64,000 nt of DNA. Origin: Cyclobacteriaceae bacterium. Lineage in GTDB: Bacteria > Bacteroidota > Bacteroidia > Cytophagales > Cyclobacteriaceae. Position 1 is the stretch's first letter. Each line of letters starts with the position of its first letter. The position numbers and the translations under genes are program-made. The DNA is taken from the NCBI GenBank assembly GCA_019638395.1, contig JAHBTX010000003.1:124001-188000 (forward strand), written 5' to 3'. Positions 1-64,000 of the stretch are shown piece after piece. The notes under the pieces were generated by a model that was not told the DNA's origin, did not search any database, and saw nothing but the letters and a program-made list of their open reading frames with translations.

Positions 1-648
1 ACCTTTTTGTTTTAGTTTCTTAACGGCCTCCACAAATTCCATCACGCCTTTATCCGTTATCAGGCGCGAGATTAACAGAAAAGTAAAAGTTTCGTTTCGT
101 TTAAATGCAGCAGGTGTAAAATGACTCAGATCAATACCAGACCCCGGAATTAAATCGGCCGACTTAGCCGGAATCAGGTTCTTGTTAAGAAATAAGGCCA
201 GATCATCGGGGTTTTGAAAAAATACTTTTCGCGGAAAGCGAAAGGCCAACTTGTACAGCATCATGGCAAATGCCGAAACAAGGTTACTCTTGAGGAAAAC
301 GGTACCCAATCCACACACATTATTAACGGTAGGAATGCGCAGCAGAGTTGCAGCCAGTGTGCCGTAAACATTAGGTTTGATAGTATAGTGAAGGATAATA
401 TCCGGGCGTATTTTCCGGTAAATCGCCCACAGTTCAAACATCAGCCCCAGGTCTTTAATTGGATTGGCACCACGGCTATCCATTTTTACATCGTGATGAA
501 TACAGCCTAATTCCTGCAGATAGTGGGTATAATTATCATGCGGGGCAATGGTATGTACACTATAACCTTTAGCAAGTAGGGCGCGAACAAAATTCAACCG
601 GAAATTGTAGATGTTCCAGGATGTGTTTAATACTATTGCAACTTTCAT
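1..648 (-). CDS. Glycosyltransferase family 4, N-terminal part (runs off the window edge)
   Basis: The reading frame opens with ATG at 648 and stays open for 216 codons to the first base of the window, so the C-terminal part lies outside. The start is KVAIVLNTSWN, followed by FRLNFVRALLAKGY, a typical GT-B N-terminal Rossmann half. Then come KPNVYGTLAA and NNVCGLGTVF, the signature of GT4 enzymes that add sugars to lipid-linked or capsular glycans (Glyco_trans_4-like N-domain). At the window edge LLISRLITDKGV marks the start of the C-terminal nucleotide-sugar-binding half. Probable role: transfer of a sugar from a nucleotide donor during surface polysaccharide or LPS assembly at the cytoplasmic face of the inner membrane. 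Donor and acceptor cannot be told from this half. Family assignment is fairly sure; exact activity is unknown. Confidence 0.85.
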   Translation of the reverse strand, partial: MKVAIVLNTSWNIYNFRLNFVRALLAKGYSVHTIAPHDNYTHYLQELGCIHHDVKMDSRGANPIKDLGLMFELWAIYRKIRPDIILHYTIKPNVYGTLAATLLRIPTVNNVCGLGTVFLKSNLVSAFAMMLYKLAFRFPRKVFFQNPDDLALFLNKNLIPAKSADLIPGSGIDLSHFTPAAFKRNETFTFLLISRLITDKGVMEFVEAVKKLKQKG

Positions 649-810
649 AACCAATTTCCGGCTAACATCCGGTATCAGATTGTGGCTTAGGCTTTAAATT
701 GTGCTAAATTCTTAAAAATATTACAAATATCTTACATCAGATTCTGAAAAAGCTTGGAAAGTAACCGGGGCTTGAGGAAGTAAATTTTTTAAACAGTTTA
801 ACGATAAAGT

Positions 811-1974
811 ATGACGAAAGCAGTTTTGGTAGCATTGGCCGATAAAGATTCTGAAATAACACGCGAGCATTTAGATGAATTAGCCTTTTTAGCTGAAACA
901 GCCGGTATTGAAACCCTGCAACAGTTTATACAAAAACTGCCGCAACCCGAAGTGCGCACATTTGTGGGCAAAGGAAAACTGGCCGAAATAAAGGATTTTG
1001 TAGTTGCACACCAGGTAGTAAATGTAATTTTTGATGATGATTTGAGCCCCTCGCAACTTCGTAACATCGAAAAAGAACTGAACACACCCGAACGGGAAGT
1101 AAAATGCAGGGTGTACGACCGGAGTTTACTTATACTCGATATTTTTTCTATGCGAGCACAAACAGCTCAATCGCGGGCGCAGGTAGAATTGGCGATGAAT
1201 CAATATTTGCTACCCCGGCTTACCCGCATGTGGACGCACTTAGAACGGCAACGTGGAGGAACCGGAACCCGGGGTGGTGCCGGTGAACGCGAGATTGAAA
1301 CCGACCGTAGAAATATCCGGTATCGCATTTCATTGCTAAAGGATGAATTGGATAAAATCGATAAGCAACGTAAAACGCAGCGCAAGTCGCGCAGCAACGT
1401 GGTGCGGGTAGCTTTAGTGGGCTATACCAACGTGGGCAAGTCCACGCTTATGAATCTGCTTTCAAAATCGGAGGTTAAAGCCGAGAATAAATTGTTTGCT
1501 ACCGTAGATGCTACGGTACGCAAGGTTGTGTTGGGCGATATTCCGTTTTTGCTTTCGGATACGGTTGGGTTCATTCGTAAACTTCCGCATCATTTAATTG
1601 AATCATTCAAATCCACATTAGATGAAGTGCGCGAAGCAGACCTTTTGCTTCACGTGGTAGATGCGGCCCACCCTTACCACGATAATCAGATTGAAGTGGT
1701 AAAGAATACACTTGCCGAGTTAGGAGCGGGCAATATTCCCTCTATTCTGGTATTGAATAAAATAGACTTACTGCAAAACGCAGAAGTAAATACCGATGAG
1801 CTAAAGGGGTATTACCGGCAACATGGATTCGAACACGTGGTTTTTATTTCTGCTACCAGTAAGAAAAATCTGAACGAACTACGGCAACTGCTATTTGAAA
1901 CCGTTCGGAAAAAGCATCTTACCATTTACCCCCATTATAAAAGCATCGAAAATTTAGTTTTAACCGAATTCTGA
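811..1974 (+). CDS. hflX: GTPase HflX (ribosome-splitting GTPase)
   Basis: At 387 residues it is close to the usual length. The N-terminal HflX domain (about 1-190) contains FVGKGKLAEI and the glycine-rich stretch RGGTGTRGGAGEREIETD, which is diagnostic of HflX. The G domain follows: G1 GYTNVGKST at 204-212, G3 DTVGF at 250-254 and G4 NKID at 316-319. Known family role: a GTPase that binds the 50S subunit and splits stalled or stressed 70S ribosomes in the cytoplasm. The ATG at 811 gives a normal N-terminus. No strong ribosome-binding site is visible, as is normal in Bacteroidota. It is transcribed away from the glycosyltransferase and stands alone. Confidence 0.96.
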   Translation: MTKAVLVALADKDSEITREHLDELAFLAETAGIETLQQFIQKLPQPEVRTFVGKGKLAEIKDFVVAHQVVNVIFDDDLSPSQLRNIEKELNTPEREVKCRVYDRSLLILDIFSMRAQTAQSRAQVELAMNQYLLPRLTRMWTHLERQRGGTGTRGGAGEREIETDRRNIRYRISLLKDELDKIDKQRKTQRKSRSNVVRVALVGYTNVGKSTLMNLLSKSEVKAENKLFATVDATVRKVVLGDIPFLLSDTVGFIRKLPHHLIESFKSTLDEVREADLLLHVVDAAHPYHDNQIEVVKNTLAELGAGNIPSILVLNKIDLLQNAEVNTDELKGYYRQHGFEHVVFISATSKKNLNELRQLLFETVRKKHLTIYPHYKSIENLVLTEF

Positions 1975-2016
1975 TCAGTAGCATGAATGAACCAAGCTGC
2001 CAGAGTCAACAAAAAA

Positions 2017-2033
2017 ATAATGCCGGGCATTAT
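2017..2033. promoter_or_regulatory. Short perfect palindrome between hflX and the YbjN-like gene
   Basis: ATAATGCC and GGCATTAT form a perfect 8-bp inverted repeat around one central base. No T-tract follows, so it is a weak candidate terminator for hflX. It could be an operator for the downstream gene, whose ATG lies about 155 bp away. A CATTTTTG sequence at 2094-2101 is one base off the Bacteroidota -7 box TAnnTTTG. The function is not established. Confidence 0.3.
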
Positions 2034-2189
2034 GCGTAATTATTCATTTCTATTACCTTGATAACCGGGAGTTTTACAATCTTTAAATCGTTGCATTTTT
2101 GGTACCCTTGCCCTAAAAGTTTAAGGAACGTGAAGTAAACTCCCGTTAGCGTTTTTGAAATCTTTTACCATTCTAAACACCCAAAAACT

Positions 2190-2657
2190 ATGGATTTTAA
2201 CAAAACTGCAGAATTAGTAGAAAACTGCATTCGTGGCCTGGGAGTTGATCCTGCTGCCTGTCGTGGCCAAAAGCCGGGCCAGTGGTCAATCATCTATAAA
2301 GGAGCAACTGTTTGGTTCGATGTATTTAACTTCCCCGACAGGCCAGATACCTGGTACTTTCAGGTGATGAGCCCATTGCTGGTAATGCCCGATAAAAACA
2401 TTGAAAATTTTTGTTTGAATTTGCTGGAGATCAACCACTCGTTGTATGGTTCGTGGATTTGCAAAAAGAATGATTGGACGTACGTCATGTTTTTGCGCGA
2501 GGCGGCAGGTCTTGATCAAAGTGAAGTAAATGCAACCGTAAACCGCGTGGCATTTTACAGCAGCGATTGGCAAGGAAAACTGAAATTTAAGTTTGAAGGA
2601 AGCTGGACACCCAAGCCCAGCCAGGGAGGAAGCGATTCAGCCGATGGCCCGAAGTAA
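2190..2657 (+). CDS. YbjN-domain protein (CesT/YbjN-like fold)
   Basis: A 155-residue cytoplasmic protein without signal peptide or membrane segments. The pattern W-xx-Y-KG-x-W-F-D-V near residues 30-45, followed by VMSPLLVMP and a helical NFCLNLLEINHSLYGSW segment, matches the YbjN sensory/chaperone-like family, which shares the type III secretion chaperone fold. The acidic-polar tail (about 138-155, SQGGSDSADGPK) looks disordered. Family members are linked to stress tolerance and possibly protein binding, but no reaction is known. The gene is monocistronic: hflX lies 215 bp upstream and an intrinsic terminator follows directly. The fold assignment is good; a specific job cannot be given. 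Confidence 0.75.
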   Translation: MDFNKTAELVENCIRGLGVDPAACRGQKPGQWSIIYKGATVWFDVFNFPDRPDTWYFQVMSPLLVMPDKNIENFCLNLLEINHSLYGSWICKKNDWTYVMFLREAAGLDQSEVNATVNRVAFYSSDWQGKLKFKFEGSWTPKPSQGGSDSADGPK

Positions 2658-2678
2658 TGTTATATTGATTTAAGTAGA

Positions 2679-2706
2679 AGCCCGCTGCCAATCAGTGGGC
2701 TTTTTT
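2679..2706 (+). terminator. Intrinsic terminator of the YbjN-like gene
   Basis: AGCCCGCTG (2679-2687) pairs with CAGTGGGCT (2693-2701) with one G-T pair and a five-base loop, followed by six T residues. It begins about 20 bp after the YbjN-like stop codon. The right arm also encodes the last codons and stop of the convergent aroQ gene. On the minus strand no T-tract follows, so it should act mainly on plus-strand transcripts. Confidence 0.85.
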
Positions 2707-3120
2707 ATTGAGGAAAAACTGAATGGCCAAAGCATAACCTTCCATACCAAAACCCGTAATCAGGCCAGCACATTTAGCGGTAATTAAACTTTTGTGCCGG
2801 AATTCTTCGCGTGCATAAATATTAGAAATGTGTACTTCCACAACAGGTGTTGTAATGGCTGCAATGGCATCGTGCAAGCCAACCGAAGTGTGTGTATAAG
2901 CTCCGGCATTTAAAATAATACCATCGTAAGTAAACCCTGCCTGGTGCAATTTATTAATCAGTTCACCTTCTATGTTAGATTGATAATATTCCAGATCAAT
3001 TTGCGAAAAGCGAGACTTCAATGTGTTCAAAAAATTTTCGAACGAAGTATTGCCATACGTTTCGGGTTCGCGTTTGCCTAATAAGTTCAGGTTGGGGCCG
3101 TTCAGGATCAATAACTTCAT
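2692..3120 (-). CDS. aroQ: 3-dehydroquinate dehydratase, type II
   Basis: At 142 residues it is the normal length for the small dodecameric type II enzyme. It opens with LILNGPNLNLLGKREPETYG; Tyr22 in that motif is the catalytic tyrosine of the family. NAGAYTHTSVGLHDAI and VEVHISNIYAREEFR supply the remaining active-site and substrate-binding residues, and the TAKCAGLITGFG stretch follows. It dehydrates 3-dehydroquinate to 3-dehydroshikimate, step three of the shikimate pathway, in the cytoplasm. The gene is divergent from the xerD-like gene and converges on the YbjN-like gene, with its stop codon inside that gene's terminator. Confidence 0.96.
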   Translation of the reverse strand: MKLLILNGPNLNLLGKREPETYGNTSFENFLNTLKSRFSQIDLEYYQSNIEGELINKLHQAGFTYDGIILNAGAYTHTSVGLHDAIAAITTPVVEVHISNIYAREEFRHKSLITAKCAGLITGFGMEGYALAIQFFLNKKAH

Positions 3121-3178
3121 GTTTCGAAGGTAAACTGAGATTGTGCATTAAAAAAATCCAATCTTCAAAAATTAACCT

Positions 3179-3270
3179 TGTGCAAATTAATTCCTTCTTT
3201 GCGGAATACGAATTTTTACGGACAACCGGGGTAATTTACTACGTATAATCAAGGTTAAATAATTTGCACA
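3179..3270. repeat. Inverted repeat in the aroQ/xerD divergent promoter region
   Basis: TGTGCAAATTA at 3179-3189 and its exact reverse complement TAATTTGCACA at 3260-3270 flank an AT-rich 70-bp spacer between two divergent genes. Each copy reads TAATTTGCACA in the direction of the gene next to it, so the same element sits in front of both aroQ and the recombinase. It may be part of both promoters or a shared operator. It is seen directly; its role is inferred. Confidence 0.4.
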
Positions 3271-3278
3271 TTTGTGCA

Positions 3279-4181
3279 GTGAAGAACTGGGAAAATCATA
3301 TCAAACAATTTGCTACCTACCTAAAGTTGGAACGATCGCTCTCCATTAATTCAATTGAAGCATACGTGCGCGATGTGGAGAAACTGGCGCAGTTTAGTTT
3401 ACAGAACTATTCCGGAATAAGTCCACTTGCTATTACGAGTAAGCATCTGCAGGCCTTTCTGCAGTTTATAAACGAGTTGGGTATGAGTGCTTTTAGCCAG
3501 GCACGAATTCTATCGGGTATTAAGGCGTTTTATAAATTTTTATTGTTCGAAGAACTGATAGAGAAAGATCCTACTGCTTTAATTGAAGGCCCGAAGCTAG
3601 GTCGCAAGTTGCCTGATACATTGGAATATGATGACATTATAAAAATTTTTGAGGCAATTGATCATTCGGCTGCAGAGGGAGCGCGCAACCGGGCCATGCT
3701 GGAAGTGCTATACAGTTCTGGGTTGCGGGTATCCGAATTGGTAGATTTAAAACTGGCAAATTTGTATTTCGATATTGGTTTTTTGCGAGTGATTGGAAAG
3801 GGAAACAAAGAGCGATTGGTACCTGTTGGCCGCGATGCAATGAAATACTTAAAAATTTATTTGGAAGATGTGCGCGTGCATATACCAGTTCAAAAAGGTT
3901 TTGAAAGCTATGTGTTTTTAAACCGCAGGGGAAAAAAACTTACCCGGGTGATGGTGTTTTTAATTATTAAATCCCTGGCTTCAAAGATTGGATTAAAAAA
4001 AACGATTAGCCCGCATACCTTCCGGCATTCGTTTGCTACACATCTTATTGAAGGTGGAGCCGATTTGCGGGCGGTACAAGAGATGCTGGGCCACGAATCG
4101 ATTACTACAACTGAAATTTATACCCACCTGGATCGCGATTACCTGCGCCAGGTAATTCAGGAGTTTCATCCGCGCAGTTGA
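3279..4181 (+). CDS. xerD: Tyrosine recombinase of the XerC/XerD family
   Basis: The N-terminal SAM-like core-binding domain (about 1-95, with YLKLERSLSINSIEAY) precedes the catalytic domain. All catalytic residues are visible: Arg in SSGLRVSEL (about 150), Lys in GKGNKER, His-x-x-Arg in HTFRHSFATHL, His in LGHESITTT and the nucleophilic Tyr in TEIYTH (about 281). Family role: resolution of chromosome dimers at dif together with a partner recombinase and FtsK. The frame is also open from a TTG at 3264, but GTG at 3279 places the VKNWENHIKQF start where XerD proteins usually begin. No integron, phage genes or att sites lie near, which favours the housekeeping role. XerC versus XerD cannot be settled from one gene. 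Confidence 0.88.
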   Translation: MKNWENHIKQFATYLKLERSLSINSIEAYVRDVEKLAQFSLQNYSGISPLAITSKHLQAFLQFINELGMSAFSQARILSGIKAFYKFLLFEELIEKDPTALIEGPKLGRKLPDTLEYDDIIKIFEAIDHSAAEGARNRAMLEVLYSSGLRVSELVDLKLANLYFDIGFLRVIGKGNKERLVPVGRDAMKYLKIYLEDVRVHIPVQKGFESYVFLNRRGKKLTRVMVFLIIKSLASKIGLKKTISPHTFRHSFATHLIEGGADLRAVQEMLGHESITTTEIYTHLDRDYLRQVIQEFHPRS

Positions 4182-4223
4182 TCATGCTATCTTGTTTAAG
4201 AAAACAATCAGTACCTTTGTGCT

Positions 4224-4751
4224 ATGCGTTACTATTTGATTTTTGTTTCAGCTATTTTACTGTTCACCCCGGCAATAGCCCAGGAGATAAAAGTAGAATT
4301 TGATAAAAGCCATGACTTTTCGCAATACAAAACGTTTCGCTTTGGCGAAGAAGAAGTAATTACCCCCAAAGACCAGAAGCAGGTATCGGATGAAGATATA
4401 AAGCGCTGGATTGCAGGTGCAATTACAACCGAATTAAGTTTGAAGGGACTAAAGCAAGCGGATTCTGCTGCAGATCTTGTGGTATCGTATGTAGTAGGCA
4501 CATTGTCGCGTAGCGACATGGGTAACTTAGGGCCTATGGGTATGACACCCGGCTCAAACGATCGTACTTTTATTCGCGATTATCAGCAAGGCAGCCTGAT
4601 AATTGATCTTAATGACAGGAAAGGTTTTTTGGTTTGGCGCATCAACTCTACTACTAATATGAGTACTGCCGGAGGTGAGCGTCTGATAGGGCAGATTGTA
4701 CAACGTGGATTTAAACAATTCGGCAAGCCTGTTAAGAAAAAGAAGCAGTAG
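4224..4751 (+). CDS. DUF4136-family exported protein
   Basis: 175 residues. A signal peptide at 1-19 (hydrophobic [15 protein letters not shown] followed by Q) directs export. The mature part starts with [18 protein letters not shown], the typical beginning of DUF4136 proteins. It ends in a basic KKKKQ tail. There is no lipobox cysteine, so it should be soluble in the periplasm or loosely bound to the outer membrane. Many relatives are lipoproteins of unknown function. It stops one base before the pyrD start, so the two genes are almost certainly co-transcribed, although no functional link is obvious. Confidence 0.8.
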
Positions 4752-4752
4752 T

Positions 4753-5784
4753 ATGTATAAATCTTTTCTGCGGCCTTTCCTTTTTTTGTTTGCCCCCGAA
4801 TCTATTCATCATTTTACATTTTCTTTCTTAAGTATAGCCGGAAAAATACCGGGAGTACAAGCACTGCTTAAATTGATTTTTGAAGTTAAGCACCCACAAC
4901 TCAGTAAAACAATTTTGGGAATAACGTTTCCAAATCCGGTTGGCCTGGCGGCCGGGTTCGATAAAGATGCCAGGCTGATTGATGCGTTAGCCACGTTTGG
5001 TTTTGGATTTATTGAGATCGGAACGCTTACTCCTCAACCTCAACCCGGCAATGATAAACCCCGGCTTTTTCGGTTACTGAAAGATAAAGGGTTAATAAAT
5101 CGCATGGGCTTTAACAATGGTGGTGTGCATGCCGCAGTAGCGCGCTTAAAAAGCAGAAAATCTAAAGTGATTGTAGGGGGAAATATCGGTAAGAATAAAG
5201 TAACACCAAACGATAAAGCCTTTGAAGATTACAATACCTGTTTTGAAACACTCTATCCTTACGTAGATTATTTTGTATTAAATGTAAGCTCACCTAACAC
5301 TCCGGGCCTGCGCGAATTACAAGAAAAAGAACCGCTACGAAAATTATTAAGTGATGTTATCGAACTCAGCAAATCAAAACCAAAATACAAACCCGTACTT
5401 TTAAAGATTGCGCCCGATCTGAATGAAGCACAGCTAAACGATGTAGTTGAAATTCTGAAAGAAACAAAAACAGATGGGGTAATTGCCACCAATACAACGA
5501 TCAGTCGTGCAGGATTAACTACAGCCGAAAGTGAAGTTACAGCAATTGGAAATGGTGGCTTAAGCGGCAAGCCATTAACCAATCGCGCTACAGAAGTGAT
5601 TTCTTTTTTACGTAAACAATTAGGGCCGGCATACCCGATTATTGGGGTGGGTGGTATTATGAATGCGCATGATGCAATTGAAAAACTAAAAGCCGGTGCC
5701 GATCTGGTTCAGATCTACACCGGCTTTATTTACGAAGGTCCGGGGTTGGTGAAGCAGATTAATAAAACGCTGCTTACTCCTTAA
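4753..5784 (+). CDS. pyrD: Dihydroorotate dehydrogenase, class 2 (quinone-linked)
   Basis: 343 residues from the ATG at 4753, one base after the upstream stop; the frame is open further upstream, but that part lies inside the DUF4136 gene. The amphipathic N-terminal helix ([20 protein letters not shown]) is the membrane-docking part of class 2 enzymes. FMN and substrate motifs follow: [63 protein letters not shown] and GVGGI. The serine in NVSSPNTPG is the catalytic base typical of class 2, where class 1 enzymes use cysteine. It oxidises dihydroorotate to orotate with respiratory quinone at the inner membrane. Its 3' end overlaps the convergent peptidase gene by 11 bp. Confidence 0.96.
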
Positions 5785-7927
5785 TTCCCGCCAGGTCTAT
5801 TAAAAAAGCGTACTCTTGTGCTGTTTCTCGATATACTTTAAAGCGACCTGTGGTGCCACCGTGGCCGGTTTCCATATTGGTGCGAAGTAATAATTTGTTG
5901 TTATCGGTTTTTAGTTCGCGCAATTTGGCAACCCATTTGGCTGGTTCCCAATATTGTACCTGGCTATCGTGAAAGCCGGTTGTAACCAACATGTTTGGAT
6001 AATCTTGTGGTTTTACCTGATCGTACGGTGAGTACTCCAACATGTACATATACGATTCTGGATTTTTAGGATTACCCCATTCATCAAACTCGCCTGTAGT
6101 TAATGGAATGCTTTCATCCAACATGGTTGTAACCACATCTACAAAGGGAACGGCTGCAATTACACCTTTAAATAAATCGGGGCGCATGTTAACAACTGCA
6201 CCCATTAGCAAGCCACCGGCACTACCACCCGATGCAAACAATTTTTCGGGTGTAGTATATTTTTCTTCAATCAGGTATTCAGCGCAATCGATAAAATCGG
6301 TAAAGGTGTTTTTCTTTTTGAACATCTTACCATCTTCATACCATTGGCGGCCCATTTCCTGCCCCCCGCGAATGTGCGCAATGGCATAAACAAAACCACG
6401 ATTTAAAAGACTGAGGCGCGTGGAGGAGAAGGTTGGACTCATGCTGGCTCCGTAAGAACCATATCCATAAAGCAGTGTAGGATTGGTACCGTTTTTTTCT
6501 ATGCCCTTCTTATATACAATCGACATGGGAATGCGTGTGCCGTCATCGGCTGTAGCCCATTGCCGTTCGGTTACAAAGTCGGCAGGATTATGGCCGCCAA
6601 CAACTTCCTGCTGTTTTAACAGTTTACGCTCGCGGGTACGCATGTTATAATCGTACGTAGAACTGGGTGTGGCAAGCGAAGTATACCCATAGCGCAGCAA
6701 CTCTGTATCAAAATCAAGATTAACAGAAGGATAGGTGGTGTAAGCTTGTTCACCAAAATCGAGATAGTGTTTTTTGTCAGTCTTCTGATCGATAATGCGC
6801 ATTAATGTATTTGCATTAGCACGTTCACTCAATACCAGATAGTCTTTAAAAATTTCAATGCCTTGCAGCAGGGTATCTTTACGATGTGCAATTTTTTCTT
6901 TCCAGTTTGCTTTAGCCGTTTTTGCTACGGGTGTTTCCATTAACCGGAAGTTCTGCGCATCCAAATTGGTTACTATATAAAACTTATCTGCATAGTGGTC
7001 GATAGAATATTCCAGGCCACGTTCGCGGGGTGTAAATTCTTTGAATTTTCCTTCGGGATTGTTGGCATCCAATATCTGGTAATGGTTGGTAAGCGTGCTG
7101 CCTGCCCAGATTACCAAATACTTTTTCGATTTGGTTTTATAAATTCCGGTATAAAAAGTTTCATCGGCTTCTTCTGATACGATAGGATCATTTTTGAAGG
7201 AAGTGCCTACTTTATGCCGGATGATCCAGCGCGAGCGAAGGGTAACAGAATCTTTGCGTGTGTAAAAATATGTTTTGTTATCATTAGCCCACGTTACTTG
7301 TCCTTCCGTATTGGGTACAGGTTCTTCAACCAGTTTACCAGTGCGTAAATCTTTAATATAAACGGTGTAGCGTCTGCGGCTTACGGAGTCTTCGGCATAA
7401 GCCAAAAAATTATTGTCTTCGCTTACGCTTAATCCAGTAATCGAGTAATAACTATGGCCTTTCGCCATATCATTTACATTTAACAGAATTTCTTCGGCTG
7501 CTTCAAGGGTTTCTTTTTTGCGACAATAGATCGGATATTCCTGACCTTGTTCATAACGGGTGTAATACCAATAGCCATTGTCTTTGTAGGGCACCGATTC
7601 ATCGGTTTGCTTAATGCGCCCGATAATTTCGTTGTAAATTTTTTCTTGTAATGCTTCAGTGTGTTTTAATGATGCTTTTAAATAGTCGTTTTCGGCTGTC
7701 AGGTAATTGATAACTTTTTGAGTTTGTTCGTCTTTCTGCTCGGCATTTTTCTGCTCATCCGAAAGTTTCATCCAGTAATAGTTGTCAATTCTGTTTCCGG
7801 TAAGCGTATCTGCTTGTTTGTCGGCAACAGGCGGGGTAATAATTGCTTGGGTCTCCTTTGCAGGATTGCATGCACTTACAACCATGCCCAATAATACAAT
7901 GGTTGTGAAGTAAAATAGTTTTTTCAT
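5774..7927 (-). CDS. Prolyl oligopeptidase-family (S9A) lipoprotein, oligopeptidase B-like
   Basis: 717 residues from the ATG at 7927. An open extension to 7990 is less likely because the ATG at 7927 begins a clean lipoprotein signal, [19 protein letters not shown], with the lipobox cysteine at 20. A seven-bladed propeller domain (about 70-430) is followed by an alpha/beta hydrolase domain. The catalytic triad is Ser569 in ASGGSAGG, Asp654 in [12 protein letters not shown] and His689 in [10 protein letters not shown]9A enzymes cleave short peptides after proline or basic residues. The lipid anchor places it in the periplasm or outer membrane, where it probably breaks down peptides taken up for nutrition. 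It overlaps the end of pyrD by 11 bp in the convergent direction. Confidence 0.92.
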
Positions 7928-8038
7928 AAAATTTGGTTGAGGACTTAAATGTACAACATCTGGTAGAAACGTATTATCCTTTAGCACCACTATTAACCCG
8001 CCAGTAACCGGCTTGACCGAAAACGGATGGGATTGATT

Positions 8039-9640
8039 TTATTTTGAAGGCGGTACTGGCAGTTGAACCCCAAAGGTTGATCCTATACCCCATTTGGATT
8101 GCACGTAAATTTTACCACCCAGTTTTTGGATGGCCTCACGTGCAATGTAGAGTCCTAGTCCTGAGCCTGTGGATGTGGCTGTACCGCGGTAAAACATGTT
8201 AAATAGTTTGTCGAGGTATTCTTCCCGTATTCCTTCTCCGTTGTCAGCTACTTCAATTGTAATGGTTTCAGCAACCCGGAATGAACGGAACCAGATAAGA
8301 GGTTTGTGATCTTTGTATTGCTGCTGGTATTTAATTGCATTTGAAATAAGGTTACCCAGCGCTATACGCAGCAATACTCGATCGGCCACAACCTGTTCTA
8401 AGGTTAACGCACACCGGAAATCAATTTTTTCAAAGCCATCCATGTATTCGAACTTTGACTTGATATCGTCTATAAGTTCTTGCAAAATAATTACTTCCGG
8501 TTCCGGATTTTTACGATTGGTGCGCGAGTAATCCAGTACTTCGTTTATAAAACCTTCCAGGCGGTTTACACTTTTATCGATCTTATCCAGGTAATCGGCT
8601 GTATTGGCCAGATCAACCTTGCCAATGTGTACAAGTCCTTTAATTGATTTTAAAGGTGCACTCAGGTCGTGCGAAACACTGTAAACAAACCGGTCAAGTT
8701 CCTGATTAGCTTGTTGAAGTTCGCGATTAATTTTATCAACTCTTTCTTTTTCGTCTTTTAGTTTCTTTTTAGTTTTATTCAAATCGGTAACCACACGTCC
8801 AACCAACAGCGAAACAAACATCATGGTGCCCATGCCCAGATGCACATTGAGATGCTGTGTAGAACCTTTGGATATAAGGAGCGAAGATGCAAACTCAAAT
8901 AGCGGCAATAAGTAGCTAAGCAGAAAGATGATTACATTTAATACAATAGCGGCCGCAAAGCCCCAACGAAGTGAGAAGAGTGTGGCACCTATTCCGTAAA
9001 TGAACCAATACTTATCAAATGGAAATAGAAACGAAAGCAAAAGAAAAAGAATACTTAGCAAAAGTAGTTCAAATATTACCCTGGGTTTTAACCTGCCTGA
9101 AAAGGAAAAATTATGTGTGGTGGTATTAAAATCTGCAAAGTACAAAAGTGCTGTTGAAATGGGCAGAATAGTTATAAAATCGGATAGCCAATAAAGCGCA
9201 ACCTGGTCCAGATTTCCGTTAACGAAACTATAGTGATAAACATATGCCGAGTTAATGGTGATGGGAATAACAATTCCGCAGATTACAAAAATGATAAAGG
9301 CGTTGGTGTTGCCTAACCGGGGTGTGTTAGCCACCGGAAAAATGCGGGTAACAAAAAGCCACGATACCAGGGCAACCACAGCTTCATGTGTGGAGATTAA
9401 GATAAGTTTGAGATCAAAGTGGGTTACACCCCAGATCATAAGTGTAACGAAACCATTTATTAATAAAACAGGGATAATGCGCCAACCAAACCAATGCACA
9501 AGCACAATGCCGATTACGAGCGGCAGATAAAGCAAAAGCGAGTTGGTAACAGTTCCCAATTGAAATGATAGATACGATAATCCTATCAGGCATAATGCCA
9601 ACAGCAGTATTTGAAGTATATAGCGGAGGGCAACTTTCAA
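8039..9640 (-). CDS. Membrane sensor histidine kinase with MASE1-like N-terminus
   Basis: 533 residues. About eight hydrophobic helices fill residues 1-285 and resemble the MASE1 integral-membrane sensor (LSYLSFQLGTVTNSLLLYLP at the start). A coiled segment at about 288-315 leads into HisKA, with the phospho-acceptor His324 in VYSVSHDLSAPLK. The HATPase domain follows, with N box LISNAIKY, G1 VADNGEGI and G2 GSGLGLYIA. The translation start is TTG at 9640; no ATG lies further upstream in frame, and the hydrophobic segment begins right after it. There is no adjacent response regulator, so it is an orphan kinase whose partner is elsewhere. The signal sensed is unknown. Confidence 0.9.
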   Translation of the reverse strand: MKVALRYILQILLLALCLIGLSYLSFQLGTVTNSLLLYLPLVIGIVLVHWFGWRIIPVLLINGFVTLMIWGVTHFDLKLILISTHEAVVALVSWLFVTRIFPVANTPRLGNTNAFIIFVICGIVIPITINSAYVYHYSFVNGNLDQVALYWLSDFITILPISTALLYFADFNTTTHNFSFSGRLKPRVIFELLLLSILFLLLSFLFPFDKYWFIYGIGATLFSLRWGFAAAIVLNVIIFLLSYLLPLFEFASSLLISKGSTQHLNVHLGMGTMMFVSLLVGRVVTDLNKTKKKLKDEKERVDKINRELQQANQELDRFVYSVSHDLSAPLKSIKGLVHIGKVDLANTADYLDKIDKSVNRLEGFINEVLDYSRTNRKNPEPEVIILQELIDDIKSKFEYMDGFEKIDFRCALTLEQVVADRVLLRIALGNLISNAIKYQQQYKDHKPLIWFRSFRVAETITIEVADNGEGIREEYLDKLFNMFYRGTATSTGSGLGLYIAREAIQKLGGKIYVQSKWGIGSTFGVQLPVPPSK

Positions 9641-9667
9641 AAGGAAAAAAAATTATGGCGCGAAGGT

Positions 9668-9728
9668 ACTGGTTTAAAAGTACATTCCGTGTGTAAATAA
9701 AGACTTTAGAATACTCTTTAAAACCAGT
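9668..9728. repeat. Imperfect inverted repeat downstream of the 9.8-13.1 kb surface-protein gene
   Basis: ACTGGTTTAAAAG at 9668-9680 and CTTTAAAACCAGT at 9716-9728 match as inverted copies with one mismatch. A further AAACCGGTT follows at about 9738. It lies in the 152-bp gap between the end of a surface-protein gene and the start of the kinase gene, and could form a weak transcript-end hairpin. No clear T-tract follows on the minus strand. Confidence 0.3.
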
Positions 9729-9792
9729 TCAGTTTAAAAACCGGTTCTCTACATTCTTAAATTTTTTTGGAAAGTATATTGATTGTATTGCC

Positions 9793-12700
9793 TCATCGCT
9801 TCAGTACCAAAAAACCATGCTGTGTTTTTCCGGTTGACTTAAATAAGATTTTGTAGAAATAGGTTCCTGAAGGCAATTCATTTCCATTGTTGTTTATACC
9901 ACGAAATGCATTGGCTTCGGTATAATTCTCAACCTCAAAAACTTTGCTGCCCCACCGGTTGTAAATGGTTACGGTATTTTCCGGTTCAACTGCGCTGAGG
10001 TTGGTTACTTCAAAAAAATCGTTTTTGCCATCGTTGTTAGGTGATACAGCGTTGTAAATTTCAATGCCCTCATGCACGGTAATTGTAAAAACCTGTTCAG
10101 CACACAAGCCATTGGTATCGCATGCGCCAATCGTTATAAATTCCGAGCCCGTAAAATTAATACCCGAATAATTTATAGTAAGTATTCCGCTCGAACTAAT
10201 AGTTGCAATTGCACCACTAGGTGGTGGTACAAGAATCTGAAGCGAGGTGATATTCAAGCTACCGTTGGTAACAGTAATAATTGGAATCAGATCAAGTGTA
10301 ATACTTTGTCCGGATTGGGTGGCTAATACCTGTGGAGTAATTACAGGCGGTGTGCCATTACAATTAGTAATGGTTGCTTCCACCGGAGTTGGAGTACTTT
10401 CGCAGGTACCGTTCGTAATTGTTACTAAAAATTCTGTTGTTTCCGTAAGGGGTGGAGTTGTGTAGGTACTATTTGTTTGACCGGGAATCAATTGAATCTC
10501 AAAGGTTGGATTTCCGTATGGATCTTCATCTTCTACCATAACATACCACCGGTATTGGCCGTTGGAGCCGCCTGAAGCAGTTAGGGTAAGGCTTGCACCT
10601 GCACAGCCGCCAGCACCTGTAGCACCTGGTGCTGCAGGTGATGGTGCAACCGCCAACACCATGTTGTTGCTGATAACGCTTCCGCACCCATTGCTTACGC
10701 GGCAACTATACGTTCCGGCATCGGCTGAAGTTACAACCAGAAAAGTAAGGTTTGCGGTAGTTCTACCTGGCATATCTACACCATCTTTGCGCCATTGATA
10801 CGCCAATGGTGCACTACCTGATGCAGTAATACCAAAGCTAAACGCCTGGCCGGTACAAACCGAAGCTGATGACGACTGCGAAGTAATAGCCGGGCAACCA
10901 GCTGCAACTGTTGTGTTGATTAATGACCCAACATAATCTTCGTACAAGTTGTTGGAGGTGGCAAGTATATCCATGCGGCCATCTTTGTTTAGGTCATGAA
11001 GCACAAACCGATTTCCCCCTGAATAATCTTTGTCGATAAGAATTGAGTTGGAGATACCACCGGCTGTTCCTCTAAACACCACCAACTGCCCCGGACTGGA
11101 ACTACTCATGTTTTGCGAACCAACTACCAAATCTTTTATTCCATCACCATTCATATCTTCATAACCATATGGAAATCCACCTAACGAAACAGACATGGCT
11201 GTGCCGGTAAAATTTCCGGAGCCGTTATTGATAAAATAATCATCACCGCTGCTATTGTTTGAGAATGCAATTACATCGGGGTGAGTATCGTTATTGATAT
11301 CTTCAATTAAAAAGAAACTACCTCGGTGAATGTACTGCGTTGTACTTTCTGTAAAACCACCGGAGCCATTTCCAGTAAAGAGAACCATCCGGTTTATGTT
11401 ATTGAAATCAGCTATTATATCCTGATTGCCATCGCCTGTAAAATCAGCAGCTTTTATTTCTGAAATGTTTTGTGATGTTGCAATGGTGGTGGGTGTATTA
11501 AATCCTGTTCCGGTTCCGGTAAGAATGCTGATGATGTTGTTGGTGAAACCAGAAACGGCCAGGTCGGCAAAGGTATCGTTATTGAAATCGGCTATGGTTA
11601 ACCGGCTTCCCGCCATGGCCGTAACCGGAATGTTTGTCAATAAACTGAAGGTACCGTTGCCGGCACCGGTTAATACAGTTAGCGAAGCTCCATTCCAGTT
11701 TAGCGTAACTAAATCAAGATGGCCGTCTTTGTTGTAATCGAACGTTAACACATGCTGGGGTAGTGCACCCGTTGCATAATTGGTAGGAGTCTTGGTAAAA
11801 CGACCATTGCCTTGTCCTAAATAAATGGTAACAATATTGCTGGCATGTGTTAATGCGAAATCAATTTCACCATCTTCATTAAAATCACCCTTAACAATAT
11901 CGCGTGGATCTGTTATAGTAGGATATTTAACGGGTGCATTGGTGAAGTACCCGGTTCCATCGCCCAACAATACATCGGCTACGGGTACGCCCCCCCAGGC
12001 TCCAATGCTCACAACATCCGGGTTGCCATCGTTGTTTACATCGGCTACTTCTATTCCATTGGCATAACCTCTTATCTCAAATTTTGCAAGCAGTGTAAAG
12101 GTGCCGCTGCCATCGCCTAACAAAATTCTCATGTTGGGTGTGTTTTGATTATTATCGTTAGCGATGATATCCGGATGTGAATCGTTGTTGAGATCGGCCA
12201 CAGAATAAACGCTTCCGGTTTGGCTTAGTATAATTCGGGGTGCGAAATTGCCACTCCCATCATTCAATGTATAACCACTGGCAGCCAGTATATCCATATC
12301 GCCATCACCATCTAAGTCGGCAGAAATAACGGGATTACCGGAAATGCCAAATGAAGTAATGGTTGACCCAAGTGTGTAGGCAGTACCGCTTCCGTTTCCA
12401 AACCAAACCTGCACGGTGTTGCCAACATATACTGCAAAATCCGGGTTGGCATCGTTGTTGAAATCGGCAATGGTAATATCCCACACATTTGGAATGGTAA
12501 TGATAGTAGGCGTTGAAAAATTCCCTAACCCATTGCCCAGATATACATAAACATCGCTTGGGGTTCCTCTATTGGTTACCAGCACATCTAAGTTTCCGTC
12601 CTTATTCATATCGCCTACAGCAATGCCTTGTGGCGTATTGCCGGCATTAAAAAATACAGGCGCTGCCAGGTTACCGGCTCCATCACCCAACAAAAGTGAA

Positions 12701-13071
12701 AACGCATTAGTGTTTTCCTGACTTATGGTTACCACATCCAGATTACCATCTTCATTAAAATCTCCAACAGCAACTCCGAGTGTGTTTTGCCTGGAGGCGA
12801 AGTATCGTTTATTGGAACCTGTAAATGTTCCACTACCGGAATTGAGTAAAATAGCTACCTGCTGGTTTGCCAAACTGTTAAAATTTACACCCACAAAATC
12901 CATTCGTCCATCGTTGTTGAAATCACCTTTGGCCAACTTCTGGGGTGTAGCGGGCATGCTAATAAGAGGAGTTGCCTGAAAAGTAACCTGGGCTTCTATT
13001 CGCATGGAGCAAATCAATGCCAGTATAAAAACCCTGATGGTAGTTGCCGGAGTATCAGTTAAAAGATTCAT
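9793..13071 (-). CDS. T9SS type-B secreted FG-GAP/VCBS-repeat protein with Ig-like domains
   Basis: 1092 residues. A signal peptide at about 1-28 ends IEAQ. Residues of about 30-700 consist of FG-GAP/VCBS repeats, recognisable by recurring calcium-binding motifs such as DFNNDGRMDFV, DMNKDGNLDV and DLDGDGDMDIL, which should fold as integrin-type propellers. An Ig-like domain (about 720-805, with YQWRKDG and CRVSNGCG), a second Ig-like module with QYRWYV, and a cadherin-like module follow. The last 90 residues are the gliding-motility-type sorting domain: YNAVSPNNDGKNDFF, YNRWGSKVFEVENY, LPSGTYFYKI and final LVLKR. It is therefore predicted to cross the outer membrane by T9SS and sit on the surface. 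It lies just downstream of a NarL-type regulator gene, with a palindrome in between. Confidence 0.9.
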   Translation of the reverse strand: MNLLTDTPATTIRVFILALICSMRIEAQVTFQATPLISMPATPQKLAKGDFNNDGRMDFVGVNFNSLANQQVAILLNSGSGTFTGSNKRYFASRQNTLGVAVGDFNEDGNLDVVTISQENTNAFSLLLGDGAGNLAAPVFFNAGNTPQGIAVGDMNKDGNLDVLVTNRGTPSDVYVYLGNGLGNFSTPTIITIPNVWDITIADFNNDANPDFAVYVGNTVQVWFGNGSGTAYTLGSTITSFGISGNPVISADLDGDGDMDILAASGYTLNDGSGNFAPRIILSQTGSVYSVADLNNDSHPDIIANDNNQNTPNMRILLGDGSGTFTLLAKFEIRGYANGIEVADVNNDGNPDVVSIGAWGGVPVADVLLGDGTGYFTNAPVKYPTITDPRDIVKGDFNEDGEIDFALTHASNIVTIYLGQGNGRFTKTPTNYATGALPQHVLTFDYNKDGHLDLVTLNWNGASLTVLTGAGNGTFSLLTNIPVTAMAGSRLTIADFNNDTFADLAVSGFTNNIISILTGTGTGFNTPTTIATSQNISEIKAADFTGDGNQDIIADFNNINRMVLFTGNGSGGFTESTTQYIHRGSFFLIEDINNDTHPDVIAFSNNSSGDDYFINNGSGNFTGTAMSVSLGGFPYGYEDMNGDGIKDLVVGSQNMSSSSPGQLVVFRGTAGGISNSILIDKDYSGGNRFVLHDLNKDGRMDILATSNNLYEDYVGSLINTTVAAGCPAITSQSSSASVCTGQAFSFGITASGSAPLAYQWRKDGVDMPGRTTANLTFLVVTSADAGTYSCRVSNGCGSVISNNMVLAVAPSPAAPGATGAGGCAGASLTLTASGGSNGQYRWYVMVEDEDPYGNPTFEIQLIPGQTNSTYTTPPLTETTEFLVTITNGTCESTPTPVEATITNCNGTPPVITPQVLATQSGQSITLDLIPIITVTNGSLNITSLQILVPPPSGAIATISSSGILTINYSGINFTGSEFITIGACDTNGLCAEQVFTITVHEGIEIYNAVSPNNDGKNDFFEVTNLSAVEPENTVTIYNRWGSKVFEVENYTEANAFRGINNNGNELPSGTYFYKILFKSTGKTQHGFLVLKR

Positions 13072-13132
13072 ACTAATTGATATCGAGATGGTGTTAACTT
13101 CCTATCAAAAGTGCACGGAATTTTAAACCGAT

Positions 13133-13156
13133 GGTATTACATAAATAGGTAATACC
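13133..13156. promoter_or_regulatory. Palindrome upstream of the 9.8-13.1 kb surface-protein gene
   Basis: GGTATTAC and GTAATACC form a perfect 8-bp inverted repeat with an 8-bp spacer. It lies 62-85 bp upstream of the start codon at 13071 and directly after the stop of the response-regulator gene. Size and position suit an operator or activator site. The sequence differs from the TCACAT/ATGTGA palindrome upstream of other surface genes. Regulator unknown. Confidence 0.45.
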
Positions 13157-13158
13157 CA

Positions 13159-13785
13159 TTACACTAAACGCTCCCGAATAGCTTTGCTTACGGCTTCGGT
13201 CTGGGAATGGACGTGTAACTTTTCGTAAATTTTTTTGATGTGTGCCCGAACAGTATCAACTGTAATGGCAAACTCTGCAGCCATTAGTTTATAGCTGTTT
13301 CCCTTACTGAGAGAAGTAAGAATTTCGTTTTCGCGGGTAGTGAGGTGATACGGATTAGCTGAAGGTTTTTGCATGGCTGCAATTACCATAAAAGCAATAG
13401 TGGGCGACATGGGTGCACCACCGTTTAATACTTCATCAATAGATTCAAATAATTTGGTGGACAGATGTTTTTTGAGCAAGTAACCAGAGGCTCCGGCCCG
13501 TAGTGCATCAAATACGTGCTGCGTATCGTCAAAAACGGTAAGCATTAAAATTGGAATTTTACTTCCTGTAGCACGAATGCGGATTACGGCTTCAATACCA
13601 TTGCGCCCCGGCATATCTATATCCATTAAGATAATATCCGGATGTAGTTCGGCAATCTGAGTTTCAGCATGCAATACATTTTCGAAGGCGGCCGCAACCA
13701 CAAACCGTGGGTCGAGCCGGAGCATGCTGCTGATACTTTCGCGCAACAGGGTGTTATCTTCGTATATAAGTACCGATACTGCCAT
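13159..13785 (-). CDS. NarL/LuxR-family response regulator
   Basis: 208 residues. The receiver domain (1-120) has the phospho-acceptor Asp55 in ILMDIDMPG, the switch Thr in MLTVFDD and the conserved Lys in GYLLKKH. The C-terminal GerE/LuxR helix-turn-helix (about 145-205) carries LTTRENEILTSLSKG and ITVDTVRAHIKKIYEKLHV. It should bind DNA when phosphorylated by the TPR kinase encoded 47 bp upstream on the same strand. It is a close paralogue of the regulator at 40844-41470: identical length and near-identical HTH (VDTVRAHIKKIYEKL against IDTVRTHIKKIYEKL). The surface-protein gene just downstream is a plausible target. Confidence 0.93.
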   Translation of the reverse strand: MAVSVLIYEDNTLLRESISSMLRLDPRFVVAAAFENVLHAETQIAELHPDIILMDIDMPGRNGIEAVIRIRATGSKIPILMLTVFDDTQHVFDALRAGASGYLLKKHLSTKLFESIDEVLNGGAPMSPTIAFMVIAAMQKPSANPYHLTTRENEILTSLSKGNSYKLMAAEFAITVDTVRAHIKKIYEKLHVHSQTEAVSKAIRERLV

Positions 13786-13832
13786 TTAAAAGACAAAATA
13801 AAAATTATTCAATCGTAAGGGCTATACCCCAA

Positions 13833-15842
13833 TCATGTAATAGGCAATTCTACCATAATGGTTGTGCCTAACCCTTTTTCGCTTTTTAATAAGAATTTGG
13901 CCTGCAGATCGTGCGCCCGTACTTCCATGTTGCGAAGCCCGTTTCCGTTTAATGTTAGCTGGCTATCAAACCCAATTCCGTTGTCGGTAATCGACATGGT
14001 AATGATTTTATGATTTTGCCTAAAAGTGATTGTAACTGCTGTTGCGCCACTGTATTTAGCAGCATTGTTAATGGCTTCTTTAAAAATCAGGAAGAGGTTT
14101 TTTCTTTGTTTTGCATGCAGCGTAGTGCCTGATTCAACTCCGGTTTCTAAAAACCTATACTGCATGTTCAGTGGTTCCAGAATTTCGGCTGCAAACACTT
14201 TCATCTTTACCAATACTTTTTCAAGAGAATCGTTGGCGGGATTAATCGACCACACAATATCGCTCATGCTTTCCATTGTTTTGGATGACTGATCGGCAAT
14301 GCGGCTTAGTTGTGTATTGTTGCCTGACGGATTTTCATTCATCGCCAGTTTGCTGATAATATTAATGGTAGAAAGTGTTGAGCCGATATCATCGTGCAAA
14401 TCGCGGGCAATTTCATTTCGAACCGCTTCAATCTCAGCCATTCTTTTGGCGCGTGCGGTAGTTCTGTACCGGTTGATTAACAAAACACCGATTACCAGTG
14501 TGAGTACCAAAGCAGTAAAGGCCCCTGTTTGTATGGCTTGCTGCCTGCGTGCATCCAACAAAATCAACTCATTATTTTTTTGAAGTAAATCAATCTGGGC
14601 TTGTTTTTTTTCCAATTCGTAACGGGCTTGTGTTTCTTCCATCAGCGCACGATTCTCAGCTTGCGTTAGGCTGTCTTTCAATTCAACGAATTGTTGCGTT
14701 ACACTTAATGCTTTTTTATAGTCGCCTATGGCTTCGTAGGTTGCGCTGATGGCCTGATACGTATCCATTAATAAATAAGCATTATTCAAGCCCTTGGCTG
14801 CTATGCGCGCTGAATCCAAATAGAGTAGTGCTGCATTATTATTTTTCAGCACATAGTTTGCCTGGCCAATGGCAGAGTAGGCATAGGCAATTATTGCTTT
14901 GTTAGAAATTTTGCGAGCAAGTGTTAATGATTCAGTGTAATTTTTTAAGGCAGCAGCATGTTGTTCTTTATCAAAATAAATGTTGCCTACATTTTGCAGT
15001 AGTTCGGCCGCGCTGCGTACATCCCCCAATTGGAGATAAAGTTTTTGGGCTTGTTCATATTCCAGCAGCGCGCTATCGTATTTTTTTTGCTGGCGATAAA
15101 TGCGACCCAGCAATTTGTGCGCATACCCGATTTGAGGAACCAGCGACTCCTGTTTGGCAAGCTTCATACTTTGCGAGGCATAATTTAGGGCCTTGTTGTA
15201 ATTACCTAACCGATACTCAATGTTGCCAATGTTGGATAAGGCTAAGCATTGCCCATAGGTATCCTGCAAGGGGTTTTCGTATAGTTTTGCTGCCTTGATA
15301 AAATAATCTAACGCTTGTTGATAATTACTTTCTTCCAAATAAACATTTCCGTAATTATTATAGATACCGGCTTCAACCCGATAGTTATTAACAGATTGTG
15401 CAAGTGCTAAGCCTTTATCGAGATAGTAGCGTGCTGAATCCATATTGGACTTGCGCATGAAAGAATGTCCTAACCCGGAATACACTTTCGCTTGCGCTGA
15501 AATATTTTGTAGGTTCGATGCCGCCACTTCAGCTATTTGAAAGTAAAGGATAGCTGAATCGTAATATGCCTGACCCTGAAGGGCACTGGCCAGTGAAAAA
15601 GAAGTTTCAAAAACGCCTCGATCGAACTTGATTCGGGTTGCAAGCGCTAATCCCGCTTGTGCAGCTTCGATAGATTGTTGCGGATTGGTTTTGGTGAGTT
15701 CATCGGCTAAAACACTAAACAGAATAGCTTTTGTAGTATCGGTTTTTGTGTTTTGAATAAGCACTTGCAGGCTATCCGCTTTCTGAGCAAAACCAATGGA
15801 GCATAACTGAAGTACAAATAAACTTGCGAGTAAATTTTTCAT
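13833..15842 (-). CDS. TPR-repeat sensor histidine kinase (HisKA_3 type)
   Basis: 669 residues. A signal peptide at 1-19 (LFVLQLCSIGFAQ) precedes a periplasmic array of tetratricopeptide repeats (about 20-390), with units such as YNNYGNVYLEESNYQQALDY. A coiled-coil (about 390-435) leads to one transmembrane helix (about 440-460, ALVLTLVIGVLLI). In the cytoplasm the HisKA_3 domain has phospho-acceptor His483 in ARDLHDDIGSTLS, followed by HATPase with FKEAINNAAKYS and ITDNGIGFD. It belongs to the class that phosphorylates NarL-type regulators, and the partner gene is directly downstream. A near twin of the same architecture is encoded at 41517-43520. The ligand is unknown; TPRs usually bind peptides or proteins. 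Confidence 0.93.
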   Translation of the reverse strand: MKNLLASLFVLQLCSIGFAQKADSLQVLIQNTKTDTTKAILFSVLADELTKTNPQQSIEAAQAGLALATRIKFDRGVFETSFSLASALQGQAYYDSAILYFQIAEVAASNLQNISAQAKVYSGLGHSFMRKSNMDSARYYLDKGLALAQSVNNYRVEAGIYNNYGNVYLEESNYQQALDYFIKAAKLYENPLQDTYGQCLALSNIGNIEYRLGNYNKALNYASQSMKLAKQESLVPQIGYAHKLLGRIYRQQKKYDSALLEYEQAQKLYLQLGDVRSAAELLQNVGNIYFDKEQHAAALKNYTESLTLARKISNKAIIAYAYSAIGQANYVLKNNNAALLYLDSARIAAKGLNNAYLLMDTYQAISATYEAIGDYKKALSVTQQFVELKDSLTQAENRALMEETQARYELEKKQAQIDLLQKNNELILLDARRQQAIQTGAFTALVLTLVIGVLLINRYRTTARAKRMAEIEAVRNEIARDLHDDIGSTLSTINIISKLAMNENPSGNNTQLSRIADQSSKTMESMSDIVWSINPANDSLEKVLVKMKVFAAEILEPLNMQYRFLETGVESGTTLHAKQRKNLFLIFKEAINNAAKYSGATAVTITFRQNHKIITMSITDNGIGFDSQLTLNGNGLRNMEVRAHDLQAKFLLKSEKGLGTTIMVELPIT

Positions 15843-15905
15843 GAAATTGAAATTTACCCAAGTGCAAGCGGATTTGCAATGTGGTAGCGTGAAGGATATT
15901 CATAC

Positions 15906-18900
15906 TTATCGCTTCAGCACCAAAAACCCATGTTGTGTTTTACCAGTTGATTTAAAAAAGATTTTGTAGAAGTAAGTTCCGGAAGGAAGTTCATTTCCAT
16001 TTTGGTTCAGGCCTCTGAAGGCATTGGCCTCCTCATAATTTTCAACTTCAAATACTTTGCTACCCCAGCGGTTGTAAATGGTTACCGTGTTTTCGGGTTC
16101 TAATGCTTCTATATTTTCAATTCTGAAGTAAGGGTTTTTATCATCGCCATTGGGTGATACAGCATTGAAGATTTCAAGTTCGCCTGATACCTCGATAGAC
16201 AAAATTTGTGTAGTACATTCCCCAAGATCATCGCATACGCTGATAGAGACTTGATCATTTCCGGTAAAAGTTATTCCTCCATAATTGAGCACTAATTGAT
16301 TGGCACCATTTATAGAAGCGCTTGCACCTTGGGTTGAAGTAGACGAAGTGAGTTGGAGCGTGGAGAGATCAAGATTGTTATCCGGATCGGAGAGTAGTGG
16401 AATTAAATCGATGGTTACAATACCCCCAACATTAACGGCCAATGTGCTGGCAACAATAACCGGAGGTTGATTGGTAGTTGTTGTTACAGTAAAATTACTT
16501 GCGCTAGTGGCTGTGTTTCCTGCAACAGTAACGGTGATCGTTCCCGTTGTTGCTCCAACAGGGACAGACGTAGTGATGGAAGTTGCTGTACTTGCTGTAA
16601 CAGTCGCTGCTGTTCCATTAAAAGCGACAAGGTTATTTGCTGGCGTTGTGTTAAAATTTGTTCCGGTTATGGTAACGGTTGTGCCGATGGGGCCTGAGGT
16701 TGGTGTGAAGGATATAATGGTAGGAGGTAGAATAGTGACTGTAAAATTAGTTGTACTGGTTGCCATATTTCCAGCCACGCTTACAGTTATCGGGCCTGAT
16801 GTTGCTCCAGTAGGTACAGTAACGGTAATGTTAGTGGTTGTGCTCGCTATAACTGTTGCGGTTGTGCCGTTGAATTGAACAATGTTATCAGCAGGGATAG
16901 CACTAAAATTTGTTCCAGTGATGGTAACAGTTATACCAACCGAGCCGGATGCAGGTGTAAAGGAGGTAATGGTGGGTATTGGTAATGAAATTTTGTTTTC
17001 AAACACCATCAACGCATTTACCGGAGCAACGGCACCACCGGAAGCAACAATTAAAATATCGGGCTTTTGATCGGAGTTAATATCCGCAATGCTCAATGCT
17101 TGTGGATTTCGCCCGAGTGCGTAATTGACAGGTGTTGCAAAACTAACTGTTCCAGATGTGCTGGTGTTTTTAAAAACACTAAAAGTACCAGGCCCTGGAT
17201 TAGGTTGATGAATAACAACAACTTCAGCTTTGCCATCACCATCTAAATCCTGTGACGCGATACTGTAGCCTTTGTTCAGGCATGTCACATCAACGGCTGC
17301 TGCAAAACTTATGGTGCCAACACTTCCGGTATTTCGGTAAATGGAAATGAAAGCGCTATTGAAATACGTAACGGCCAAATCAGTTTTTCCATCACCATCA
17401 AAATCACTCGCAGTAATGTTGTATGGCTGAAGGCCAGTAACAGCGTTGTGTCCGACAAGTGAAAACGAAGCTGCGGTAATCGGTCCTTTAACTTGCTCGT
17501 TACGATAAATGGTAATGGAATTGGCAACCGTATTCGTAGCAATGAGATCATCGTAACCATCGCCATCAAAATCAGCCGCTGCAATTCCTCCTGCACCATT
17601 CACTTTGGCAAGACCGACAACCGCTTCACTGAATTGTGAAAAATTTCCAATGGGCATATAGGTACCCTTGGAACTCTGGTTGCTGTGTACCCTAATCAAT
17701 GCTGTCCCATCCGTTAGGGCAAAATCAGTCTTTCCGTCTTTATTAAAATCAGAGGTTGCTGCATAATTGAAACCGGTAGGACGTGTAGTTACTCCCGTTG
17801 CAAATGAAATAGAACTGGCGGATGTGTTTTGAAATAAATTAAAGCCACTGTTCAAATCGACTTTACCATCACCGTCAATATCTAATGCTTTTAGGTTGTT
17901 ACCTGAAGAAATAGTTGTGCTTTCTACCGTAAGCGAAGCTGCCGTGATAGGTTGGCCTGCTGTGACATGGGTGTTTTTGAAAATTCTTCCTGTGCTAAAA
18001 TTGTCAACAGCCAATACCTCTACCTTACCATCGTCATCGAGGTCGGCAACATCAATGGCATCACGCACGTTGGTTGATAACGCAAAGTTAATGCTGGGCC
18101 CGAAGGATGAAGTGTTGATAACACGATCAGTAGGGAATGTTAAATTGAAGTGTGAACTAAATGCGGTAAGTCCATGATTCGAGATGGCGAACTTTCCGCT
18201 CATGGCACCAGATGGAACCTCTGTAGTGGTTGATGTATTGGTTGAACTGTTTACAACGGAATTAATTTTATCTAGTCGAATGGTTGGTGATACGTTTCCG
18301 GTAAACATAAAATCACCCGTTAGGGTAACGTTGGTGGATGTATTGCCTGAAGAAGGGGAGATGCTATTGATGACCGGGGCCGGGAAACTTTCATTGTGAA
18401 AAATATAAATTCCTTTTGCCGATGCTGGTATATTGTAGTTTGTATGGCTCAGCATCACCTCGGGTTTATTGTCGCCATCCAAATCAGCAATAAACGGAGC
18501 GGAAGGGTATATGCGAGTTGTAGCACCTACACTGGCCTGAAACAATGTACTGTTGGTAAACGAAGCCGCACTCAGTGCTGTTCCTCCTCTGTTTTGAAAT
18601 ATGGCCATGTCTATATCTCCCGTTGCCAGCACATCGGGTTTGCCATCGCCATTGATATCACTCACAGCAATATGATAGGTGTTAGAAGCCAAATGAGGCA
18701 CTTGAAAGGGAGTTTCAAAGGAAGCAGCACTCAACACACCACCGGAATAAATATTCCTTGAAAAGTAAACTTGCGCACCGCCCCCCCATATCAAATCTGC
18801 TTTGTTATCGGCATCGAGATCTGCAACAGCAAAATTTGTGATAGATGTACCTGTTATGGTGATAGGTGTGTTGAACGAGATGGTGCCCGGTACAGAAGTG

Positions 18901-20474
18901 TTTTCATGAATTTCAAATACACCTCTGGTAGCAATAAGTTCGGGTTTACCGTCACCGTTCAAATCACCTACACTCAAATCGTTGCGCCCATTATTGGGTC
19001 CTATGTACTGCGCATACGCAAAAAGAATATTGCCCGGAGTACTCAAATTCTGGTTCAGCCAAATTCCACCGGGCGATGTTCCGGTAGTGTGGGCGAAATC
19101 AATTCTTCCATCACCATCAAAATCGGCCGAAGTGGTTCGCAGTTGTGATGAGTAATAACCATAAGAAAAAAACTCCGGGCCCGCGAACGATAATGATCCT
19201 GCTGTGCTCGTGTTTCTATACACCACTAAGTAGCCGCCTGTGGGTACGTTGGCGGCTATAGTTATAATATCCAGTCGCCCGTCTGAGTCAACATCGGTAA
19301 CCGTGATCTCGCCCATGCCGGTGGGTGTTCCTCCTGGAAGTGGGATGGTAGCCACAGACAATGAAACAGGCGTTGCGAAAGAAGAAACACCCACTGTGCC
19401 ACCAGTACCTAAATTGCGAAACACATAAATGGTTTGCGTGCCGCGTTCGGAGCCGACCAAATCTACCCATCCATCGCCATCCATATCGCCTGCACCCATA
19501 GTGCCCCCTTGGCTGCTGGTGTTATTTGATATCTCCGTTCCGTTTTGCACAACCGTATTCAAGCCCCGCGAGAGCGAGGCCGGAATAATTTCCCCACCAA
19601 AATCTTTATTGTTATCAAACAGCGGGTTAAAACTCTGCCTTGTTTTGGTGAGTACTCCACTGGTGAGGTTAATAACGGTAATGGGGCCGTGTTGCGCTCC
19701 GGCCGGTATTGTTACAACTAATTGCGTAGCTGTGCCGCTAACGATGGTAGCTTTGGTAGTTCCGAAGAAAACTGCGTTCTGAGCAGCAGTCGCACCAAAA
19801 TTATTTCCGTTAATAGTTACACTTGCTCCGGGTATTCCACTGAGTAGTGAAAATGAAGTTACAACAGGAGCGGGATCTAATATTTTTTGTTCAAGGATAA
19901 CATTATCAATACCCACTACATTGGCGGCATTGGTAATGTACGTGCCGCGAATTTCTATGGTAGCAATATTTGACAGTGCCCGGATGATATCCGTTTTAGT
20001 AGCCAATGCACCACCAGTACCACCCACCCTCCAGCCAGCAGTTTCATCTAACTTGATTGTATACGATGACCAAGCCGGAGCCACAGCTGGTTTTACAACA
20101 AGTGAGAAAACAATATAAAAACCTGGTGCGCCAATGCGAACATCGCCCTGAACAGATGAAAATGTGCCGGCTAAAGCTTGTTGCAAATCAAAACTAAAAT
20201 TCATGCCGTACGATCGTAATGCTTTTTGGCCTAAAAACTTGGCAGGTGCAAACCAACCTTGCGAAGTAGCGGTTGAATTGGATGAGTAGGGAACAGTGGC
20301 GACATACCCACCTGGGTTTCCATTGCTGGCATTGTGGTTAACAGTAACGGGAGAGCCGTTATTCAAAAACGTCCACCCATCAGCATCCGTATCAAACGTA
20401 CTGGTGATTTGGGCGGTAGTGGAATTACTCAGAAATAAACCACAGGCAAAAAGAAAATAGAAAGGAATTTTCAT
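15906..20474 (-). CDS. Giant T9SS type-B surface protein: laminin-B-like, IPT/TIG and FG-GAP domains
   Basis: 1522 residues from the ATG at 20474; the frame is open to 20489, but the ATG at 20474 starts a clean signal peptide (KIPFYFLFACGLFLS to TTAQ). Residues of about 22-205 resemble a laminin-B (laminin IV) domain: FDTDADGW, GNPGGYV, FLGQ, YGMNFSFDLQQ, DETAGWRV and IDNVIL. IPT/TIG domains at about 208-295, 705-790, 1175-1255 and 1258-1335 alternate with two FG-GAP/VCBS blocks (DMDGDGWVDLV and DFDGDGKTDLA type). A cadherin-like module and the gliding-type sorting domain (YNRWGSKVFEVENY to LVLKR) end the protein. It is predicted to be secreted by T9SS to the surface, probably for adhesion or matrix binding. 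Site 20509-20526 is a candidate operator. It closely resembles the next gene. Confidence 0.9.
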   Translation of the reverse strand: MKIPFYFLFACGLFLSNSTTAQITSTFDTDADGWTFLNNGSPVTVNHNASNGNPGGYVATVPYSSNSTATSQGWFAPAKFLGQKALRSYGMNFSFDLQQALAGTFSSVQGDVRIGAPGFYIVFSLVVKPAVAPAWSSYTIKLDETAGWRVGGTGGALATKTDIIRALSNIATIEIRGTYITNAANVVGIDNVILEQKILDPAPVVTSFSLLSGIPGASVTINGNNFGATAAQNAVFFGTTKATIVSGTATQLVVTIPAGAQHGPITVINLTSGVLTKTRQSFNPLFDNNKDFGGEIIPASLSRGLNTVVQNGTEISNNTSSQGGTMGAGDMDGDGWVDLVGSERGTQTIYVFRNLGTGGTVGVSSFATPVSLSVATIPLPGGTPTGMGEITVTDVDSDGRLDIITIAANVPTGGYLVVYRNTSTAGSLSFAGPEFFSYGYYSSQLRTTSADFDGDGRIDFAHTTGTSPGGIWLNQNLSTPGNILFAYAQYIGPNNGRNDLSVGDLNGDGKPELIATRGVFEIHENTSVPGTISFNTPITITGTSITNFAVADLDADNKADLIWGGGAQVYFSRNIYSGGVLSAASFETPFQVPHLASNTYHIAVSDINGDGKPDVLATGDIDMAIFQNRGGTALSAASFTNSTLFQASVGATTRIYPSAPFIADLDGDNKPEVMLSHTNYNIPASAKGIYIFHNESFPAPVINSISPSSGNTSTNVTLTGDFMFTGNVSPTIRLDKINSVVNSSTNTSTTTEVPSGAMSGKFAISNHGLTAFSSHFNLTFPTDRVINTSSFGPSINFALSTNVRDAIDVADLDDDGKVEVLAVDNFSTGRIFKNTHVTAGQPITAASLTVESTTISSGNNLKALDIDGDGKVDLNSGFNLFQNTSASSISFATGVTTRPTGFNYAATSDFNKDGKTDFALTDGTALIRVHSNQSSKGTYMPIGNFSQFSEAVVGLAKVNGAGGIAAADFDGDGYDDLIATNTVANSITIYRNEQVKGPITAASFSLVGHNAVTGLQPYNITASDFDGDGKTDLAVTYFNSAFISIYRNTGSVGTISFAAAVDVTCLNKGYSIASQDLDGDGKAEVVVIHQPNPGPGTFSVFKNTSTSGTVSFATPVNYALGRNPQALSIADINSDQKPDILIVASGGAVAPVNALMVFENKISLPIPTITSFTPASGSVGITVTITGTNFSAIPADNIVQFNGTTATVIASTTTNITVTVPTGATSGPITVSVAGNMATSTTNFTVTILPPTIISFTPTSGPIGTTVTITGTNFNTTPANNLVAFNGTAATVTASTATSITTSVPVGATTGTITVTVAGNTATSASNFTVTTTTNQPPVIVASTLAVNVGGIVTIDLIPLLSDPDNNLDLSTLQLTSSTSTQGASASINGANQLVLNYGGITFTGNDQVSISVCDDLGECTTQILSIEVSGELEIFNAVSPNGDDKNPYFRIENIEALEPENTVTIYNRWGSKVFEVENYEEANAFRGLNQNGNELPSGTYFYKIFFKSTGKTQHGFLVLKR

Positions 20475-20508
20475 GGCCTGAAAGTACACTTTCTCCTGTC
20501 GTAATCAG

Positions 20509-20526
20509 ATCACATGATAATGTGAT
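20509..20526 (-). promoter_or_regulatory. Shared operator-like palindrome, copy A
   Basis: ATCACAT-GATA-ATGTGAT is a perfect 7-bp inverted repeat. It ends 34 bp before the start codon at 20474. Two further copies with almost the same spacing lie in front of the surface-protein gene starting at 25346 and of porP at 28948. The conserved sequence and distance point to one regulator acting on all three genes. Confidence 0.65.
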
Positions 20527-20537
20527 GTTACTTCAAT

Positions 20538-23500
20538 TTACCGTTTCAGCACCAAAAACCCATGTTGTGTTTTACCAGTTGATATGAAAAAGATTTTATA
20601 GAAGTATGTACCCGAAGGAAGTTCGTTACCATTTTGATTTAAGCCCCTGAACGCATTGGCTTCTTTATAGTTTTCTACTTCAAATACTTTACTACCCCAG
20701 CGGTTGTAAATGGTTACAGTGTTTTCAGGTTCTAATGCTTCTATATTTTCAATTCTGAAGTAGGCATTTTTATCATCGCCATTGGGCGATACAGCGTTGT
20801 AGATTTCAATTTCACCAATCACGTTTATTTCTAACGTTTGCGTGGTACAGGCTCCAAATACATCGCACACGCGGATGGTAATTGCATCATTACCAGTAAA
20901 TGAAAGTCCGGTGTAATTAATTAACAAGTTGGTACCATTAATGGAAGCTGTGGCTCCGCTTTGTGGTTGCTGCACAATCGTTAGGGAACTTAATACAAGA
21001 TTGTCATCCGCATCCGAAATCAAACTGAGCAGATCAACTGTAATGGATTGACCAAGCGTAGTGGATAAAGCCGTAGTGTTGATAACCGGAGCTGTATTAA
21101 CACAAGGTTCGGGCACAATGGTTACTATTAACTCATCCGAAACCTCGCTACTGCAACCATTTGCATTTACTACTAATACCGAATAGATGTCGCTAGCGGT
21201 AACAGTAATAGTTTGAACAGACCCGAACGGATACCCTGAACTATCAAACCATTGATAATCGCTAAAGCCGGCTGGGGCCGAAAGCGTAAGCACGGTAGAG
21301 GCACAAGCGGTAACTTCGCCACCTACCGGAGTTACACTTGCCGTAATAACAGGCTTTGCCGGTGGTGTGCTGATGATGGCAGTTACGGGTACTGGCACAC
21401 TTTCGCAAAATGTACTTCTTAAAGAAACATGATAGGTTGTATTGGCTGTTAAGGAAGGCGTAATAAAAGTTTCATTTTGTTCAGCAGCAATGAGCGTGAG
21501 TGGTGAACCGGAGTACCAGCGATAATCACCGGGGCTTCCACCCGAAGCGGTGAGTAGTACCACACCAGGGCCACAACTAACTCCGTTTGTAACATCAGGT
21601 GGTGAAGGCAAACTGTTAAACACAAGATTGGCTGAATTGGTAGTTACAGGTGCAGCAAAGTCGCCCGAGATAACACAGTGGTATTCGCCCGATTCAGATG
21701 CCGTTACGTTGCTGACGGCAAGGGTAGGTGAATTAACACCGCTGAATTTGGTGTTATTCACCAAATCAACAAACACACTGCCATCAAACTTCTGCCATTG
21801 ATAGGTAATGTTGGTGGTACCCGATGCAGCCGTAGTAAACGAAGCCGTGCCACCTTCGCAGGCATAGTAGGGTGAAGCAGGTTGTTGTGTGATGGTGATA
21901 GCCACCGTGGGCACAAGGTTTTCATATACCACCAATAATCCTGCAGCACGGGTGAGAATAATTTCAGGTTTACCATCTAAGTTCAAATCGCCAGTGGTGA
22001 TACCACGCGGTGCAGTAACGGTGGTATTGAATGGTGCTGCAAATGAAGCAGCCGTTAATGCTCCGCTGGTATGAATGTTTTTAAAAATCGAAAAGCGATT
22101 TCCACTTTCGCTGGTGGTAATGATTTCAGGTTTACCATCGCCATCTAAATCGGCAATGGTGGCTACTGTAGTTGCGCTGGGATTGGTTAAATCAATTCGT
22201 GTAAAACTGATGTTGCCTGCAGTGCTGGTGTTGTGGAAAATGGTCAGCATCGTATTATTGGTTCCGGTTCCATGATAAAGCAGTAGGTCAAGTTTTCCGT
22301 CTTGATCAAAATCACCAGAGTACAATCTGCCAGGATTATCGCCTGTGGGCAAATCACCAACAACCGAAAATTGGGCAGTACTTAGAGGGAAACCCCCATT
22401 GTTTCGCCACACGCGCATGTTGTCTGATGTAGGATTTGTGCTTGCAAATTCTACAAAGCCATCATTATCAAAATCTCCAACAGCAGTTCCCCCATTCACA
22501 GCAGGTTTGGATAACCCTAATGCAGCCCCAAAAGTAGCAAACGCACCTGTTCGGAACGGTCCAGGCTTGGAAGTATTTCTATAAAGCAATAATGTTGCGC
22601 CACCGGTGTTAGCGGCAATCACATCTGTTTTTCCATCTAAATCAAAATCGGCCCAGTTTTGATTGCCACCACCAGCACCGTTTACATTATTATCAAACTC
22701 TATTTCATTGGTGGTGGTTGAATTACGAAACAACGCTTGTTGAGATAAAATATCAAGCCGCCCATCTTCATCCAGATCAACCATGCGTAGGTTCAATGCT
22801 GACTCATTAGTGGTGTCGCTAATGATGAATGAACTGGATGTAATCGCTCCGGTGGTATGCACGTTCTCAAACGACCACGCATAGTTTCGGATTATTCCGG
22901 TTACTACGCGCGACTCGGCAATCAATTCAGGTTTTCCATCACCATTTAAGTCAGCAGCTTCTACATCATAATCGGCACCGGTTACTGGAAATGTAACGGG
23001 TGCTGCGAATGAAGTGCCATCGAAAGTTACACCCGATGAAAATGTTGTAGAGAATGGTAAATGATAGCGTGAAGTCCGGTTATCGCGGGTAACGCTTACG
23101 CGCTCATAGCTGGCACCGGGTGGAACGGTAACCGTGATTTCGTTTTTGCTGGCGGTTAATACATTTGCTTTTACTGCACCAAACCAAACCGTATTCTTTG
23201 TAATGTCGGAAGAAAATTTATTTCCGGTTATTGTAACAGTACTACCCACAGGGGCTGCCAGTGGCGAAACCGTATTGACAGAAATGTTGGGAGCTGCAAT
23301 GGTTTGATTGGTGTAAAGGATTAATCCATGCTCACCACCATCGCTACTTGCAAAACCCACCACATCGGGAAGCAGATCGCCATTCAAATCACCAATTAAT
23401 GGTATGGCTAAAGCACCATTTGAAGTTTCTTCGTACTCGATCAACGGTAAGAAAGATGAAGTGTTAAGTATGCCGGGCTCAACTTTACTTTCAAAGACTC

Positions 23501-25346
23501 CAAAACTATAACCGATACTGCCGCTATTTAATGCAATTAAGATATCCGGTTTACCATCTCCATTCAGATCAGCAACCCGTTGTGAGTAAGCCCTGCCAAC
23601 CTTTGATAGAATAATATCAGCATCAAAAGATGCAGTACTAAGTACACCAGTCGTGTGAATATTTTTTTTAATTACAAGGTCATAATCATTAAAGCCATTG
23701 ATGCGATAGTATAGAATGTCGGGTTTGGTATCGCTATCTAAATCTGCGAGGGTAATTCCACTTACTGCACTGCCCGGAAAATTTAAGGGTGCTGCAAATT
23801 GAATATTGCCTTCCGTGGAGATGTTCTCTAACAGATTAAAACTACCGGAAGCTACTACCATAATTTCTGGCTTACCATCGCCATTTAAATCTTTTGTGGA
23901 AACAGCACCACCCGATGCATTTAAAAAACGAAGAGTAGCAAACTCTATGTTGCCAGGCGTACTGATGTTTTGTGCAAAATATAGTCCGCTGGAGTTGAGC
24001 AGGAAATCCAACCGACCATCACCATCTAAATCTGCCACATCAAATCCGGAGCAAAAGATACCCACATTATAAAATTGCTCAGCTGGTTCGAATGAAACAG
24101 TTCCGGGCGTGCTAATATTTCTGCTTATAGTAAAGCCTCCGGTTAGTTGAGGACTTGCACCTCTGAAATAAGTAGCGATGTCAATCTTTCCATCATTATC
24201 GAAGTCGTGAAGAATGGTACCATTCGAGTTACCTTGGCCCAGTTCTCCTGAAGGAATCTGAACCTTAGGAGCAAATGATGATGAAGATAGATTTCCGGAT
24301 TGGCCCTGATTCAGAAAAATTGCAAACTCACCCGGATCTTCAAAGGCTACAATATCCAGCCAGCCATCGCCATCAATATCGCCCATCGCGCCACCGGCTA
24401 ACCCGTTATCATTAAAATCGCCATACGGAACAATTACATTGTTGCTGAATGAACCCGGTAACAGATGCCCAATAAAATCGGGATCGGAAAAAATTAATGG
24501 TTGAAAGTTGGATGTTGAAACGGCAACAAGACTAGCAGCAGTATTGATAACAGAAATGGGTGCCAATGTGGCCGCGGATGGAACTTGAACTGTAAGTTGA
24601 GTGGCGTTACCTGAAACAACCGTAGCTCTAACCAAGCCAAAATATACCATGTTGTTATCTTTTGTTGAGCCGAAATTACTTCCGGTTATGATTACGGTTT
24701 CACCCGCCAAAGCGGAGGCTGGTGCGAATGAGGTAATGACAGGGCTTGTTTCAAGGGTTCGTTTTTCTAATGTTACATTATCCAAACCACTGGTATAGCC
24801 GGTGGTGTTGCTGTATTTGCAACGAATACGAATACCGGTAATGTTGGCGAGTACGATTTTGATTTGAGCTTTCAAGGCTACTGATCCGCCTACCGAATTC
24901 CAGCGCCAGCCAGCAGTTTCATCTAACGCAATGGTGTAGCTTGTCCATGCCGGGCTTACTGCGGGCTTGGTAGCGAAATTGAAATGAAGCGTGTTGCCCC
25001 CGCTGTAGATGATAACATCACTTACGGTATTATCAGTGCCGGCAACAGATTGCTGTAAATCAAGTTTTAAGTTTGATCCGTATGAAAAATCATAGTTGCC
25101 AAAAAAAGTGCTAGGTGCATTCCAATACCACGCAAAGCTGGTGTTTACACTTCCACCCGCTGTGGGCGGAGCTACAGATACAAACCCGCCTGGATTACCA
25201 CCTGCAACTTGATGATTAAAGGTAGCGGCAGTACCACCTGTGTGTGTAGCGGTCCAACCTTCGGCACCAACATCAAATGTGATGGTAATTTGGGCATGTA
25301 CTGCTAATGAAGAAAAAAACAGGAGAATGGCAAAGAATGGTTTCAT
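20538..25346 (-). CDS. Giant T9SS type-B surface protein: laminin-B-like, IPT/TIG, FG-GAP and Ig-like domains
   Basis: 1602 residues from the ATG at 25346. A TTG at 25352 in the same frame would add only two residues, and the ATG gives a better signal peptide (KPFFAILLFFSSLAVHAQ). Domains in order: laminin-B-like about 20-195 (FDVGAEGW, GNPGGFV, YGSNLKLDLQQ, DETAGWRW, LDNVTL); IPT/TIG about 200-285; FG-GAP/VCBS block; IPT/TIG about 715-795; second FG-GAP block; three Ig-like modules (about 1180-1450, including GEYHCVISG and DYRWYSGSP); cadherin-like module; gliding-type sorting domain ending LVLKR. It is predicted to be a T9SS-exported surface adhesin-like protein and is the largest in the window. 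It shares its first half and its sorting domain with the neighbour at 15906-20474, pointing to tandem duplication. Confidence 0.9.
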   Translation of the reverse strand: MKPFFAILLFFSSLAVHAQITITFDVGAEGWTATHTGGTAATFNHQVAGGNPGGFVSVAPPTAGGSVNTSFAWYWNAPSTFFGNYDFSYGSNLKLDLQQSVAGTDNTVSDVIIYSGGNTLHFNFATKPAVSPAWTSYTIALDETAGWRWNSVGGSVALKAQIKIVLANITGIRIRCKYSNTTGYTSGLDNVTLEKRTLETSPVITSFAPASALAGETVIITGSNFGSTKDNNMVYFGLVRATVVSGNATQLTVQVPSAATLAPISVINTAASLVAVSTSNFQPLIFSDPDFIGHLLPGSFSNNVIVPYGDFNDNGLAGGAMGDIDGDGWLDIVAFEDPGEFAIFLNQGQSGNLSSSSFAPKVQIPSGELGQGNSNGTILHDFDNDGKIDIATYFRGASPQLTGGFTISRNISTPGTVSFEPAEQFYNVGIFCSGFDVADLDGDGRLDFLLNSSGLYFAQNISTPGNIEFATLRFLNASGGAVSTKDLNGDGKPEIMVVASGSFNLLENISTEGNIQFAAPLNFPGSAVSGITLADLDSDTKPDILYYRINGFNDYDLVIKKNIHTTGVLSTASFDADIILSKVGRAYSQRVADLNGDGKPDILIALNSGSIGYSFGVFESKVEPGILNTSSFLPLIEYEETSNGALAIPLIGDLNGDLLPDVVGFASSDGGEHGLILYTNQTIAAPNISVNTVSPLAAPVGSTVTITGNKFSSDITKNTVWFGAVKANVLTASKNEITVTVPPGASYERVSVTRDNRTSRYHLPFSTTFSSGVTFDGTSFAAPVTFPVTGADYDVEAADLNGDGKPELIAESRVVTGIIRNYAWSFENVHTTGAITSSSFIISDTTNESALNLRMVDLDEDGRLDILSQQALFRNSTTTNEIEFDNNVNGAGGGNQNWADFDLDGKTDVIAANTGGATLLLYRNTSKPGPFRTGAFATFGAALGLSKPAVNGGTAVGDFDNDGFVEFASTNPTSDNMRVWRNNGGFPLSTAQFSVVGDLPTGDNPGRLYSGDFDQDGKLDLLLYHGTGTNNTMLTIFHNTSTAGNISFTRIDLTNPSATTVATIADLDGDGKPEIITTSESGNRFSIFKNIHTSGALTAASFAAPFNTTVTAPRGITTGDLNLDGKPEIILTRAAGLLVVYENLVPTVAITITQQPASPYYACEGGTASFTTAASGTTNITYQWQKFDGSVFVDLVNNTKFSGVNSPTLAVSNVTASESGEYHCVISGDFAAPVTTNSANLVFNSLPSPPDVTNGVSCGPGVVLLTASGGSPGDYRWYSGSPLTLIAAEQNETFITPSLTANTTYHVSLRSTFCESVPVPVTAIISTPPAKPVITASVTPVGGEVTACASTVLTLSAPAGFSDYQWFDSSGYPFGSVQTITVTASDIYSVLVVNANGCSSEVSDELIVTIVPEPCVNTAPVINTTALSTTLGQSITVDLLSLISDADDNLVLSSLTIVQQPQSGATASINGTNLLINYTGLSFTGNDAITIRVCDVFGACTTQTLEINVIGEIEIYNAVSPNGDDKNAYFRIENIEALEPENTVTIYNRWGSKVFEVENYKEANAFRGLNQNGNELPSGTYFYKIFFISTGKTQHGFLVLKR

Positions 25347-25379
25347 ACTCAAATCTCCATAGAAATGAACTTTATGGGT

Positions 25380-25397
25380 ATCGCATGATGATGTGAT
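25380..25397 (-). promoter_or_regulatory. Shared operator-like palindrome, copy B
   Basis: ATCGCAT-GATG-ATGTGAT matches copies A and C except for one base in the left arm. It ends 33 bp before the ATG at 25346, which also supports that start over the TTG at 25352. It lies in the 142-bp gap before the serine-hydrolase gene; nothing else is recognisable in that gap. Confidence 0.6.
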
Positions 25398-25494
25398 GTG
25401 AATTTACAATAAAATGACGATTTCAGTTGAAAATCCTATTTACCTTACCCTGCACTCAATTTTTAGAGAACTAGCTCCAACAGGTCAATATTCA

Positions 25495-27228
25495 TCAATT
25501 CACCTTATCAAACTGATGATGCATTAACCGGGAATTCTGAATATTAAAGCCATTTACCTTTCCCGCTTTATCATACTCAAAATTTATCCACACGCGCGAT
25601 TCTTCATGCTCTCTAAACTCGATAATAAGCCTGAACTCATCGTTGTAAAATGGCTCGAGAATTTTATCGGCAATGGTGGGTCGCTTTACCACTAACTCTC
25701 CAGCGTCATTCATCACAATAGTCCAATAAAAATCGAGGTGCTTACTGTAATACTTCCCTGTAAATTTTTGCAGCTGCGCGTTGGTGTATTTTGTTTTGGT
25801 GGTGGTCTCTCTTTTCCAATGCCAGGTCTCGGTATAATCGCCCTGGTTGTAAATGGTAACGTGCATGGCAGAATCTTTATGCGACTGCGAAAAAACTAAC
25901 CACGCAGGATACTCAGGGTCTTTAAAAATGTTATCGCCTACCTTTAGTAAAGCAATACTATCAGTTGTGGCGAAATGTAAATACAAGCTATCGCCAATCA
26001 CATTAAGTTCCTGATATAGTTTAGGTTCTACGCTGCTTTGAAACGTTAGCTGATTTAATTGGCGGTAGGTGCCTGCATACTTGACTAAATCATTATGCCT
26101 GGTGGGTAATGCTTTGACAGGAAGTTTTGGTGCGGTAACAGGTAATTTTTTTAATTGAAAAATTTCTTCGTAAAGGGCATCAATCTTTTCGTCATATCCG
26201 CCTAAATAATTTCCCAAACAAATGATACTAAGACCTGCTTCAGGTACCCTAGATAAATAGCGCCAGCCGCTCACGCCTTCATGTACAATCATTGCATAAT
26301 TGCCAATGTGTTTTAGCTTTTGGCCAAACGGGTAATCTGTTCCACGCAGCACGGGTATGGGTCGGGACTGTTGCTTTAATCGTGTTGATGCTTTTGCTAT
26401 AAAAGTTGTAGGATCATTATGGGCGGCAGCCCATTTTTCTAGATCGTTGGCAGAGGTAAGCACCTGGTAGTTTCCGCCCGGTGAGGTTTTATCGCGTAGC
26501 CACACATTGTATTTGCCCGGTTGATCGCTGTAATATGAGAAGGCATGATTAGCGATCACCACTTCTTTATTGTTAGGCATTTGGGTCGATGACATGCCAA
26601 GCGGCTCAAAAACTTTTCGCTTTAAGTAAGCCGATAGATTTTCGTTCGATGCTTTTTCAAGAATGAGACGAAGTAAACCATAATCAGAATTGGAATACAT
26701 GTAGCCTTTGCCCGGTTCAACTTGGGGAGTAGGTTGGGTGTATAAAAAATTTAAGAACTGCGATACATCAAGGCGGTTGCTCATGCTGGCTTGCATAAGC
26801 ACCAGCGTTGCCCACTCATCGCAAAAGCCGGAGCTGTGATTTAGTAAATCTAGTATGGTTACATTTTCACTCCAGGCTGGCAGCTTCGGAAAATATCTGC
26901 TCACCTTATCGTTTAAAGTCAATACGCCATCTTGCTCCAATAAGGCAGCTGCAATAGAAATAAACTCACGCCCTTCTGAATAAGTAATGCCTACAATCGT
27001 GTTGTGCGAAAAAGGAATACCAAATTCAAGATTCGCCATTCCATAAGTCTTCTTTGTAATCACCTTTCCGTTTTGAAGTACGGTAATGGCGTAACCCGGT
27101 GAGTTTTGGTTGTTGAACGATTGAAAGAGCGAATCGATTTTTTTGTCGAGTTTGGCTTTATTGATAATGGATTGAGCAGGTGCTTGAAGAAAGCTTAAAG
27201 CGATAACTAGAATGAATAAGTATCTCAT
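25495..27228 (-). CDS. Serine hydrolase-like protein (beta-lactamase/class C fold) with altered SxxK motif
   Basis: 577 residues with a signal peptide (LFILVIALSFLQAPAQ). Residues of about 25-350 follow the penicillin-binding-protein/class C beta-lactamase fold: YGMANLEFGIPF, then Ser84-Glu-Gly-Arg87 where the family has SxxK, YSNSDYG as the YxN motif, and HEGVSGW as the HxG motif. The lysine that normally activates the serine is thus an arginine. The codon is CGT, so it is not a one-base slip from AAA or AAG. The C-terminal 220 residues form a lipocalin-like or beta-rich appendix (YAGTYRQ, FTGKYYS) seen in many Bacteroidota relatives. It is the last gene of the porP/PIG-L operon, 10 bp after PIG-L. 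It may be a catalytically weak peptidase or a binding protein. Confidence 0.8.
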   Translation of the reverse strand: MRYLFILVIALSFLQAPAQSIINKAKLDKKIDSLFQSFNNQNSPGYAITVLQNGKVITKKTYGMANLEFGIPFSHNTIVGITYSEGREFISIAAALLEQDGVLTLNDKVSRYFPKLPAWSENVTILDLLNHSSGFCDEWATLVLMQASMSNRLDVSQFLNFLYTQPTPQVEPGKGYMYSNSDYGLLRLILEKASNENLSAYLKRKVFEPLGMSSTQMPNNKEVVIANHAFSYYSDQPGKYNVWLRDKTSPGGNYQVLTSANDLEKWAAAHNDPTTFIAKASTRLKQQSRPIPVLRGTDYPFGQKLKHIGNYAMIVHEGVSGWRYLSRVPEAGLSIICLGNYLGGYDEKIDALYEEIFQLKKLPVTAPKLPVKALPTRHNDLVKYAGTYRQLNQLTFQSSVEPKLYQELNVIGDSLYLHFATTDSIALLKVGDNIFKDPEYPAWLVFSQSHKDSAMHVTIYNQGDYTETWHWKRETTTKTKYTNAQLQKFTGKYYSKHLDFYWTIVMNDAGELVVKRPTIADKILEPFYNDEFRLIIEFREHEESRVWINFEYDKAGKVNGFNIQNSRLMHHQFDKVN

Positions 27229-27238
27229 TTTATTTTGA

Positions 27239-28021
27239 TTAAAACTCCTTTTGTAATTCTATTTCTGTTGCAAACTTTCTGAAATAAAGTTTGTTCTCGC
27301 GCCCTTTTTCAAACGCAATCATCTCCTCCATTTCCGCAGTAGAAAACCCACTGGTATAACACCGAATAGCTTGCGCAGCTCGTTGTTCATCTTCGTCTGT
27401 ATAAGTTGTTTCAACATTAAAATACTGATCATCAGCATAGCGCACCCAGCCATCGCCATCGGCTTCTAATGATCTAGTCCAACCAAAATAATAAAGTGGA
27501 TATTGATCAACCCAGCCTTCGCGCAACAATAATTCCGTAACCAGACTACTTACAATAATATGTTCCGGATGGCCATACTCACCATCGGGACCAAAGGTTA
27601 TGATGAGATCGGGTTCTAAATCAACAATACTTTGTTTTAATTTTTCTCTGAATTGATTTCCGGTTTCCACAGCATCACGCACACCATCTTTTGTACCATG
27701 CTTTCGATCCATACTGTTGAAGGAGTAGAAGATTGGTTTTTCAATGCTTAATTTCTCGCACGAGCAAACTACATCTCGTTGTTTGGCTTGTGCCACTGAA
27801 TCGGGCGAAGCATTTACAAATCTTGTATCAAACTTTGCATCTACTGCTAAAATGAGATGCACCCGGTCACCCAAACGGGCGTGTTTAGCTAAAGCGGAGC
27901 CAAAGGCAGTTTCATCATCAGGGTGGGCGAGTACAACCAGAATAGTTTTAGATTGGTGTTGCGCATCGTGCTGACAAGCAATTAGGATTAAACTAATGAA
28001 TAGTATAAAATTTCTGATCAT
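27239..28021 (-). CDS. PIG-L/LmbE-family deacetylase, lipoprotein
   Basis: 260 residues. The lipoprotein signal NFILFISLILIAC has its cysteine at 16, so it is probably anchored on the periplasmic side of a membrane. The zinc motif HPDDE begins at His33 (VVLAHPDDETAFG), and the third ligand lies in YGHPEHIIVSS. A glycine-rich Rossmann-like core lies between. Known family members remove N-acetyl groups from GlcNAc-containing substrates such as GlcNAc-inositol or mycothiol and bacillithiol precursors; other members act on secondary metabolites. Lipid-anchored members may act on surface glycans. It sits between porP and the serine-hydrolase gene with gaps of 24 and 10 bp, so the three should be one transcript. 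Substrate unknown. Confidence 0.85.
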   Translation of the reverse strand: MIRNFILFISLILIACQHDAQHQSKTILVVLAHPDDETAFGSALAKHARLGDRVHLILAVDAKFDTRFVNASPDSVAQAKQRDVVCSCEKLSIEKPIFYSFNSMDRKHGTKDGVRDAVETGNQFREKLKQSIVDLEPDLIITFGPDGEYGHPEHIIVSSLVTELLLREGWVDQYPLYYFGWTRSLEADGDGWVRYADDQYFNVETTYTDEDEQRAAQAIRCYTSGFSTAEMEEMIAFEKGRENKLYFRKFATEIELQKEF

Positions 28022-28045
28022 AATCCATAGCCAGGAATGACTAAT

Positions 28046-28948
28046 CTAAAAATTACTCAACGACCGCTCGTGAAAATCAAACGCTGATAGTTGAATACCT
28101 AACATTATTTCGTGCGTAGTAAACTGTGTACCCACCGATTTGTTGGTTGGAATTTCAAACACGTATCCAAATCTGTACTGCTCTTTTAATAAAGTTTGAA
28201 GCAATACGCCATACGTATTGAAGTTGCGTGTAAAAATTCCTGCGGTGTGTATCGCGTTGAAGTTTACATTCATAGCTACATCTACCGATGCCGGTGCTCC
28301 CTTTACACCCCGCAATAAAACCGCTGGCTTTAAACGAATGTGTTCATTCAGATAATGAACATAAGCACCCATTAAATAAAGGTGTTGATTATAGAGATCA
28401 AATTCCTGATTGCCACTTTTGAACGTAGTAGGTAACAAGCGAGGCACCGATAATCCAATAAAATAGTTCTCGCTTTTCAAAGCCAGTCCTGCACCAAGGT
28501 TAATGCGGGTGCCCTGTTCGCCATTTAAGAATAGATCATCAGAAGGATCGTATGGGTTAATGCCCTTCATAGAGTTATTAAAATTTTGTACCCCAGCCTG
28601 CATACCAAAACTCAATGTAGTTTTTTCTAATTGCAGTTTATAGGCAAATGAAGTATTGATTTCGGTTGTGTTCAGACTTCCGATACGGTCGTTGCTCACC
28701 AACAAACCCAACCCAACTTTATTTTGTACCAGCGAAGAGTGCAGGCTGGCGTTTATGGTTTGAGGTTGGCCCTCAAGTCCCATCCATTGGGTACGGTACC
28801 CAACCGAGGCATTGAAGTTATTATTTAACCCAGCGTATGCGGGGTTTAACACCAGCGGATTAAACAGGTATTGTGAATAGAGTGGATCTTGCTGTGCAAA
28901 CGAAAGTGTGGCAAGCAGCAAACAGGCAATGGTGGTTAGGGGTTTCAT
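28046..28948 (-). CDS. PorP/SprF-family type IX secretion outer-membrane protein
   Basis: 300 residues from the ATG at 28948, which starts the signal peptide KPLTTIACLLLATLSFAQ. The mature protein begins QDPLYSQYLFNPLVLNPAYAG, the hallmark of PorP/SprF proteins. Beta-barrel strands follow (GLGLLVSNDRIGSL, SFAYKLQLEKTTLSFGMQ, FIGLSVPRLLP). The frame stays open upstream to 29113, but that part is a relic of a T9SS sorting domain read through by chance. PorP/SprF proteins sit in the outer membrane; paired with type-B sorting-domain proteins they are thought to help anchor or secrete them, as SprF does for SprB. An operator-like palindrome lies 34 bp upstream. Two enzyme genes follow in the same operon. 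Confidence 0.93.
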   Translation of the reverse strand: MKPLTTIACLLLATLSFAQQDPLYSQYLFNPLVLNPAYAGLNNNFNASVGYRTQWMGLEGQPQTINASLHSSLVQNKVGLGLLVSNDRIGSLNTTEINTSFAYKLQLEKTTLSFGMQAGVQNFNNSMKGINPYDPSDDLFLNGEQGTRINLGAGLALKSENYFIGLSVPRLLPTTFKSGNQEFDLYNQHLYLMGAYVHYLNEHIRLKPAVLLRGVKGAPASVDVAMNVNFNAIHTAGIFTRNFNTYGVLLQTLLKEQYRFGYVFEIPTNKSVGTQFTTHEIMLGIQLSAFDFHERSLSNF

Positions 28949-28982
28949 AAACCAAATCTCACCAAAGTATCGGTGCGGGGGT

Positions 28983-29000
28983 ATCACATAATGATGTGAG
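28983..29000 (-). promoter_or_regulatory. Shared operator-like palindrome, copy C (porP)
   Basis: ATCACAT-AATG-ATGTGAG ends 34 bp before the porP ATG at 28948, the same distance as copies A and B. On its other side, 13 bp away, lies the relic sorting-domain end. At copy A the end of a live sorting-domain gene lies 12 bp away, so the whole arrangement is conserved. Confidence 0.62.
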
Positions 29001-29012
29001 AAAAAGTACACT

Positions 29013-29097
29013 TCTGTTTCAGTACCAAACCCATGTTGCGTTTTTTTAGTTGATTTAATGAAGATTTTATAAATATGTGCCCGACCGTAAGGTTCCT
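29013..29097 (-). pseudogene. Relic of a T9SS type-B sorting domain
   Basis: Read on the minus strand, this stretch gives IYKIFIKSTKKTQHGF, clearly the decayed end of the sorting domain found intact in neighbours as FYKIFFKSTGKTQHGF. Two bases are missing in the run encoding GFLVLKR, and the stop codon is lost. Upstream of about 29097 the similarity stops. The rest of the gene is gone and an ATPase gene begins its 3' end at 29166. This suggests that a surface-protein gene once stood directly upstream of porP, as others do elsewhere in the block, and was deleted or replaced. Confidence 0.75.
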
Positions 29098-29165
29098 TTG
29101 CGGGTAGTAACACCTGCTTTTTTTAGTGATGAACTCTGAGGATGTGTTCGTACCGTTGATTTCCT

Positions 29166-30368
29166 CTACGACATTAAAAAGTTGAATGCTGGAACAAGGT
29201 TAATTACTTTGCCTTTAATCTTAAGCATATCCTCTTGCTGTTTGGTAACGATTATGCCCTGTTTCATTTCAAAAAAATCCATCGCCTCCAATAGTCCTTT
29301 TGTTTCACGGTCTTTGTTTTCGGAATGCAGCTGTTCGCAAACTTGAATAAGCATTTTACACTTCTCGTCTTCAAAGACTACAAAATCGCACTCTGTCTGT
29401 TCGCGGAAGTAGGAAAGTTTGTATTTTTTCTTTCTTAAGAACAAGAAAACAATATTCTCTAATAAACGCCCCTTGTCTTTGGTATAGCTCAAACTGTTGG
29501 CATTTACCAAACCGGTGTCAATGGCATACACCTTTCGTGGGTTAACGGTTCTGTTTTTGGCCGACCAGCTAAATCGTTGTAAAAAGAAAAGCAGGTATGT
29601 ATCCTCCAGCCATGATAGATAGTCAGATACTGTATTGGCCGAGCCAACGTTGAATGCTTTTCGAATGCTGTTGTAGGTAACTTCTTTGCCCACATTGGAA
29701 ATCAAAAAAAGTGTTATGTCCAATAATGTTCCTACATTCTTAATTCCATAGCGTATGGCAATATCACGTGACACAATATCTTTTAGAAGCATATGTAGTA
29801 CTTCCGGATTTTCGTCTCGCAGGTATTCTGGAAATCCCCCATGATGAATATACCGCTCAAAAGCAGACATGGTGTTTTTTACTTTGTTGTACGCTAAAAA
29901 CTCAGGATAGGAAAATGGAAACAATTCATGGCGTAAATGCCGCCCGGTAAGCCGTGTGCCCAATTCCTTGCTAAGTAACGAAGCATTTGAGCCTGTAATA
30001 AAAACTTTTTTACCGCGGTCGTGCAGTTGCCTTACATAGATTTCCCATGAACCTACATTCTGTATTTCATCAAAAAAGTAAACTTCCGTTTCTGAACCAA
30101 TTACTTCATCTAATTTTTGAAAGTCGCCCACCACAAAATCATGTACACGAGGGTCTTCAAAATTGAAATACGCAGTGGCTGTTTTATAACGGTGTTTTAC
30201 TTGTTCCATCAGAGTACTTTTGCCACACCTTCGGATACCAGAGATCACCTCCACCTGATTGCCGCTTGTTTTCATCTGACTTATATAGTCGCGTACTATA
30301 AAAGAAGAGATTCTTTTATGCTCCTGTTGAAGCCGGTAGGCTATCTCCACCTCAGATTTTAATACCAT
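29166..30368 (-). CDS. AAA-type ATPase with C-terminal DUF4143 domain
   Basis: 400 residues. The N-terminal ATPase has Walker A GIRRCGKST (44-52) and Walker B VYFFDEIQN with Asp100-Glu101, followed by the sensor segment VFITGSNASLL. The middle holds TGRHLRHELFPFSYPEFL, typical of the family. The C-terminal DUF4143 region (about 200-360) has a winged-helix part (VTYNSIRKAFNVGSANTVSDYLSWLE) and a PD-(D/E)XK-like core: LENIVFLFLRKKKY then FREQTECDFVVF. The family is common in Bacteroidota and archaea as stand-alone, mobile-looking genes of unknown function. It shares no theme with its neighbours. It sits where a T9SS gene body appears to be missing and has its own repeat-bearing promoter region. 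Gain by insertion is likely. Confidence 0.88.
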   Translation of the reverse strand: MVLKSEVEIAYRLQQEHKRISSFIVRDYISQMKTSGNQVEVISGIRRCGKSTLMEQVKHRYKTATAYFNFEDPRVHDFVVGDFQKLDEVIGSETEVYFFDEIQNVGSWEIYVRQLHDRGKKVFITGSNASLLSKELGTRLTGRHLRHELFPFSYPEFLAYNKVKNTMSAFERYIHHGGFPEYLRDENPEVLHMLLKDIVSRDIAIRYGIKNVGTLLDITLFLISNVGKEVTYNSIRKAFNVGSANTVSDYLSWLEDTYLLFFLQRFSWSAKNRTVNPRKVYAIDTGLVNANSLSYTKDKGRLLENIVFLFLRKKKYKLSYFREQTECDFVVFEDEKCKMLIQVCEQLHSENKDRETKGLLEAMDFFEMKQGIIVTKQQEDMLKIKGKVINLVPAFNFLMS

Positions 30369-30400
30369 AGCTTATTTGTTTATACTGTAAATGTACAAAA

Positions 30401-30440
30401 GTTTATTTTAACAGTATGAAATAGTTTATTTTACCAGTAT
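30401..30440 (-). repeat. Direct repeats upstream of the DUF4143 ATPase gene
   Basis: Two 17-bp copies, GTTTATTTTAACAGTAT (30401-30417) and GTTTATTTTACCAGTAT (30424-30440), differ at one base and lie 23 bp apart. A partial inverted copy (ATACTGTAAA, about 30383-30392) lies closer to the gene. They are confined to the 89-bp gap before the ATPase start. Roughly two helical turns of spacing on one face would suit cooperative binding, possibly autoregulation. Confidence 0.5.
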
Positions 30441-30457
30441 ATAGTATTAGGAAAAGA

Positions 30458-31093
30458 TCAACTAAGAATATCGTTCAAAATCTCTGAAATTTCGGAAGCT
30501 TTGTTGACAATCATAAAATGACCGCCTCCATTGATAATGTAATCGGCCTGTTTTGCTGGTAGAATCTTATCTACGCCCCCATGAATTTTTATAGTGTTTA
30601 CAGGCTTGTGGGTGTTTCTCCAACGAACGATTTTATCAATTGCCCACTTTAAGTAAATACGATCTGTAGTTCTAATAATTTCTTTGAGAAGACGTTTCTC
30701 ACCATCATTTGTAATTCCAAATAACCAATAGGTTATTGAATTAATGTACATGAATAAATCTGAAGGGATTAATCTATGAATCCGAAGTTGTCCGGCTACG
30801 CGATATAAAAGTGGAATTTCATACTTAGTAGCTACAGAGGAGATTAAAACGACTTTGCCAAAATCTACTTGCTTAGCGATTTCAGTGGCGATTATTCCTC
30901 CAAACGAAACACCTATAAGTATTGGCTTATTGGTTACGATCTGCTTGCGGATCCTTTCTGAATATGCTTCAATAGATTCAGATACTTCAGGCCTTACCCA
31001 CTCAATGTGAATCAATTCTACATCATCCAGTTTCAGAAAATCAAAGACTCTTTTATCAGCTCCTAATCCACTCAGCAGATAAACAGGTTTCAT
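30458..31093 (-). CDS. Small alpha/beta-hydrolase-fold protein
   Basis: 211 residues without a signal peptide. The fold is suggested by the opening VYLLSGLGADKRVF (oxyanion loop strand) and the nucleophile elbow GVSFGG (Ser in ILIGVSFGGIIATEIA). An IHGGVDKILP segment offers the usual acid position, and NGGGHFMIVNKASE gives the catalytic histidine near the end. The substrate is unknown; it is likely a cytoplasmic esterase-like enzyme. It begins 12 bp after the stop of the haem lipoprotein gene and is probably co-transcribed with it. The short length reflects a reduced lid region. Confidence 0.75.
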   Translation of the reverse strand: MKPVYLLSGLGADKRVFDFLKLDDVELIHIEWVRPEVSESIEAYSERIRKQIVTNKPILIGVSFGGIIATEIAKQVDFGKVVLISSVATKYEIPLLYRVAGQLRIHRLIPSDLFMYINSITYWLFGITNDGEKRLLKEIIRTTDRIYLKWAIDKIVRWRNTHKPVNTIKIHGGVDKILPAKQADYIINGGGHFMIVNKASEISEILNDILS

Positions 31094-31105
31094 AAACCTT
31101 GGGCT

Positions 31106-33349
31106 CTACCGCTTCACATCCCAGTTTTTTCTTTCAGCACGACCAAGCTTTCCAATTTCCAATGACCGAAGTGTAGTACCGCCTGGTGGTATGTGTTTGG
31201 TAAAGCTGCGTACTTCTTTTACCTCGTCCACCGTAATTACGGAAGCCTTGTTATTAAAATCGCTGCTGTTGCGAATGTAACTGAGCACCGATGCCAAATA
31301 CTCATCGCTGTTACCGGCCATAGGCGGCATGTTGTTGGGATATTCTTTTCCATCCACCGGCCCTTGCAATCCCATCAACATCAGTTGTATCAAAGCAATC
31401 TTATCGCCCGTAACGCGGGCCGAACCAATTAGTGGTGGAGCTGGCATCGGGTTACTGCCAATCAATACGCCTTTTCCGTCCAACCCATGACAATTGGAGC
31501 AAAGTTGTTTGTAATGCGTGGCACCTTTCGAAACCAATTCCCTATCGGCAGGACTTAGATTTTTCAATCGGGCCAACTCGGTTTCGGTTTTAATTTTTGT
31601 TTCTTCAAATACTTTGAATGAGAACTGCATCAATTCATTATCGGGATTGGCCGTCAGTAATTGTTGTACGATGTCCTTCGCTACGTTGTTGGTACTGGTT
31701 CGTAATGAAAGCATAAGTTGAATGCGCACATCAGCACTGGTATCGGCAGTTAGTTTACTTAAAGCTGAAATTACTTCGGTATTATTTTGTTGAATGAACA
31801 ATTCGCTAGCCCAAACAGCACTCTTGCGCACGTGTGCATCGGCATCGCGTAAAGCAAGTGTTACGGTTTCCTGATCCAATGCTTCTAAACCTTCTAATGT
31901 CCATAGTGCATGAATGCGAGCCAGTTGTTCACCATTACTTACTAATTTTTTCAATGCTGGCACTACCGACTTATCCTTTCGGATGATGATGGTTTGCTGC
32001 GCCATGTCGCGCCACCAACCATTGGGGTGCGATAGATATTGCACTAACTCCGCTGCCGGTTGATTCAGCATATTCGGTTTGGTGCGATCGGGCTTAAAAT
32101 TTTTATGCACTACCCGGTAGATGCGGCCCATGCCTTTGTTTTTGTCAAGCCCCAGTTCCACAATTTTTTTTCCGAGGTATGAATCGGGTGGCGTCCATTC
32201 GCCTTCTTGAATAATGCCGTGATACATATCAACAATGTAGAAGCAGCCATCGGGCCCTGTATAGGTATTGACGGGCCTGAAGTTCATATCCGCGGAAGCA
32301 AGCCAATCCACTTCTTTGTATGCCGATTCAATTCTGATTTTTCCATTTTGATTAATCACCTTGCCGCGTTTAATCACGCGCCCTACCGGTTCGGGAATAA
32401 AATAATCGCCCACCATATTAGCGGGTAATCGATCGCCTCTGAAAATAGATTGACCGGCACCCGATGTAAACCGAACCAGCGTACTGTCTTCGCGTAACGC
32501 ACGCGGGCCACCTTGTGCATCAACATTGCCGATAACCGGCCACAGGTAGGTGAAATCTTCGGAGTACTGATCTTTAAAATTTAACGCACCATAAGCAGGC
32601 ATTTGTTGAATTTGTACTGCGGGTAAGCCAGGCCCGGCTTCGGAGTAAAAAAGTTTTCCATAATTATCGGCTGTTAAGCCCCATTGGCCAATCATGTTAT
32701 CAACTAATGTATCGGCCATCAGCATTCCGTTTTTGTATTTGTAGCGCAGGTTATCGCGCGAAGGATAAATCCAGTTATCGAGATTCCAATAGAAACCTCC
32801 GTTTTGATGTTCGAGGTTGCGCGAGTCGATCGTATTATTTTTATAAACAATTCTTTTTTCATCGGCCATGCCATCGCCATTGGTGTCTTTATAACTCCAC
32901 ACATGTTGCTGGTTGGTAACGGTTACCAACACTTCATCGCCCACCGGCAACACGGTGCGCGGCAATACCAGGCTATCGATAAAAATGCTAACCTGATCCA
33001 TTCGTCCATCATTATCAGTATCAACTAATTTCATAATGCGACTGGTGGGTTCGTATTCTTCCGTTGCATCAGCATCCTTCATGTAGGTATTCATCTGCAC
33101 CACATACATAGCTCCGTTTCCATCCCACGCAATGGCCACAGGCTCTTGTACCATGGGTTCGCTGGCAACCAATTCAATCCGATAGCCAGGTGGCAGTTGA
33201 AATTTTCTCAGACTTTCTTTTGGAGGAAGTGGCTTGGGATCGGGATTGGTGGTAATAAACTTTCGGGTGTATGTTGATTCATCGGCTGATTCTTGCTGGC
33301 ACGAAATCAGCGCCAGCAAAGCAAGCATGGGTATAAACTTTCCTCTCAT
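31106..33349 (-). CDS. PVC-type haem-binding lipoprotein: propeller, HEAT repeats and cytochrome c domain
   Basis: 747 residues. The lipoprotein signal FIPMLALLALISC has its cysteine at 17. Residues of about 45-400 form a glucose-dehydrogenase-like propeller of the membrane-bound dehydrogenase type (YRIELVASEPMVQEPVAIAWD and WIYPSRDNLRYKY). HEAT-like repeats follow at about 420-580 (ALWTLEGLEALD, HVRKSAVWASEL). A class I cytochrome c domain carries CSNCH with haem ligand His621 and a distal methionine probably in NNMPPMAG. Such proteins are thought to oxidise sugars or alcohols and pass electrons to the respiratory chain from the periplasm or outer membrane; real substrates are mostly unknown. 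It is probably transcribed together with the downstream hydrolase. Confidence 0.85.
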   Translation of the reverse strand: MRGKFIPMLALLALISCQQESADESTYTRKFITTNPDPKPLPPKESLRKFQLPPGYRIELVASEPMVQEPVAIAWDGNGAMYVVQMNTYMKDADATEEYEPTSRIMKLVDTDNDGRMDQVSIFIDSLVLPRTVLPVGDEVLVTVTNQQHVWSYKDTNGDGMADEKRIVYKNNTIDSRNLEHQNGGFYWNLDNWIYPSRDNLRYKYKNGMLMADTLVDNMIGQWGLTADNYGKLFYSEAGPGLPAVQIQQMPAYGALNFKDQYSEDFTYLWPVIGNVDAQGGPRALREDSTLVRFTSGAGQSIFRGDRLPANMVGDYFIPEPVGRVIKRGKVINQNGKIRIESAYKEVDWLASADMNFRPVNTYTGPDGCFYIVDMYHGIIQEGEWTPPDSYLGKKIVELGLDKNKGMGRIYRVVHKNFKPDRTKPNMLNQPAAELVQYLSHPNGWWRDMAQQTIIIRKDKSVVPALKKLVSNGEQLARIHALWTLEGLEALDQETVTLALRDADAHVRKSAVWASELFIQQNNTEVISALSKLTADTSADVRIQLMLSLRTSTNNVAKDIVQQLLTANPDNELMQFSFKVFEETKIKTETELARLKNLSPADRELVSKGATHYKQLCSNCHGLDGKGVLIGSNPMPAPPLIGSARVTGDKIALIQLMLMGLQGPVDGKEYPNNMPPMAGNSDEYLASVLSYIRNSSDFNNKASVITVDEVKEVRSFTKHIPPGGTTLRSLEIGKLGRAERKNWDVKR

Positions 33350-33434
33350 CCTGTCAATCTATTAAAGTGCGGGACGAAGATTGAAAAAAAGCAATTGCGA
33401 ATCAATTGGTTTTATACCAAAGCAAAGAGGACTA

Positions 33435-36398
33435 TCATCGTTTCAATACCAGGTAACCCGCTTCCGATTTAAGTCCGCTTTTAAATTCTATTTTGTAAAA
33501 GTAGGTACCTGAAGGGAGTTCATTTCCGGTATTGGACTTTCCGGCAAACACCACCGTATCGTTATTGTAGTTGGTGCCGTTCCACACCAAAGCACCCCAC
33601 CGGTTGTAAATAGATACTTCATTCTCGCGGGTATTATCGAGTATGTTTATGTGTTCAATCAGAAAAACATCATTGGTCCCATCATTATTAGGCGATATGG
33701 CATTGTAAATGTTTATTTCACCAACCACCTTAATTCCAAATTTTTGTACTACACAGGTATAAATATCGCATACGCGTATGCTTATACTGTCAATGCCTGA
33801 AAATTGAATACCGGTATAATCAATTATCAGATTAAAACTGTTGTCGATATAGGCCGAAGCCCAGCGGCCTGTGGGTGGAACAATGGCTAACTGCGAAAGG
33901 TCAAGGTTATTATCCGAATCGCTAATCAAATCAAGCAGGTTAAGTGTAACAATACCGCCAATCTGCGTAACAAGGGGTACGTTATCTACAACCGGAGGAA
34001 TGTTATCGCAACCTGGCAAAGCTATAGCTGCAATTACTGCAGTTCGAAGGCTTTCGCAAGTGCCGTTGTTAATGGCCACGTAATAAGTGGTAGAAGTAGT
34101 AAGTACAGGAGTTGTAAATGTATTGTTGATTTCTCCGGCAATGGCAGTGCCTCCGCTTGCAACCGTGTACCACCGGTATTGTCCGGCTGCACCGCCTGCA
34201 GCAGTTAAGGTAACACTGGCAGGCAGGCACGAAGCTGCGCCTGTAACAGTAGGTGCATTGGGTATAGCTTGAATAGTGGCGGTTACTTCTGTGCGTGTGC
34301 TTTCGCAGAACCCATTATTAATAGCAACATAATACGATGTTGTGGTTGTAAGGATGGGTGTGGTATAGGTAGCATTGGTTTGCCCGGCAATGGCAGTACC
34401 ACCAGTGGCTGCGGTGTACCAACGATATTGTCCGGCAACACCTCCGGTGGCACTCAGTACAACAGTTCCGCTTCCGCATCGGGAAGCATTTGTACCTGAA
34501 GGAGCACCCGGTATGGTATTAATGGTGGCTACTACTGCTGTGCGTGTACTTTCGCACGTACCATTGTTGATAGCAACATAATAAGTTGTTGTTATGGTAA
34601 GCACTGGCGTAATAAAGGTGTTGTTGGTTTGTCCGGCAATGGCAGTGCCACCGGTAGCTACGGTGTACCATCGGTACTGCCCGGCTGTTCCCCCTGTGGC
34701 ACTAAGTGTAACATTGCCGGTTCCACAAAATGAAGCACTGGTTGTGGTGGGTGCTGCAGGTGGGGTGTTGATAGTTGCTGTTACAAGTGTTCGGGTACTT
34801 TCGCAGGTTCCGTTATTGATGGCAACATAGTAAGGTGTTGTTACGGTAAGCGATGGTGTAACATAAGTTGCAGCTGTTTGTCCGGCAATGGCCGTGCCAC
34901 CGGTGGCTACCGTGTACCACCTGTATTGCCCGGCCACTCCGCCAGCGGCAGAAAGTGTTACACTACCCGTTCCACATGAGGAGGCACCGGTTGAAGTGGG
35001 TGCTGAGGGTGGAGTGTTTATAGTGGCTGTTACAAGTGTTCTGGCACCCTCACAACTTCCATTGTTGATGGCGACATAATAATCTGTTGTTACAGTTATG
35101 ACCGGTGTGGCATACGTGGCGTTGGTTTGTCCGGCAATGGCAGTACCACCTGATGCTACTGTGTACCAGCGGTATTGTCCTGCAGCAGCACCGGTGGCTG
35201 TAAGCGTTACACTGGAGCTTCCACAAGCCGATGCTCCCGTAGTACCTGGAGGTGCTGGAACTGTGTTGATAGTTGCTGTTACAAGTGTTCGGGTACTTTC
35301 GCAGGTTCCGTTATTGATGGCAACATAGTAAGGTGTTGTTACGGCAAGCGATGGTGTAACATAAGTTGCAGCTGTTTGTCCGGCAATGGCGGTGCCACCG
35401 GTGGCTACCGTGTACCACCTGTATTGCCCGGCCGCACCACCGGTAGCAGTTAACGTAACGGTTCCGGTTCCACAACGTGCAGCGCCTGTCGCGCCCGGTG
35501 CTGTTGGTAATGGGTTAATGGTTAAGGAAGCAGCATTGGTAAATGCATCTACCACGGCCGTACCCGAAATGCGACACCGGTAATTTCCGGCTCCGAAATT
35601 TCCGGTTGTGTTTACGGATAAGGTGGCTGTGGTAACATTGCTGTAACCACCACCATTGTTAAGATCAGTCCATACACCCGGGCTACTTTCAAATTGCCAG
35701 CGGTATGTTATGGCAGGATTACCGGTTGCTGCTGTGGTAAATGTTGCGGTAACTCCATTACAAACTGTAGCTGCGTTGGGTTGAATAGAAACAACGATGG
35801 GTGGAGTAAAACTTACATTATCTAAACGGTTTGTTGTATTGGCATCACGGTACAGACCCCTGATTTGCAACGTGGCAAGGTCACTTAGTATACTTTGAAT
35901 TTGTGTCTCTGCAGCAACAGGCCCGATAGGGCTATTGGTTGTTTTCCAAAATCCAAGGGCATTATTAAACACAACCGAATATGTAGACCACGCGGGTGCT
36001 GCAACAGGTTGATTAGGTGTGGCAGGAAAATAATATAAAGTTATACCGGCATTATCGGCAATGGTAACTTCTGCATACTGATTAGGGGTTCCTGTTGTGC
36101 TTTGCTGAATATCATAACGAAGCGTTCCGTTATAATAAGCACTCCGGTTACCCAAATATGCAGCGGGAGCAACAAAATTAAATGGTATGTACAACGATCC
36201 TGCTCCCAATACAATTACAAAAGGATTTCCAAACACCATACCGCCAGGATTTCCGCCAGTAGCGGAGTAGCCAATGGTTCCATCAGCATCGTTCGGGGTT
36301 GTCCAGCCCTGCGCATTTACATCGAATGTGCTTGAAATTTGTGCATAACCTGCACCCGTTGTTAAAAACAGCCCTATTAAAATAACGTATCGAAACAT
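33435..36398 (-). CDS. T9SS type-B surface protein: laminin-B-like domain and six tandem Ig-like repeats
   Basis: 987 residues from the ATG at 36398. The frame is open to 36428, but this ATG starts the signal peptide FRYVILIGLFLTTGAGYAQ. A laminin-B-like domain at about 20-205 (FDVNAQGW, GNPGGMV, YLGNRSAYYNGTLRYDIQQ, RLDNVSF) precedes an Ig-like module (about 208-300). Six tandem repeats of about 82 residues follow (about 300-790), each with CGTGxVTLxATGG, GQYRWYTVATGGTAIAGQ and YYVAINNGTCES. A cadherin-like module and the gliding-type sorting domain (YNAISPNNDGTNDVF, YNRWGALVWNG, final LVLKR) close the protein. It lacks the FG-GAP blocks of its relatives and looks like a stalk-type adhesin. 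The repeats are very alike at DNA level, so length variation between strains is likely. Confidence 0.9.
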   Translation of the reverse strand: MFRYVILIGLFLTTGAGYAQISSTFDVNAQGWTTPNDADGTIGYSATGGNPGGMVFGNPFVIVLGAGSLYIPFNFVAPAAYLGNRSAYYNGTLRYDIQQSTTGTPNQYAEVTIADNAGITLYYFPATPNQPVAAPAWSTYSVVFNNALGFWKTTNSPIGPVAAETQIQSILSDLATLQIRGLYRDANTTNRLDNVSFTPPIVVSIQPNAATVCNGVTATFTTAATGNPAITYRWQFESSPGVWTDLNNGGGYSNVTTATLSVNTTGNFGAGNYRCRISGTAVVDAFTNAASLTINPLPTAPGATGAARCGTGTVTLTATGGAAGQYRWYTVATGGTAIAGQTAATYVTPSLAVTTPYYVAINNGTCESTRTLVTATINTVPAPPGTTGASACGSSSVTLTATGAAAGQYRWYTVASGGTAIAGQTNATYATPVITVTTDYYVAINNGSCEGARTLVTATINTPPSAPTSTGASSCGTGSVTLSAAGGVAGQYRWYTVATGGTAIAGQTAATYVTPSLTVTTPYYVAINNGTCESTRTLVTATINTPPAAPTTTSASFCGTGNVTLSATGGTAGQYRWYTVATGGTAIAGQTNNTFITPVLTITTTYYVAINNGTCESTRTAVVATINTIPGAPSGTNASRCGSGTVVLSATGGVAGQYRWYTAATGGTAIAGQTNATYTTPILTTTTSYYVAINNGFCESTRTEVTATIQAIPNAPTVTGAASCLPASVTLTAAGGAAGQYRWYTVASGGTAIAGEINNTFTTPVLTTSTTYYVAINNGTCESLRTAVIAAIALPGCDNIPPVVDNVPLVTQIGGIVTLNLLDLISDSDNNLDLSQLAIVPPTGRWASAYIDNSFNLIIDYTGIQFSGIDSISIRVCDIYTCVVQKFGIKVVGEINIYNAISPNNDGTNDVFLIEHINILDNTRENEVSIYNRWGALVWNGTNYNNDTVVFAGKSNTGNELPSGTYFYKIEFKSGLKSEAGYLVLKR
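34020..35500 (-). repeat. Tandem coding repeat array, six units of about 246 bp
   Basis: The six Ig-like units of the surviving surface-protein gene form a tandem DNA repeat. Two segments, about 34766-34935 and 35264-35433, are almost identical over some 170 bp; I see only two mismatches in the aligned part. They lie 498 bp apart, i.e. two units. This indicates recent duplication or gene conversion of a two-unit block. Recombination across the array would add or remove whole domains in frame. Confidence 0.85.
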
Positions 36399-36412
36399 AA
36401 CTGCTATCTGAA

Positions 36413-36431
36413 AAATTGCAAATAGCAATTT
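36413..36431. promoter_or_regulatory. Palindrome upstream of the Ig-repeat surface-protein gene
   Basis: AAATTGC and GCAATTT form a perfect 7-bp inverted repeat around AAATA, 14 bp upstream of the ATG at 36398. It lies within the likely leader or promoter, in the 76-bp gap after the DUF2207 gene. It is unlike the TCACAT/ATGTGA motif of other surface genes. Role inferred only from symmetry and position. Confidence 0.35.
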
Positions 36432-36474
36432 CGTTAAAAATAAACAGAATGACTAACGCGTTTCGATGATTGAA

Positions 36475-38616
36475 CTACCACCCACCACCACCACCGCCAC
36501 CACCTCCACCACCCGAACTGCCACCACCATCACTTCCACCACTATCAGATGAATCGGAGGGTGCGGAAGATGAGGATGCAATGGTACTCGATAGGTTACT
36601 TGAAAAACTATTGCTGATGGATGAAAATGAAAAGCCATCATTCATGTCGCTGCTATTAAAATAAGAAGGCTGATACGATTTATCCGCGATAGCTTTTTTA
36701 AGAATATCTTCAAATTTGTTTGCCCACTCGTTCTGGCAATCCAATGCTACTGCGTATGGAAGAAATCGTTCAAACAGTTCCAGATTTTTTTCTGGTGGAT
36801 TCAATTTGTCAAATCTTTTTTCTTCGGCTGTAGCCAGGTACATTCTGAAGCCCAGTAACTCGTCTAATAATTTGCGGCCTTGTGCATTATAGGCAGGCAT
36901 AATTTTGTAGAAAATAAATTGCGCGATAAAACCTACACTTAACAATACTGCGGCACTTATTGAAAGAGTTTCGGTAGCGATTGGTGCAATTGTCACAAAA
37001 GCAAAAATTAAGGTTATAAACCAGGCTGTAAACCCCCAGGTGGCAGCCCCCGAGTTTCGTGCAAAAAATCCCTGCGTTTTATTCCGCCCGGAACCATCGG
37101 TTTGGTATTTAGCTGTTAAGTGTTGTTGAAGATTGGAGTGAAGCGATTCGAACATGCGATTGTAACTTCCGTCTGCTTTCAAGTCATAAAGATTCTCAAG
37201 ATTCCAATTGTAAGCTGTTTTTGCATACGTTTTAATGGACGCTGCAGCACTTCCTTTTTTAAACAGGTATGTATTTTTTTTCAGCAGGCTCCCTTCCTTC
37301 TTAACTTGTATGGTAATGGCTTTTTTTACGGCCAAATCCACAAGCGCTGCGCTGAATTGCTCCGTTTTAAATTTCTGGTTATAAATAAATCCGGCTACAG
37401 CCGGTGAGTTAACCGGGGGCTCAAAGCCAGGAACAATCACGCCTTGTTTCGGGTCTCGGCCAAACCTGATCCAGTTGATCAGGTTAATGATAAACATCGT
37501 GAACATAACCAACGCAATTACAGCAAGTGCCCAATTATATTTAAGCAGTTGAATACTGAGAGCCGCATACGAAGGCTGCGAAACGATGCCTGGTTGTATG
37601 GCAGCAGCCACAGTAAGTCCTTCGTAGGATTGCAGGCGTTGTTTGGTAGAAAACCAAATCGTACTATCATTAATAATTTTACTGGTGCAATTTTTTGTGG
37701 TTGAACCTTGTGCACCGGTATAACAAGCATGTTCAAAAATTTCCGAACCTGTTGGGAATATAATTGTACACCGCACACTATCGGCCGTAAACACCCAGCC
37801 ATTACCATTTACATTCCAGTATAACTCGGTTTTGTTTTCGTGAAACTTTAGTTGGTAGGTGGTTCGGTACTGGATTTTATATTCGTACACACCATCTTCC
37901 AGGTATTTCTCTGCTGATCCAATGCGAAGCAAAGCTCCGTTACCGTAGTCGGCTACCATAAAATTTTCGGGTTGTTCGTTTTTATAAACGGCCATTACCT
38001 CGAAGGGTACTTTTGTTTGCAAACCATATTCGTTCACATAGTTGGTAGGGAATGTGCGTTCCAGTCCGCGTTGAATGTCGTTATTGACTTTGTGTTCGCC
38101 TGGGTATAGTTCCAGGTAGGCTTTACTTTGTTCGCCACTACCATTATAAATTTTTATAAACTCATTAACGGTAAGCCAACCATCATTATTAACTTTTACA
38201 TCGCTTGTAAACGAAATGATTCTATCCGTTTGATCAAAAGCCACTAATTTTTTAAACACCTGCCGGGCTAACACTACTTTAAATACGGCTTGCGACAAGG
38301 CTTGCTGGTATGCTTCTTTTCGTGTACCACCTAAGTGAATATCATTGGCATTGTCAACCCAGCGGAATGCTTGTATAATGGGAGTGCGTGCTTCCGACCA
38401 AAGTTGTTTCTCTACGTTTTTGTATTCTGCTTCGAATAATTCCCTTGGTACTTTATTGCGGCTTGAAGCTGCAAATGCAGCCTCCCGAATTAATACTCTC
38501 AGTTCTTCTTGCGAAAGAAATTTTGATGAGGGTTTTGTAAACACAAGGTCTTGTGCGTGTAGCACTACCGAAGACAGCAACAAAACACAAATCAGAATGG
38601 AAATTTTTGACCGCAT
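36475..38616 (-). CDS. DUF2207-family membrane protein with glycine-rich tail
   Basis: 713 residues with a signal peptide (SILICVLLLSSVVLHAQ). A large extracytoplasmic beta-rich region (about 90-350) carries the DUF2207 signature (DVKVNNDGWLTVNEFIKIYN, EYKIQYRTTYQLKF). A transmembrane helix lies at about 365-385 (WALAVIALVMFTMFIINL) and two more at about 530-585. The cytoplasmic part ends in a serine run and then a glycine-rich tail, GGGGGGGGGGGW, encoded by a CAC/CCA-type triplet repeat. DUF2207 proteins are widely encoded next to lemA, as here with an 11-bp gap. Their biochemical role is unknown; a link to envelope stress has been suggested for LemA partners. The glycine tail is common in this family. 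Confidence 0.85.
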   Translation of the reverse strand: MRSKISILICVLLLSSVVLHAQDLVFTKPSSKFLSQEELRVLIREAAFAASSRNKVPRELFEAEYKNVEKQLWSEARTPIIQAFRWVDNANDIHLGGTRKEAYQQALSQAVFKVVLARQVFKKLVAFDQTDRIISFTSDVKVNNDGWLTVNEFIKIYNGSGEQSKAYLELYPGEHKVNNDIQRGLERTFPTNYVNEYGLQTKVPFEVMAVYKNEQPENFMVADYGNGALLRIGSAEKYLEDGVYEYKIQYRTTYQLKFHENKTELYWNVNGNGWVFTADSVRCTIIFPTGSEIFEHACYTGAQGSTTKNCTSKIINDSTIWFSTKQRLQSYEGLTVAAAIQPGIVSQPSYAALSIQLLKYNWALAVIALVMFTMFIINLINWIRFGRDPKQGVIVPGFEPPVNSPAVAGFIYNQKFKTEQFSAALVDLAVKKAITIQVKKEGSLLKKNTYLFKKGSAAASIKTYAKTAYNWNLENLYDLKADGSYNRMFESLHSNLQQHLTAKYQTDGSGRNKTQGFFARNSGAATWGFTAWFITLIFAFVTIAPIATETLSISAAVLLSVGFIAQFIFYKIMPAYNAQGRKLLDELLGFRMYLATAEEKRFDKLNPPEKNLELFERFLPYAVALDCQNEWANKFEDILKKAIADKSYQPSYFNSSDMNDGFSFSSISNSFSSNLSSTIASSSSAPSDSSDSGGSDGGGSSGGGGGGGGGGGW

Positions 38617-38627
38617 ACGATTTGCTT

Positions 38628-39179
38628 TTAAAACTTAATCTGTGGAGCAGTCTTGGCGGCTTCATCTTCTTGAAAGAAAATAGCAGCCTTGAAGCCAAGT
38701 GCATTGGCGACAATGATATTTGGAAATACAATGCGCAACTGATTAAACTCGCGCACGGTACCATTGTAATACCTACGGCTTTGATTAATTTTTTCTTCTA
38801 TACCTCCCAACTCACTTTGTAATTGTAAAAAGTTTTGATTGGCCTGCAACTGTGGATATTGCTCTGTAAGTACTTTCAGGTTAAGCATAGCCTGGCTTAC
38901 ATGTTTGGCGGCCTCCATCTGAGCTTCAGGCGTAAGTGCACTAATGGATTCGTTGCGGGCTTTGATTACATCGGTAAGCGTTTTGTTTTCGTGTCCTGCA
39001 AAACCTTTAACAACTTCTACCAGGTTTGGGATAAGATCGTTGCGTTGTTGCAAATAAGTGCCAATACCACTCCAGCCTTCTTCCGTTAATACTTTTGATT
39101 TTGCCAGGCGGTTATAAATAGAAATTAAAAAGAAGGCTAGTGCCAGAATAACAACGAGGGTAATAATAGTTGCGATCAT
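38628..39179 (-). CDS. lemA: LemA-family membrane protein
   Basis: At 183 residues it is the normal length. A single N-terminal transmembrane helix (IATIITLVVILALAFFLI) is followed by the LemA signature (YNRLAKSKVLTEEGWSGIG, LQQRNDLIPNLVEVVKGFAGHE) and a long helical domain ending in SRRYYNGTVREFNQ and FPNIIVANALGF. LemA proteins form a four-helix coiled domain exposed outside the inner membrane; their function is not settled. It pairs with the DUF2207 gene directly downstream. Upstream lie two lipoprotein genes and a response-regulator gene with short gaps, so it may belong to a longer regulated transcript. Confidence 0.92.
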   Translation of the reverse strand: MIATIITLVVILALAFFLISIYNRLAKSKVLTEEGWSGIGTYLQQRNDLIPNLVEVVKGFAGHENKTLTDVIKARNESISALTPEAQMEAAKHVSQAMLNLKVLTEQYPQLQANQNFLQLQSELGGIEEKINQSRRYYNGTVREFNQLRIVFPNIIVANALGFKAAIFFQEDEAAKTAPQIKF

Positions 39180-39224
39180 GAGGTTGAGGTTAGGTTTGAA
39201 TATTAGCTACAGAAGTATTTCGAA

Positions 39225-40061
39225 TCACTTTATAAGTTTCGGCTTTATAAATTTTTCATAATAGCCTTTGTTGGCCGTGTAAAAAACATCGTAATCGGCT
39301 TCCTCATTCAGCGGTTCTGCGGTTTGATAAATATATTCATTACCGTTCGATTGAAAGGAATCGGCATGTGCATACTCCAGGAACAACTCTTCATTTCGTG
39401 CAGCTTTGGCTAGCGAAATAAAATCTTTATCATTCAAATTGCCCGATACAATAACTTCATCGCTTGATACTCCGGCTGACATAATTACACCGCAATCGGG
39501 ACAAGCTCTGCCAACGCCTCGTTTATATCGTTGATACGCCATATCAATTGATACATCGGAATCTTCGTAAAAGGCTATCAAATCGTTGTCAAACAGATAT
39601 AAGGTTGTAATTTTTTCAAAACGACTGGGGTCACCTAATTCATAACTGTACTCGCGCCAAACAGCTTTAAGTTCCTGGGCATCGTTGTAAAACAAAGTTA
39701 TCGTTGCCGTAGTAGATGTATTAATTGTTTCGTCTGCCGTTTCTTCTGTTCCCGGCATAGTATAATTTTTAGAAATAGTATTAAACGCTGTTGTGTCGTA
39801 TTGTTCAATTAGAGGTTTTAACAATTCCCAGATTTTTACTTCGCCTTCGTTTTCAGTCAGCGGCTCTGTAGAAATACCATAAAAATTCTGAACAATGGTT
39901 TTGGTTTCGATTTCAAGAGGAGGTGTGTCAGTGCCTGGTGTTTCAGTCGTTAACTTTGTTGTTGAATCAACCGAAACGCTGTCTATGTATGATTGTTGCT
40001 CTAACTTGCCACCACAACCTATCAGTAGTATTGAAATATAGAGTAGTTTTCTAGGGGTCAT
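39225..40061 (-). CDS. Lipoprotein of unknown function
   Basis: 278 residues. The signal KLLYISILLIGC gives a lipobox cysteine at about 16. The mature N-terminus is a Thr/Ser/Asp-rich linker (about 17-60), followed by an alpha/beta domain with TLYLFDNDLIAFYEDSD and an unusual CPDCGV pair at about 190. I do not recognise a family. The strand pattern (TLFYNDAQELKAVWREY) resembles the neighbour at 40083-40847 (IKWYFNKSLYPIYVHY), so the two may be remote paralogues. The gene lies 21 bp after that neighbour and 45 bp before lemA, in line with an envelope-related operon. The CxxC pair could bind metal or be redox active; this is not shown. Confidence 0.65.
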   Translation of the reverse strand: MTPRKLLYISILLIGCGGKLEQQSYIDSVSVDSTTKLTTETPGTDTPPLEIETKTIVQNFYGISTEPLTENEGEVKIWELLKPLIEQYDTTAFNTISKNYTMPGTEETADETINTSTTATITLFYNDAQELKAVWREYSYELGDPSRFEKITTLYLFDNDLIAFYEDSDVSIDMAYQRYKRGVGRACPDCGVIMSAGVSSDEVIVSGNLNDKDFISLAKAARNEELFLEYAHADSFQSNGNEYIYQTAEPLNEEADYDVFYTANKGYYEKFIKPKLIK

Positions 40062-40082
40062 TCGGAATGGTTGTTTTGTTGT

Positions 40083-40847
40083 TTACTTCCGAAATTTGTT
40101 ATACACGGCTTTGGGAATTGTTACATAGGTGTAATCAACTAAATCAGCATGCTTAGGTTCCCGAATCTCAATCGAATAAACTTCTTCATCTCTGGTAATA
40201 AGTTCTTCCTTATCTAATGTGGTTTTAAGTAAACTCAAATTTGAATCGTGTTCATCGCTAATTCCTTTTAAGTCCTCATCGGTTAAGGGCTCAATAGATT
40301 TTACTTCTTTCCAATATTCCGACCAATTCAGGGTTATTCCGCCAGACATCTTATCCCACTTTGTGAATTTACGACTACTATCAGGACCATAAAGCCGGGC
40401 TTCTTTTTTAAGGGCAGAAATTTTCTCGTTCGAAATAATATACTCGGTTACTTCAGGTTGGTCAAGAGAGCCACTTTCGAAGATGTAGTGCACGTAAATA
40501 GGATAAAGCGATTTGTTGAAGTACCATTTAATGGTCTTTTTTTGATCTTGTCCTTCGTATTCATCATAATAATCTTCCAACTCAACTTTATAAAACAGAC
40601 TGGTATCACTGATTAGTTGGTATAAGCGATCAAATTTCGCATCAACCAGATTCTTTAACACATTAGCAGTTGAATCGGTAACAATAATGGGTTCTGGTTT
40701 GGGAAGCGGTTCTATCACTTCTGCAACAACATCCTCGGCTGCAATAATAGAATCAACCTTCAACGTATCTTGTACCAATGTTTCGGTTGAGTGTTTTGCT
40801 GTACATCCGAAAATACATAGTTGCGTTAAGCCCGAAATTAATCTCAT
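40083..40847 (-). CDS. Lipoprotein of unknown function, coupled to a response regulator
   Basis: 254 residues. A short signal ends in CIFGC, making a lipobox cysteine at 15 likely. An acidic/proline linker (EPLPKPEPIIV) leads to a domain with KKTIKWYFNKSLYPIYVHYIF. No family is recognised. The ATG overlaps the stop codon of the response-regulator gene as ATGA (40844-40847), so translation is coupled and the two belong to one transcript. That link makes it a good candidate for a signalling-related envelope lipoprotein, perhaps a modulator of the TPR kinase encoded upstream. This is inference from position only. Confidence 0.65.
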   Translation of the reverse strand: MRLISGLTQLCIFGCTAKHSTETLVQDTLKVDSIIAAEDVVAEVIEPLPKPEPIIVTDSTANVLKNLVDAKFDRLYQLISDTSLFYKVELEDYYDEYEGQDQKKTIKWYFNKSLYPIYVHYIFESGSLDQPEVTEYIISNEKISALKKEARLYGPDSSRKFTKWDKMSGGITLNWSEYWKEVKSIEPLTDEDLKGISDEHDSNLSLLKTTLDKEELITRDEEVYSIEIREPKHADLVDYTYVTIPKAVYNKFRK

Positions 40848-41470
40848 ACCAGTTTTTCATTAATAGCCTTACTAACTGCTTCGGTCTGCGAATGCACTTG
40901 TAATTTTTCGTAGATCTTTTTAATGTGCGTGCGTACGGTGTCAATGCTGATGTTAAACTGAGCGGCAATCATTTTATAGCTGTTACCGGTACTCAACACA
41001 GTAAGAATCTCCCGCTCACGAACTGTCAAGTCATACGGATTTTCAGAAGGCCGTTGCATACTATTTATTACCATGCGGGCGATACTTGGGCTCATGGGTG
41101 CGCCACCTTCTAATACTTCCTTAATCGAATCAAATAATCTGGATGAGATATGTTTTTTCAACAAGTAACCGGATGCACCAGCCTTGATTGCCTCCAGTAC
41201 ATGAATGTTGTCATCAAAAACAGTTAACATGATTACCGGCAGGTAGGTATTGAAGCTCCTGATTTCGCGCACGGCTTCAATACCGGTTCGGCCAGGCATA
41301 TCAATATCCATTAATATAACATCGGGCTTAAGCTGATGGATATGGTTTTTGGCCTGCAGCACATGCGGATACGCACCGACCAGCGCAAGTTCAGCGTTGA
41401 GTGTAACAAGACTGCTCAGGCTTTCGCGCAGCAAGTCGTTGTCTTCAAATACAAGAATGTTAATAGGCAT
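40844..41470 (-). CDS. NarL/LuxR-family response regulator (second copy)
   Basis: 208 residues with phospho-acceptor Asp55 in ILMDIDMPG, receiver motifs MLTVFDD and GYLLKKH, and a LuxR-type HTH with LTVREREILTVLSTG and ISIDTVRTHIKKIYEKLQV. It is the same length as the regulator at 13159-13785 and aligns with it without gaps as far as I can see. Its partner is the TPR kinase 46 bp upstream. Unlike the first copy, the next gene downstream is a lipoprotein gene overlapping by four bases, and lemA/DUF2207 follow. The recognition helices differ by only one or two residues between the copies, so both regulators may bind related sites. Confidence 0.93.
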   Translation of the reverse strand: MPINILVFEDNDLLRESLSSLVTLNAELALVGAYPHVLQAKNHIHQLKPDVILMDIDMPGRTGIEAVREIRSFNTYLPVIMLTVFDDNIHVLEAIKAGASGYLLKKHISSRLFDSIKEVLEGGAPMSPSIARMVINSMQRPSENPYDLTVREREILTVLSTGNSYKMIAAQFNISIDTVRTHIKKIYEKLQVHSQTEAVSKAINEKLV

Positions 41471-41516
41471 CTGACATCAAATTAAAGTAGTTGCCGGTTT
41501 TGTTTCTATACCCTAA

Positions 41517-43520
41517 TCATGTGATGGGTATTTCAATTGCGATAGAGGTGCCTTTGCCGGGTTCTGTTAGTTGTGTCCACTTACCCTTAATAGCCTGGGC
41601 CCGCGCTGCCATGTTTTTTAATCCATTGCCGGTGGTGTTAACGCTGGCATCGAAACCTTTGCCATTGTCTTGTACTTGCATGTGCAGCATGCCGGTAGCA
41701 TAATTCAACCTAATAAATACCTGAGTTGCTTCGCTGTACTTGGCAATGTTGTTAATGGCTTCTTTAAAAATCAGAAAGAGACTTTTACGTTTTTCTACAT
41801 CCAACCGGATTTCATTTACGGAGTTATCGTATGCAAATTCATACTGTATGTTTTTGGGTTCCAGCATTTCGCCCGCAAACTCTTTCATCTTAGCCAGCAT
41901 TTGTTCAACAGAATCATTCACCGGATTAATAGACCAAACCAGATCACTCATGGTTTCCATCATGCGGCTGGAGTAGGAAGAAATTTTTTGAAGATGGCCG
42001 GTGTTATCGTTTTGCTGCATCGCCAGCTTGCTCATAATATTTATGCTGGAAAGGGTAGAGCCAATATCATCGTGTAGATCGCGTGCAATATTTTGGCGCA
42101 TGTTCTCCAATTCAGCCTGGCGCTTAATGCGATTCATTACGCGATAGCGGTTTACCAATAGAGTTGCGATTACAATAACTGATATCATAGCAATCACAAT
42201 CAGCGTGATGTTGGTTTTTTGTTGCTTCAATTGCAGGGCTTGCAATTGCTGATCTTTTTGCAACAAAACAATTTGTTGTTCTTTTTTATCGCTGTTGTAG
42301 CGTTCTTCTAATTCCTTTATTTGCAGCAGCACTATATTTCCCTCTACGCTATCGCTCAATGCTTCGTGCTTTTGCATGTAGTAGAAAGCCTTTTCGAAGT
42401 TTTTATTCGCAGCATAATACTCACTCAAGTGCGCATATTCGTTGGCTTGTTGCTGGCGGTCGCCTGTGCGAATAAAAGTGTTGAGTCCATTGAGCAGTTC
42501 CAGCTCTGTACTTTGTTTACTTTTCTCAAGTAGTTCTAACCCAATCTTTTCGGACCTTGTTCTTTTAAAGGTGGCACTATCTCCAAGTTGTAGTGAAAGG
42601 TCCATACTTTGTTCGAAGTTTTCGCGGGCTTTATCCAATTCATTCATTCGTTTAAAAAGCAAACCTGATTGGTGCAATATTCGGGCTACTTCGGTGGATA
42701 TCTTTAAGTTTCGAGCCATAGCCAAAGCTTCAGTATAGTATGCTTCCGCTTTTTTATACTGCTTCAGGTCTTTGTGTGCATCGCCCAGACCGGAGGTGGA
42801 AATTATCACGCCTCGTTTGTCACCTAGTTTTATTTTCAAAGCAAGCGATTCCTCATAATATTTTTTTGCAGTTGCAGGCTGCTTCAAAAAAAGAAAATCA
42901 TTGCCCAAACTATGCAGACAAAAGGATTGACCTCGCGGTACATTCAAACTTTCAAATAATCTTAGGCTGTTGATATGCGCATCGGCAGCCTTCTGGTAAT
43001 CGCCCATGCTGAGATACAGGTTACCTAAATTCAGAAACTGCCCAGCCCGGTTTTCATCAACCTTTGTGTAGATAGTAAGATTTTCCTGCATGTAGGGTAG
43101 CGCCTTTTTGTATTCGCCCATGTTTTTATAAAATAGGCTAGCCGATTGATTGAAGTTAAACCTCATTTTCACATTGGCCGGATGTTTTTGGACAAGGCTT
43201 TCTGAAAGTTGTAAATAGTATATTGAACTATCGGGTAATCCCGCTTCACGATAGATAGTTGTTAAGTAGTTATAACAACCGCTAAGCCAACGATCCTGGT
43301 TAGTTGCTTTTGCCAAGGCTACGGTTTGAAATGCGTACTTTTTAGCTTTTTGTAAATCTAACCGCAGGTACTCATTGGTTATTCCAGTTAAAGCTGTTAA
43401 CTCAATCGTATCGTGTTTTTGAAGCGCAACTATTTGTTGCAGGCTATCTATAATGCGATTCTGCGCAGAAAGCGAAAAAACCATGCTAAGTAATCCTAAT
43501 CCGAAAGCAATCCTTTTCAT
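41517..43520 (-). CDS. TPR-repeat sensor histidine kinase (second copy)
   Basis: 667 residues: signal peptide (FGLGLLSMVFSLSAQ), periplasmic TPR array (about 20-400, e.g. LNLGNLYLSMGDYQKAADAH), a glutamine-rich coiled-coil (about 405-440), one transmembrane helix (ITLIVIAMISVIVIATLLV, about 440-462), HisKA_3 with His483 in ARDLHDDIGSTLS, and HATPase with FKEAINNIAKYS and QDNGKGFD. The phospho-acceptor is at the same residue number as in the copy at 13833-15842, so the architecture has been kept since the duplication. TPR sequences have diverged more than the kinase core, suggesting different ligands. Its partner regulator lies directly downstream. A 227-bp gap upstream shows nothing recognisable. 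Confidence 0.93.
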   Translation of the reverse strand: MKRIAFGLGLLSMVFSLSAQNRIIDSLQQIVALQKHDTIELTALTGITNEYLRLDLQKAKKYAFQTVALAKATNQDRWLSGCYNYLTTIYREAGLPDSSIYYLQLSESLVQKHPANVKMRFNFNQSASLFYKNMGEYKKALPYMQENLTIYTKVDENRAGQFLNLGNLYLSMGDYQKAADAHINSLRLFESLNVPRGQSFCLHSLGNDFLFLKQPATAKKYYEESLALKIKLGDKRGVIISTSGLGDAHKDLKQYKKAEAYYTEALAMARNLKISTEVARILHQSGLLFKRMNELDKARENFEQSMDLSLQLGDSATFKRTRSEKIGLELLEKSKQSTELELLNGLNTFIRTGDRQQQANEYAHLSEYYAANKNFEKAFYYMQKHEALSDSVEGNIVLLQIKELEERYNSDKKEQQIVLLQKDQQLQALQLKQQKTNITLIVIAMISVIVIATLLVNRYRVMNRIKRQAELENMRQNIARDLHDDIGSTLSSINIMSKLAMQQNDNTGHLQKISSYSSRMMETMSDLVWSINPVNDSVEQMLAKMKEFAGEMLEPKNIQYEFAYDNSVNEIRLDVEKRKSLFLIFKEAINNIAKYSEATQVFIRLNYATGMLHMQVQDNGKGFDASVNTTGNGLKNMAARAQAIKGKWTQLTEPGKGTSIAIEIPIT

Positions 43521-43747
43521 TACGCAGTTTCCTATGTTAAGCAGCTTTTATAAAGATATTTTGGCAGAATCCACCCGCCACACCTGATCATCAAATTTAG
43601 GAGGAAGAGTAAAAACATCACTTTATTCAGAAAAGGTAATACATGCTTCACGTTATTAAATCCACCCACAACAATTTTTTTTCAGCTAAGGGAAACCAGA
43701 TGTAGTTTGAGCACTATCCAAATGCCGCACTTCAATATAAGAATGAG

Positions 43748-44589
43748 TTATCGCTTCAGGTTTAAAAAGCCGGTAACGGGTTTGCTGTCGCTCTTAAATT
43801 CAATTCTGTAAAAGTAAGTCCCTATAGGCAACTCGTTGCCATTGTTATCTTTTCCCCGAAAGGCACGATCATCGTTGTTATAATTAGTCGTTTCAAAAAC
43901 AAGATCGCCCCATCGGTTGTAAATGCTAACCGTGTTTTCACCCAAACCAATATTGTCAATTCTCAGGTACTCATTCTTTAAATCATTGTTTGGTGATACT
44001 GCATTGTAAACAGTAACCTGCGCTCCGGTAAGTGATACGTTGTCAAGTCCGCCACCATCTGCATCAACCGTGCTATATTCACCATTAATGGCGAGTTCAG
44101 TCAAACTGCCTAGTACGGTTTGTATTTGAGCTGCCGTTGCCAACGGGCCGGTAGTAGAGGTTACTCGCCACGCAGCTGTTTCATCTAATCGAAATGAATA
44201 TGAACTCCACCCGGGAGCAATTGCAGGTAATGTAAATTCTGGTGTAAGGAGTTTTACCAATGTTAATCCACCACCGGTAAGTCGCACACCGGCCGTGCTG
44301 CTATTGGGTGTAACCGAAACCTGTAAATCAAACTGTAAGGTTCCACCATAATAAATTGATTTGTTGCCCAGGAATTTTGTTGGACCACATAGAAAGTTGC
44401 GGTTCCCAACACACCATCAAACACCTGTATAAATCCTCTAGGATTTCCGCCTGTGGATTGATAGGCGGGTGTGCTGCTGGTGTTGCTATCTAATGCAGTC
44501 CATCCATCGGCATCGGTATCGAACGTGCTTTGTTGGCTAATACCTTTAAGCGAAAACAAGAAACAAGTAAATACTAAAAAGCCCTTCAT
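43748..44589 (-). pseudogene. T9SS type-B laminin-B-like protein, interrupted by a frameshift
   Basis: Two overlapping frames make one gene. The first, from ATG 44589, has a signal peptide (VFTCFLFSLKGISQ) and STFDTDADGW plus GGNPRGF, then ends out of frame. The second carries KFLGNKSIYYGGTLQFDL, the rest of the laminin-B-like domain (DETAAWRV, LDNVSL), and a gliding-type sorting domain (YNAVSPNNDLKNEY, YNRWGDLVFETTNY, final LNLKR). Adding one C at about 44382-44383 (minus strand CCAACAAAATT) restores VVPTKFLGNK, matching the relatives. The repaired protein would be about 280 residues, the shortest of its group: one laminin-B-like domain joined straight to the sorting domain. It is the last gene of the 43.7-49.1 kb operon. 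A real mutation or a sequencing error are both possible. Confidence 0.8.
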
Positions 44590-44635
44590 GCTATTTTAAC
44601 AGAATGGCTAAGGTAATCAATCAATCCTGTTTGCG

Positions 44636-46930
44636 CTATCTTTTGAGGGTAAGGTAACCGGTTTGAATTTTTCTGCCAGAGGCAAATGCGATCTTATAAA
44701 AGTAAGTGCCGCTGGGTAATTCGTTTCCATTGGTATTCAATCCACGAAATACGTTGGTGGTATTATTATAATTCTCAACCTCAAACACGATACTGCCCCA
44801 CCGATTGTAAATCGTTACCCGATTATCTCGTGTATCGGGTAAAATATCAATGTACTGAATCAGGAATACATCATTTTTGCCATCGGTTCCGGGCGAAATG
44901 GCATTATAGATTTCAATGTCTCCGATTACATCAACCTCTAGCGTCAGGGTGGCACATGCACCAAATACATCACATACCCGAATGGTCAATTGATCTTGGC
45001 CACTGAAACTAACTCCAGCATAGTTGATTTGCAACACACCATTCGTAATGGTAGCACTAGCGCCACTACCGGGTTGTTGCGTAATACTTAAAGAAGACAG
45101 ATCAAGATTATCATCGGCATCGCTGATAAGCGGAAGAAGATTAACAATTACCTGACCTTCAATAATAGTAGAAAGTGCTACCGAAGTAATTACAGGCGGT
45201 TGGTTGGTGCAAGGCCCTGCCATCACGGTAATTGTAATAGCATCTGATGTTGGACTAGTACAACCAGCTCCATCTACCACGCTTACAGAATAATTTCCAT
45301 TCGCAGTTATTGAAATTTGTTGTGTGGTTTCACCGGTTGACCATAAATAACTTGCAAAGCCGGAAGGTGCTGTAAGTGTTAGTACAGTGCTTGCACAAAT
45401 AGTTAACGCGTTTCCAACAGGGTTAATGCTAGCTGTTACCAGAGGGGGTTGTGGGTTAGGATTGATCGTGGCCGTAACCAAGGTGCGCGCACTTTCGCAA
45501 CTCCCATTATTTATCGAAACATAATAGGAAGTTGTTGTAGCAAGTGGTGGAGTGATAAATGTATCATTAATTGCGCCTGCCAAGGGAGTGCCGCCCGAGG
45601 CTACATCATACCAGCGGTATTGGCCGTTGTTTCCGCCCGAGGCCGAAAGCGTTATGGTTGAATTGATTCCGCAAGTACTGTTATTGTTTACCAGTGGTGC
45701 AGGGGGGATGGTATTGATAAAAGCAGTAACAGGCGTACGGGTACTTTCGCAGGTTCCGTTTTGTATAGAAACAAAATACGTGGTGGTATCGGTAAGCACC
45801 GGAGTTTGAAACGAACTTTCAGTCACTCCGGCAATGGCATTCACAGCAGTAAGTGATGTGTACCATTGATAGTTTTGCGTTGCAGTCGCACCCGATGCAG
45901 AAAGCAACACACTGCCATCACCACACCGGGCTGCAGCTACCACGCCAGGTGAACTTATTGGATCGCAAATGATAGCAGGAGTGGCAAAAGCATGCACTGC
46001 CTGTTTGCTGCGTTTGTTTGCATTATCAATTGCTGTAACGCGAATTTCATAATCGGTGCCGGGCAAGAGCCCGTCCAGTACAGCATTAAAATCGAGCGTG
46101 AGGTTTGCTGTGGGGAGGAAGTTTGTAAGGGTGCGTGGTTCAGATGGTGTTTGAGTAGCGATATCTTTATAGAAATATTCCAACGCAACAATTTCAGTTC
46201 CTGAGTTAGCGCTGTAAAAGGGTCTTGCTGTGGGCAAACTCCATCGTCCGTTTACATCTTCCGTGCGCAGGTAAAGGGTATGAAAACCATCCGGCACATT
46301 GGTTAAGTTGATAACAATGCTCTCTGTAATGTTATTCGTAGCCAACGCAACCTGCCCGGCATTGCCAAGGCCCGGATCGGTATCAATAAAATATTCAAAA
46401 CGTTTTAACGCAGGCGTTGGGGCCGACTGTGCATTGTTCTGCACAAACACCGGATGAATGACCGGAATACTCCACAACCCGTTGGTGTCTTTTGCCCGAA
46501 TATAAAGCGCATGAAACCCTTCGCTCACCGTACCTAACGGCACCGTAAAATTTTGTGTGATGTTGACAGCGCTAGTGATAGGAATGTTGAGACCGTTGCC
46601 CAACCCGGGATCGGTATCAAAAAAATATTCTACACGCGTAAGGGGTGTAACACTGGCGCTTTGTGCGGAGAGTTGTACATACACCGGATGAATCACCGGA
46701 ATGCTCCATAAACCGTTGTTGTCTTTCGCGCGGATATACAAGGCATGAAAGCCTTGACTAACGGTACCCAATGGTACGGTAAAACCTTGTGTAATAGTGG
46801 CAGCACTGGTAATGGGAATAGCAATACCGTTACCAAAGCCAGGATCATTATCAAAGAAATACTCTATGCGTGTAATGGTTTGCGCTTGCAGTGTGGCACT
46901 GAGCAGAAAAAGGTATAGCCAACGGTGCAT
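44636..46930 (-). CDS. T9SS type-B surface protein with EYFFD repeats and Ig-like domains
   Basis: 764 residues from the ATG at 46930, which begins a typical signal peptide (HRWLYLFLLSATLQAQ). As sequenced, the frame continues upstream into the beta-helix gene, but only through a frameshift there. Three repeats of about 75 residues follow (EYFFDNDPGFGNGI, then VPLGTVSQGFHALYIRAKD and GLWSIPVIHP), then an FN3-like segment (LLPGTDYEIRVTAIDNANK), three Ig-like modules (QYRWYDVASGGTPLAG and similar), a cadherin-like module and the sorting domain (YNAISPGTDGKNDVF, YNRWGSIVFEVENY, final LTLKR). It should be exported by Sec and then T9SS. EYFFD-type repeats are common in Bacteroidota surface proteins; their ligand is not known. 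Confidence 0.85.
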   Translation of the reverse strand: MHRWLYLFLLSATLQAQTITRIEYFFDNDPGFGNGIAIPITSAATITQGFTVPLGTVSQGFHALYIRAKDNNGLWSIPVIHPVYVQLSAQSASVTPLTRVEYFFDTDPGLGNGLNIPITSAVNITQNFTVPLGTVSEGFHALYIRAKDTNGLWSIPVIHPVFVQNNAQSAPTPALKRFEYFIDTDPGLGNAGQVALATNNITESIVINLTNVPDGFHTLYLRTEDVNGRWSLPTARPFYSANSGTEIVALEYFYKDIATQTPSEPRTLTNFLPTANLTLDFNAVLDGLLPGTDYEIRVTAIDNANKRSKQAVHAFATPAIICDPISSPGVVAAARCGDGSVLLSASGATATQNYQWYTSLTAVNAIAGVTESSFQTPVLTDTTTYFVSIQNGTCESTRTPVTAFINTIPPAPLVNNNSTCGINSTITLSASGGNNGQYRWYDVASGGTPLAGAINDTFITPPLATTTSYYVSINNGSCESARTLVTATINPNPQPPLVTASINPVGNALTICASTVLTLTAPSGFASYLWSTGETTQQISITANGNYSVSVVDGAGCTSPTSDAITITVMAGPCTNQPPVITSVALSTIIEGQVIVNLLPLISDADDNLDLSSLSITQQPGSGASATITNGVLQINYAGVSFSGQDQLTIRVCDVFGACATLTLEVDVIGDIEIYNAISPGTDGKNDVFLIQYIDILPDTRDNRVTIYNRWGSIVFEVENYNNTTNVFRGLNTNGNELPSGTYFYKIAFASGRKIQTGYLTLKR

Positions 46931-46937
46931 ACGCGGT

Positions 46938-47971
46938 TTAGTTATTGGATTTTGCTTTGATTTCAATAGGAAGCCCGGTATCTTTTCACCCGTTAAAGGA
47001 GCTTCAAGGCTATAGATAGTCGGTATGGGCGGTATGCCTGAGAGCACATAGGGTTCTGCTCCGCCAAACATGCCCATATCCGTTCCGTTATAGCCGCTGC
47101 CAATGGCGGGTGAGCCGTCTTTGAGTTTCCATTGGCCATCTAATGTGCCGGTGCCGACAAATATGTTGGCTGGTAGAACATTGAGTATGTTGCCGTTCTC
47201 TGATGGAAGGTTATTACTACCAACTGAAACGTTGTTGCGGACAACACAATTATTTAAAATTTGAGACGTAACTGAAAATAGGATGTTGTTTTGAACTAAA
47301 GCATTCTCAAGTTCGATTTGAAAATCGAATATATTATTTGCAAATTCTAGACTAGATCCAAATGCTGTAATTGCTCGAATACTACCTGTTCCAGGAATAA
47401 AGAAATTATTATTTATTCTAATATTATTATTCCCAGGATTAAGAAGAATATGTCTTGTGAGATTAAAATTTCTGTCAAAGTAACTCTGCACAATTTGTAT
47501 TGCTGACCCTGAAATTGTAATTCTATTATGTGATCCGCAACTTGATCCATTGTTAGCAAAATGATTACGCTTAATCATGATGTTATTTGTTGAAATAACC
47601 ACACTTCCTAAATGTGTAATACCCATCATGGCAGAGCCTTCCGATCCCGCTGCAAACTCTACCCCAACATTACAAGGATCAGTCGTTAGACGTAGAAAGG
47701 CAGCCGCAAGCGAAACCTGTGTCTCTGGGTTATTCAAAAAGTAGCCCGGGCCAATAATGATGAGTCGTTTGTTGATGGTCACTTTTGTGGTGATGTAACT
47801 CACCCCGGAGCCAATCAGGTATAAAGTATCACCGATACTGGCGCCATCGTGGGCTTCTTGTAAATTGGTAAAATCTTTAGAGGCGCTGCCGGGGTTGCTG
47901 TCTACAATCCAGATTTTACCAAACACCGTATTGGTAAGAGTTAATAGAATAAGTACGTAAAGTGTTTTCAT
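46938..47971 (-). pseudogene. Secreted right-handed beta-helix protein, frameshift near its 3' end
   Basis: Signal peptide at 1-18 (LYVLILLTLTNTVFG), then KIWIVDSNPGSASKDFTNLQEAHDGA and a series of short strand repeats with Asn ladders (IRINNNFF, LEFANNIF, LVQNNILF, CVVRNNVS), as in parallel beta-helix proteins. It ends DGSPAIGSGYNGTDMGMFGG and a proline-rich tail. After TGEK the frame is lost; one extra A near 46980-46987 would restore the end found in the paralogue (GLPIEIKAKSNN) with TAA at 46938, just before the next gene's ATG at 46930. As sequenced, it runs on into that gene and makes an artificial 1111-residue fusion with an internal signal peptide. No T9SS sorting domain is present. 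Function unknown; possibly glycan binding. Confidence 0.78.
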
Positions 47972-47990
47972 AGTTAGGTATCTCTTTGCT

Positions 47991-49054
47991 TTAGTTATTT
48001 GACTTAGCCTTAATGGTAATCGGCAGCCCGGTATTTTTCTCGCCTACAGCCGGGGCGTTGAGTTGGTAAATGGTAGGAATAGGCGGAATGCCCGAGAGCA
48101 CATAGGGCTCTTCGCCACCAAACATGCCCATGTCTACCCCTTCGAAACCGGAGCCAATGGCGGGAGAGCCATCTTTGAGTTTCCATCGGCCATCCATTGT
48201 ACCCGTATTAACAAATAGAGAATTAATATTTGCAAGGTTTATATTTCCATTACCAGATGGAAGAAAACCTTGATTTGTCAAATTATTCTGCACTTGTGAA
48301 TTATTCACAGCATAATTAAAGGAGCTAGTGGGGAAAATAATATTTCGAACAGTGGCATTACTTACACCGATTCCACCCTGAATTATATTGTTGGTGATTT
48401 CAACCCCTGAATTGTTGGATGATAGTATTGCCCAAACGGTGAGACCAGTACTACAACCATTACCAGGAATTCCACAACCGTTTGATAAATAGTTGTTTCG
48501 TATTAATACATTCGATAAGCCATCAGTAATAAAAATGCTAAGTGCTAATGAACCCGTAGGTTGAAAATAGTTCTGAGCAACATACGTTTGAGAGCCACTT
48601 ATTGTAAGCCTTACGTTCGAGCTGCATGATGAATTACTACTTTGCATAAAGTGGTTTCTTTTGATCATTATGTTATTGTATTCACATACGCAGTTCCACG
48701 AATAGTTAAACCCATCATGACCGACCCCGCTGATCCTTCACTAAAAACTATCGTTTGGTTGCAGGTGGAAACCGTGAGAAAGGCAGGTTGTAACGATACC
48801 TGCGTTTCCGGATTATCAAAGAAATAACCAGGCCCGATAATGATGAGCCTTTTAGTAACATTGAGTCCCTCAGAAACGTAACTCACCCCGGAACCAATCA
48901 AATACAACGTATCACCGGCACTGGCGCCATCGTGGGCTGCTTGCAAATTCACAAAATCTTTTGAGGCACTGCCCGGGTTGCTGTCTACAATCCAGATTTT
49001 GGCGGAAAGGGTGAGGGGAAATACCAACAAGGTAAAGAGGCAAAAGAGTTTCAT
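47991..49054 (-). pseudogene. Secreted right-handed beta-helix protein, paralogue, interrupted by a frameshift
   Basis: The first 127 codons from ATG 49054 give a signal peptide (LFCLFTLLVFPLTLSA) and KIWIVDSNPGSASKDFVNLQ, then run into a TAA after AYVNT. The remaining frame starts at IMIKRNHF and ends GLPITIKAKSNN. In the paralogue the same place reads STNNIMIKRNHF, and adding one A at about 48676-48677 gives NTNNIMIKRNHF here. The repaired protein would be about 354 residues, with Asn-rich strand repeats (VLIRNNYL, VEITNNII, SQVQNNLT) and the DGSPAIGSGFEGVDMGMFGG end. It is the first gene of the operon. It shares the beta-helix fold with the next gene, 19 bp downstream, and looks like a tandem duplicate. 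Confidence 0.78.
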
Positions 49055-49357
49055 ATTTTACTTAGGTTAAACAGGTATTATAAAGCACCATTATTTACCC
49101 ACTTTAAGCAATAGGGATTTATCCCTAAATTCATTGGTTGCTTTATGCTTTAAGCTATTAGCTATTAAACTTGTTAAAACTATGACAGCAAGCAGAAGTT
49201 GAGAATCTCACATGAAGATAGTTTAATAGATTTGATTTCTACCATAGTTCATGTAAGCATCGTGTTGTTAGTAAGCGTTTTAATAGAACTCTAACCACTT
49301 TTTAAAAACCTCGCACTCTTAAAATCTTTAGTTTTGAAGGCGTAGTTAACTTGTAGT
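49055..49357. promoter_or_regulatory. Divergent regulatory region with a palindrome at 49112-49127
   Basis: This 303-bp gap separates the beta-helix/surface operon (minus) from a LuxR-type regulator gene (plus). TAGGGAT-TT-ATCCCTA at 49112-49127 is a perfect 7-bp inverted repeat, 58-73 bp upstream of the operon's first ATG, a usual activator or operator distance. AT-rich stretches on both sides could hold promoters, but no clear TAnnTTTG box is seen. No RNA gene or further ORF is recognised. The neighbouring regulator is a natural candidate to bind here. Confidence 0.4.
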
Positions 49358-50155
49358 ATGCCAAACACATACCTTAAAAAAGTTTCCCCTCAAGAATTCC
49401 AACAAGAAAGAACAAGCCCGCATGAGTCTTTAGATTCAAGTTCCGTACTTTCCTTTTTTACACCTGCCCTACAGCAGATTGATACCTTTGCCATCGGAAG
49501 ATACTTTTGGTTCATTGCCGATACCACCACATTTAAAAATTTGTATACGGGTGGAGTGCTGGAAGAAATGATTCCAGTAAAGATGGACGAGTTTATCGGT
49601 GGTGCACCCGATGTACTTTTTGCAAATTGCTTCCCTGAAGACCTGGAAAAAATGTTATCCTTCTCTCAGTATTTCAACAGGTATTATGGCCAGCTAACAG
49701 TTAGTGAACGGAAACATATACGGACAACAATTTTCATACGACTTAAAAATCTACAAGGGCAATACTATTGGGTTATGGTGCAATATCTTGATGTAATTTT
49801 TAATAGCGAAGGCAGATTGCTCTATATGCTAACACTTATTACCGATGTATCGCATTTAAAAAAAGATGGTGTGGCTACCATGACGATCATGGATTCGCGT
49901 AATAAACAAAGTCAGTTATTTTTATGTGTTGATGGGGTAGATACCGAATTGCAACAAACTATTCCCAAAATATCGGATCGCGAATTAGAGGTACTGAGTT
50001 GGATTGTGAAAGGCTATAGCAGCAAACAGATTGCGGACACACTTCATCTTGCTAGGAAAACGGTAGACAACCATCGCCAGAACCTACTCCGAAAAACACA
50101 AACCAAATCTACCGGTGAATTGGTGGCATTTGCTATGAATCATGGTGTGCTTTAA
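49358..50155 (+). CDS. LuxR-family transcriptional regulator with PAS-like N-terminal domain
   Basis: 265 residues. No receiver domain is present. The N-terminal 175 residues have the spacing of a PAS fold (FAIGRYFWFIADTTTF, then IRLKNLQGQYYWVMVQYLDVIFNSEGRLLYMLTLITDVS split over its strands), so it may sense a small molecule or redox signal. The C-terminal GerE HTH (about 200-262) has ISDRELEVLSWIVKGYSSKQIAD and LARKTVDNHRQNLLRKT. It is divergent from the beta-helix/surface-protein operon and separated by a region with a palindrome. It is therefore a candidate local regulator. Signal and targets are not known. Confidence 0.85.
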   Translation: MPNTYLKKVSPQEFQQERTSPHESLDSSSVLSFFTPALQQIDTFAIGRYFWFIADTTTFKNLYTGGVLEEMIPVKMDEFIGGAPDVLFANCFPEDLEKMLSFSQYFNRYYGQLTVSERKHIRTTIFIRLKNLQGQYYWVMVQYLDVIFNSEGRLLYMLTLITDVSHLKKDGVATMTIMDSRNKQSQLFLCVDGVDTELQQTIPKISDRELEVLSWIVKGYSSKQIADTLHLARKTVDNHRQNLLRKTQTKSTGELVAFAMNHGVL

Positions 50156-50248
50156 CATTGGAAGTCGTCCAGGATTGTTAGGAAGTAGTTAATTGAAGTA
50201 AGGCACAGGTAATTGAATGTGAGAATTTACGGTTTTACTCAATTTTCT

Positions 50249-50256
50249 TAGCTTTG
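50249..50256 (+). promoter_or_regulatory. Bacteroidota-type -7 promoter box of ftsK
   Basis: TAGCTTTG matches the Bacteroidota -7 consensus TAnnTTTG exactly and lies 17 bp before the ftsK ATG. A TTTAC at about 50226-50230, some 19 bp upstream, could be the -33 element. The resulting leader would be very short, which is usual in this phylum. Confidence 0.5.
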
Positions 50257-50272
50257 AGTACTTTTTAAACTG

Positions 50273-52720
50273 ATGGCCGAAAACACCTACAAATCCAATA
50301 CCTTTAAGAAACCCGAAAAAGAAAAAAAATCGAAGTCAAGTAAATCCAAATCCCGGTTCTCGTTCGGTTTTTTTAAAGATCCTCGTTTCGCCCTTGCACT
50401 GGGTTTTTTCCTACTCGTTACTTCGCTCTACTTTTTTGTAGCGTTTGTATCGTATCTGTTTACAGGCAAAGCCGATCAAAGTGTAATACTGGCTTTCTTC
50501 GATACCTCACTTGCCGAATCGGGTCAGGAAGTTGATAACTGGTTAGGATTGTATGGCGCCATCACCTCGCATTTTCTAATTCACCAATGGTTGGGTATTT
50601 CAGCTTTCTTTATTCCACCCCTGCTATTTTTAGTAGGCTTTAAACTTGTTTTTAAACGCGAGTTGGTTTCCATCTTCTCGGCTTTTATCCTTTCGGTCTT
50701 TGCCGGATTGTGGCTTAGTTTATTGTTGGGTTACATTACGCATAGTATTTCGGGTGTTACCGAAATTGGATTTTTAAGTGGCGGACTTGGATTTGAGCTG
50801 GCAAAAATTTCCACCGGGCTTTTTGGGTGGGGCACCTTCCTGATTCTGGCGCTGTCGCTCTTTATATTTATAATCTATTATTTTAATATAACAGCCATCC
50901 ACGCCTTTCAGGTAAAAGACCCCAAACCAATGGGCAACGAGGCCATTTTGGCCGATGAACCAGAGCAGAAGCCAACATACTCTGATGAGCGGGATAACTG
51001 GTCCGAACAGCAAGCAGATGAGGAAATAATTCCTGAGCCGGTTTTGGTACCCGAAGTTGAAATACCCACCAACGAAGTTAGCCTGGAAGTATCAACACCG
51101 GTTACTAAAAAAGTTGAAGTTGATGAACCCCTTTTTACGGTAGAGGAAACCAAAGACGATACAGAAGAACTTGCCGAGCAATTGGTAGAAGCGCAGGGCG
51201 TTTACGATCCCACGCTGGATTTAAGCAATTATAAACTACCACCCATTGAATTGCTGAATGAGTATGAAGCAAGTAAAGTGCAGGTAACTGCAGAGGAACT
51301 TAATCAGAACAAGGATCGTATTCTGAACACACTTACCAATTTCAAAATTGGTATTCAAAGTATTAAGGCTACAATAGGCCCAACCGTAACCTTGTATGAA
51401 ATTGTGCCCGATGCCGGCATTAAAATCTCGCGCATCAAAAACCTGGAAGACGACATTGCGCTAAGCCTGGCCGCATTGGGCATTCGCATTATCGCGCCAA
51501 TCCCCGGTAAAGGAACCATTGGTATTGAAGTACCGAACAAAAACCGCGAAATGGTTAGCATTCGCTCGGTGCTGGGATCAGAACGTTTTCAGAAAACAGA
51601 TAAGGAATTGCCAATCGCTATTGGTAAAACTATCAGCAACGAATTAATGGTAATTGACCTTACCAAGATGCCTCATATTCTGGTAGCGGGTGCTACGGGT
51701 CAGGGCAAATCGGTTGGGTTGAATGTTATTCTTACTTCTCTGTTATATAAGCGTCATCCCAGTCAGCTTAAGTTTGTTTTGGTCGATCCTAAAAAGGTGG
51801 AGATGTCGCTCTTCAGTAAAATTGAACGCCACTATCTTGCCAAACTTCCCAATAGCGAAGAAGCCATCATTACCGATACTAAAAAAGTTGTTTACACGCT
51901 TAACTCACTTTGCATCGAGATGGAGAACCGCTATGAAATTTTGAAAGATGCGGGTGCAAAAAATATTAAAGAGTACAACGCCAAGTTTGTTTCGCGTAAG
52001 CTTAACCCGAAAGAGGGCCATCGGTTTTTGCCATACATTGTATTGGTAATTGATGAGTTGGCCGATTTGATGATGACGGCCGGCAAGGAAGTAGAAACAC
52101 CTATTGCGCGATTGGCGCAGTTAGCCCGGGCCATTGGTATTCACTTAGTGGTTGCCACACAACGCCCTTCGGTAAACGTAATTACGGGTGTTATCAAAGC
52201 AAACTTCCCGGCTCGGTTGTCCTTCCGTGTTACATCCAAAATTGACTCGCGCACAATTTTGGATACCGGTGGTGCCGATCAGTTAATTGGCCAGGGCGAT
52301 ATGTTGCTTTCAACAGGTTCGGAAATTGTACGCTTGCAAAGTCCGTTTGTTGATACACCTGAGATTGAACGCATTTGTGATTTTATTGGCTCGCAACGCG
52401 GGTACGATTCGGCCTATATGCTACCCGAGTTTGAAGGCGAAGATGAGGGAGGTGCAGCAGCCGTTGATCTTGCCGAGCGCGATGCTTTGTTTGAAGAAGC
52501 AGCACGCGTAATTGTAAACCATCAACAAGGAAGCACCTCGTTAATTCAACGCAAGCTCAAATTAGGATATAATCGGGCCGGACGTTTGATAGATCAGTTG
52601 GAAGCCGCTAAAATTGTGGGCCCGTTCGAAGGCTCCAAAGCCCGCGAGGTTTTAATTAAAGACCCGATGAGTTTGGAACAATTATTGAACGATTTGAAAG
52701 AAAAACATTCGCAATCTTAA
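50273..52720 (+). CDS. ftsK: DNA translocase FtsK
   Basis: 815 residues. A basic Lys/Ser-rich start (about 1-30) precedes four transmembrane helices (about 40-215), a charged acidic/proline linker (about 225-300), then the alpha/beta motor with Walker A GATGQGKS at 473-480 and Walker B VLVIDELADLMM. QRPSVNVITG and RVTSKIDSRTILD follow. The C-terminal winged-helix gamma domain (about 745-800, STSLIQRKLKLGYNRAGRLIDQLE) reads KOPS-type polar sequences. It pumps chromosomal DNA through the closing septum and activates XerCD at dif. The gene is followed by lolA with a 6-bp gap, an arrangement usual in Bacteroidota. Confidence 0.96.
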   Translation: MAENTYKSNTFKKPEKEKKSKSSKSKSRFSFGFFKDPRFALALGFFLLVTSLYFFVAFVSYLFTGKADQSVILAFFDTSLAESGQEVDNWLGLYGAITSHFLIHQWLGISAFFIPPLLFLVGFKLVFKRELVSIFSAFILSVFAGLWLSLLLGYITHSISGVTEIGFLSGGLGFELAKISTGLFGWGTFLILALSLFIFIIYYFNITAIHAFQVKDPKPMGNEAILADEPEQKPTYSDERDNWSEQQADEEIIPEPVLVPEVEIPTNEVSLEVSTPVTKKVEVDEPLFTVEETKDDTEELAEQLVEAQGVYDPTLDLSNYKLPPIELLNEYEASKVQVTAEELNQNKDRILNTLTNFKIGIQSIKATIGPTVTLYEIVPDAGIKISRIKNLEDDIALSLAALGIRIIAPIPGKGTIGIEVPNKNREMVSIRSVLGSERFQKTDKELPIAIGKTISNELMVIDLTKMPHILVAGATGQGKSVGLNVILTSLLYKRHPSQLKFVLVDPKKVEMSLFSKIERHYLAKLPNSEEAIITDTKKVVYTLNSLCIEMENRYEILKDAGAKNIKEYNAKFVSRKLNPKEGHRFLPYIVLVIDELADLMMTAGKEVETPIARLAQLARAIGIHLVVATQRPSVNVITGVIKANFPARLSFRVTSKIDSRTILDTGGADQLIGQGDMLLSTGSEIVRLQSPFVDTPEIERICDFIGSQRGYDSAYMLPEFEGEDEGGAAAVDLAERDALFEEAARVIVNHQQGSTSLIQRKLKLGYNRAGRLIDQLEAAKIVGPFEGSKAREVLIKDPMSLEQLLNDLKEKHSQS

Positions 52721-52726
52721 ATTTAG

Positions 52727-53368
52727 ATGATGAAAAAGCTCTTTATCGTAGCCCTTTTGCTTGTGGCAGCCTCCGCTCAGGCTCAGTACGACCCCAAAGC
52801 CCTCGAAATTCTGGAGGCGATGAGTAAAAAATATAAAGCCATTGCCACCTTTGAAGCCAATCTTACTTCAGGGCTTACCAATGACAGCGAAGGCGTAAAG
52901 GAAGAGTTTAAAGGTAAGATTACGGTTAAAGGCGATAAATTTAGGTTGCTGTTAGACGATCAGGAAGTAATTAATAATGGTACCACGGTGTGGACATACC
53001 TGCCGGCAGCCAAAGAAGTGAATATCGATAATTTCGATCCTAACTCGGATGAGGTAAACCCTACTAAGATTTTTGATATGTATAAAAAAGGCTTCAAGTA
53101 TTTATACCTGGCCGATAAAACAGAAGGCGGTGTTTTGTGTGAAGAAGTTGACTTAGTGCCGGAAAAAAAAGATGCCCAGTATTTCAAAATCAAAATGATG
53201 ATTTCAAAGAAAGATAAGAGCATTCAAAGCTGGACGATGTTCGATCGTTCCGGCAATCGCTATAAATACACCATTACCAAGTTTGTGCCCAACGTGAAGG
53301 TAGATGATGCTTTCTTTACGTTCGATGTAAAAAAGTACCCGGGTGTGGAGGTGATTGATTTGAGGTAG
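52727..53368 (+). CDS. lolA: LolA-like outer-membrane lipoprotein carrier protein
   Basis: 213 residues with a signal peptide (KKLFIVALLLVAASAQAQ). Two adjacent ATG codons (52727 and 52730) are equally possible starts. The mature part follows the LolA pattern: ALEILEAMSKKYKAIATFEANL, GKITVKGDKFRLLLDDQEVINNGTTVW split over strands, then NPTKIFDMYKKGFKYLY and a beta-rich C-terminus with KIKMMISKKDKSIQSW. It should be a half-barrel periplasmic chaperone that ferries lipoproteins from the inner to the outer membrane. Lipoproteins are abundant in this window, including those at 7.9, 28.0, 33.3, 40.0 and 40.8 kb. It lies 6 bp behind ftsK and is closed by a terminator. Confidence 0.88.
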   Translation: MMKKLFIVALLLVAASAQAQYDPKALEILEAMSKKYKAIATFEANLTSGLTNDSEGVKEEFKGKITVKGDKFRLLLDDQEVINNGTTVWTYLPAAKEVNIDNFDPNSDEVNPTKIFDMYKKGFKYLYLADKTEGGVLCEEVDLVPEKKDAQYFKIKMMISKKDKSIQSWTMFDRSGNRYKYTITKFVPNVKVDDAFFTFDVKKYPGVEVIDLR

Positions 53369-53389
53369 AAAAAATTAAGTTCTTAATGA

Positions 53390-53413
53390 AGGTCGCCACT
53401 GAGCGACCTTTTT
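53390..53413 (+). terminator. Intrinsic terminator after lolA
   Basis: AGGTCGC (53390-53396) and GCGACCT (53403-53409) form a perfect 7-bp stem with a six-base loop, followed by a T-rich tract. It begins 21 bp after the lolA stop and separates the ftsK-lolA unit from pyrF. Confidence 0.88.
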
Positions 53414-53463
53414 GTTTTTCAGTGCCTGTCAATTGTTTACCTTCAAACCAAAATTGAAGTATT

Positions 53464-54282
53464 GTGAACCGAACCGAATTATTCAAACAAATCCAGAAAA
53501 AAAAGTCGTACTTGTGTGTGGGGTTGGATACCGACATCACCAAAATCCCCAAGCACCTGCTCTCGCTACCCGATCCGGTTTTTGAATTCAACAAACAAAT
53601 TATTGATGCCACTAAGGATTTTTGTGTGGCGTACAAACCCAATACAGCATTCTATGAAGCATTGGGAGCAACGGGTTGGCAAACACTGCAAAAAACGTTA
53701 GCCTATATTCCCAAAGATTGCTTCACCATTGCCGATGCCAAGCGTGGTGATATTGGGAATACTTCTGCATTGTATGCAAAGGCTTTTTTTGAAAAGATGA
53801 GTTTTGATGCACTTACAGTGGCACCCTATATGGGCGAGGACTCTGTGAAGCCATTTTTGAATTTTTCAGGTAAGTGGGTTGTCTTATTGGTGCATACGTC
53901 AAACCCGGGTAGTGTAGATGTGCAGCAACTTGAAACACGCGGTGGCCGGTTTGTGTATGAAGAAGTGATTATGGCTTCGCAGCGTTGGGCCTCGGCCGAT
54001 CAAATGATGTATGTAGTAGGTGCCACCAAAGCCGATAAGGTTGGAATTATCCGTGCGCTGGCACCCGATCATTTTTTACTAGTGCCGGGCGTAGGGGCAC
54101 AAGGTGGTGATCTGGAATCTGTTTCAAAAGCCGGAATGAATTTGCAATGCGGATTAATCGTAAACTCCTCGCGTGCTATTATCTATGCATCTTCTAATGA
54201 AGATTTTGCTGAGGCAGCTCGCACCGAGGCAAAGAAAGTGCAACAGGAAATGAATGAATATCTCGATAAGTTTATCAGGTAA
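53464..54282 (+). CDS. pyrF: Orotidine 5'-phosphate decarboxylase (type 2 subfamily)
   Basis: 272 residues, longer than the E. coli-type enzyme and typical of the type 2 subfamily. GTG at 53464 is the start ([23 protein letters not shown]). The catalytic DAKRGDIGN motif has Lys93; [11 protein letters not shown] and [13 protein letters not shown] bind the substrate, and [10 protein letters not shown] with [10 protein letters not shown] forms the phosphate site. It decarboxylates OMP to UMP, the last step of de novo UMP synthesis, and so complements pyrD at 4.7 kb although the genes are far apart. The following DUF2851 gene starts 14 bp later and is likely co-transcribed. Confidence 0.96.
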
Positions 54283-54296
54283 AAAATGTTAATCCA

Positions 54297-55580
54297 TTGA
54301 CTGAATCCTTCCTCCATTACCTCTGGCAGTTTCAGTACTTTGATAAAAAGGAATTGATCACCACTACAGGTGAGTTGGTCTCAATTAGTAAACCCGGAAT
54401 TCTGAATACAGATGCCGGACCTGATTTTTCGCAGGCAAAAATTAAAGTTGATCAGATAAGTTGGGTGGGAAGTGTGGAAATTCATATTCAATCATCCGAT
54501 TGGTACGAACACAACCATCACCAAGATGCGGCCTATGAAAATGTTGTACTGCATGTAGTATGGGAAGAAAACAAACCTGTTTACCGTGCAGATGGTACGC
54601 GCTTACCCACCTTGCAATTAAAAGACCGAGTGGATAAGGCATTATTGAATTCATACACCCGGTTAATCAATAATGCGGGTCATATTCCTTGCCAGCCGAT
54701 GTTTTCAGCAGTTGATACTGTTATAAAGCAAGCAATGGTGGACAAAGCCGCCATGATTCGGTTGGAAGAAAAATCAAAGCAGGTATTGATGCTCCTTCAA
54801 TCCAATCAGGGCGATTGGGAAGAAACTACCTACCAATTACTGGCTGCTGGTTTTGGCTTTAAAGTAAACAAAGAACCCTTTCTTCAACTTGCAAAAGTGC
54901 TGCCCTACAAACTGATCCGAAAGCACAGAGCAAGTACAGAACAAACCGAAGCCCTTTTGTTTGGACAAGCAGGCTTTCTAACAACCAAAACAAAAGACGA
55001 ATACCTGACCAGATTATATGACGAGTTCAATTTTCTGAACAAAAAGTATAACTTGTTGGATGGGCAGTTGCATCCAGCGCAATGGAAATTTCTTCGCTTA
55101 CGCCCGGCAAATTTTCCAACCATCAGGCTCGCTCAGTTTGCAGCCTTGCTGGGTAGTTACGATAATATTTTTTCAACCCTGCTGGCTATCCACAACCATC
55201 AGGATTTGCAGAAATTATTCCAGGTACAAACTTCCTGGTATTGGAAGCAACACTATCGGTTTGCCAAACGGGCCACAGGTTCGGTACCCGAGTTAGGGGC
55301 CGATAGCCGGAATGTCATTTTAATCAACACGGTTATACCACTCTTAATAGCTTATGGCCAATCGCACGATGATTGGAGTTATGTAGATCGCGCAGTTTAT
55401 TTTTTACAGCAAACAACAGCCGAGAAGAACAAAATAATTCGCTTGTGGCAACAATTAGGTTATACTGCTTCCAATGCGTTTGAAACACAGGGATTGATAG
55501 AATTGCATAATAGCTTTTGTCAACGCAGGGCTTGTTTAAATTGCACCATTGGTTCAACAATGCTAAAGCCTGCTGTATGA
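54297..55580 (+). CDS. DUF2851-family protein
   Basis: 427 residues. The start codon appears to be TTG at 54297, giving TESFLHYLWQFQYFDKKEL, the standard DUF2851 N-terminus; the nearby ATG at 54286 is in another frame and stops at once. Characteristic motifs are NTDAGPDFSQAKIKVD, GSVEIHIQSSDWYEHNH and, near the end, FCQRRACLNCTIG with three cysteines. The family is largely confined to Bacteroidota and has no known function. The HNHHQD-type histidines and the cysteine cluster suggest metal binding, which is unproven. No signal peptide or membrane helix is visible. Its stop overlaps the next start as ATGA. Confidence 0.85.
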   Translation: MTESFLHYLWQFQYFDKKELITTTGELVSISKPGILNTDAGPDFSQAKIKVDQISWVGSVEIHIQSSDWYEHNHHQDAAYENVVLHVVWEENKPVYRADGTRLPTLQLKDRVDKALLNSYTRLINNAGHIPCQPMFSAVDTVIKQAMVDKAAMIRLEEKSKQVLMLLQSNQGDWEETTYQLLAAGFGFKVNKEPFLQLAKVLPYKLIRKHRASTEQTEALLFGQAGFLTTKTKDEYLTRLYDEFNFLNKKYNLLDGQLHPAQWKFLRLRPANFPTIRLAQFAALLGSYDNIFSTLLAIHNHQDLQKLFQVQTSWYWKQHYRFAKRATGSVPELGADSRNVILINTVIPLLIAYGQSHDDWSYVDRAVYFLQQTTAEKNKIIRLWQQLGYTASNAFETQGLIELHNSFCQRRACLNCTIGSTMLKPAV

Positions 55581-56833
55581 TTGTGCTGCACATGTTATTA
55601 TTAACAGCCCTGTTGTATTTTTTCTCAAAGCGAATCAATAATGATGATAAAAGATTATACTGGTTTGCTTGGTTGTATCGACTGTTGATGAGTGTGGCGT
55701 TGGGTCTCATCTATACATATTATTACAGTGCCAATGATACCTGGCATTTTTTTGATGATGCCACCAAACTTGCGGCAGTAGCCCGAACCAATTTCGTTAC
55801 CTACCTGCACGTACTTTTTACCAATCAACCCGATCCTGAAATCATTCAAAGTTTGTTTTATGCACAAGAGCGATCGCTTTTCCTGATAAAGTGTATTAGT
55901 TTGTTTGCCCTGATTAGTGGCGATAATTATTGGACCTGTTCCCTTTATATGGCTACTGTTGCGTTTGGGGCAGCGTGGTATTTTTTCAAAACCATTAGTT
56001 TCTATTTCGAACAAGCTAAGGTAGCGGCTGCGCTGGCCTGTTTGTTTTTTCCATCGGTTGTTTTCTGGAGCTCTGGTTTAGTGAAGGAAACGCTGGCATT
56101 GGCCGGGTTACTGGTTATAAGTGCTGTTGTGTTAAGACTTATGAAAGGGGGCAAAGTAACGGTGTTGCAAGTGCTCGTATGTGTGCTGGCAGGCTGGGTT
56201 GCCTGGAATCTTAAGTACTATTGGGCGGCTTTGTTTTTTGTTTCGGTACTTACTACGTTGATTGTATTTATAGCGGAGGAAAAATTTTTTCTACTACAAA
56301 GGTACAGGCCGCTAACCTGGAGTTTTGTGTTTTTACTTATTGGCTTAGCAGCAACGCGGTTGCATCCAAACTTTTACCTCGAACGCTTGTTGGAAGTAAT
56401 CATATCCAACTACCAGGCATTTGTAAAAATTTCAAAACCCGAAAGCCTTATTCATTTTTACAACCTGCAACCAACCTGGTGGAGCATTGTTACAAACGCA
56501 CCCCTGGCAGTTTTTTCCGGTCTGTTCCGGCCCTGGCTTGGTGAAGCCAACGGACTTACCAGTATAATCGCTGCTCTTGAAAATTTTATCTTAACAATTT
56601 TATTTGTTGGTGCATGTTTTCGCAAAACATGGAAAACAACCGATGGCCTGATAGTTATGGCTGTTATAGTGTATATACTGCTGGAATGCGTATTAATGGC
56701 AATAAGCTCACCCAACCTTGGCACGCTATCGCGCTACCGGGTTGGGTTTATGCCTTTTTTTATAATGCTGATTTCATATAGAAATCCATTGATCGAGAAG
56801 ATCAGATTATTAACATGGCATCGCCATAAGTAA
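55577..56833 (+). CDS. Polytopic membrane protein of unknown function
   Basis: 418 residues from the ATG at 55577, which overlaps the DUF2851 stop (ATGA). The frame is open further upstream only inside that gene. Around ten hydrophobic helices are visible ([15 protein letters not shown] first, [11 protein letters not shown] last) with a conserved-looking [15 protein letters not shown] loop and a larger loop at about 285-315. The overall pattern recalls polysaccharide polymerase or GT-C-type membrane enzymes, but no diagnostic motif is recognised. Its 3' end overlaps the convergent queA gene by 32 bp. Translational coupling with DUF2851 is likely, although the two have no evident common task. 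Confidence 0.75.
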
Positions 56834-57848
56834 GAAACTTATATTTTTCTTTCTTGGCGGTTTCGTAGGCTTTCATTACCAAATCAAAGCCACCAAATGC
56901 ACAAGCCATCATTAACAAGGTGGACTCAGGTTGGTGAAAGTTGGTAACCATAGCACTGCAAATTTTAAAGTCATAAGGTGGAAAAATAAATTTATCAGTC
57001 CAGCCTTCACGTTCCTTCAGGCGATTGGTTGCCGATACGGCCGTCTCCAACGCGCGCATGGTAGTAGTGCCAATAGCGCAAACTTTTTTCTTGTCGTCTA
57101 ACGCGCGATTAACAGTTTTCACCACTTCGGGGCCTACAATAAAGTTTTCAGAATCTGTTTTGTGCTTGGTAAGGTCTTCTACATCTACTGCGCGAAATGT
57201 TCCCAATCCAATGTGTAATGTAATAAACGACATATCCACGCCTTTAATCTGAAGACGTTTCACCAGTTGTTTGGTAAAGTGCATACCGGCTGTGGGTGCC
57301 GATACTGCCCCTTTGTTTTTAGCGAAAATGGTTTGAAACCTTTCTTTATCGGCAGGTTCAACTTTACGCTTAATATATTTAGGTAGTGGTGTTTCGCCTA
57401 AGGTTTCCACCACTTTATCAAACGCAGCAGAGTCACCATCAAATAAAAAACGAATGGTTCTGCCCCGCGATGTAGTGTTATCAATTACTTCGGCCACCAA
57501 ATCACCATCGCCAAAATAAAGTTTGTTGCCTACCCGTATTTTACGGGCCGGATCCACCAATACATCCCACAAATGCATTTCTGCATTTAATTCACGCAAT
57601 AGAAATACTTCAATCTTGGCTCCGGTTTTTTCTTTACGCCCATAGAGGCGTGCCGGAAATACCATCGTGTCGTTACCGACCATTACATCGCCTTCTTCAA
57701 AATAATTAACGATGTCTTTAAAAATTTTGTGTTCAATCTTTCCGGTAGCCCGGTGAAGTACCATCATGCGGGCCTCATCGCGGTTTTCGGCCGGATGCGA
57801 AGCGATTAAGCTGTTGGGAATGTCGAATTTGAATTCTGATAATTTCAT
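56802..57848 (-). CDS. queA: S-adenosylmethionine:tRNA ribosyltransferase-isomerase
   Basis: At 348 residues it is the normal length. [32 protein letters not shown] is the classical N-terminus (given here across two motifs: FDIPNSLIA and RDEARMMVL). Later come [53 protein letters not shown] and [13 protein letters not shown]. It transfers the ribosyl part of SAM to preQ1 at the wobble position of GUN-anticodon tRNAs, giving epoxyqueuosine. The end overlaps the convergent membrane-protein gene by 32 bp. The 334-bp region upstream holds a possible short coding frame. Confidence 0.96.
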
Positions 57849-58182
57849 GCGTTAATTTTTTTTGATGGTTAGATAGAATAGTCAGCGGGAGGTTTTCCGT
57901 ACACGGTAATGTTGCGCGACCATTTCATAAGCTTACGGGCTTTAATGCACGCATGGGCGTGCTGGTTTTTTAAATAAGGTGGCAAAAATAGGGTATCAAC
58001 TACCCGAAACGGAAATTTCCTGCAAGATTTTTAGAAACAAATTGATGGTTAGGAGCGTCTTAGGAACAGATTTCGGCAGCAGGTGCCAGTTTTAGTTAAA
58101 TCAAATCGTCCGTTTGTTACTTGTTTGCGCGAAAATCCGTGTTTCTTGCAACCTCAAAATGGTTTTATCCCGTTAAACCCAC
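57849..58182. promoter_or_regulatory. Divergent intergenic region between queA and the ABC permease
   Basis: 334 bp. It contains a candidate minus-strand -7 box TATTTTTG at about 57985-57992, which would give queA a leader of about 130 bases, and the perfect hairpin GCACGC-ATGG-GCGTGC (57947-57962) followed on the plus strand by TTTTTT. No preQ1 riboswitch could be recognised by eye. The right half (58010-58182), in front of the permease gene, shows no clear promoter or RNA. Confidence 0.35.
57869..57985 (-). CDS. Possible 38-residue basic peptide upstream of queA
   Basis: On the minus strand a frame from TTG at 57985 to TAA at 57869 encodes a basic peptide rich in His, Lys and Arg, ending YGKPPADYSI. 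An internal ATG at 57928 would give only 19 residues (MKWSRNITVYGKPPADYSI). The TTG overlaps a TATTTTTG sequence that fits the TAnnTTTG promoter box, which argues against that start and for the internal ATG, or for a non-coding queA leader. A GCACGC/GCGTGC hairpin (57947-57962) lies inside. The composition looks protein-like, but I recognise no family. It could be a small gene, a leader peptide or chance. Confidence 0.25.
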   Translation of the reverse strand: MPPYLKNQHAHACIKARKLMKWSRNITVYGKPPADYSI

Positions 58183-59445
58183 ATGCTAACAATTCGCCTG
58201 ATTTATGAGAGCCTGGGCTTTGCCTGGCGAGCGCTCAAGTCTAATATCTTACGAACAGTACTTTCGCTGCTGGGAGTAACAATTGGTATCTTTTCGATTA
58301 TTGCCGTTCTAACCTTAGTGGATTCGTTGGAAAAAAACATTCGCGACAGCTTTAATTTTTTGGGGAGCGATGTGATCTACGTGGGCAAATGGCCCTTTAC
58401 AGGGGGCAATGGGCGCGATTGGTGGAAAGAGTATTTAATGCGGCCCAACGTAAGTTATGCCGAGTATAAATTTTTGCGCGCTAATCTAAAAACAGCTCAA
58501 ACCGTTTCCATTTTTGCCGATGTGGGGGGAATTACAGTTAAAAGTGGCAACAGTGGCGTTAGCCAGATAACATTGAAAGGTGCCGATCTGGATTTTGACA
58601 AGATTTTTGAAATTAATATAGAAAGTGGCCGTTACCTTACCAATGATGAAATTGAAGCCGGCAGGAATGTGGTGATTATAGGCTATGAAGTAGCCCGGGC
58701 ACTTTTTCCGAATCAGGATACCCCCGTTGGATCAACTGTAAAAATTAAGAACCTTAAATTTATTGTAGTAGGAGTAACCAAACGCGAAGGCGAAAGCTTT
58801 TTAGGTACCCCCAGCAATGATTACAGTGTAATTATTCCATACGATGCTTTCCGAAAACTGTATCAAACCGGTACCGGCCGGTGGAATGAATTAGGTTCCG
58901 ATATTGGGTTAAAAGGGTTTAGTACAGATATCGGTTTGGTTGAAATGGAAAATGATGCAAGGGGTTTGCTCCGTGTAAAGCGCGGATTGAAACCGATTCA
59001 AAAAGATAATTTTTCTTTAAACCGACCCGAAGCTGTAGCGAACATGATTAGTGGTGTTTTTGATGTGTTGAGTGTAGCCGGCTGGGTAATTGGAGGGTTT
59101 TCGATGTTGGTTGGTGGTTTTGGGATTGCCAACATCATGTTTGTTTCTGTTAAAGAACGTACCAGTATAATCGGCCTTCAGAAATCGCTTGGCGCGAAGA
59201 ATTACTTTATTTTATTCCAATTCTTATTCGAGTCTGTATTTCTTAGTTTGATCGGTGGTTTGTCAGGCCTCTTCCTGGTGTGGCTGCTTACACTGGCCCC
59301 GTTCGGAAGTTTACAGGTGGTATTATCGGTAAAAAATATAGTATTAGGTCTTGGCGTATCGTCCATCATCGGGTTGATTGCTGGTATAGTTCCTGCTGCC
59401 ATGGCAGCCCGCCTCGATCCGGTTATTGCAATCAGGGCCGCTTAG
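58183..59445 (+). CDS. ABC transporter permease, MacB/FtsX type
   Basis: 420 residues. One transmembrane helix near the N-terminus (LSLLGVTIGIFSIIAVLTLV, about 25-45) is followed by a periplasmic MacB_PCD domain (about 50-270, with LGSDVIYVGKWPF and SGRYLTNDEIEAGRNVVIIG split over strands). Three C-terminal FtsX-type helices follow, with GGFGIANIMFVSVKERTSIIG and SIIGLIAGIVPAAMAARLDP. Such permeases work with a separate ATPase and often an adaptor to move lipoproteins, peptides or antibiotics out, or act as mechanotransmitters. No ATPase gene is adjacent, so the partner must be encoded elsewhere. The cargo is unknown. A long hairpin terminator lies between it and recA. Confidence 0.9.
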   Translation: MLTIRLIYESLGFAWRALKSNILRTVLSLLGVTIGIFSIIAVLTLVDSLEKNIRDSFNFLGSDVIYVGKWPFTGGNGRDWWKEYLMRPNVSYAEYKFLRANLKTAQTVSIFADVGGITVKSGNSGVSQITLKGADLDFDKIFEINIESGRYLTNDEIEAGRNVVIIGYEVARALFPNQDTPVGSTVKIKNLKFIVVGVTKREGESFLGTPSNDYSVIIPYDAFRKLYQTGTGRWNELGSDIGLKGFSTDIGLVEMENDARGLLRVKRGLKPIQKDNFSLNRPEAVANMISGVFDVLSVAGWVIGGFSMLVGGFGIANIMFVSVKERTSIIGLQKSLGAKNYFILFQFLFESVFLSLIGGLSGLFLVWLLTLAPFGSLQVVLSVKNIVLGLGVSSIIGLIAGIVPAAMAARLDPVIAIRAA

Positions 59446-59447
59446 TC

Positions 59448-59508
59448 AATTTCGGATTTAAAATTCAAGATTAGAGTCACTCCAATCTTGAATTTTAAAC
59501 CCGAAATT
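59448..59508. terminator. Long inverted repeat between convergent genes, bidirectional terminator
   Basis: AATTTCGG (59448-59455) and the 15-bp arm TTAAAATTCAAGATT (59458-59472) are mirrored by AATCTTGAATTTTAA (59484-59498) and CCGAAATT (59501-59508), with an 11-base loop and a two-base internal bulge. It lies exactly between the stops of the ABC permease and recA, and AT-rich arms supply T-tracts in both directions. Confidence 0.8.
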
Positions 59509-59514
59509 TTAAAT

Positions 59515-60549
59515 CTACTCCACCTCTTCTTTTACCTCAGCACCACTGGAAATTTTTTCTTTGATTTTCTTTTCCAGTTCTTCCGATAGTTCAGGATTAT
59601 CTTCAATTAGTTGTTTTACGGCATCCCGGCCCTGGCCCAGTTTGTTGCCATTGTAAGAGAACCACGAGCCTGACTTTTGAATCACGTTTAACTCAACACC
59701 CAGATCCACAATTTCGCCCGACTTGGAGATACCTCTTCCATACATAATGTCGAACTCTACTACCTTAAATGGTGGTGCTACTTTATTTTTCACAACCTTA
59801 ACTTTTACGCGGTTCCCGGTAATGTCATCGGCCGATTCTTTGATCTGCCCAATTCTTCGGATGTCCAATCGCACAGATGCGTAAAACTTAAGTGCGTTAC
59901 CACCGGTTGTCGTTTCCGGGTTGCCGAACATAACCCCGATTTTTTCGCGTAACTGGTTAATAAAAATACAGGCACAACCGGTTTTGCTAATGGTACCCGT
60001 TAGTTTTCGCAATGCCTGCGACATCAGGCGGGCTTGTAACCCCATTTTACTTTCACCCATTTCGCCTTCCAGTTCACCTTTCGGTACCAGTGCTGCTACG
60101 GAGTCGATTACAATAATATCAATTGCGCCCGAGCGAATGAGGTGTTCTGCAATTTCAAGGGCTTGCTCGCCATTGTCGGGTTGCGATATCAACAAATTCT
60201 CGGTATCAATTCCCAGCTTCTCTGCATAACTTTTATCAAAAGCATGTTCGGCATCAATAAAAGCAGCAAGGCCGCCTTTTTTCTGGGCTTCGGCAATGGC
60301 ATGCATGGTTAACGTTGTTTTACCAGATGATTCAGGGCCATAAATTTCAGTAACCCGACCCCGTGGAATACCCCCAATTCCCAACGCGATATCTAAACCC
60401 AACGATCCGGTAGAAATGGCCGCAACGTCCATTACCTTGGTATCATTCAGTTTCATTACGGTACCTTTTCCGTAGGTCTTTTCCAGTTTATCGATGGTAA
60501 GCTGGAGAGCCTTTAACTTCTCTTTTGCATCACTTTTAACTTCGCTCAT
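59515..60549 (-). CDS. recA: Recombinase RecA
   Basis: 344 residues, normal length. Walker [10 protein letters not shown] lies at 71-79; [17 protein letters not shown] and [19 protein letters not shown] (Walker B and loop L1) follow, then [21 protein letters not shown] (L2, shown here in two parts: [10 protein letters not shown] and [13 protein letters not shown]). The C-terminus is acidic, as in other RecA proteins ([15 protein letters not shown]). It binds single-stranded DNA and drives strand exchange and recombinational repair. A near-perfect palindrome 43-59 bp upstream of the ATG may be an operator. Confidence 0.97.
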
Positions 60550-60591
60550 ATATTTGATTTGTTTATTTGCAGGTTAATTTCTGGGTGAAAT

Positions 60592-60608
60592 TACTACTAT
60601 TAGTAGTA
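60592..60608 (-). promoter_or_regulatory. Operator-like palindrome upstream of recA
   Basis: TACTACTA-T-TAGTAGTA is a perfect 8-bp inverted repeat, 43-59 bp before the recA start. On the minus strand it directly follows TATTTTAC, a partial match to the TAnnTTTG -7 box, so it would cover the transcription start, a classic repressor position. It may be a damage-response operator; the regulator is not known. Confidence 0.5.
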
Positions 60609-60708
60609 TTGTAAAATATTTAAGCTAATATTTTTAGTATTTATAGATATTCACATTATCCTTTAAAAGTAAAGGTTTTACTAAACGCACGCCTTAATTT
60701 GCCTGCCG

Positions 60709-61725
60709 ATGCTGAAAAAAATCTTTTGGAGTATTGGTGTTGTACTGTTGGTACTGCTTGTATGGAATTGGCAGTTGGTGGTTTATGGCGCACGCCAGGG
60801 CTATGGGCAAGTGCGGATGGTTTGGAACGCACGGCCCATCGAAGATTTTCTGGCTAATCCCAACTTCCCCGATTCGTTAAAAGCCAAGTTAGTACTCATT
60901 CAGGAAATCCGCAGGTATGCCATCGACTCGCTGGGGCTAAAGGATACAGAGAACTATAAAACATTATACGATCAGCAGGGTGAGGAAATCATGTGGGTTG
61001 TACAAGCCTGCGAGCCTTTTCAGCTTAAAGCCAAGCAATGGCAGTTTCCGGTAATAGGTACGGTTCCCTACAAGGGTTTTTTTGAAAAGCAGAAAGCATT
61101 GGATGAGCGCACTAAACTGGAGGCTGAAGGGTATGATGTAAGCATCCGTAACCCGGGCGGGTGGTCCACATTAGGTTGGTTTACCGATCCGATTTTAAGT
61201 GGTATGCTAAAACGAAACGAAGGCGATCTGGCCAGCCTGATTATTCATGAAATGGTACATGCTACCATTTTTGTAAAAGATGATGTGGATTTCAATGAAA
61301 ATCTGGCCTCGTTTATTGGCGACACAGCAGCGTATTATTTTCTCGCCTCCAAGTATGGTAAAACCTCGGCCGAGTTTACACAATACTGGCAGGAAGATCA
61401 GGACTACCGCCTTTATAGCAATCATATTTTAAAAGGCACGCGCTTACTCGATAGCTTGTATAAGAGTTTTGCCGATACCACCTCACTTGCACTAAAACAG
61501 CAGGCAAAAAAAACTATGATTGAACGAATCATGAACTCAACCGATACATTGCCATTATACCAACCTCGAAAAACAACAGGCCATCTGCCCAACAATACCT
61601 ATTTTATGTCCTATCATTTATACCAGGCCCGGCAGCATACATTCAGTTCTGAATTGGATACTGACTTTGGTGGCGACTTACGCACGTACATCAAACACCT
61701 TACACAAAAGCATCCTTTTCTCTAA
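60709..61725 (+). CDS. Predicted aminopeptidase (PF10023-like), membrane-anchored
   Basis: 338 residues. One N-terminal transmembrane helix (IFWSIGVVLLVLLVWNW) anchors a large domain with YGARQGYGQVRMVWNARPIEDFL split over its start, GTVPYKGFF and DPILSGM. The zinc motif HEMVH lies at 180-184 in LIIHEMVHATIF, and the third ligand is likely the glutamate in FNENLASFIGD. This is the layout of the putative aminopeptidase family found in many Gram-negative bacteria. It should act on peptides in the periplasm, although enzymatic proof is scarce for the family. It is divergent from recA and not tightly linked to the following two-component genes. Confidence 0.85.
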   Translation: MLKKIFWSIGVVLLVLLVWNWQLVVYGARQGYGQVRMVWNARPIEDFLANPNFPDSLKAKLVLIQEIRRYAIDSLGLKDTENYKTLYDQQGEEIMWVVQACEPFQLKAKQWQFPVIGTVPYKGFFEKQKALDERTKLEAEGYDVSIRNPGGWSTLGWFTDPILSGMLKRNEGDLASLIIHEMVHATIFVKDDVDFNENLASFIGDTAAYYFLASKYGKTSAEFTQYWQEDQDYRLYSNHILKGTRLLDSLYKSFADTTSLALKQQAKKTMIERIMNSTDTLPLYQPRKTTGHLPNNTYFMSYHLYQARQHTFSSELDTDFGGDLRTYIKHLTQKHPFL

Positions 61726-61802
61726 TGTAACGGCAATCTATCCTGCCCATTAAGGAATTGTTAAGGAGATAATACTGGTTTTTAATTGGCTTAATTTGTA
61801 TC

Positions 61803-61810
61803 TACTTTTA
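61803..61810 (+). promoter_or_regulatory. Probable -7 box of the PhoB/PhoR-like operon
   Basis: TACTTTTA differs from the Bacteroidota consensus TAnnTTTG at the last base only and lies 26 bp before the ATG of the response regulator. An ATTGG about 19 bp upstream could serve as the -33 element. Confidence 0.35.
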
Positions 61811-61835
61811 TCGCGAATAAATTGTTAAAAAAACT

Positions 61836-62525
61836 ATGGGTAATAAGCCAACGCAAAAAGTGCTGGTAGTGGACGATGAAGAACCCATTCTGGAACTGTT
61901 AAAGTACAACCTCGAAAAACAAGGCTACGATGTACGCACAGCGGCCGATGGCCAACAGGCAGTAGATCAAGCCAAAAAATTTCACCCCGATCTTGTGCTG
62001 TTGGATATTATGATGCCCAAAATGGATGGAGTTGAGGCCTGTAGGCAAATACGGGCCATACCCGAAATGGTAAACACGTTTATTGTGTTCCTGACTGCCC
62101 GCGCAGAAGAATACTCTGAAGTGGCTGCCTTTGACGTAGGTGCCGATGACTACATTCTGAAACCCATAAAGCCCCGGGCATTAATGAGTAGAATCAGCGC
62201 GCTTTTCCGCAGAGATTCAAAAAAGAAAAACACCTCCAGCCAGATTAAAATTGGCGAATTGGTAATTGATCGCACCAGTTACACCGTTCAGATAAAAGGC
62301 AAGGAAGTGAGTCTTCCCAAAAAAGAGTTTGAACTTTTATTTTTCCTGGCACAAAACCCCAACAAAGTTTTCAGTCGCGATGACTTATTGCAGAACATTT
62401 GGGGCTCTGATGTTTATGTGCTGGCGCGCACGGTTGACGTTCACATTCGTAAAGTGCGCGAAAAGATAGGAGATGACTATATTACCACTGTTAAAGGAGT
62501 GGGGTATAAGTTCAATCTCAATTAA
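61836..62525 (+). CDS. PhoB/OmpR-family response regulator
   Basis: 229 residues. The receiver (about 8-125) has the acidic pair DDEE, phospho-acceptor Asp57 in LVLLDIMMPKMDG, and Lys in YILKPIKP. The winged-helix DNA-binding domain (about 135-228) carries LPKKEFELLFFLAQNPNKVFSR split over helix one and two, TVDVHIRKVREKIGDD as the recognition part, and GVGYKFN. The cognate kinase starts 4 bp after the stop. The pair resembles PhoB/PhoR and, in Bacteroidota, is a common single-copy pair; phosphate control is only one possibility, as no pst genes are visible. Confidence 0.93.
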   Translation: MGNKPTQKVLVVDDEEPILELLKYNLEKQGYDVRTAADGQQAVDQAKKFHPDLVLLDIMMPKMDGVEACRQIRAIPEMVNTFIVFLTARAEEYSEVAAFDVGADDYILKPIKPRALMSRISALFRRDSKKKNTSSQIKIGELVIDRTSYTVQIKGKEVSLPKKEFELLFFLAQNPNKVFSRDDLLQNIWGSDVYVLARTVDVHIRKVREKIGDDYITTVKGVGYKFNLN

Positions 62526-62528
62526 TGC

Positions 62529-63587
62529 ATGGTATATAGTGCCCGCACGTTGGCGTTGCTGTTGGCTGCTTCGGTAGCCATTGTAACTTCTTTGTTTTTG
62601 TCGCTGGTAAATAGCGTAGGCCGCGATGCATTGTTGGTAGCAGCAGCCATAAGTTTTTCTGCTTCTTACCTGCTCATATTTGTAGTGTTGGAGTTTCTTG
62701 TTTTTCGCGAGATCAACAAGATTTACAAAATCATGGAAAAGTTGCGCAAGAAGGAATTAGCCAACATAGCCAAACAAAAATCAGGGGCACTAAACCCATT
62801 TCAGAAAATAAATGAGGAGATTCACAACTTCGCCACACTCAAACAAAAAGAGATTGACGAGCTGAAAAAACTCGAAGCCTTTCGCAAAGAATTTATTGCC
62901 GATGTATCGCACGAGTTAAAGACACCCATTTTTGCGGCCCAGGGCTTTGTGCACACGTTGCTGGATGGTGCCGTTAACGATAAAAATGTACGCACCAAAT
63001 TTTTGAAGAAAGCTGCCAAAAGCCTGGATGGATTAGATGTGCTGGTTCAGGATTTACTCACGCTTTCGCAGATTGAAACGGGCGATATAAAAATGAGGTT
63101 CGAGAATATCGATCTGAATCGCCTGTGTTCGGAAGTAGTAGATCAGTTTGAAGAAAAAGCAGAAAAGAAAGATATCAAATTAAAGCTGTTGGCGGACCAC
63201 CATAAAATTCAGGTATATGCCGATTGGCAGCGCATTACACAAGTAGTAACCAACCTGGTTTCCAACGCTATTAACTATACACCCGAAGGGGGCGAGGTTG
63301 CTATTACGTTCGATATTGGGAAAAAGAACGTTACCACTTTTGTTACTGATAGCGGAGAGGGAATACCAACTCAACACATTAGCCGGATTTTCGAAAGATT
63401 TTACCGGGTAGATAAAAGCCGTAGCCGCGAAAAGGGGGGCACTGGGCTGGGTCTTGCTATCGTAAAACATATTCTGGAAGGGCATAATAGTAAAGCTGAA
63501 GTGCAGAGTACGGTTGGTAAAGGCTCTGTTTTCAGTTTTAAACTTCCACGCGCCCGTTATGATCATTCAGAATCGGACGAGGCATAG
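62529..63587 (+). CDS. PhoR-like sensor histidine kinase
   Basis: 352 residues. Two N-terminal transmembrane helices (about 5-30 and 38-60) enclose almost no periplasmic loop, so signals are probably sensed in the membrane or cytoplasm. A coiled linker leads to HisKA with phospho-acceptor His128 in FIADVSHELKTPI. HATPase follows with N box NLVSNAINYTPEGG, G1 TDSGEGIP, F box FERFYRVDKSRSR and G2 GGTGLGLAIVKH. It is encoded 4 bp downstream of its response regulator, so the two form an operon. The short sensor part matches PhoR-type kinases that rely on partner proteins. Confidence 0.93.
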   Translation: MVYSARTLALLLAASVAIVTSLFLSLVNSVGRDALLVAAAISFSASYLLIFVVLEFLVFREINKIYKIMEKLRKKELANIAKQKSGALNPFQKINEEIHNFATLKQKEIDELKKLEAFRKEFIADVSHELKTPIFAAQGFVHTLLDGAVNDKNVRTKFLKKAAKSLDGLDVLVQDLLTLSQIETGDIKMRFENIDLNRLCSEVVDQFEEKAEKKDIKLKLLADHHKIQVYADWQRITQVVTNLVSNAINYTPEGGEVAITFDIGKKNVTTFVTDSGEGIPTQHISRIFERFYRVDKSRSREKGGTGLGLAIVKHILEGHNSKAEVQSTVGKGSVFSFKLPRARYDHSESDEA

Positions 63588-63599
63588 TACCTTGCGCTT

Positions 63600-64000
63600 G
63601 TGAAAATTTCAAAGTTCAAATTCGAAGATGCCATTCTTTACCAGGATGCTGATTTTATACTCATAAATAAGCCACCCTTCATTTCAACGTTGGAAGACCG
63701 GCAGGATCCTGTTAACATATTGGCGCTTGCACGCGCATATGAGCCCGATGCTCAGGTGTGCCATCGGCTCGATAAAGATACCTCAGGTGTATTGGCGATT
63801 GCGCGCCACCCGGATGCCTACCGCCATTTAAGTATGCAGCTCGAAAATCGCGAAGTGACTAAAATCTATCATGCTGTTGTAGATGGCCTTCATAGTTTTA
63901 CAGATCAATTGGTGGATGCGCCTATCCTGAAGCAGAATGATGGTACCGTGAAAATTTCAAGATCTGGCAAAGATGCCCAAACGTGGTTTAACACCGTAGA
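63600..64000 (+). CDS. RluA-family pseudouridine synthase, N-terminal part (runs off the window edge)
   Basis: GTG at 63600 opens a frame of at least 133 codons that reaches the window end. It begins KISKFKFEDAILYQDADFILINKPP, then HRLDKDTSGVLAIAR with catalytic Asp58, and LENREVTKIYHAVVDG, the RluA-type core. There is no S4 domain in front. It isomerises uridines in ribosomal or transfer RNA; the exact target cannot be deduced. The start follows the kinase stop by 12 bp, so it may be the third gene of that operon. Sequence quoted above is split by function: FILINKPP binds the substrate base region. Confidence 0.9.
   Translation, partial: MKISKFKFEDAILYQDADFILINKPPFISTLEDRQDPVNILALARAYEPDAQVCHRLDKDTSGVLAIARHPDAYRHLSMQLENREVTKIYHAVVDGLHSFTDQLVDAPILKQNDGTVKISRSGKDAQTWFNTV

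Follow-up and report, generated by a model that had tools for sequence, protein, structure and literature searches.

The window analysed here, 64,000 nucleotides from a Cyclobacteriaceae bacterium, contains three similar palindromes, each shortly upstream of a gene for a surface or outer-membrane protein. This arrangement raises the question of whether the palindromes are operators of one small regulon and, if so, which protein would bind them.

Three palindromes precede genes for surface proteins

The first-pass annotation had described three 18-bp palindromes at a fixed distance from the start codons of two type-B laminin/FG-GAP genes and one porP/sprF gene. Both the palindromes and the nature of the genes were confirmed, the latter by Pfam domains (FG-GAP, Laminin_B and CHU_C in both giant proteins, PorP_SprF in the third). 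The elements are:

20509..20526, minus strand: candidate operator site 1, preceding the Laminin_B/FG-GAP gene 15906-20474; 27 bp downstream stands TTCA, not TTTG (20479-20482)
25380..25397, minus strand: candidate operator site 2, preceding the Laminin_B/FG-GAP gene 20538-25346; TTTG at 25350-25353
28983..29000, minus strand: candidate operator site 3, preceding porP 28046-28948; TTTG at 28953-28956
15906..20474, minus strand: giant Laminin_B/FG-GAP/TIG protein with a CHU_C C-terminal signal (type-B CTD), from Pfam domains
20538..25346, minus strand: giant Laminin_B/FG-GAP/TIG protein with a CHU_C C-terminal signal, from Pfam domains
28046..28948, minus strand: PorP/SprF-like outer-membrane protein (Pfam PorP_SprF)

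The ATGs of these minus-strand genes lie at 20474, 25346 and 28948, leaving gaps of 34, 33 and 34 bp from the 18-bp sites 1, 2 and 3, as had been claimed, or of 35, 34 and 35 bp from the inner 16-mer, which we used for the scans. Site 2 has one mismatched arm pair (TCGCAT/ATGTGA), and the outer base of site 3 is G. A search of the complete genome (4,778,027 bp) with the pattern TCRCATNATNATGYGA returned three exact matches, all of them in the window, and none for the reversed control. When up to two mismatches were allowed within the window, three matches were found against a shuffle mean of 0.80; since 4 of 100 shuffles already reached three matches, the count over the complete genome carries more weight. 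A loose palindrome scan of the window showed no excess (36 matches, 36.06 expected).

The box recurs in the genus, mainly before PorP and CTD genes

Among 62 genomes of the genus, the exact box occurs at 37 sites in 24 genomes, against a single site for the reversed control, and the genome and genus scans together describe a dyad whose two short half-sites stand a few bases apart. As judged by BLAST against the window proteins and by a CTD profile built from four window proteins, 26 of the 37 sites precede genes for PorP (12), type-B-CTD proteins (13) or the regulator described below (1), and the other 11 precede something else or nothing that could be assigned. Pfam confirmed two PorP proteins of this 37-site set; the PorP labels of a further set were assigned by eye. 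Most starts of the PorP and CTD genes (20/25) lie 34-35 bp from the 16-mer and 5/25 at other distances. Read from the side of the genes, in a count that covers 21 of the 30 PorP loci, the box is present in 12 of the 21 readable porP upstream regions, and 11 of those 12 belong to genomes with the regulator. In other genera the box precedes unrelated genes, among them DUF418 membrane genes (one protein confirmed by Pfam, the other five called by similar N-termini) and loci of Hymenobacter and Flectobacillus. The gene at locus L042 has the Pfam domains HEAT_2/cNMP_binding.

The box keeps a fixed phase with a promoter element

At 21 of the 37 genus sites, distributed over 17 spacer clusters of less than 70% identity, exactly 27 bp separate the box from TTTG, which gives the box a fixed, activator-like promoter position. 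Counted by orientation, TTTG is found at offset 27 in 22/74 cases, the next best offset having 5; in the family set the figures are 10/64 and 4, and neither set was selected on TTTG. This tetranucleotide is the core of the Bacteroidetes -7 element, in the numbering given in PMC6847099, and the phase would put the centre of the box near -43.5. The -7 element departs from TAHHTTTG, with T at -12 in 1 of the 17 spacer clusters and G frequent at -12 and -10; a sigma-70-type promoter scan was uninformative. At most phased sites the start codon follows 3-4 nt past TTTG, so that the mRNAs are predicted to be near-leaderless and the constant 34-35 bp between box and ATG is a by-product. The start codon as primary constraint was rejected, as the ATG distance varies (34-35, 54-61 and 102 bp) while TTTG at 27 bp is kept at many such sites. 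The fixed spacing of the first-pass annotation is thus real in its gaps, but the constant element, at sites 2 and 3, is TTTG 27 bp after the box.

A NarL-type regulator accompanies the box

The same block encodes two kinase/regulator pairs and a further FG-GAP protein, and weaker boxes can be recognised there:

9793..13071, minus strand: FG-GAP protein with a CHU_C C-terminal signal
13137..13152, minus strand: degenerate box (4 mismatches), preceding the FG-GAP/CTD gene 9793-13071; TTTG 27 bp downstream
13159..13785, minus strand: RR1, response regulator with a LuxR/NarL-type (GerE) HTH
13825..13840, minus strand: degenerate box (5 mismatches), preceding RR1 and overlapping the kinase 3' end; TTTG 27 bp downstream
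13833..15842, minus strand: TPR sensor histidine kinase (HisKA_3, HATPase_c)
40844..41470, minus strand: RR2, response regulator with a LuxR/NarL-type (GerE) HTH
41509..41524, minus strand: degenerate box (3 mismatches), preceding RR2; TTTG at 41478-41481, exactly 27 bp downstream; first arm overlaps the kinase 3' end
41517..43520, minus strand: TPR sensor histidine kinase (HisKA_3, HATPase_c)

The weaker boxes of this list, all of which share the 27-bp phase with TTTG, had escaped the first reading of the sequence. Two of the block's CTD genes lack a box. RR1 and RR2 each combine a receiver domain with a GerE HTH, as expected of NarL/LuxR-type response regulators, and in both window pairs a HisKA_3-type kinase, the presumable cognate partner, adjoins the regulator. 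The two regulators and the further FG-GAP gene are therefore probable members of the regulon.

To the orthologs, the pattern extends as well. Among 37 hits scoring 250 bits or more, we read the upstream regions of 30, taking one hit per genome and treating RR1 of the window separately, and in 27 of the 30 a box is followed at 27 bp by TTTG (18) or TTTA (9). In most of these boxes the second arm is degenerate, and the first arm extends over codons of the kinase. Across the genus the regulator is present in 23 of the 24 box genomes, the exception being G236. The exact box is found in 23/32 regulator genomes vs 1/30 others (Fisher 9.5e-9), with G210, which has a 74% identical partial hit of 201.8 bits, scored as lacking the regulator. 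The association is weaker in the family, where 17 of 25 box genomes have the regulator and the exact box occurs in 17/37 regulator genomes vs 8/159 others (Fisher 5.4e-9); both tests treat related genomes as independent. Exceptions run both ways: 9/32 regulator genomes of the genus and 20/37 of the family are without an exact box, and 8 of the 25 family box genomes are without the regulator. Genomes that contain both regulator and box come from 11 genera of the family. Counting against this regulator as the specific binder, its recognition-helix pattern is shared by 1 of 2 readable own paralogs. For regulator genomes, a count of 0/24 sites inside ORFs was entered by hand (Fisher 3.1e-5), a value that becomes 0.00075 if two sites are counted as inside and 0.0021 if three are: site 3 and L040:16085 fall in ORFs whose assumed start precedes the true ATG, and L023 runs into the end of a kinase gene.

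A putative regulon for surface display

As read from the sequence, the sites form a conserved operator-promoter module. The reading that we favour, with a probability of about 0.72, is that the palindrome serves as operator for one or both of the paralogous NarL-type regulators of the block, RR1 and/or RR2, acting by class-II activation; we infer binding, activation, phosphorylation dependence, transcription starts and the acting regulator alike. The enrichment over controls, the promoter phase, the PorP and CTD targets, the boxes before the regulator itself and the co-occurrence of box and regulator all support the earlier suggestion that the sites make up a small regulon with its own binding protein, for which a NarL-type regulator of the block is a candidate. 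A regulator dimer would bind TCACAT-N4-ATGTGA with one protomer per hexamer and, from a site centred near -43.5 with the -7 TTTG exactly 27 bp downstream, would recruit RNA polymerase from a class-II position. RR1 and RR2 each stand beside a TPR sensor kinase, and such a pair would be autoregulated while activating type-IX cargo and shuttle, the targets being the genes of giant type-B-CTD surface proteins, of their PorP/SprF shuttle or anchor, and of the regulators. More tentatively, and somewhat short of even odds, this kinase/NarL-type lineage may run a self-regulating surface-display switch, which cargo and shuttle genes join through the same box and phase with near-leaderless mRNAs, and other genera may have rewired the box, for example to DUF418 genes.

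Alternative explanations

The alternative offered by the first reading, a motif carried along when gene ends and promoters were duplicated, applies to some extent to sites 1 and 3. Their upstream CTD ends are related (score 91 vs a shuffled maximum of 45), and 29027-29071 shares 84% identity with the CTD ends of 15906 and 20538; the two window regulator sites likewise share kinase 3' ends (53 vs 42). As a general cause it is contradicted by the flanks and very improbable: 13 of the 15 pairs among the six window sites stay within the shuffled maximum, ten within-genome pairs from six other genomes have 20-38% identity over the 60 bp upstream, and over 25 pairs identity is 0.79 in the box but 0.34 in the 27-bp spacer (shuffled 0.28), with the phase common to 17 spacer clusters. 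An RNA hairpin, be it a 5'-leader element or the terminator of the upstream gene, is hardly tenable. The arms can pair in RNA, and sites 1 and 3 do form the hairpin in predicted folds, but site 2 forms none, the fold z-scores (-0.21, 0.54 and -1.07) and the lack of any Rfam hit in 13000-31000 indicate neither a stable fold nor a known family, the box itself does not figure among the terminator-like sites, and transcription is predicted to begin past the box, which therefore would not be transcribed from that promoter. A CRP/FNR-type site was rejected on the order of its arms, which is TGTGA-N6-TCACA in such sites and the opposite here, TCACAT-N4-ATGTGA.

More probable than these is an operator in this same promoter position bound by another protein, the regulator being cluster-linked and itself a target. 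It would account for the incomplete coincidence of box and regulator and for the unrelated genes behind the box in other genera (DUF418; the Hymenobacter and Flectobacillus loci). Yet a regulator ortholog with 60% identity or more is present in all six genomes that have the box before a DUF418-type gene, in four of them at a distance of 20-27 kb on the same contig, and the 6-N4-6 form suits the NarL family, so that we consider another binder unlikely. A third LuxR-like protein of the block (49358-50155) was rejected as the general binder, being present in only 2 of 62 genus genomes (E up to 1e-30). Finally, the same regulator could repress from the same operator. The sign of regulation cannot be read from sequence, but a box upstream of the -33/-7 region together with an imperfect -7 element is the usual layout of activators, and this is what is seen here, with the centre near -43.5 and the phase to TTTG; repression is accordingly quite unlikely.

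Comparison with known systems

If NarL-type activation is correct, the surface-display switch would be a case, apart from PorXY-SigP, of a response regulator that directly controls type IX cargo and shuttle, and in which an operator that can be read from sequence ties giant surface cargo, a PorP-like shuttle and the regulator into one unit. It would open the way to tests of the signal that the TPR kinases perceive ahead of a change in the cell surface, of activation by a NarL-type dimer from near -43.5 in Bacteroidota and of the predicted leaderless messages, and the box allows a search for unlinked regulon members in other Cytophagales. Literature searches for this operator or regulon, including the motif strings, found no description, and it may have been published elsewhere.

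The nearest solved structures to RR2 are VraR, DesR and NarL (phmmer, 92-109 bits), which share its receiver and GerE-type HTH architecture over the full length but are distant in sequence and come from other organisms with other targets. Closest in operator form is ComA of Bacillus subtilis, a NarL-family response regulator with a LuxR-type HTH whose canonical site is described as a 6-N4-6 inverted repeat (PMC4797271). The ComA hexamer is TTGCGG, not TCACAT, and its targets are others; the arrangement here is a single box in class-II position at a Bacteroidota promoter, whereas the inverted repeat of ComA is reported in that paper to activate poorly from the class-II place. Regulation of the T9SS has been described for PorXY-SigP, where two-component control is likewise tied to type IX secretion and PorX, in the account of PMC4800418 and PMC5005315, acts via the ECF factor SigP and not on T9SS promoters. 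RR1 and RR2 do not fit that system: they have a GerE HTH of their own, a palindromic operator is predicted, cargo and PorP-like shuttle are the putative targets, and the promoters have an in-phase TTTG. Type-B CTD cargo and its cognate PorP/SprF shuttle or anchor are often genetically linked (PMC9143113, PMC12618676), and the same two gene products are found here; the abstracts of these two papers name no operator common to both, whereas at this locus cargo and PorP genes share the box.

Box sites in the genome and the block

The first-pass annotation had reported three palindromes at a fixed distance before start codons, and all three lie where it placed them. They share a 16-bp core (TCACAT-N4-ATGTGA, the box; site 2 has TCGCAT as its first arm). 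A whole-genome scan, which the annotation had proposed, found exact matches to TCRCATNATNATGYGA at only these three places in 4,778,027 bp, all within the window, against 0 for the reversed pattern used as control.

Palindromes, genes and -7 elements of the block
20509-20526, site 1, before a minus-strand gene, 34 bp to ATG
25380-25397, site 2, before a minus-strand gene, 33 bp to ATG
28983-29000, site 3, before a minus-strand gene, 34 bp to ATG
15906-20474 (behind site 1) and 20538-25346 (behind site 2), minus strand, giant surface genes, Pfam Laminin_B, FG-GAP, TIG, CHU_C
28046-28948 (behind site 3), minus strand, porP, Pfam PorP_SprF
13159-13785, response regulator RR1, Pfam Response_reg and GerE
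40844-41470, response regulator RR2, Pfam Response_reg and GerE
13833-15842 and 41517-43520, sensor kinases, Pfam TPR, HisKA_3, HATPase_c
25350-25353 and 28953-28956, with matching sites in relatives, TTTG of the -7 element, 3-4 nt before ATG

With up to two mismatches the genome gives 48 matches against 37 in the control, so that in a plain scan the signal is confined to near-exact sites; a loose 17-mer scan of the window stays at chance level (36 matches, 36.06 expected). Four window boxes with at most 4 mismatches carry TTT[GA] 27 bp downstream (N27). They stand before porP, the gene at 20538, RR2 and the FG-GAP gene 9793-13071, all members of the block. The six window sites are completed by site 1, whose exact box is followed by TTCA, and by the RR1 box, with 5 mismatches and TTTG. 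Genome-wide, the bipartite pattern with at most 3 mismatches has six matches (control 2), four in the window and two within ORFs of 679 and 593 aa. The window scan shows no box upstream of 33435-36398 and 44636-47971, block genes with the type-B C-terminal signal (CTD), and the regulon therefore does not cover all type-B cargo.

Position relative to the promoter

The TTTG exactly 27 bp past the 16-bp box was first suggested by site alignment, and was then counted in 32 family and 37 genus sites, neither set selected on TTTG. Among family sites it stands at offset 27 for 10 of 64 orientations (second-best offset 4), among genus sites for 22 of 74 (second-best 5); per site, it occurs in 21 of the 37 genus sites, spread over 17 spacer clusters (<70% identity). 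In Flavobacterium johnsoniae, according to the excerpt of PMC6847099, TTTG lies at -8 to -5, followed by 4-5 nt to the transcription start, a numbering that predicts the box at -51 to -36, centred on -43.5. The -7 element departs from TAHHTTTG: the consensus over the clusters is GAGATTTG, and T-12 is present in 1 of 17. TTTC or TACC is frequent just after the genus boxes, near -33.

An ATG follows TTTG by 3-4 nt in 16 of 22 orientations, one of which (L196) does not open a long ORF. From this spacing the mRNAs are predicted to be almost leaderless, a type uncommon among relatives, going by the excerpted figures for F. psychrophilum (5.5% leaderless; PMC9723704) and B. thetaiotaomicron (about 3.7% of 5' UTRs <10 nt; PMC7366714).

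Target genes in relatives

The exact box TCACATNATNATGTGA occurs at 37 sites in 24 of 62 genus genomes (reversed control, 1 site), upstream of 12 PorP genes, 13 CTD proteins and 1 regulator; the other 11 precede a different gene or nothing that could be assigned. For 20 of the 25 PorP and CTD genes the 16-mer lies 34-35 bp from the start, the exceptions being 7, 19, 96, 100 and 142 bp. At three of the 11 other sites (L042, L185, L187) the box stands 64-67 bp before a HEAT-repeat/cNMP-binding gene of about 1058 aa (domains checked for L042) and lacks TTTG at N27; we read this as a separate, conserved use of the box sequence.

When the named genome collection was searched for the exact box-N27-TTTG pattern, 66 matches turned up in 64 stretches, 55 of the 64 being Bacteroidota judged by title, among them Cyclobacteriaceae, Hymenobacter and Flectobacillus. 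An ATG at 34-35 bp is present in 20 of 66, of which 11 are PorP by eye and one, the proteobacterial L116 within an ORF, is probably a chance match. Seven Hymenobacter and Flectobacillus loci (L079, L080, L082, L092, L094, L096, L102) have the exact box-N27-TTTG with other genes downstream or no start within 200 bp, in genomes whose regulator homologs are 52-55% identical. In six family genomes (L017, L018, L019, L020, L028, L043) the box lies 54-61 bp upstream of DUF418-type membrane genes (Pfam confirmation for L043), and five of them have TTTG or TTTA at N27. Each of the six also encodes a regulator ortholog with 60% identity or more; in four cases it sits on the same contig at a distance of 20-27 kb.

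Co-occurrence with the regulator

The solved chains nearest to RR2 are VraR, DesR, ChrA and NarL. RR2 orthologs scoring 250 bits or more are present in 32 of the 62 genus genomes, including 23 of the 24 with a box; the exact box is missing from nine genomes that have the regulator (Fisher 9.5e-9; all co-occurrence Fisher tests count related genomes as independent). In the sole exception, G236, no such regulator or kinase was seen in the three stretches inspected. Of 196 family genomes, 37 have the ortholog, 25 the box and 17 both (Fisher 5.4e-9, counted likewise), 11 genera combining the two in one genome; none of the six genomes with the control pattern has the ortholog. Box sites fall inside ORFs in 6 of 8 cases in regulator-negative family genomes; of 24 in regulator-positive ones, two do so only when the ORF is read from a start that precedes the true ATG, and another overlaps a kinase end (Fisher 0.00075 with two counted inside, 0.0021 with three). 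Among 21 porP upstreams read, the box is present in 12, of which 11 belong to regulator genomes, and absent from nine, of which four do. The best regulator match in 24 genomes queried was at least 60% identical in 13, 52-55% in eight and below 50% in three.

Upstream of 30 regulator orthologs, the best box being picked on mismatches alone, offset 27 holds TTTG in 18 and TTTA in 9 (27/30), as would fit autoregulation. Eight of these boxes have 0-2 mismatches; a frequent form is TCACATGATTRGGGTA, with a first arm that runs into the 3' codons of the kinase gene and a weak second arm. Orthologs share the recognition helix DT[VI]R[TSA]HI[KR]. One of the two own paralogs readable departs from it and one matches, so the orthologs are not singled out by helix alone.

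A small regulon, possibly with a NarL-type binder, had been proposed, and enrichment, phase, PorP/CTD neighbours and regulator co-occurrence support it. Sites, phase, neighbours and co-occurrence are observed, and from them we conclude that the box is the putative operator of the NarL-type regulator or regulators in the block, most likely a class-II activator site; we infer the binding, its activating sign and the signal.

A third GerE-domain protein (49358-50155), in which no receiver domain was detected, is present in only two of 62 genus genomes, its own and G238; in the latter the gene is flanked by box sites on the same contig.

Duplication of flanking sequence

The motif might instead have spread with duplicated flanks, as the annotation also considered. 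This holds in part, for two pairs of window sites: sites 1 and 3 have upstream CTD sequence in common (score 91, shuffled maximum 45) and the RR1 and RR2 sites common kinase 3' ends (53, shuffled maximum 42). It fails for the other 13 of 15 pairs, whose flank scores do not exceed their own shuffled maximum. Over 25 within-genome pairs, identity is 0.79 in the box, 0.34 in the spacer (shuffled 0.28) and 0.32 in the 60 bp upstream.

The 29020-29165 region, immediately upstream of the porP operator, contains a CTD 3'-end remnant: positions 29027-29071 match the CTD ends of the 15906 and 20538 genes at 84% identity. Next comes a gene for an AAA_14/DUF4143 ATPase (29166-30368). It seems that porP once had a type-B neighbour here that was lost or interrupted. 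The final 300 bp of the giant genes (15906-16205, 20538-20837) share 85% DNA identity, which suggests that the CTD was duplicated or underwent gene conversion.

Comparison with known systems

PorP-like proteins bind, shuttle or anchor type-B cargo, in the excerpts of PMC9143113 and PMC12618676, which makes joint control of both sensible. The NarL-family regulator ComA recognises inverted hexamers separated by 4 nt, the same geometry as the box; however, for ComA an inverted repeat performed poorly at the class-II place (PMC4797271, in excerpt), and the analogy is thus partial. PorX is described as working through SigP (PMC4800418) without binding to T9SS promoters itself (PMC5005315), so that the box system would represent a different route.
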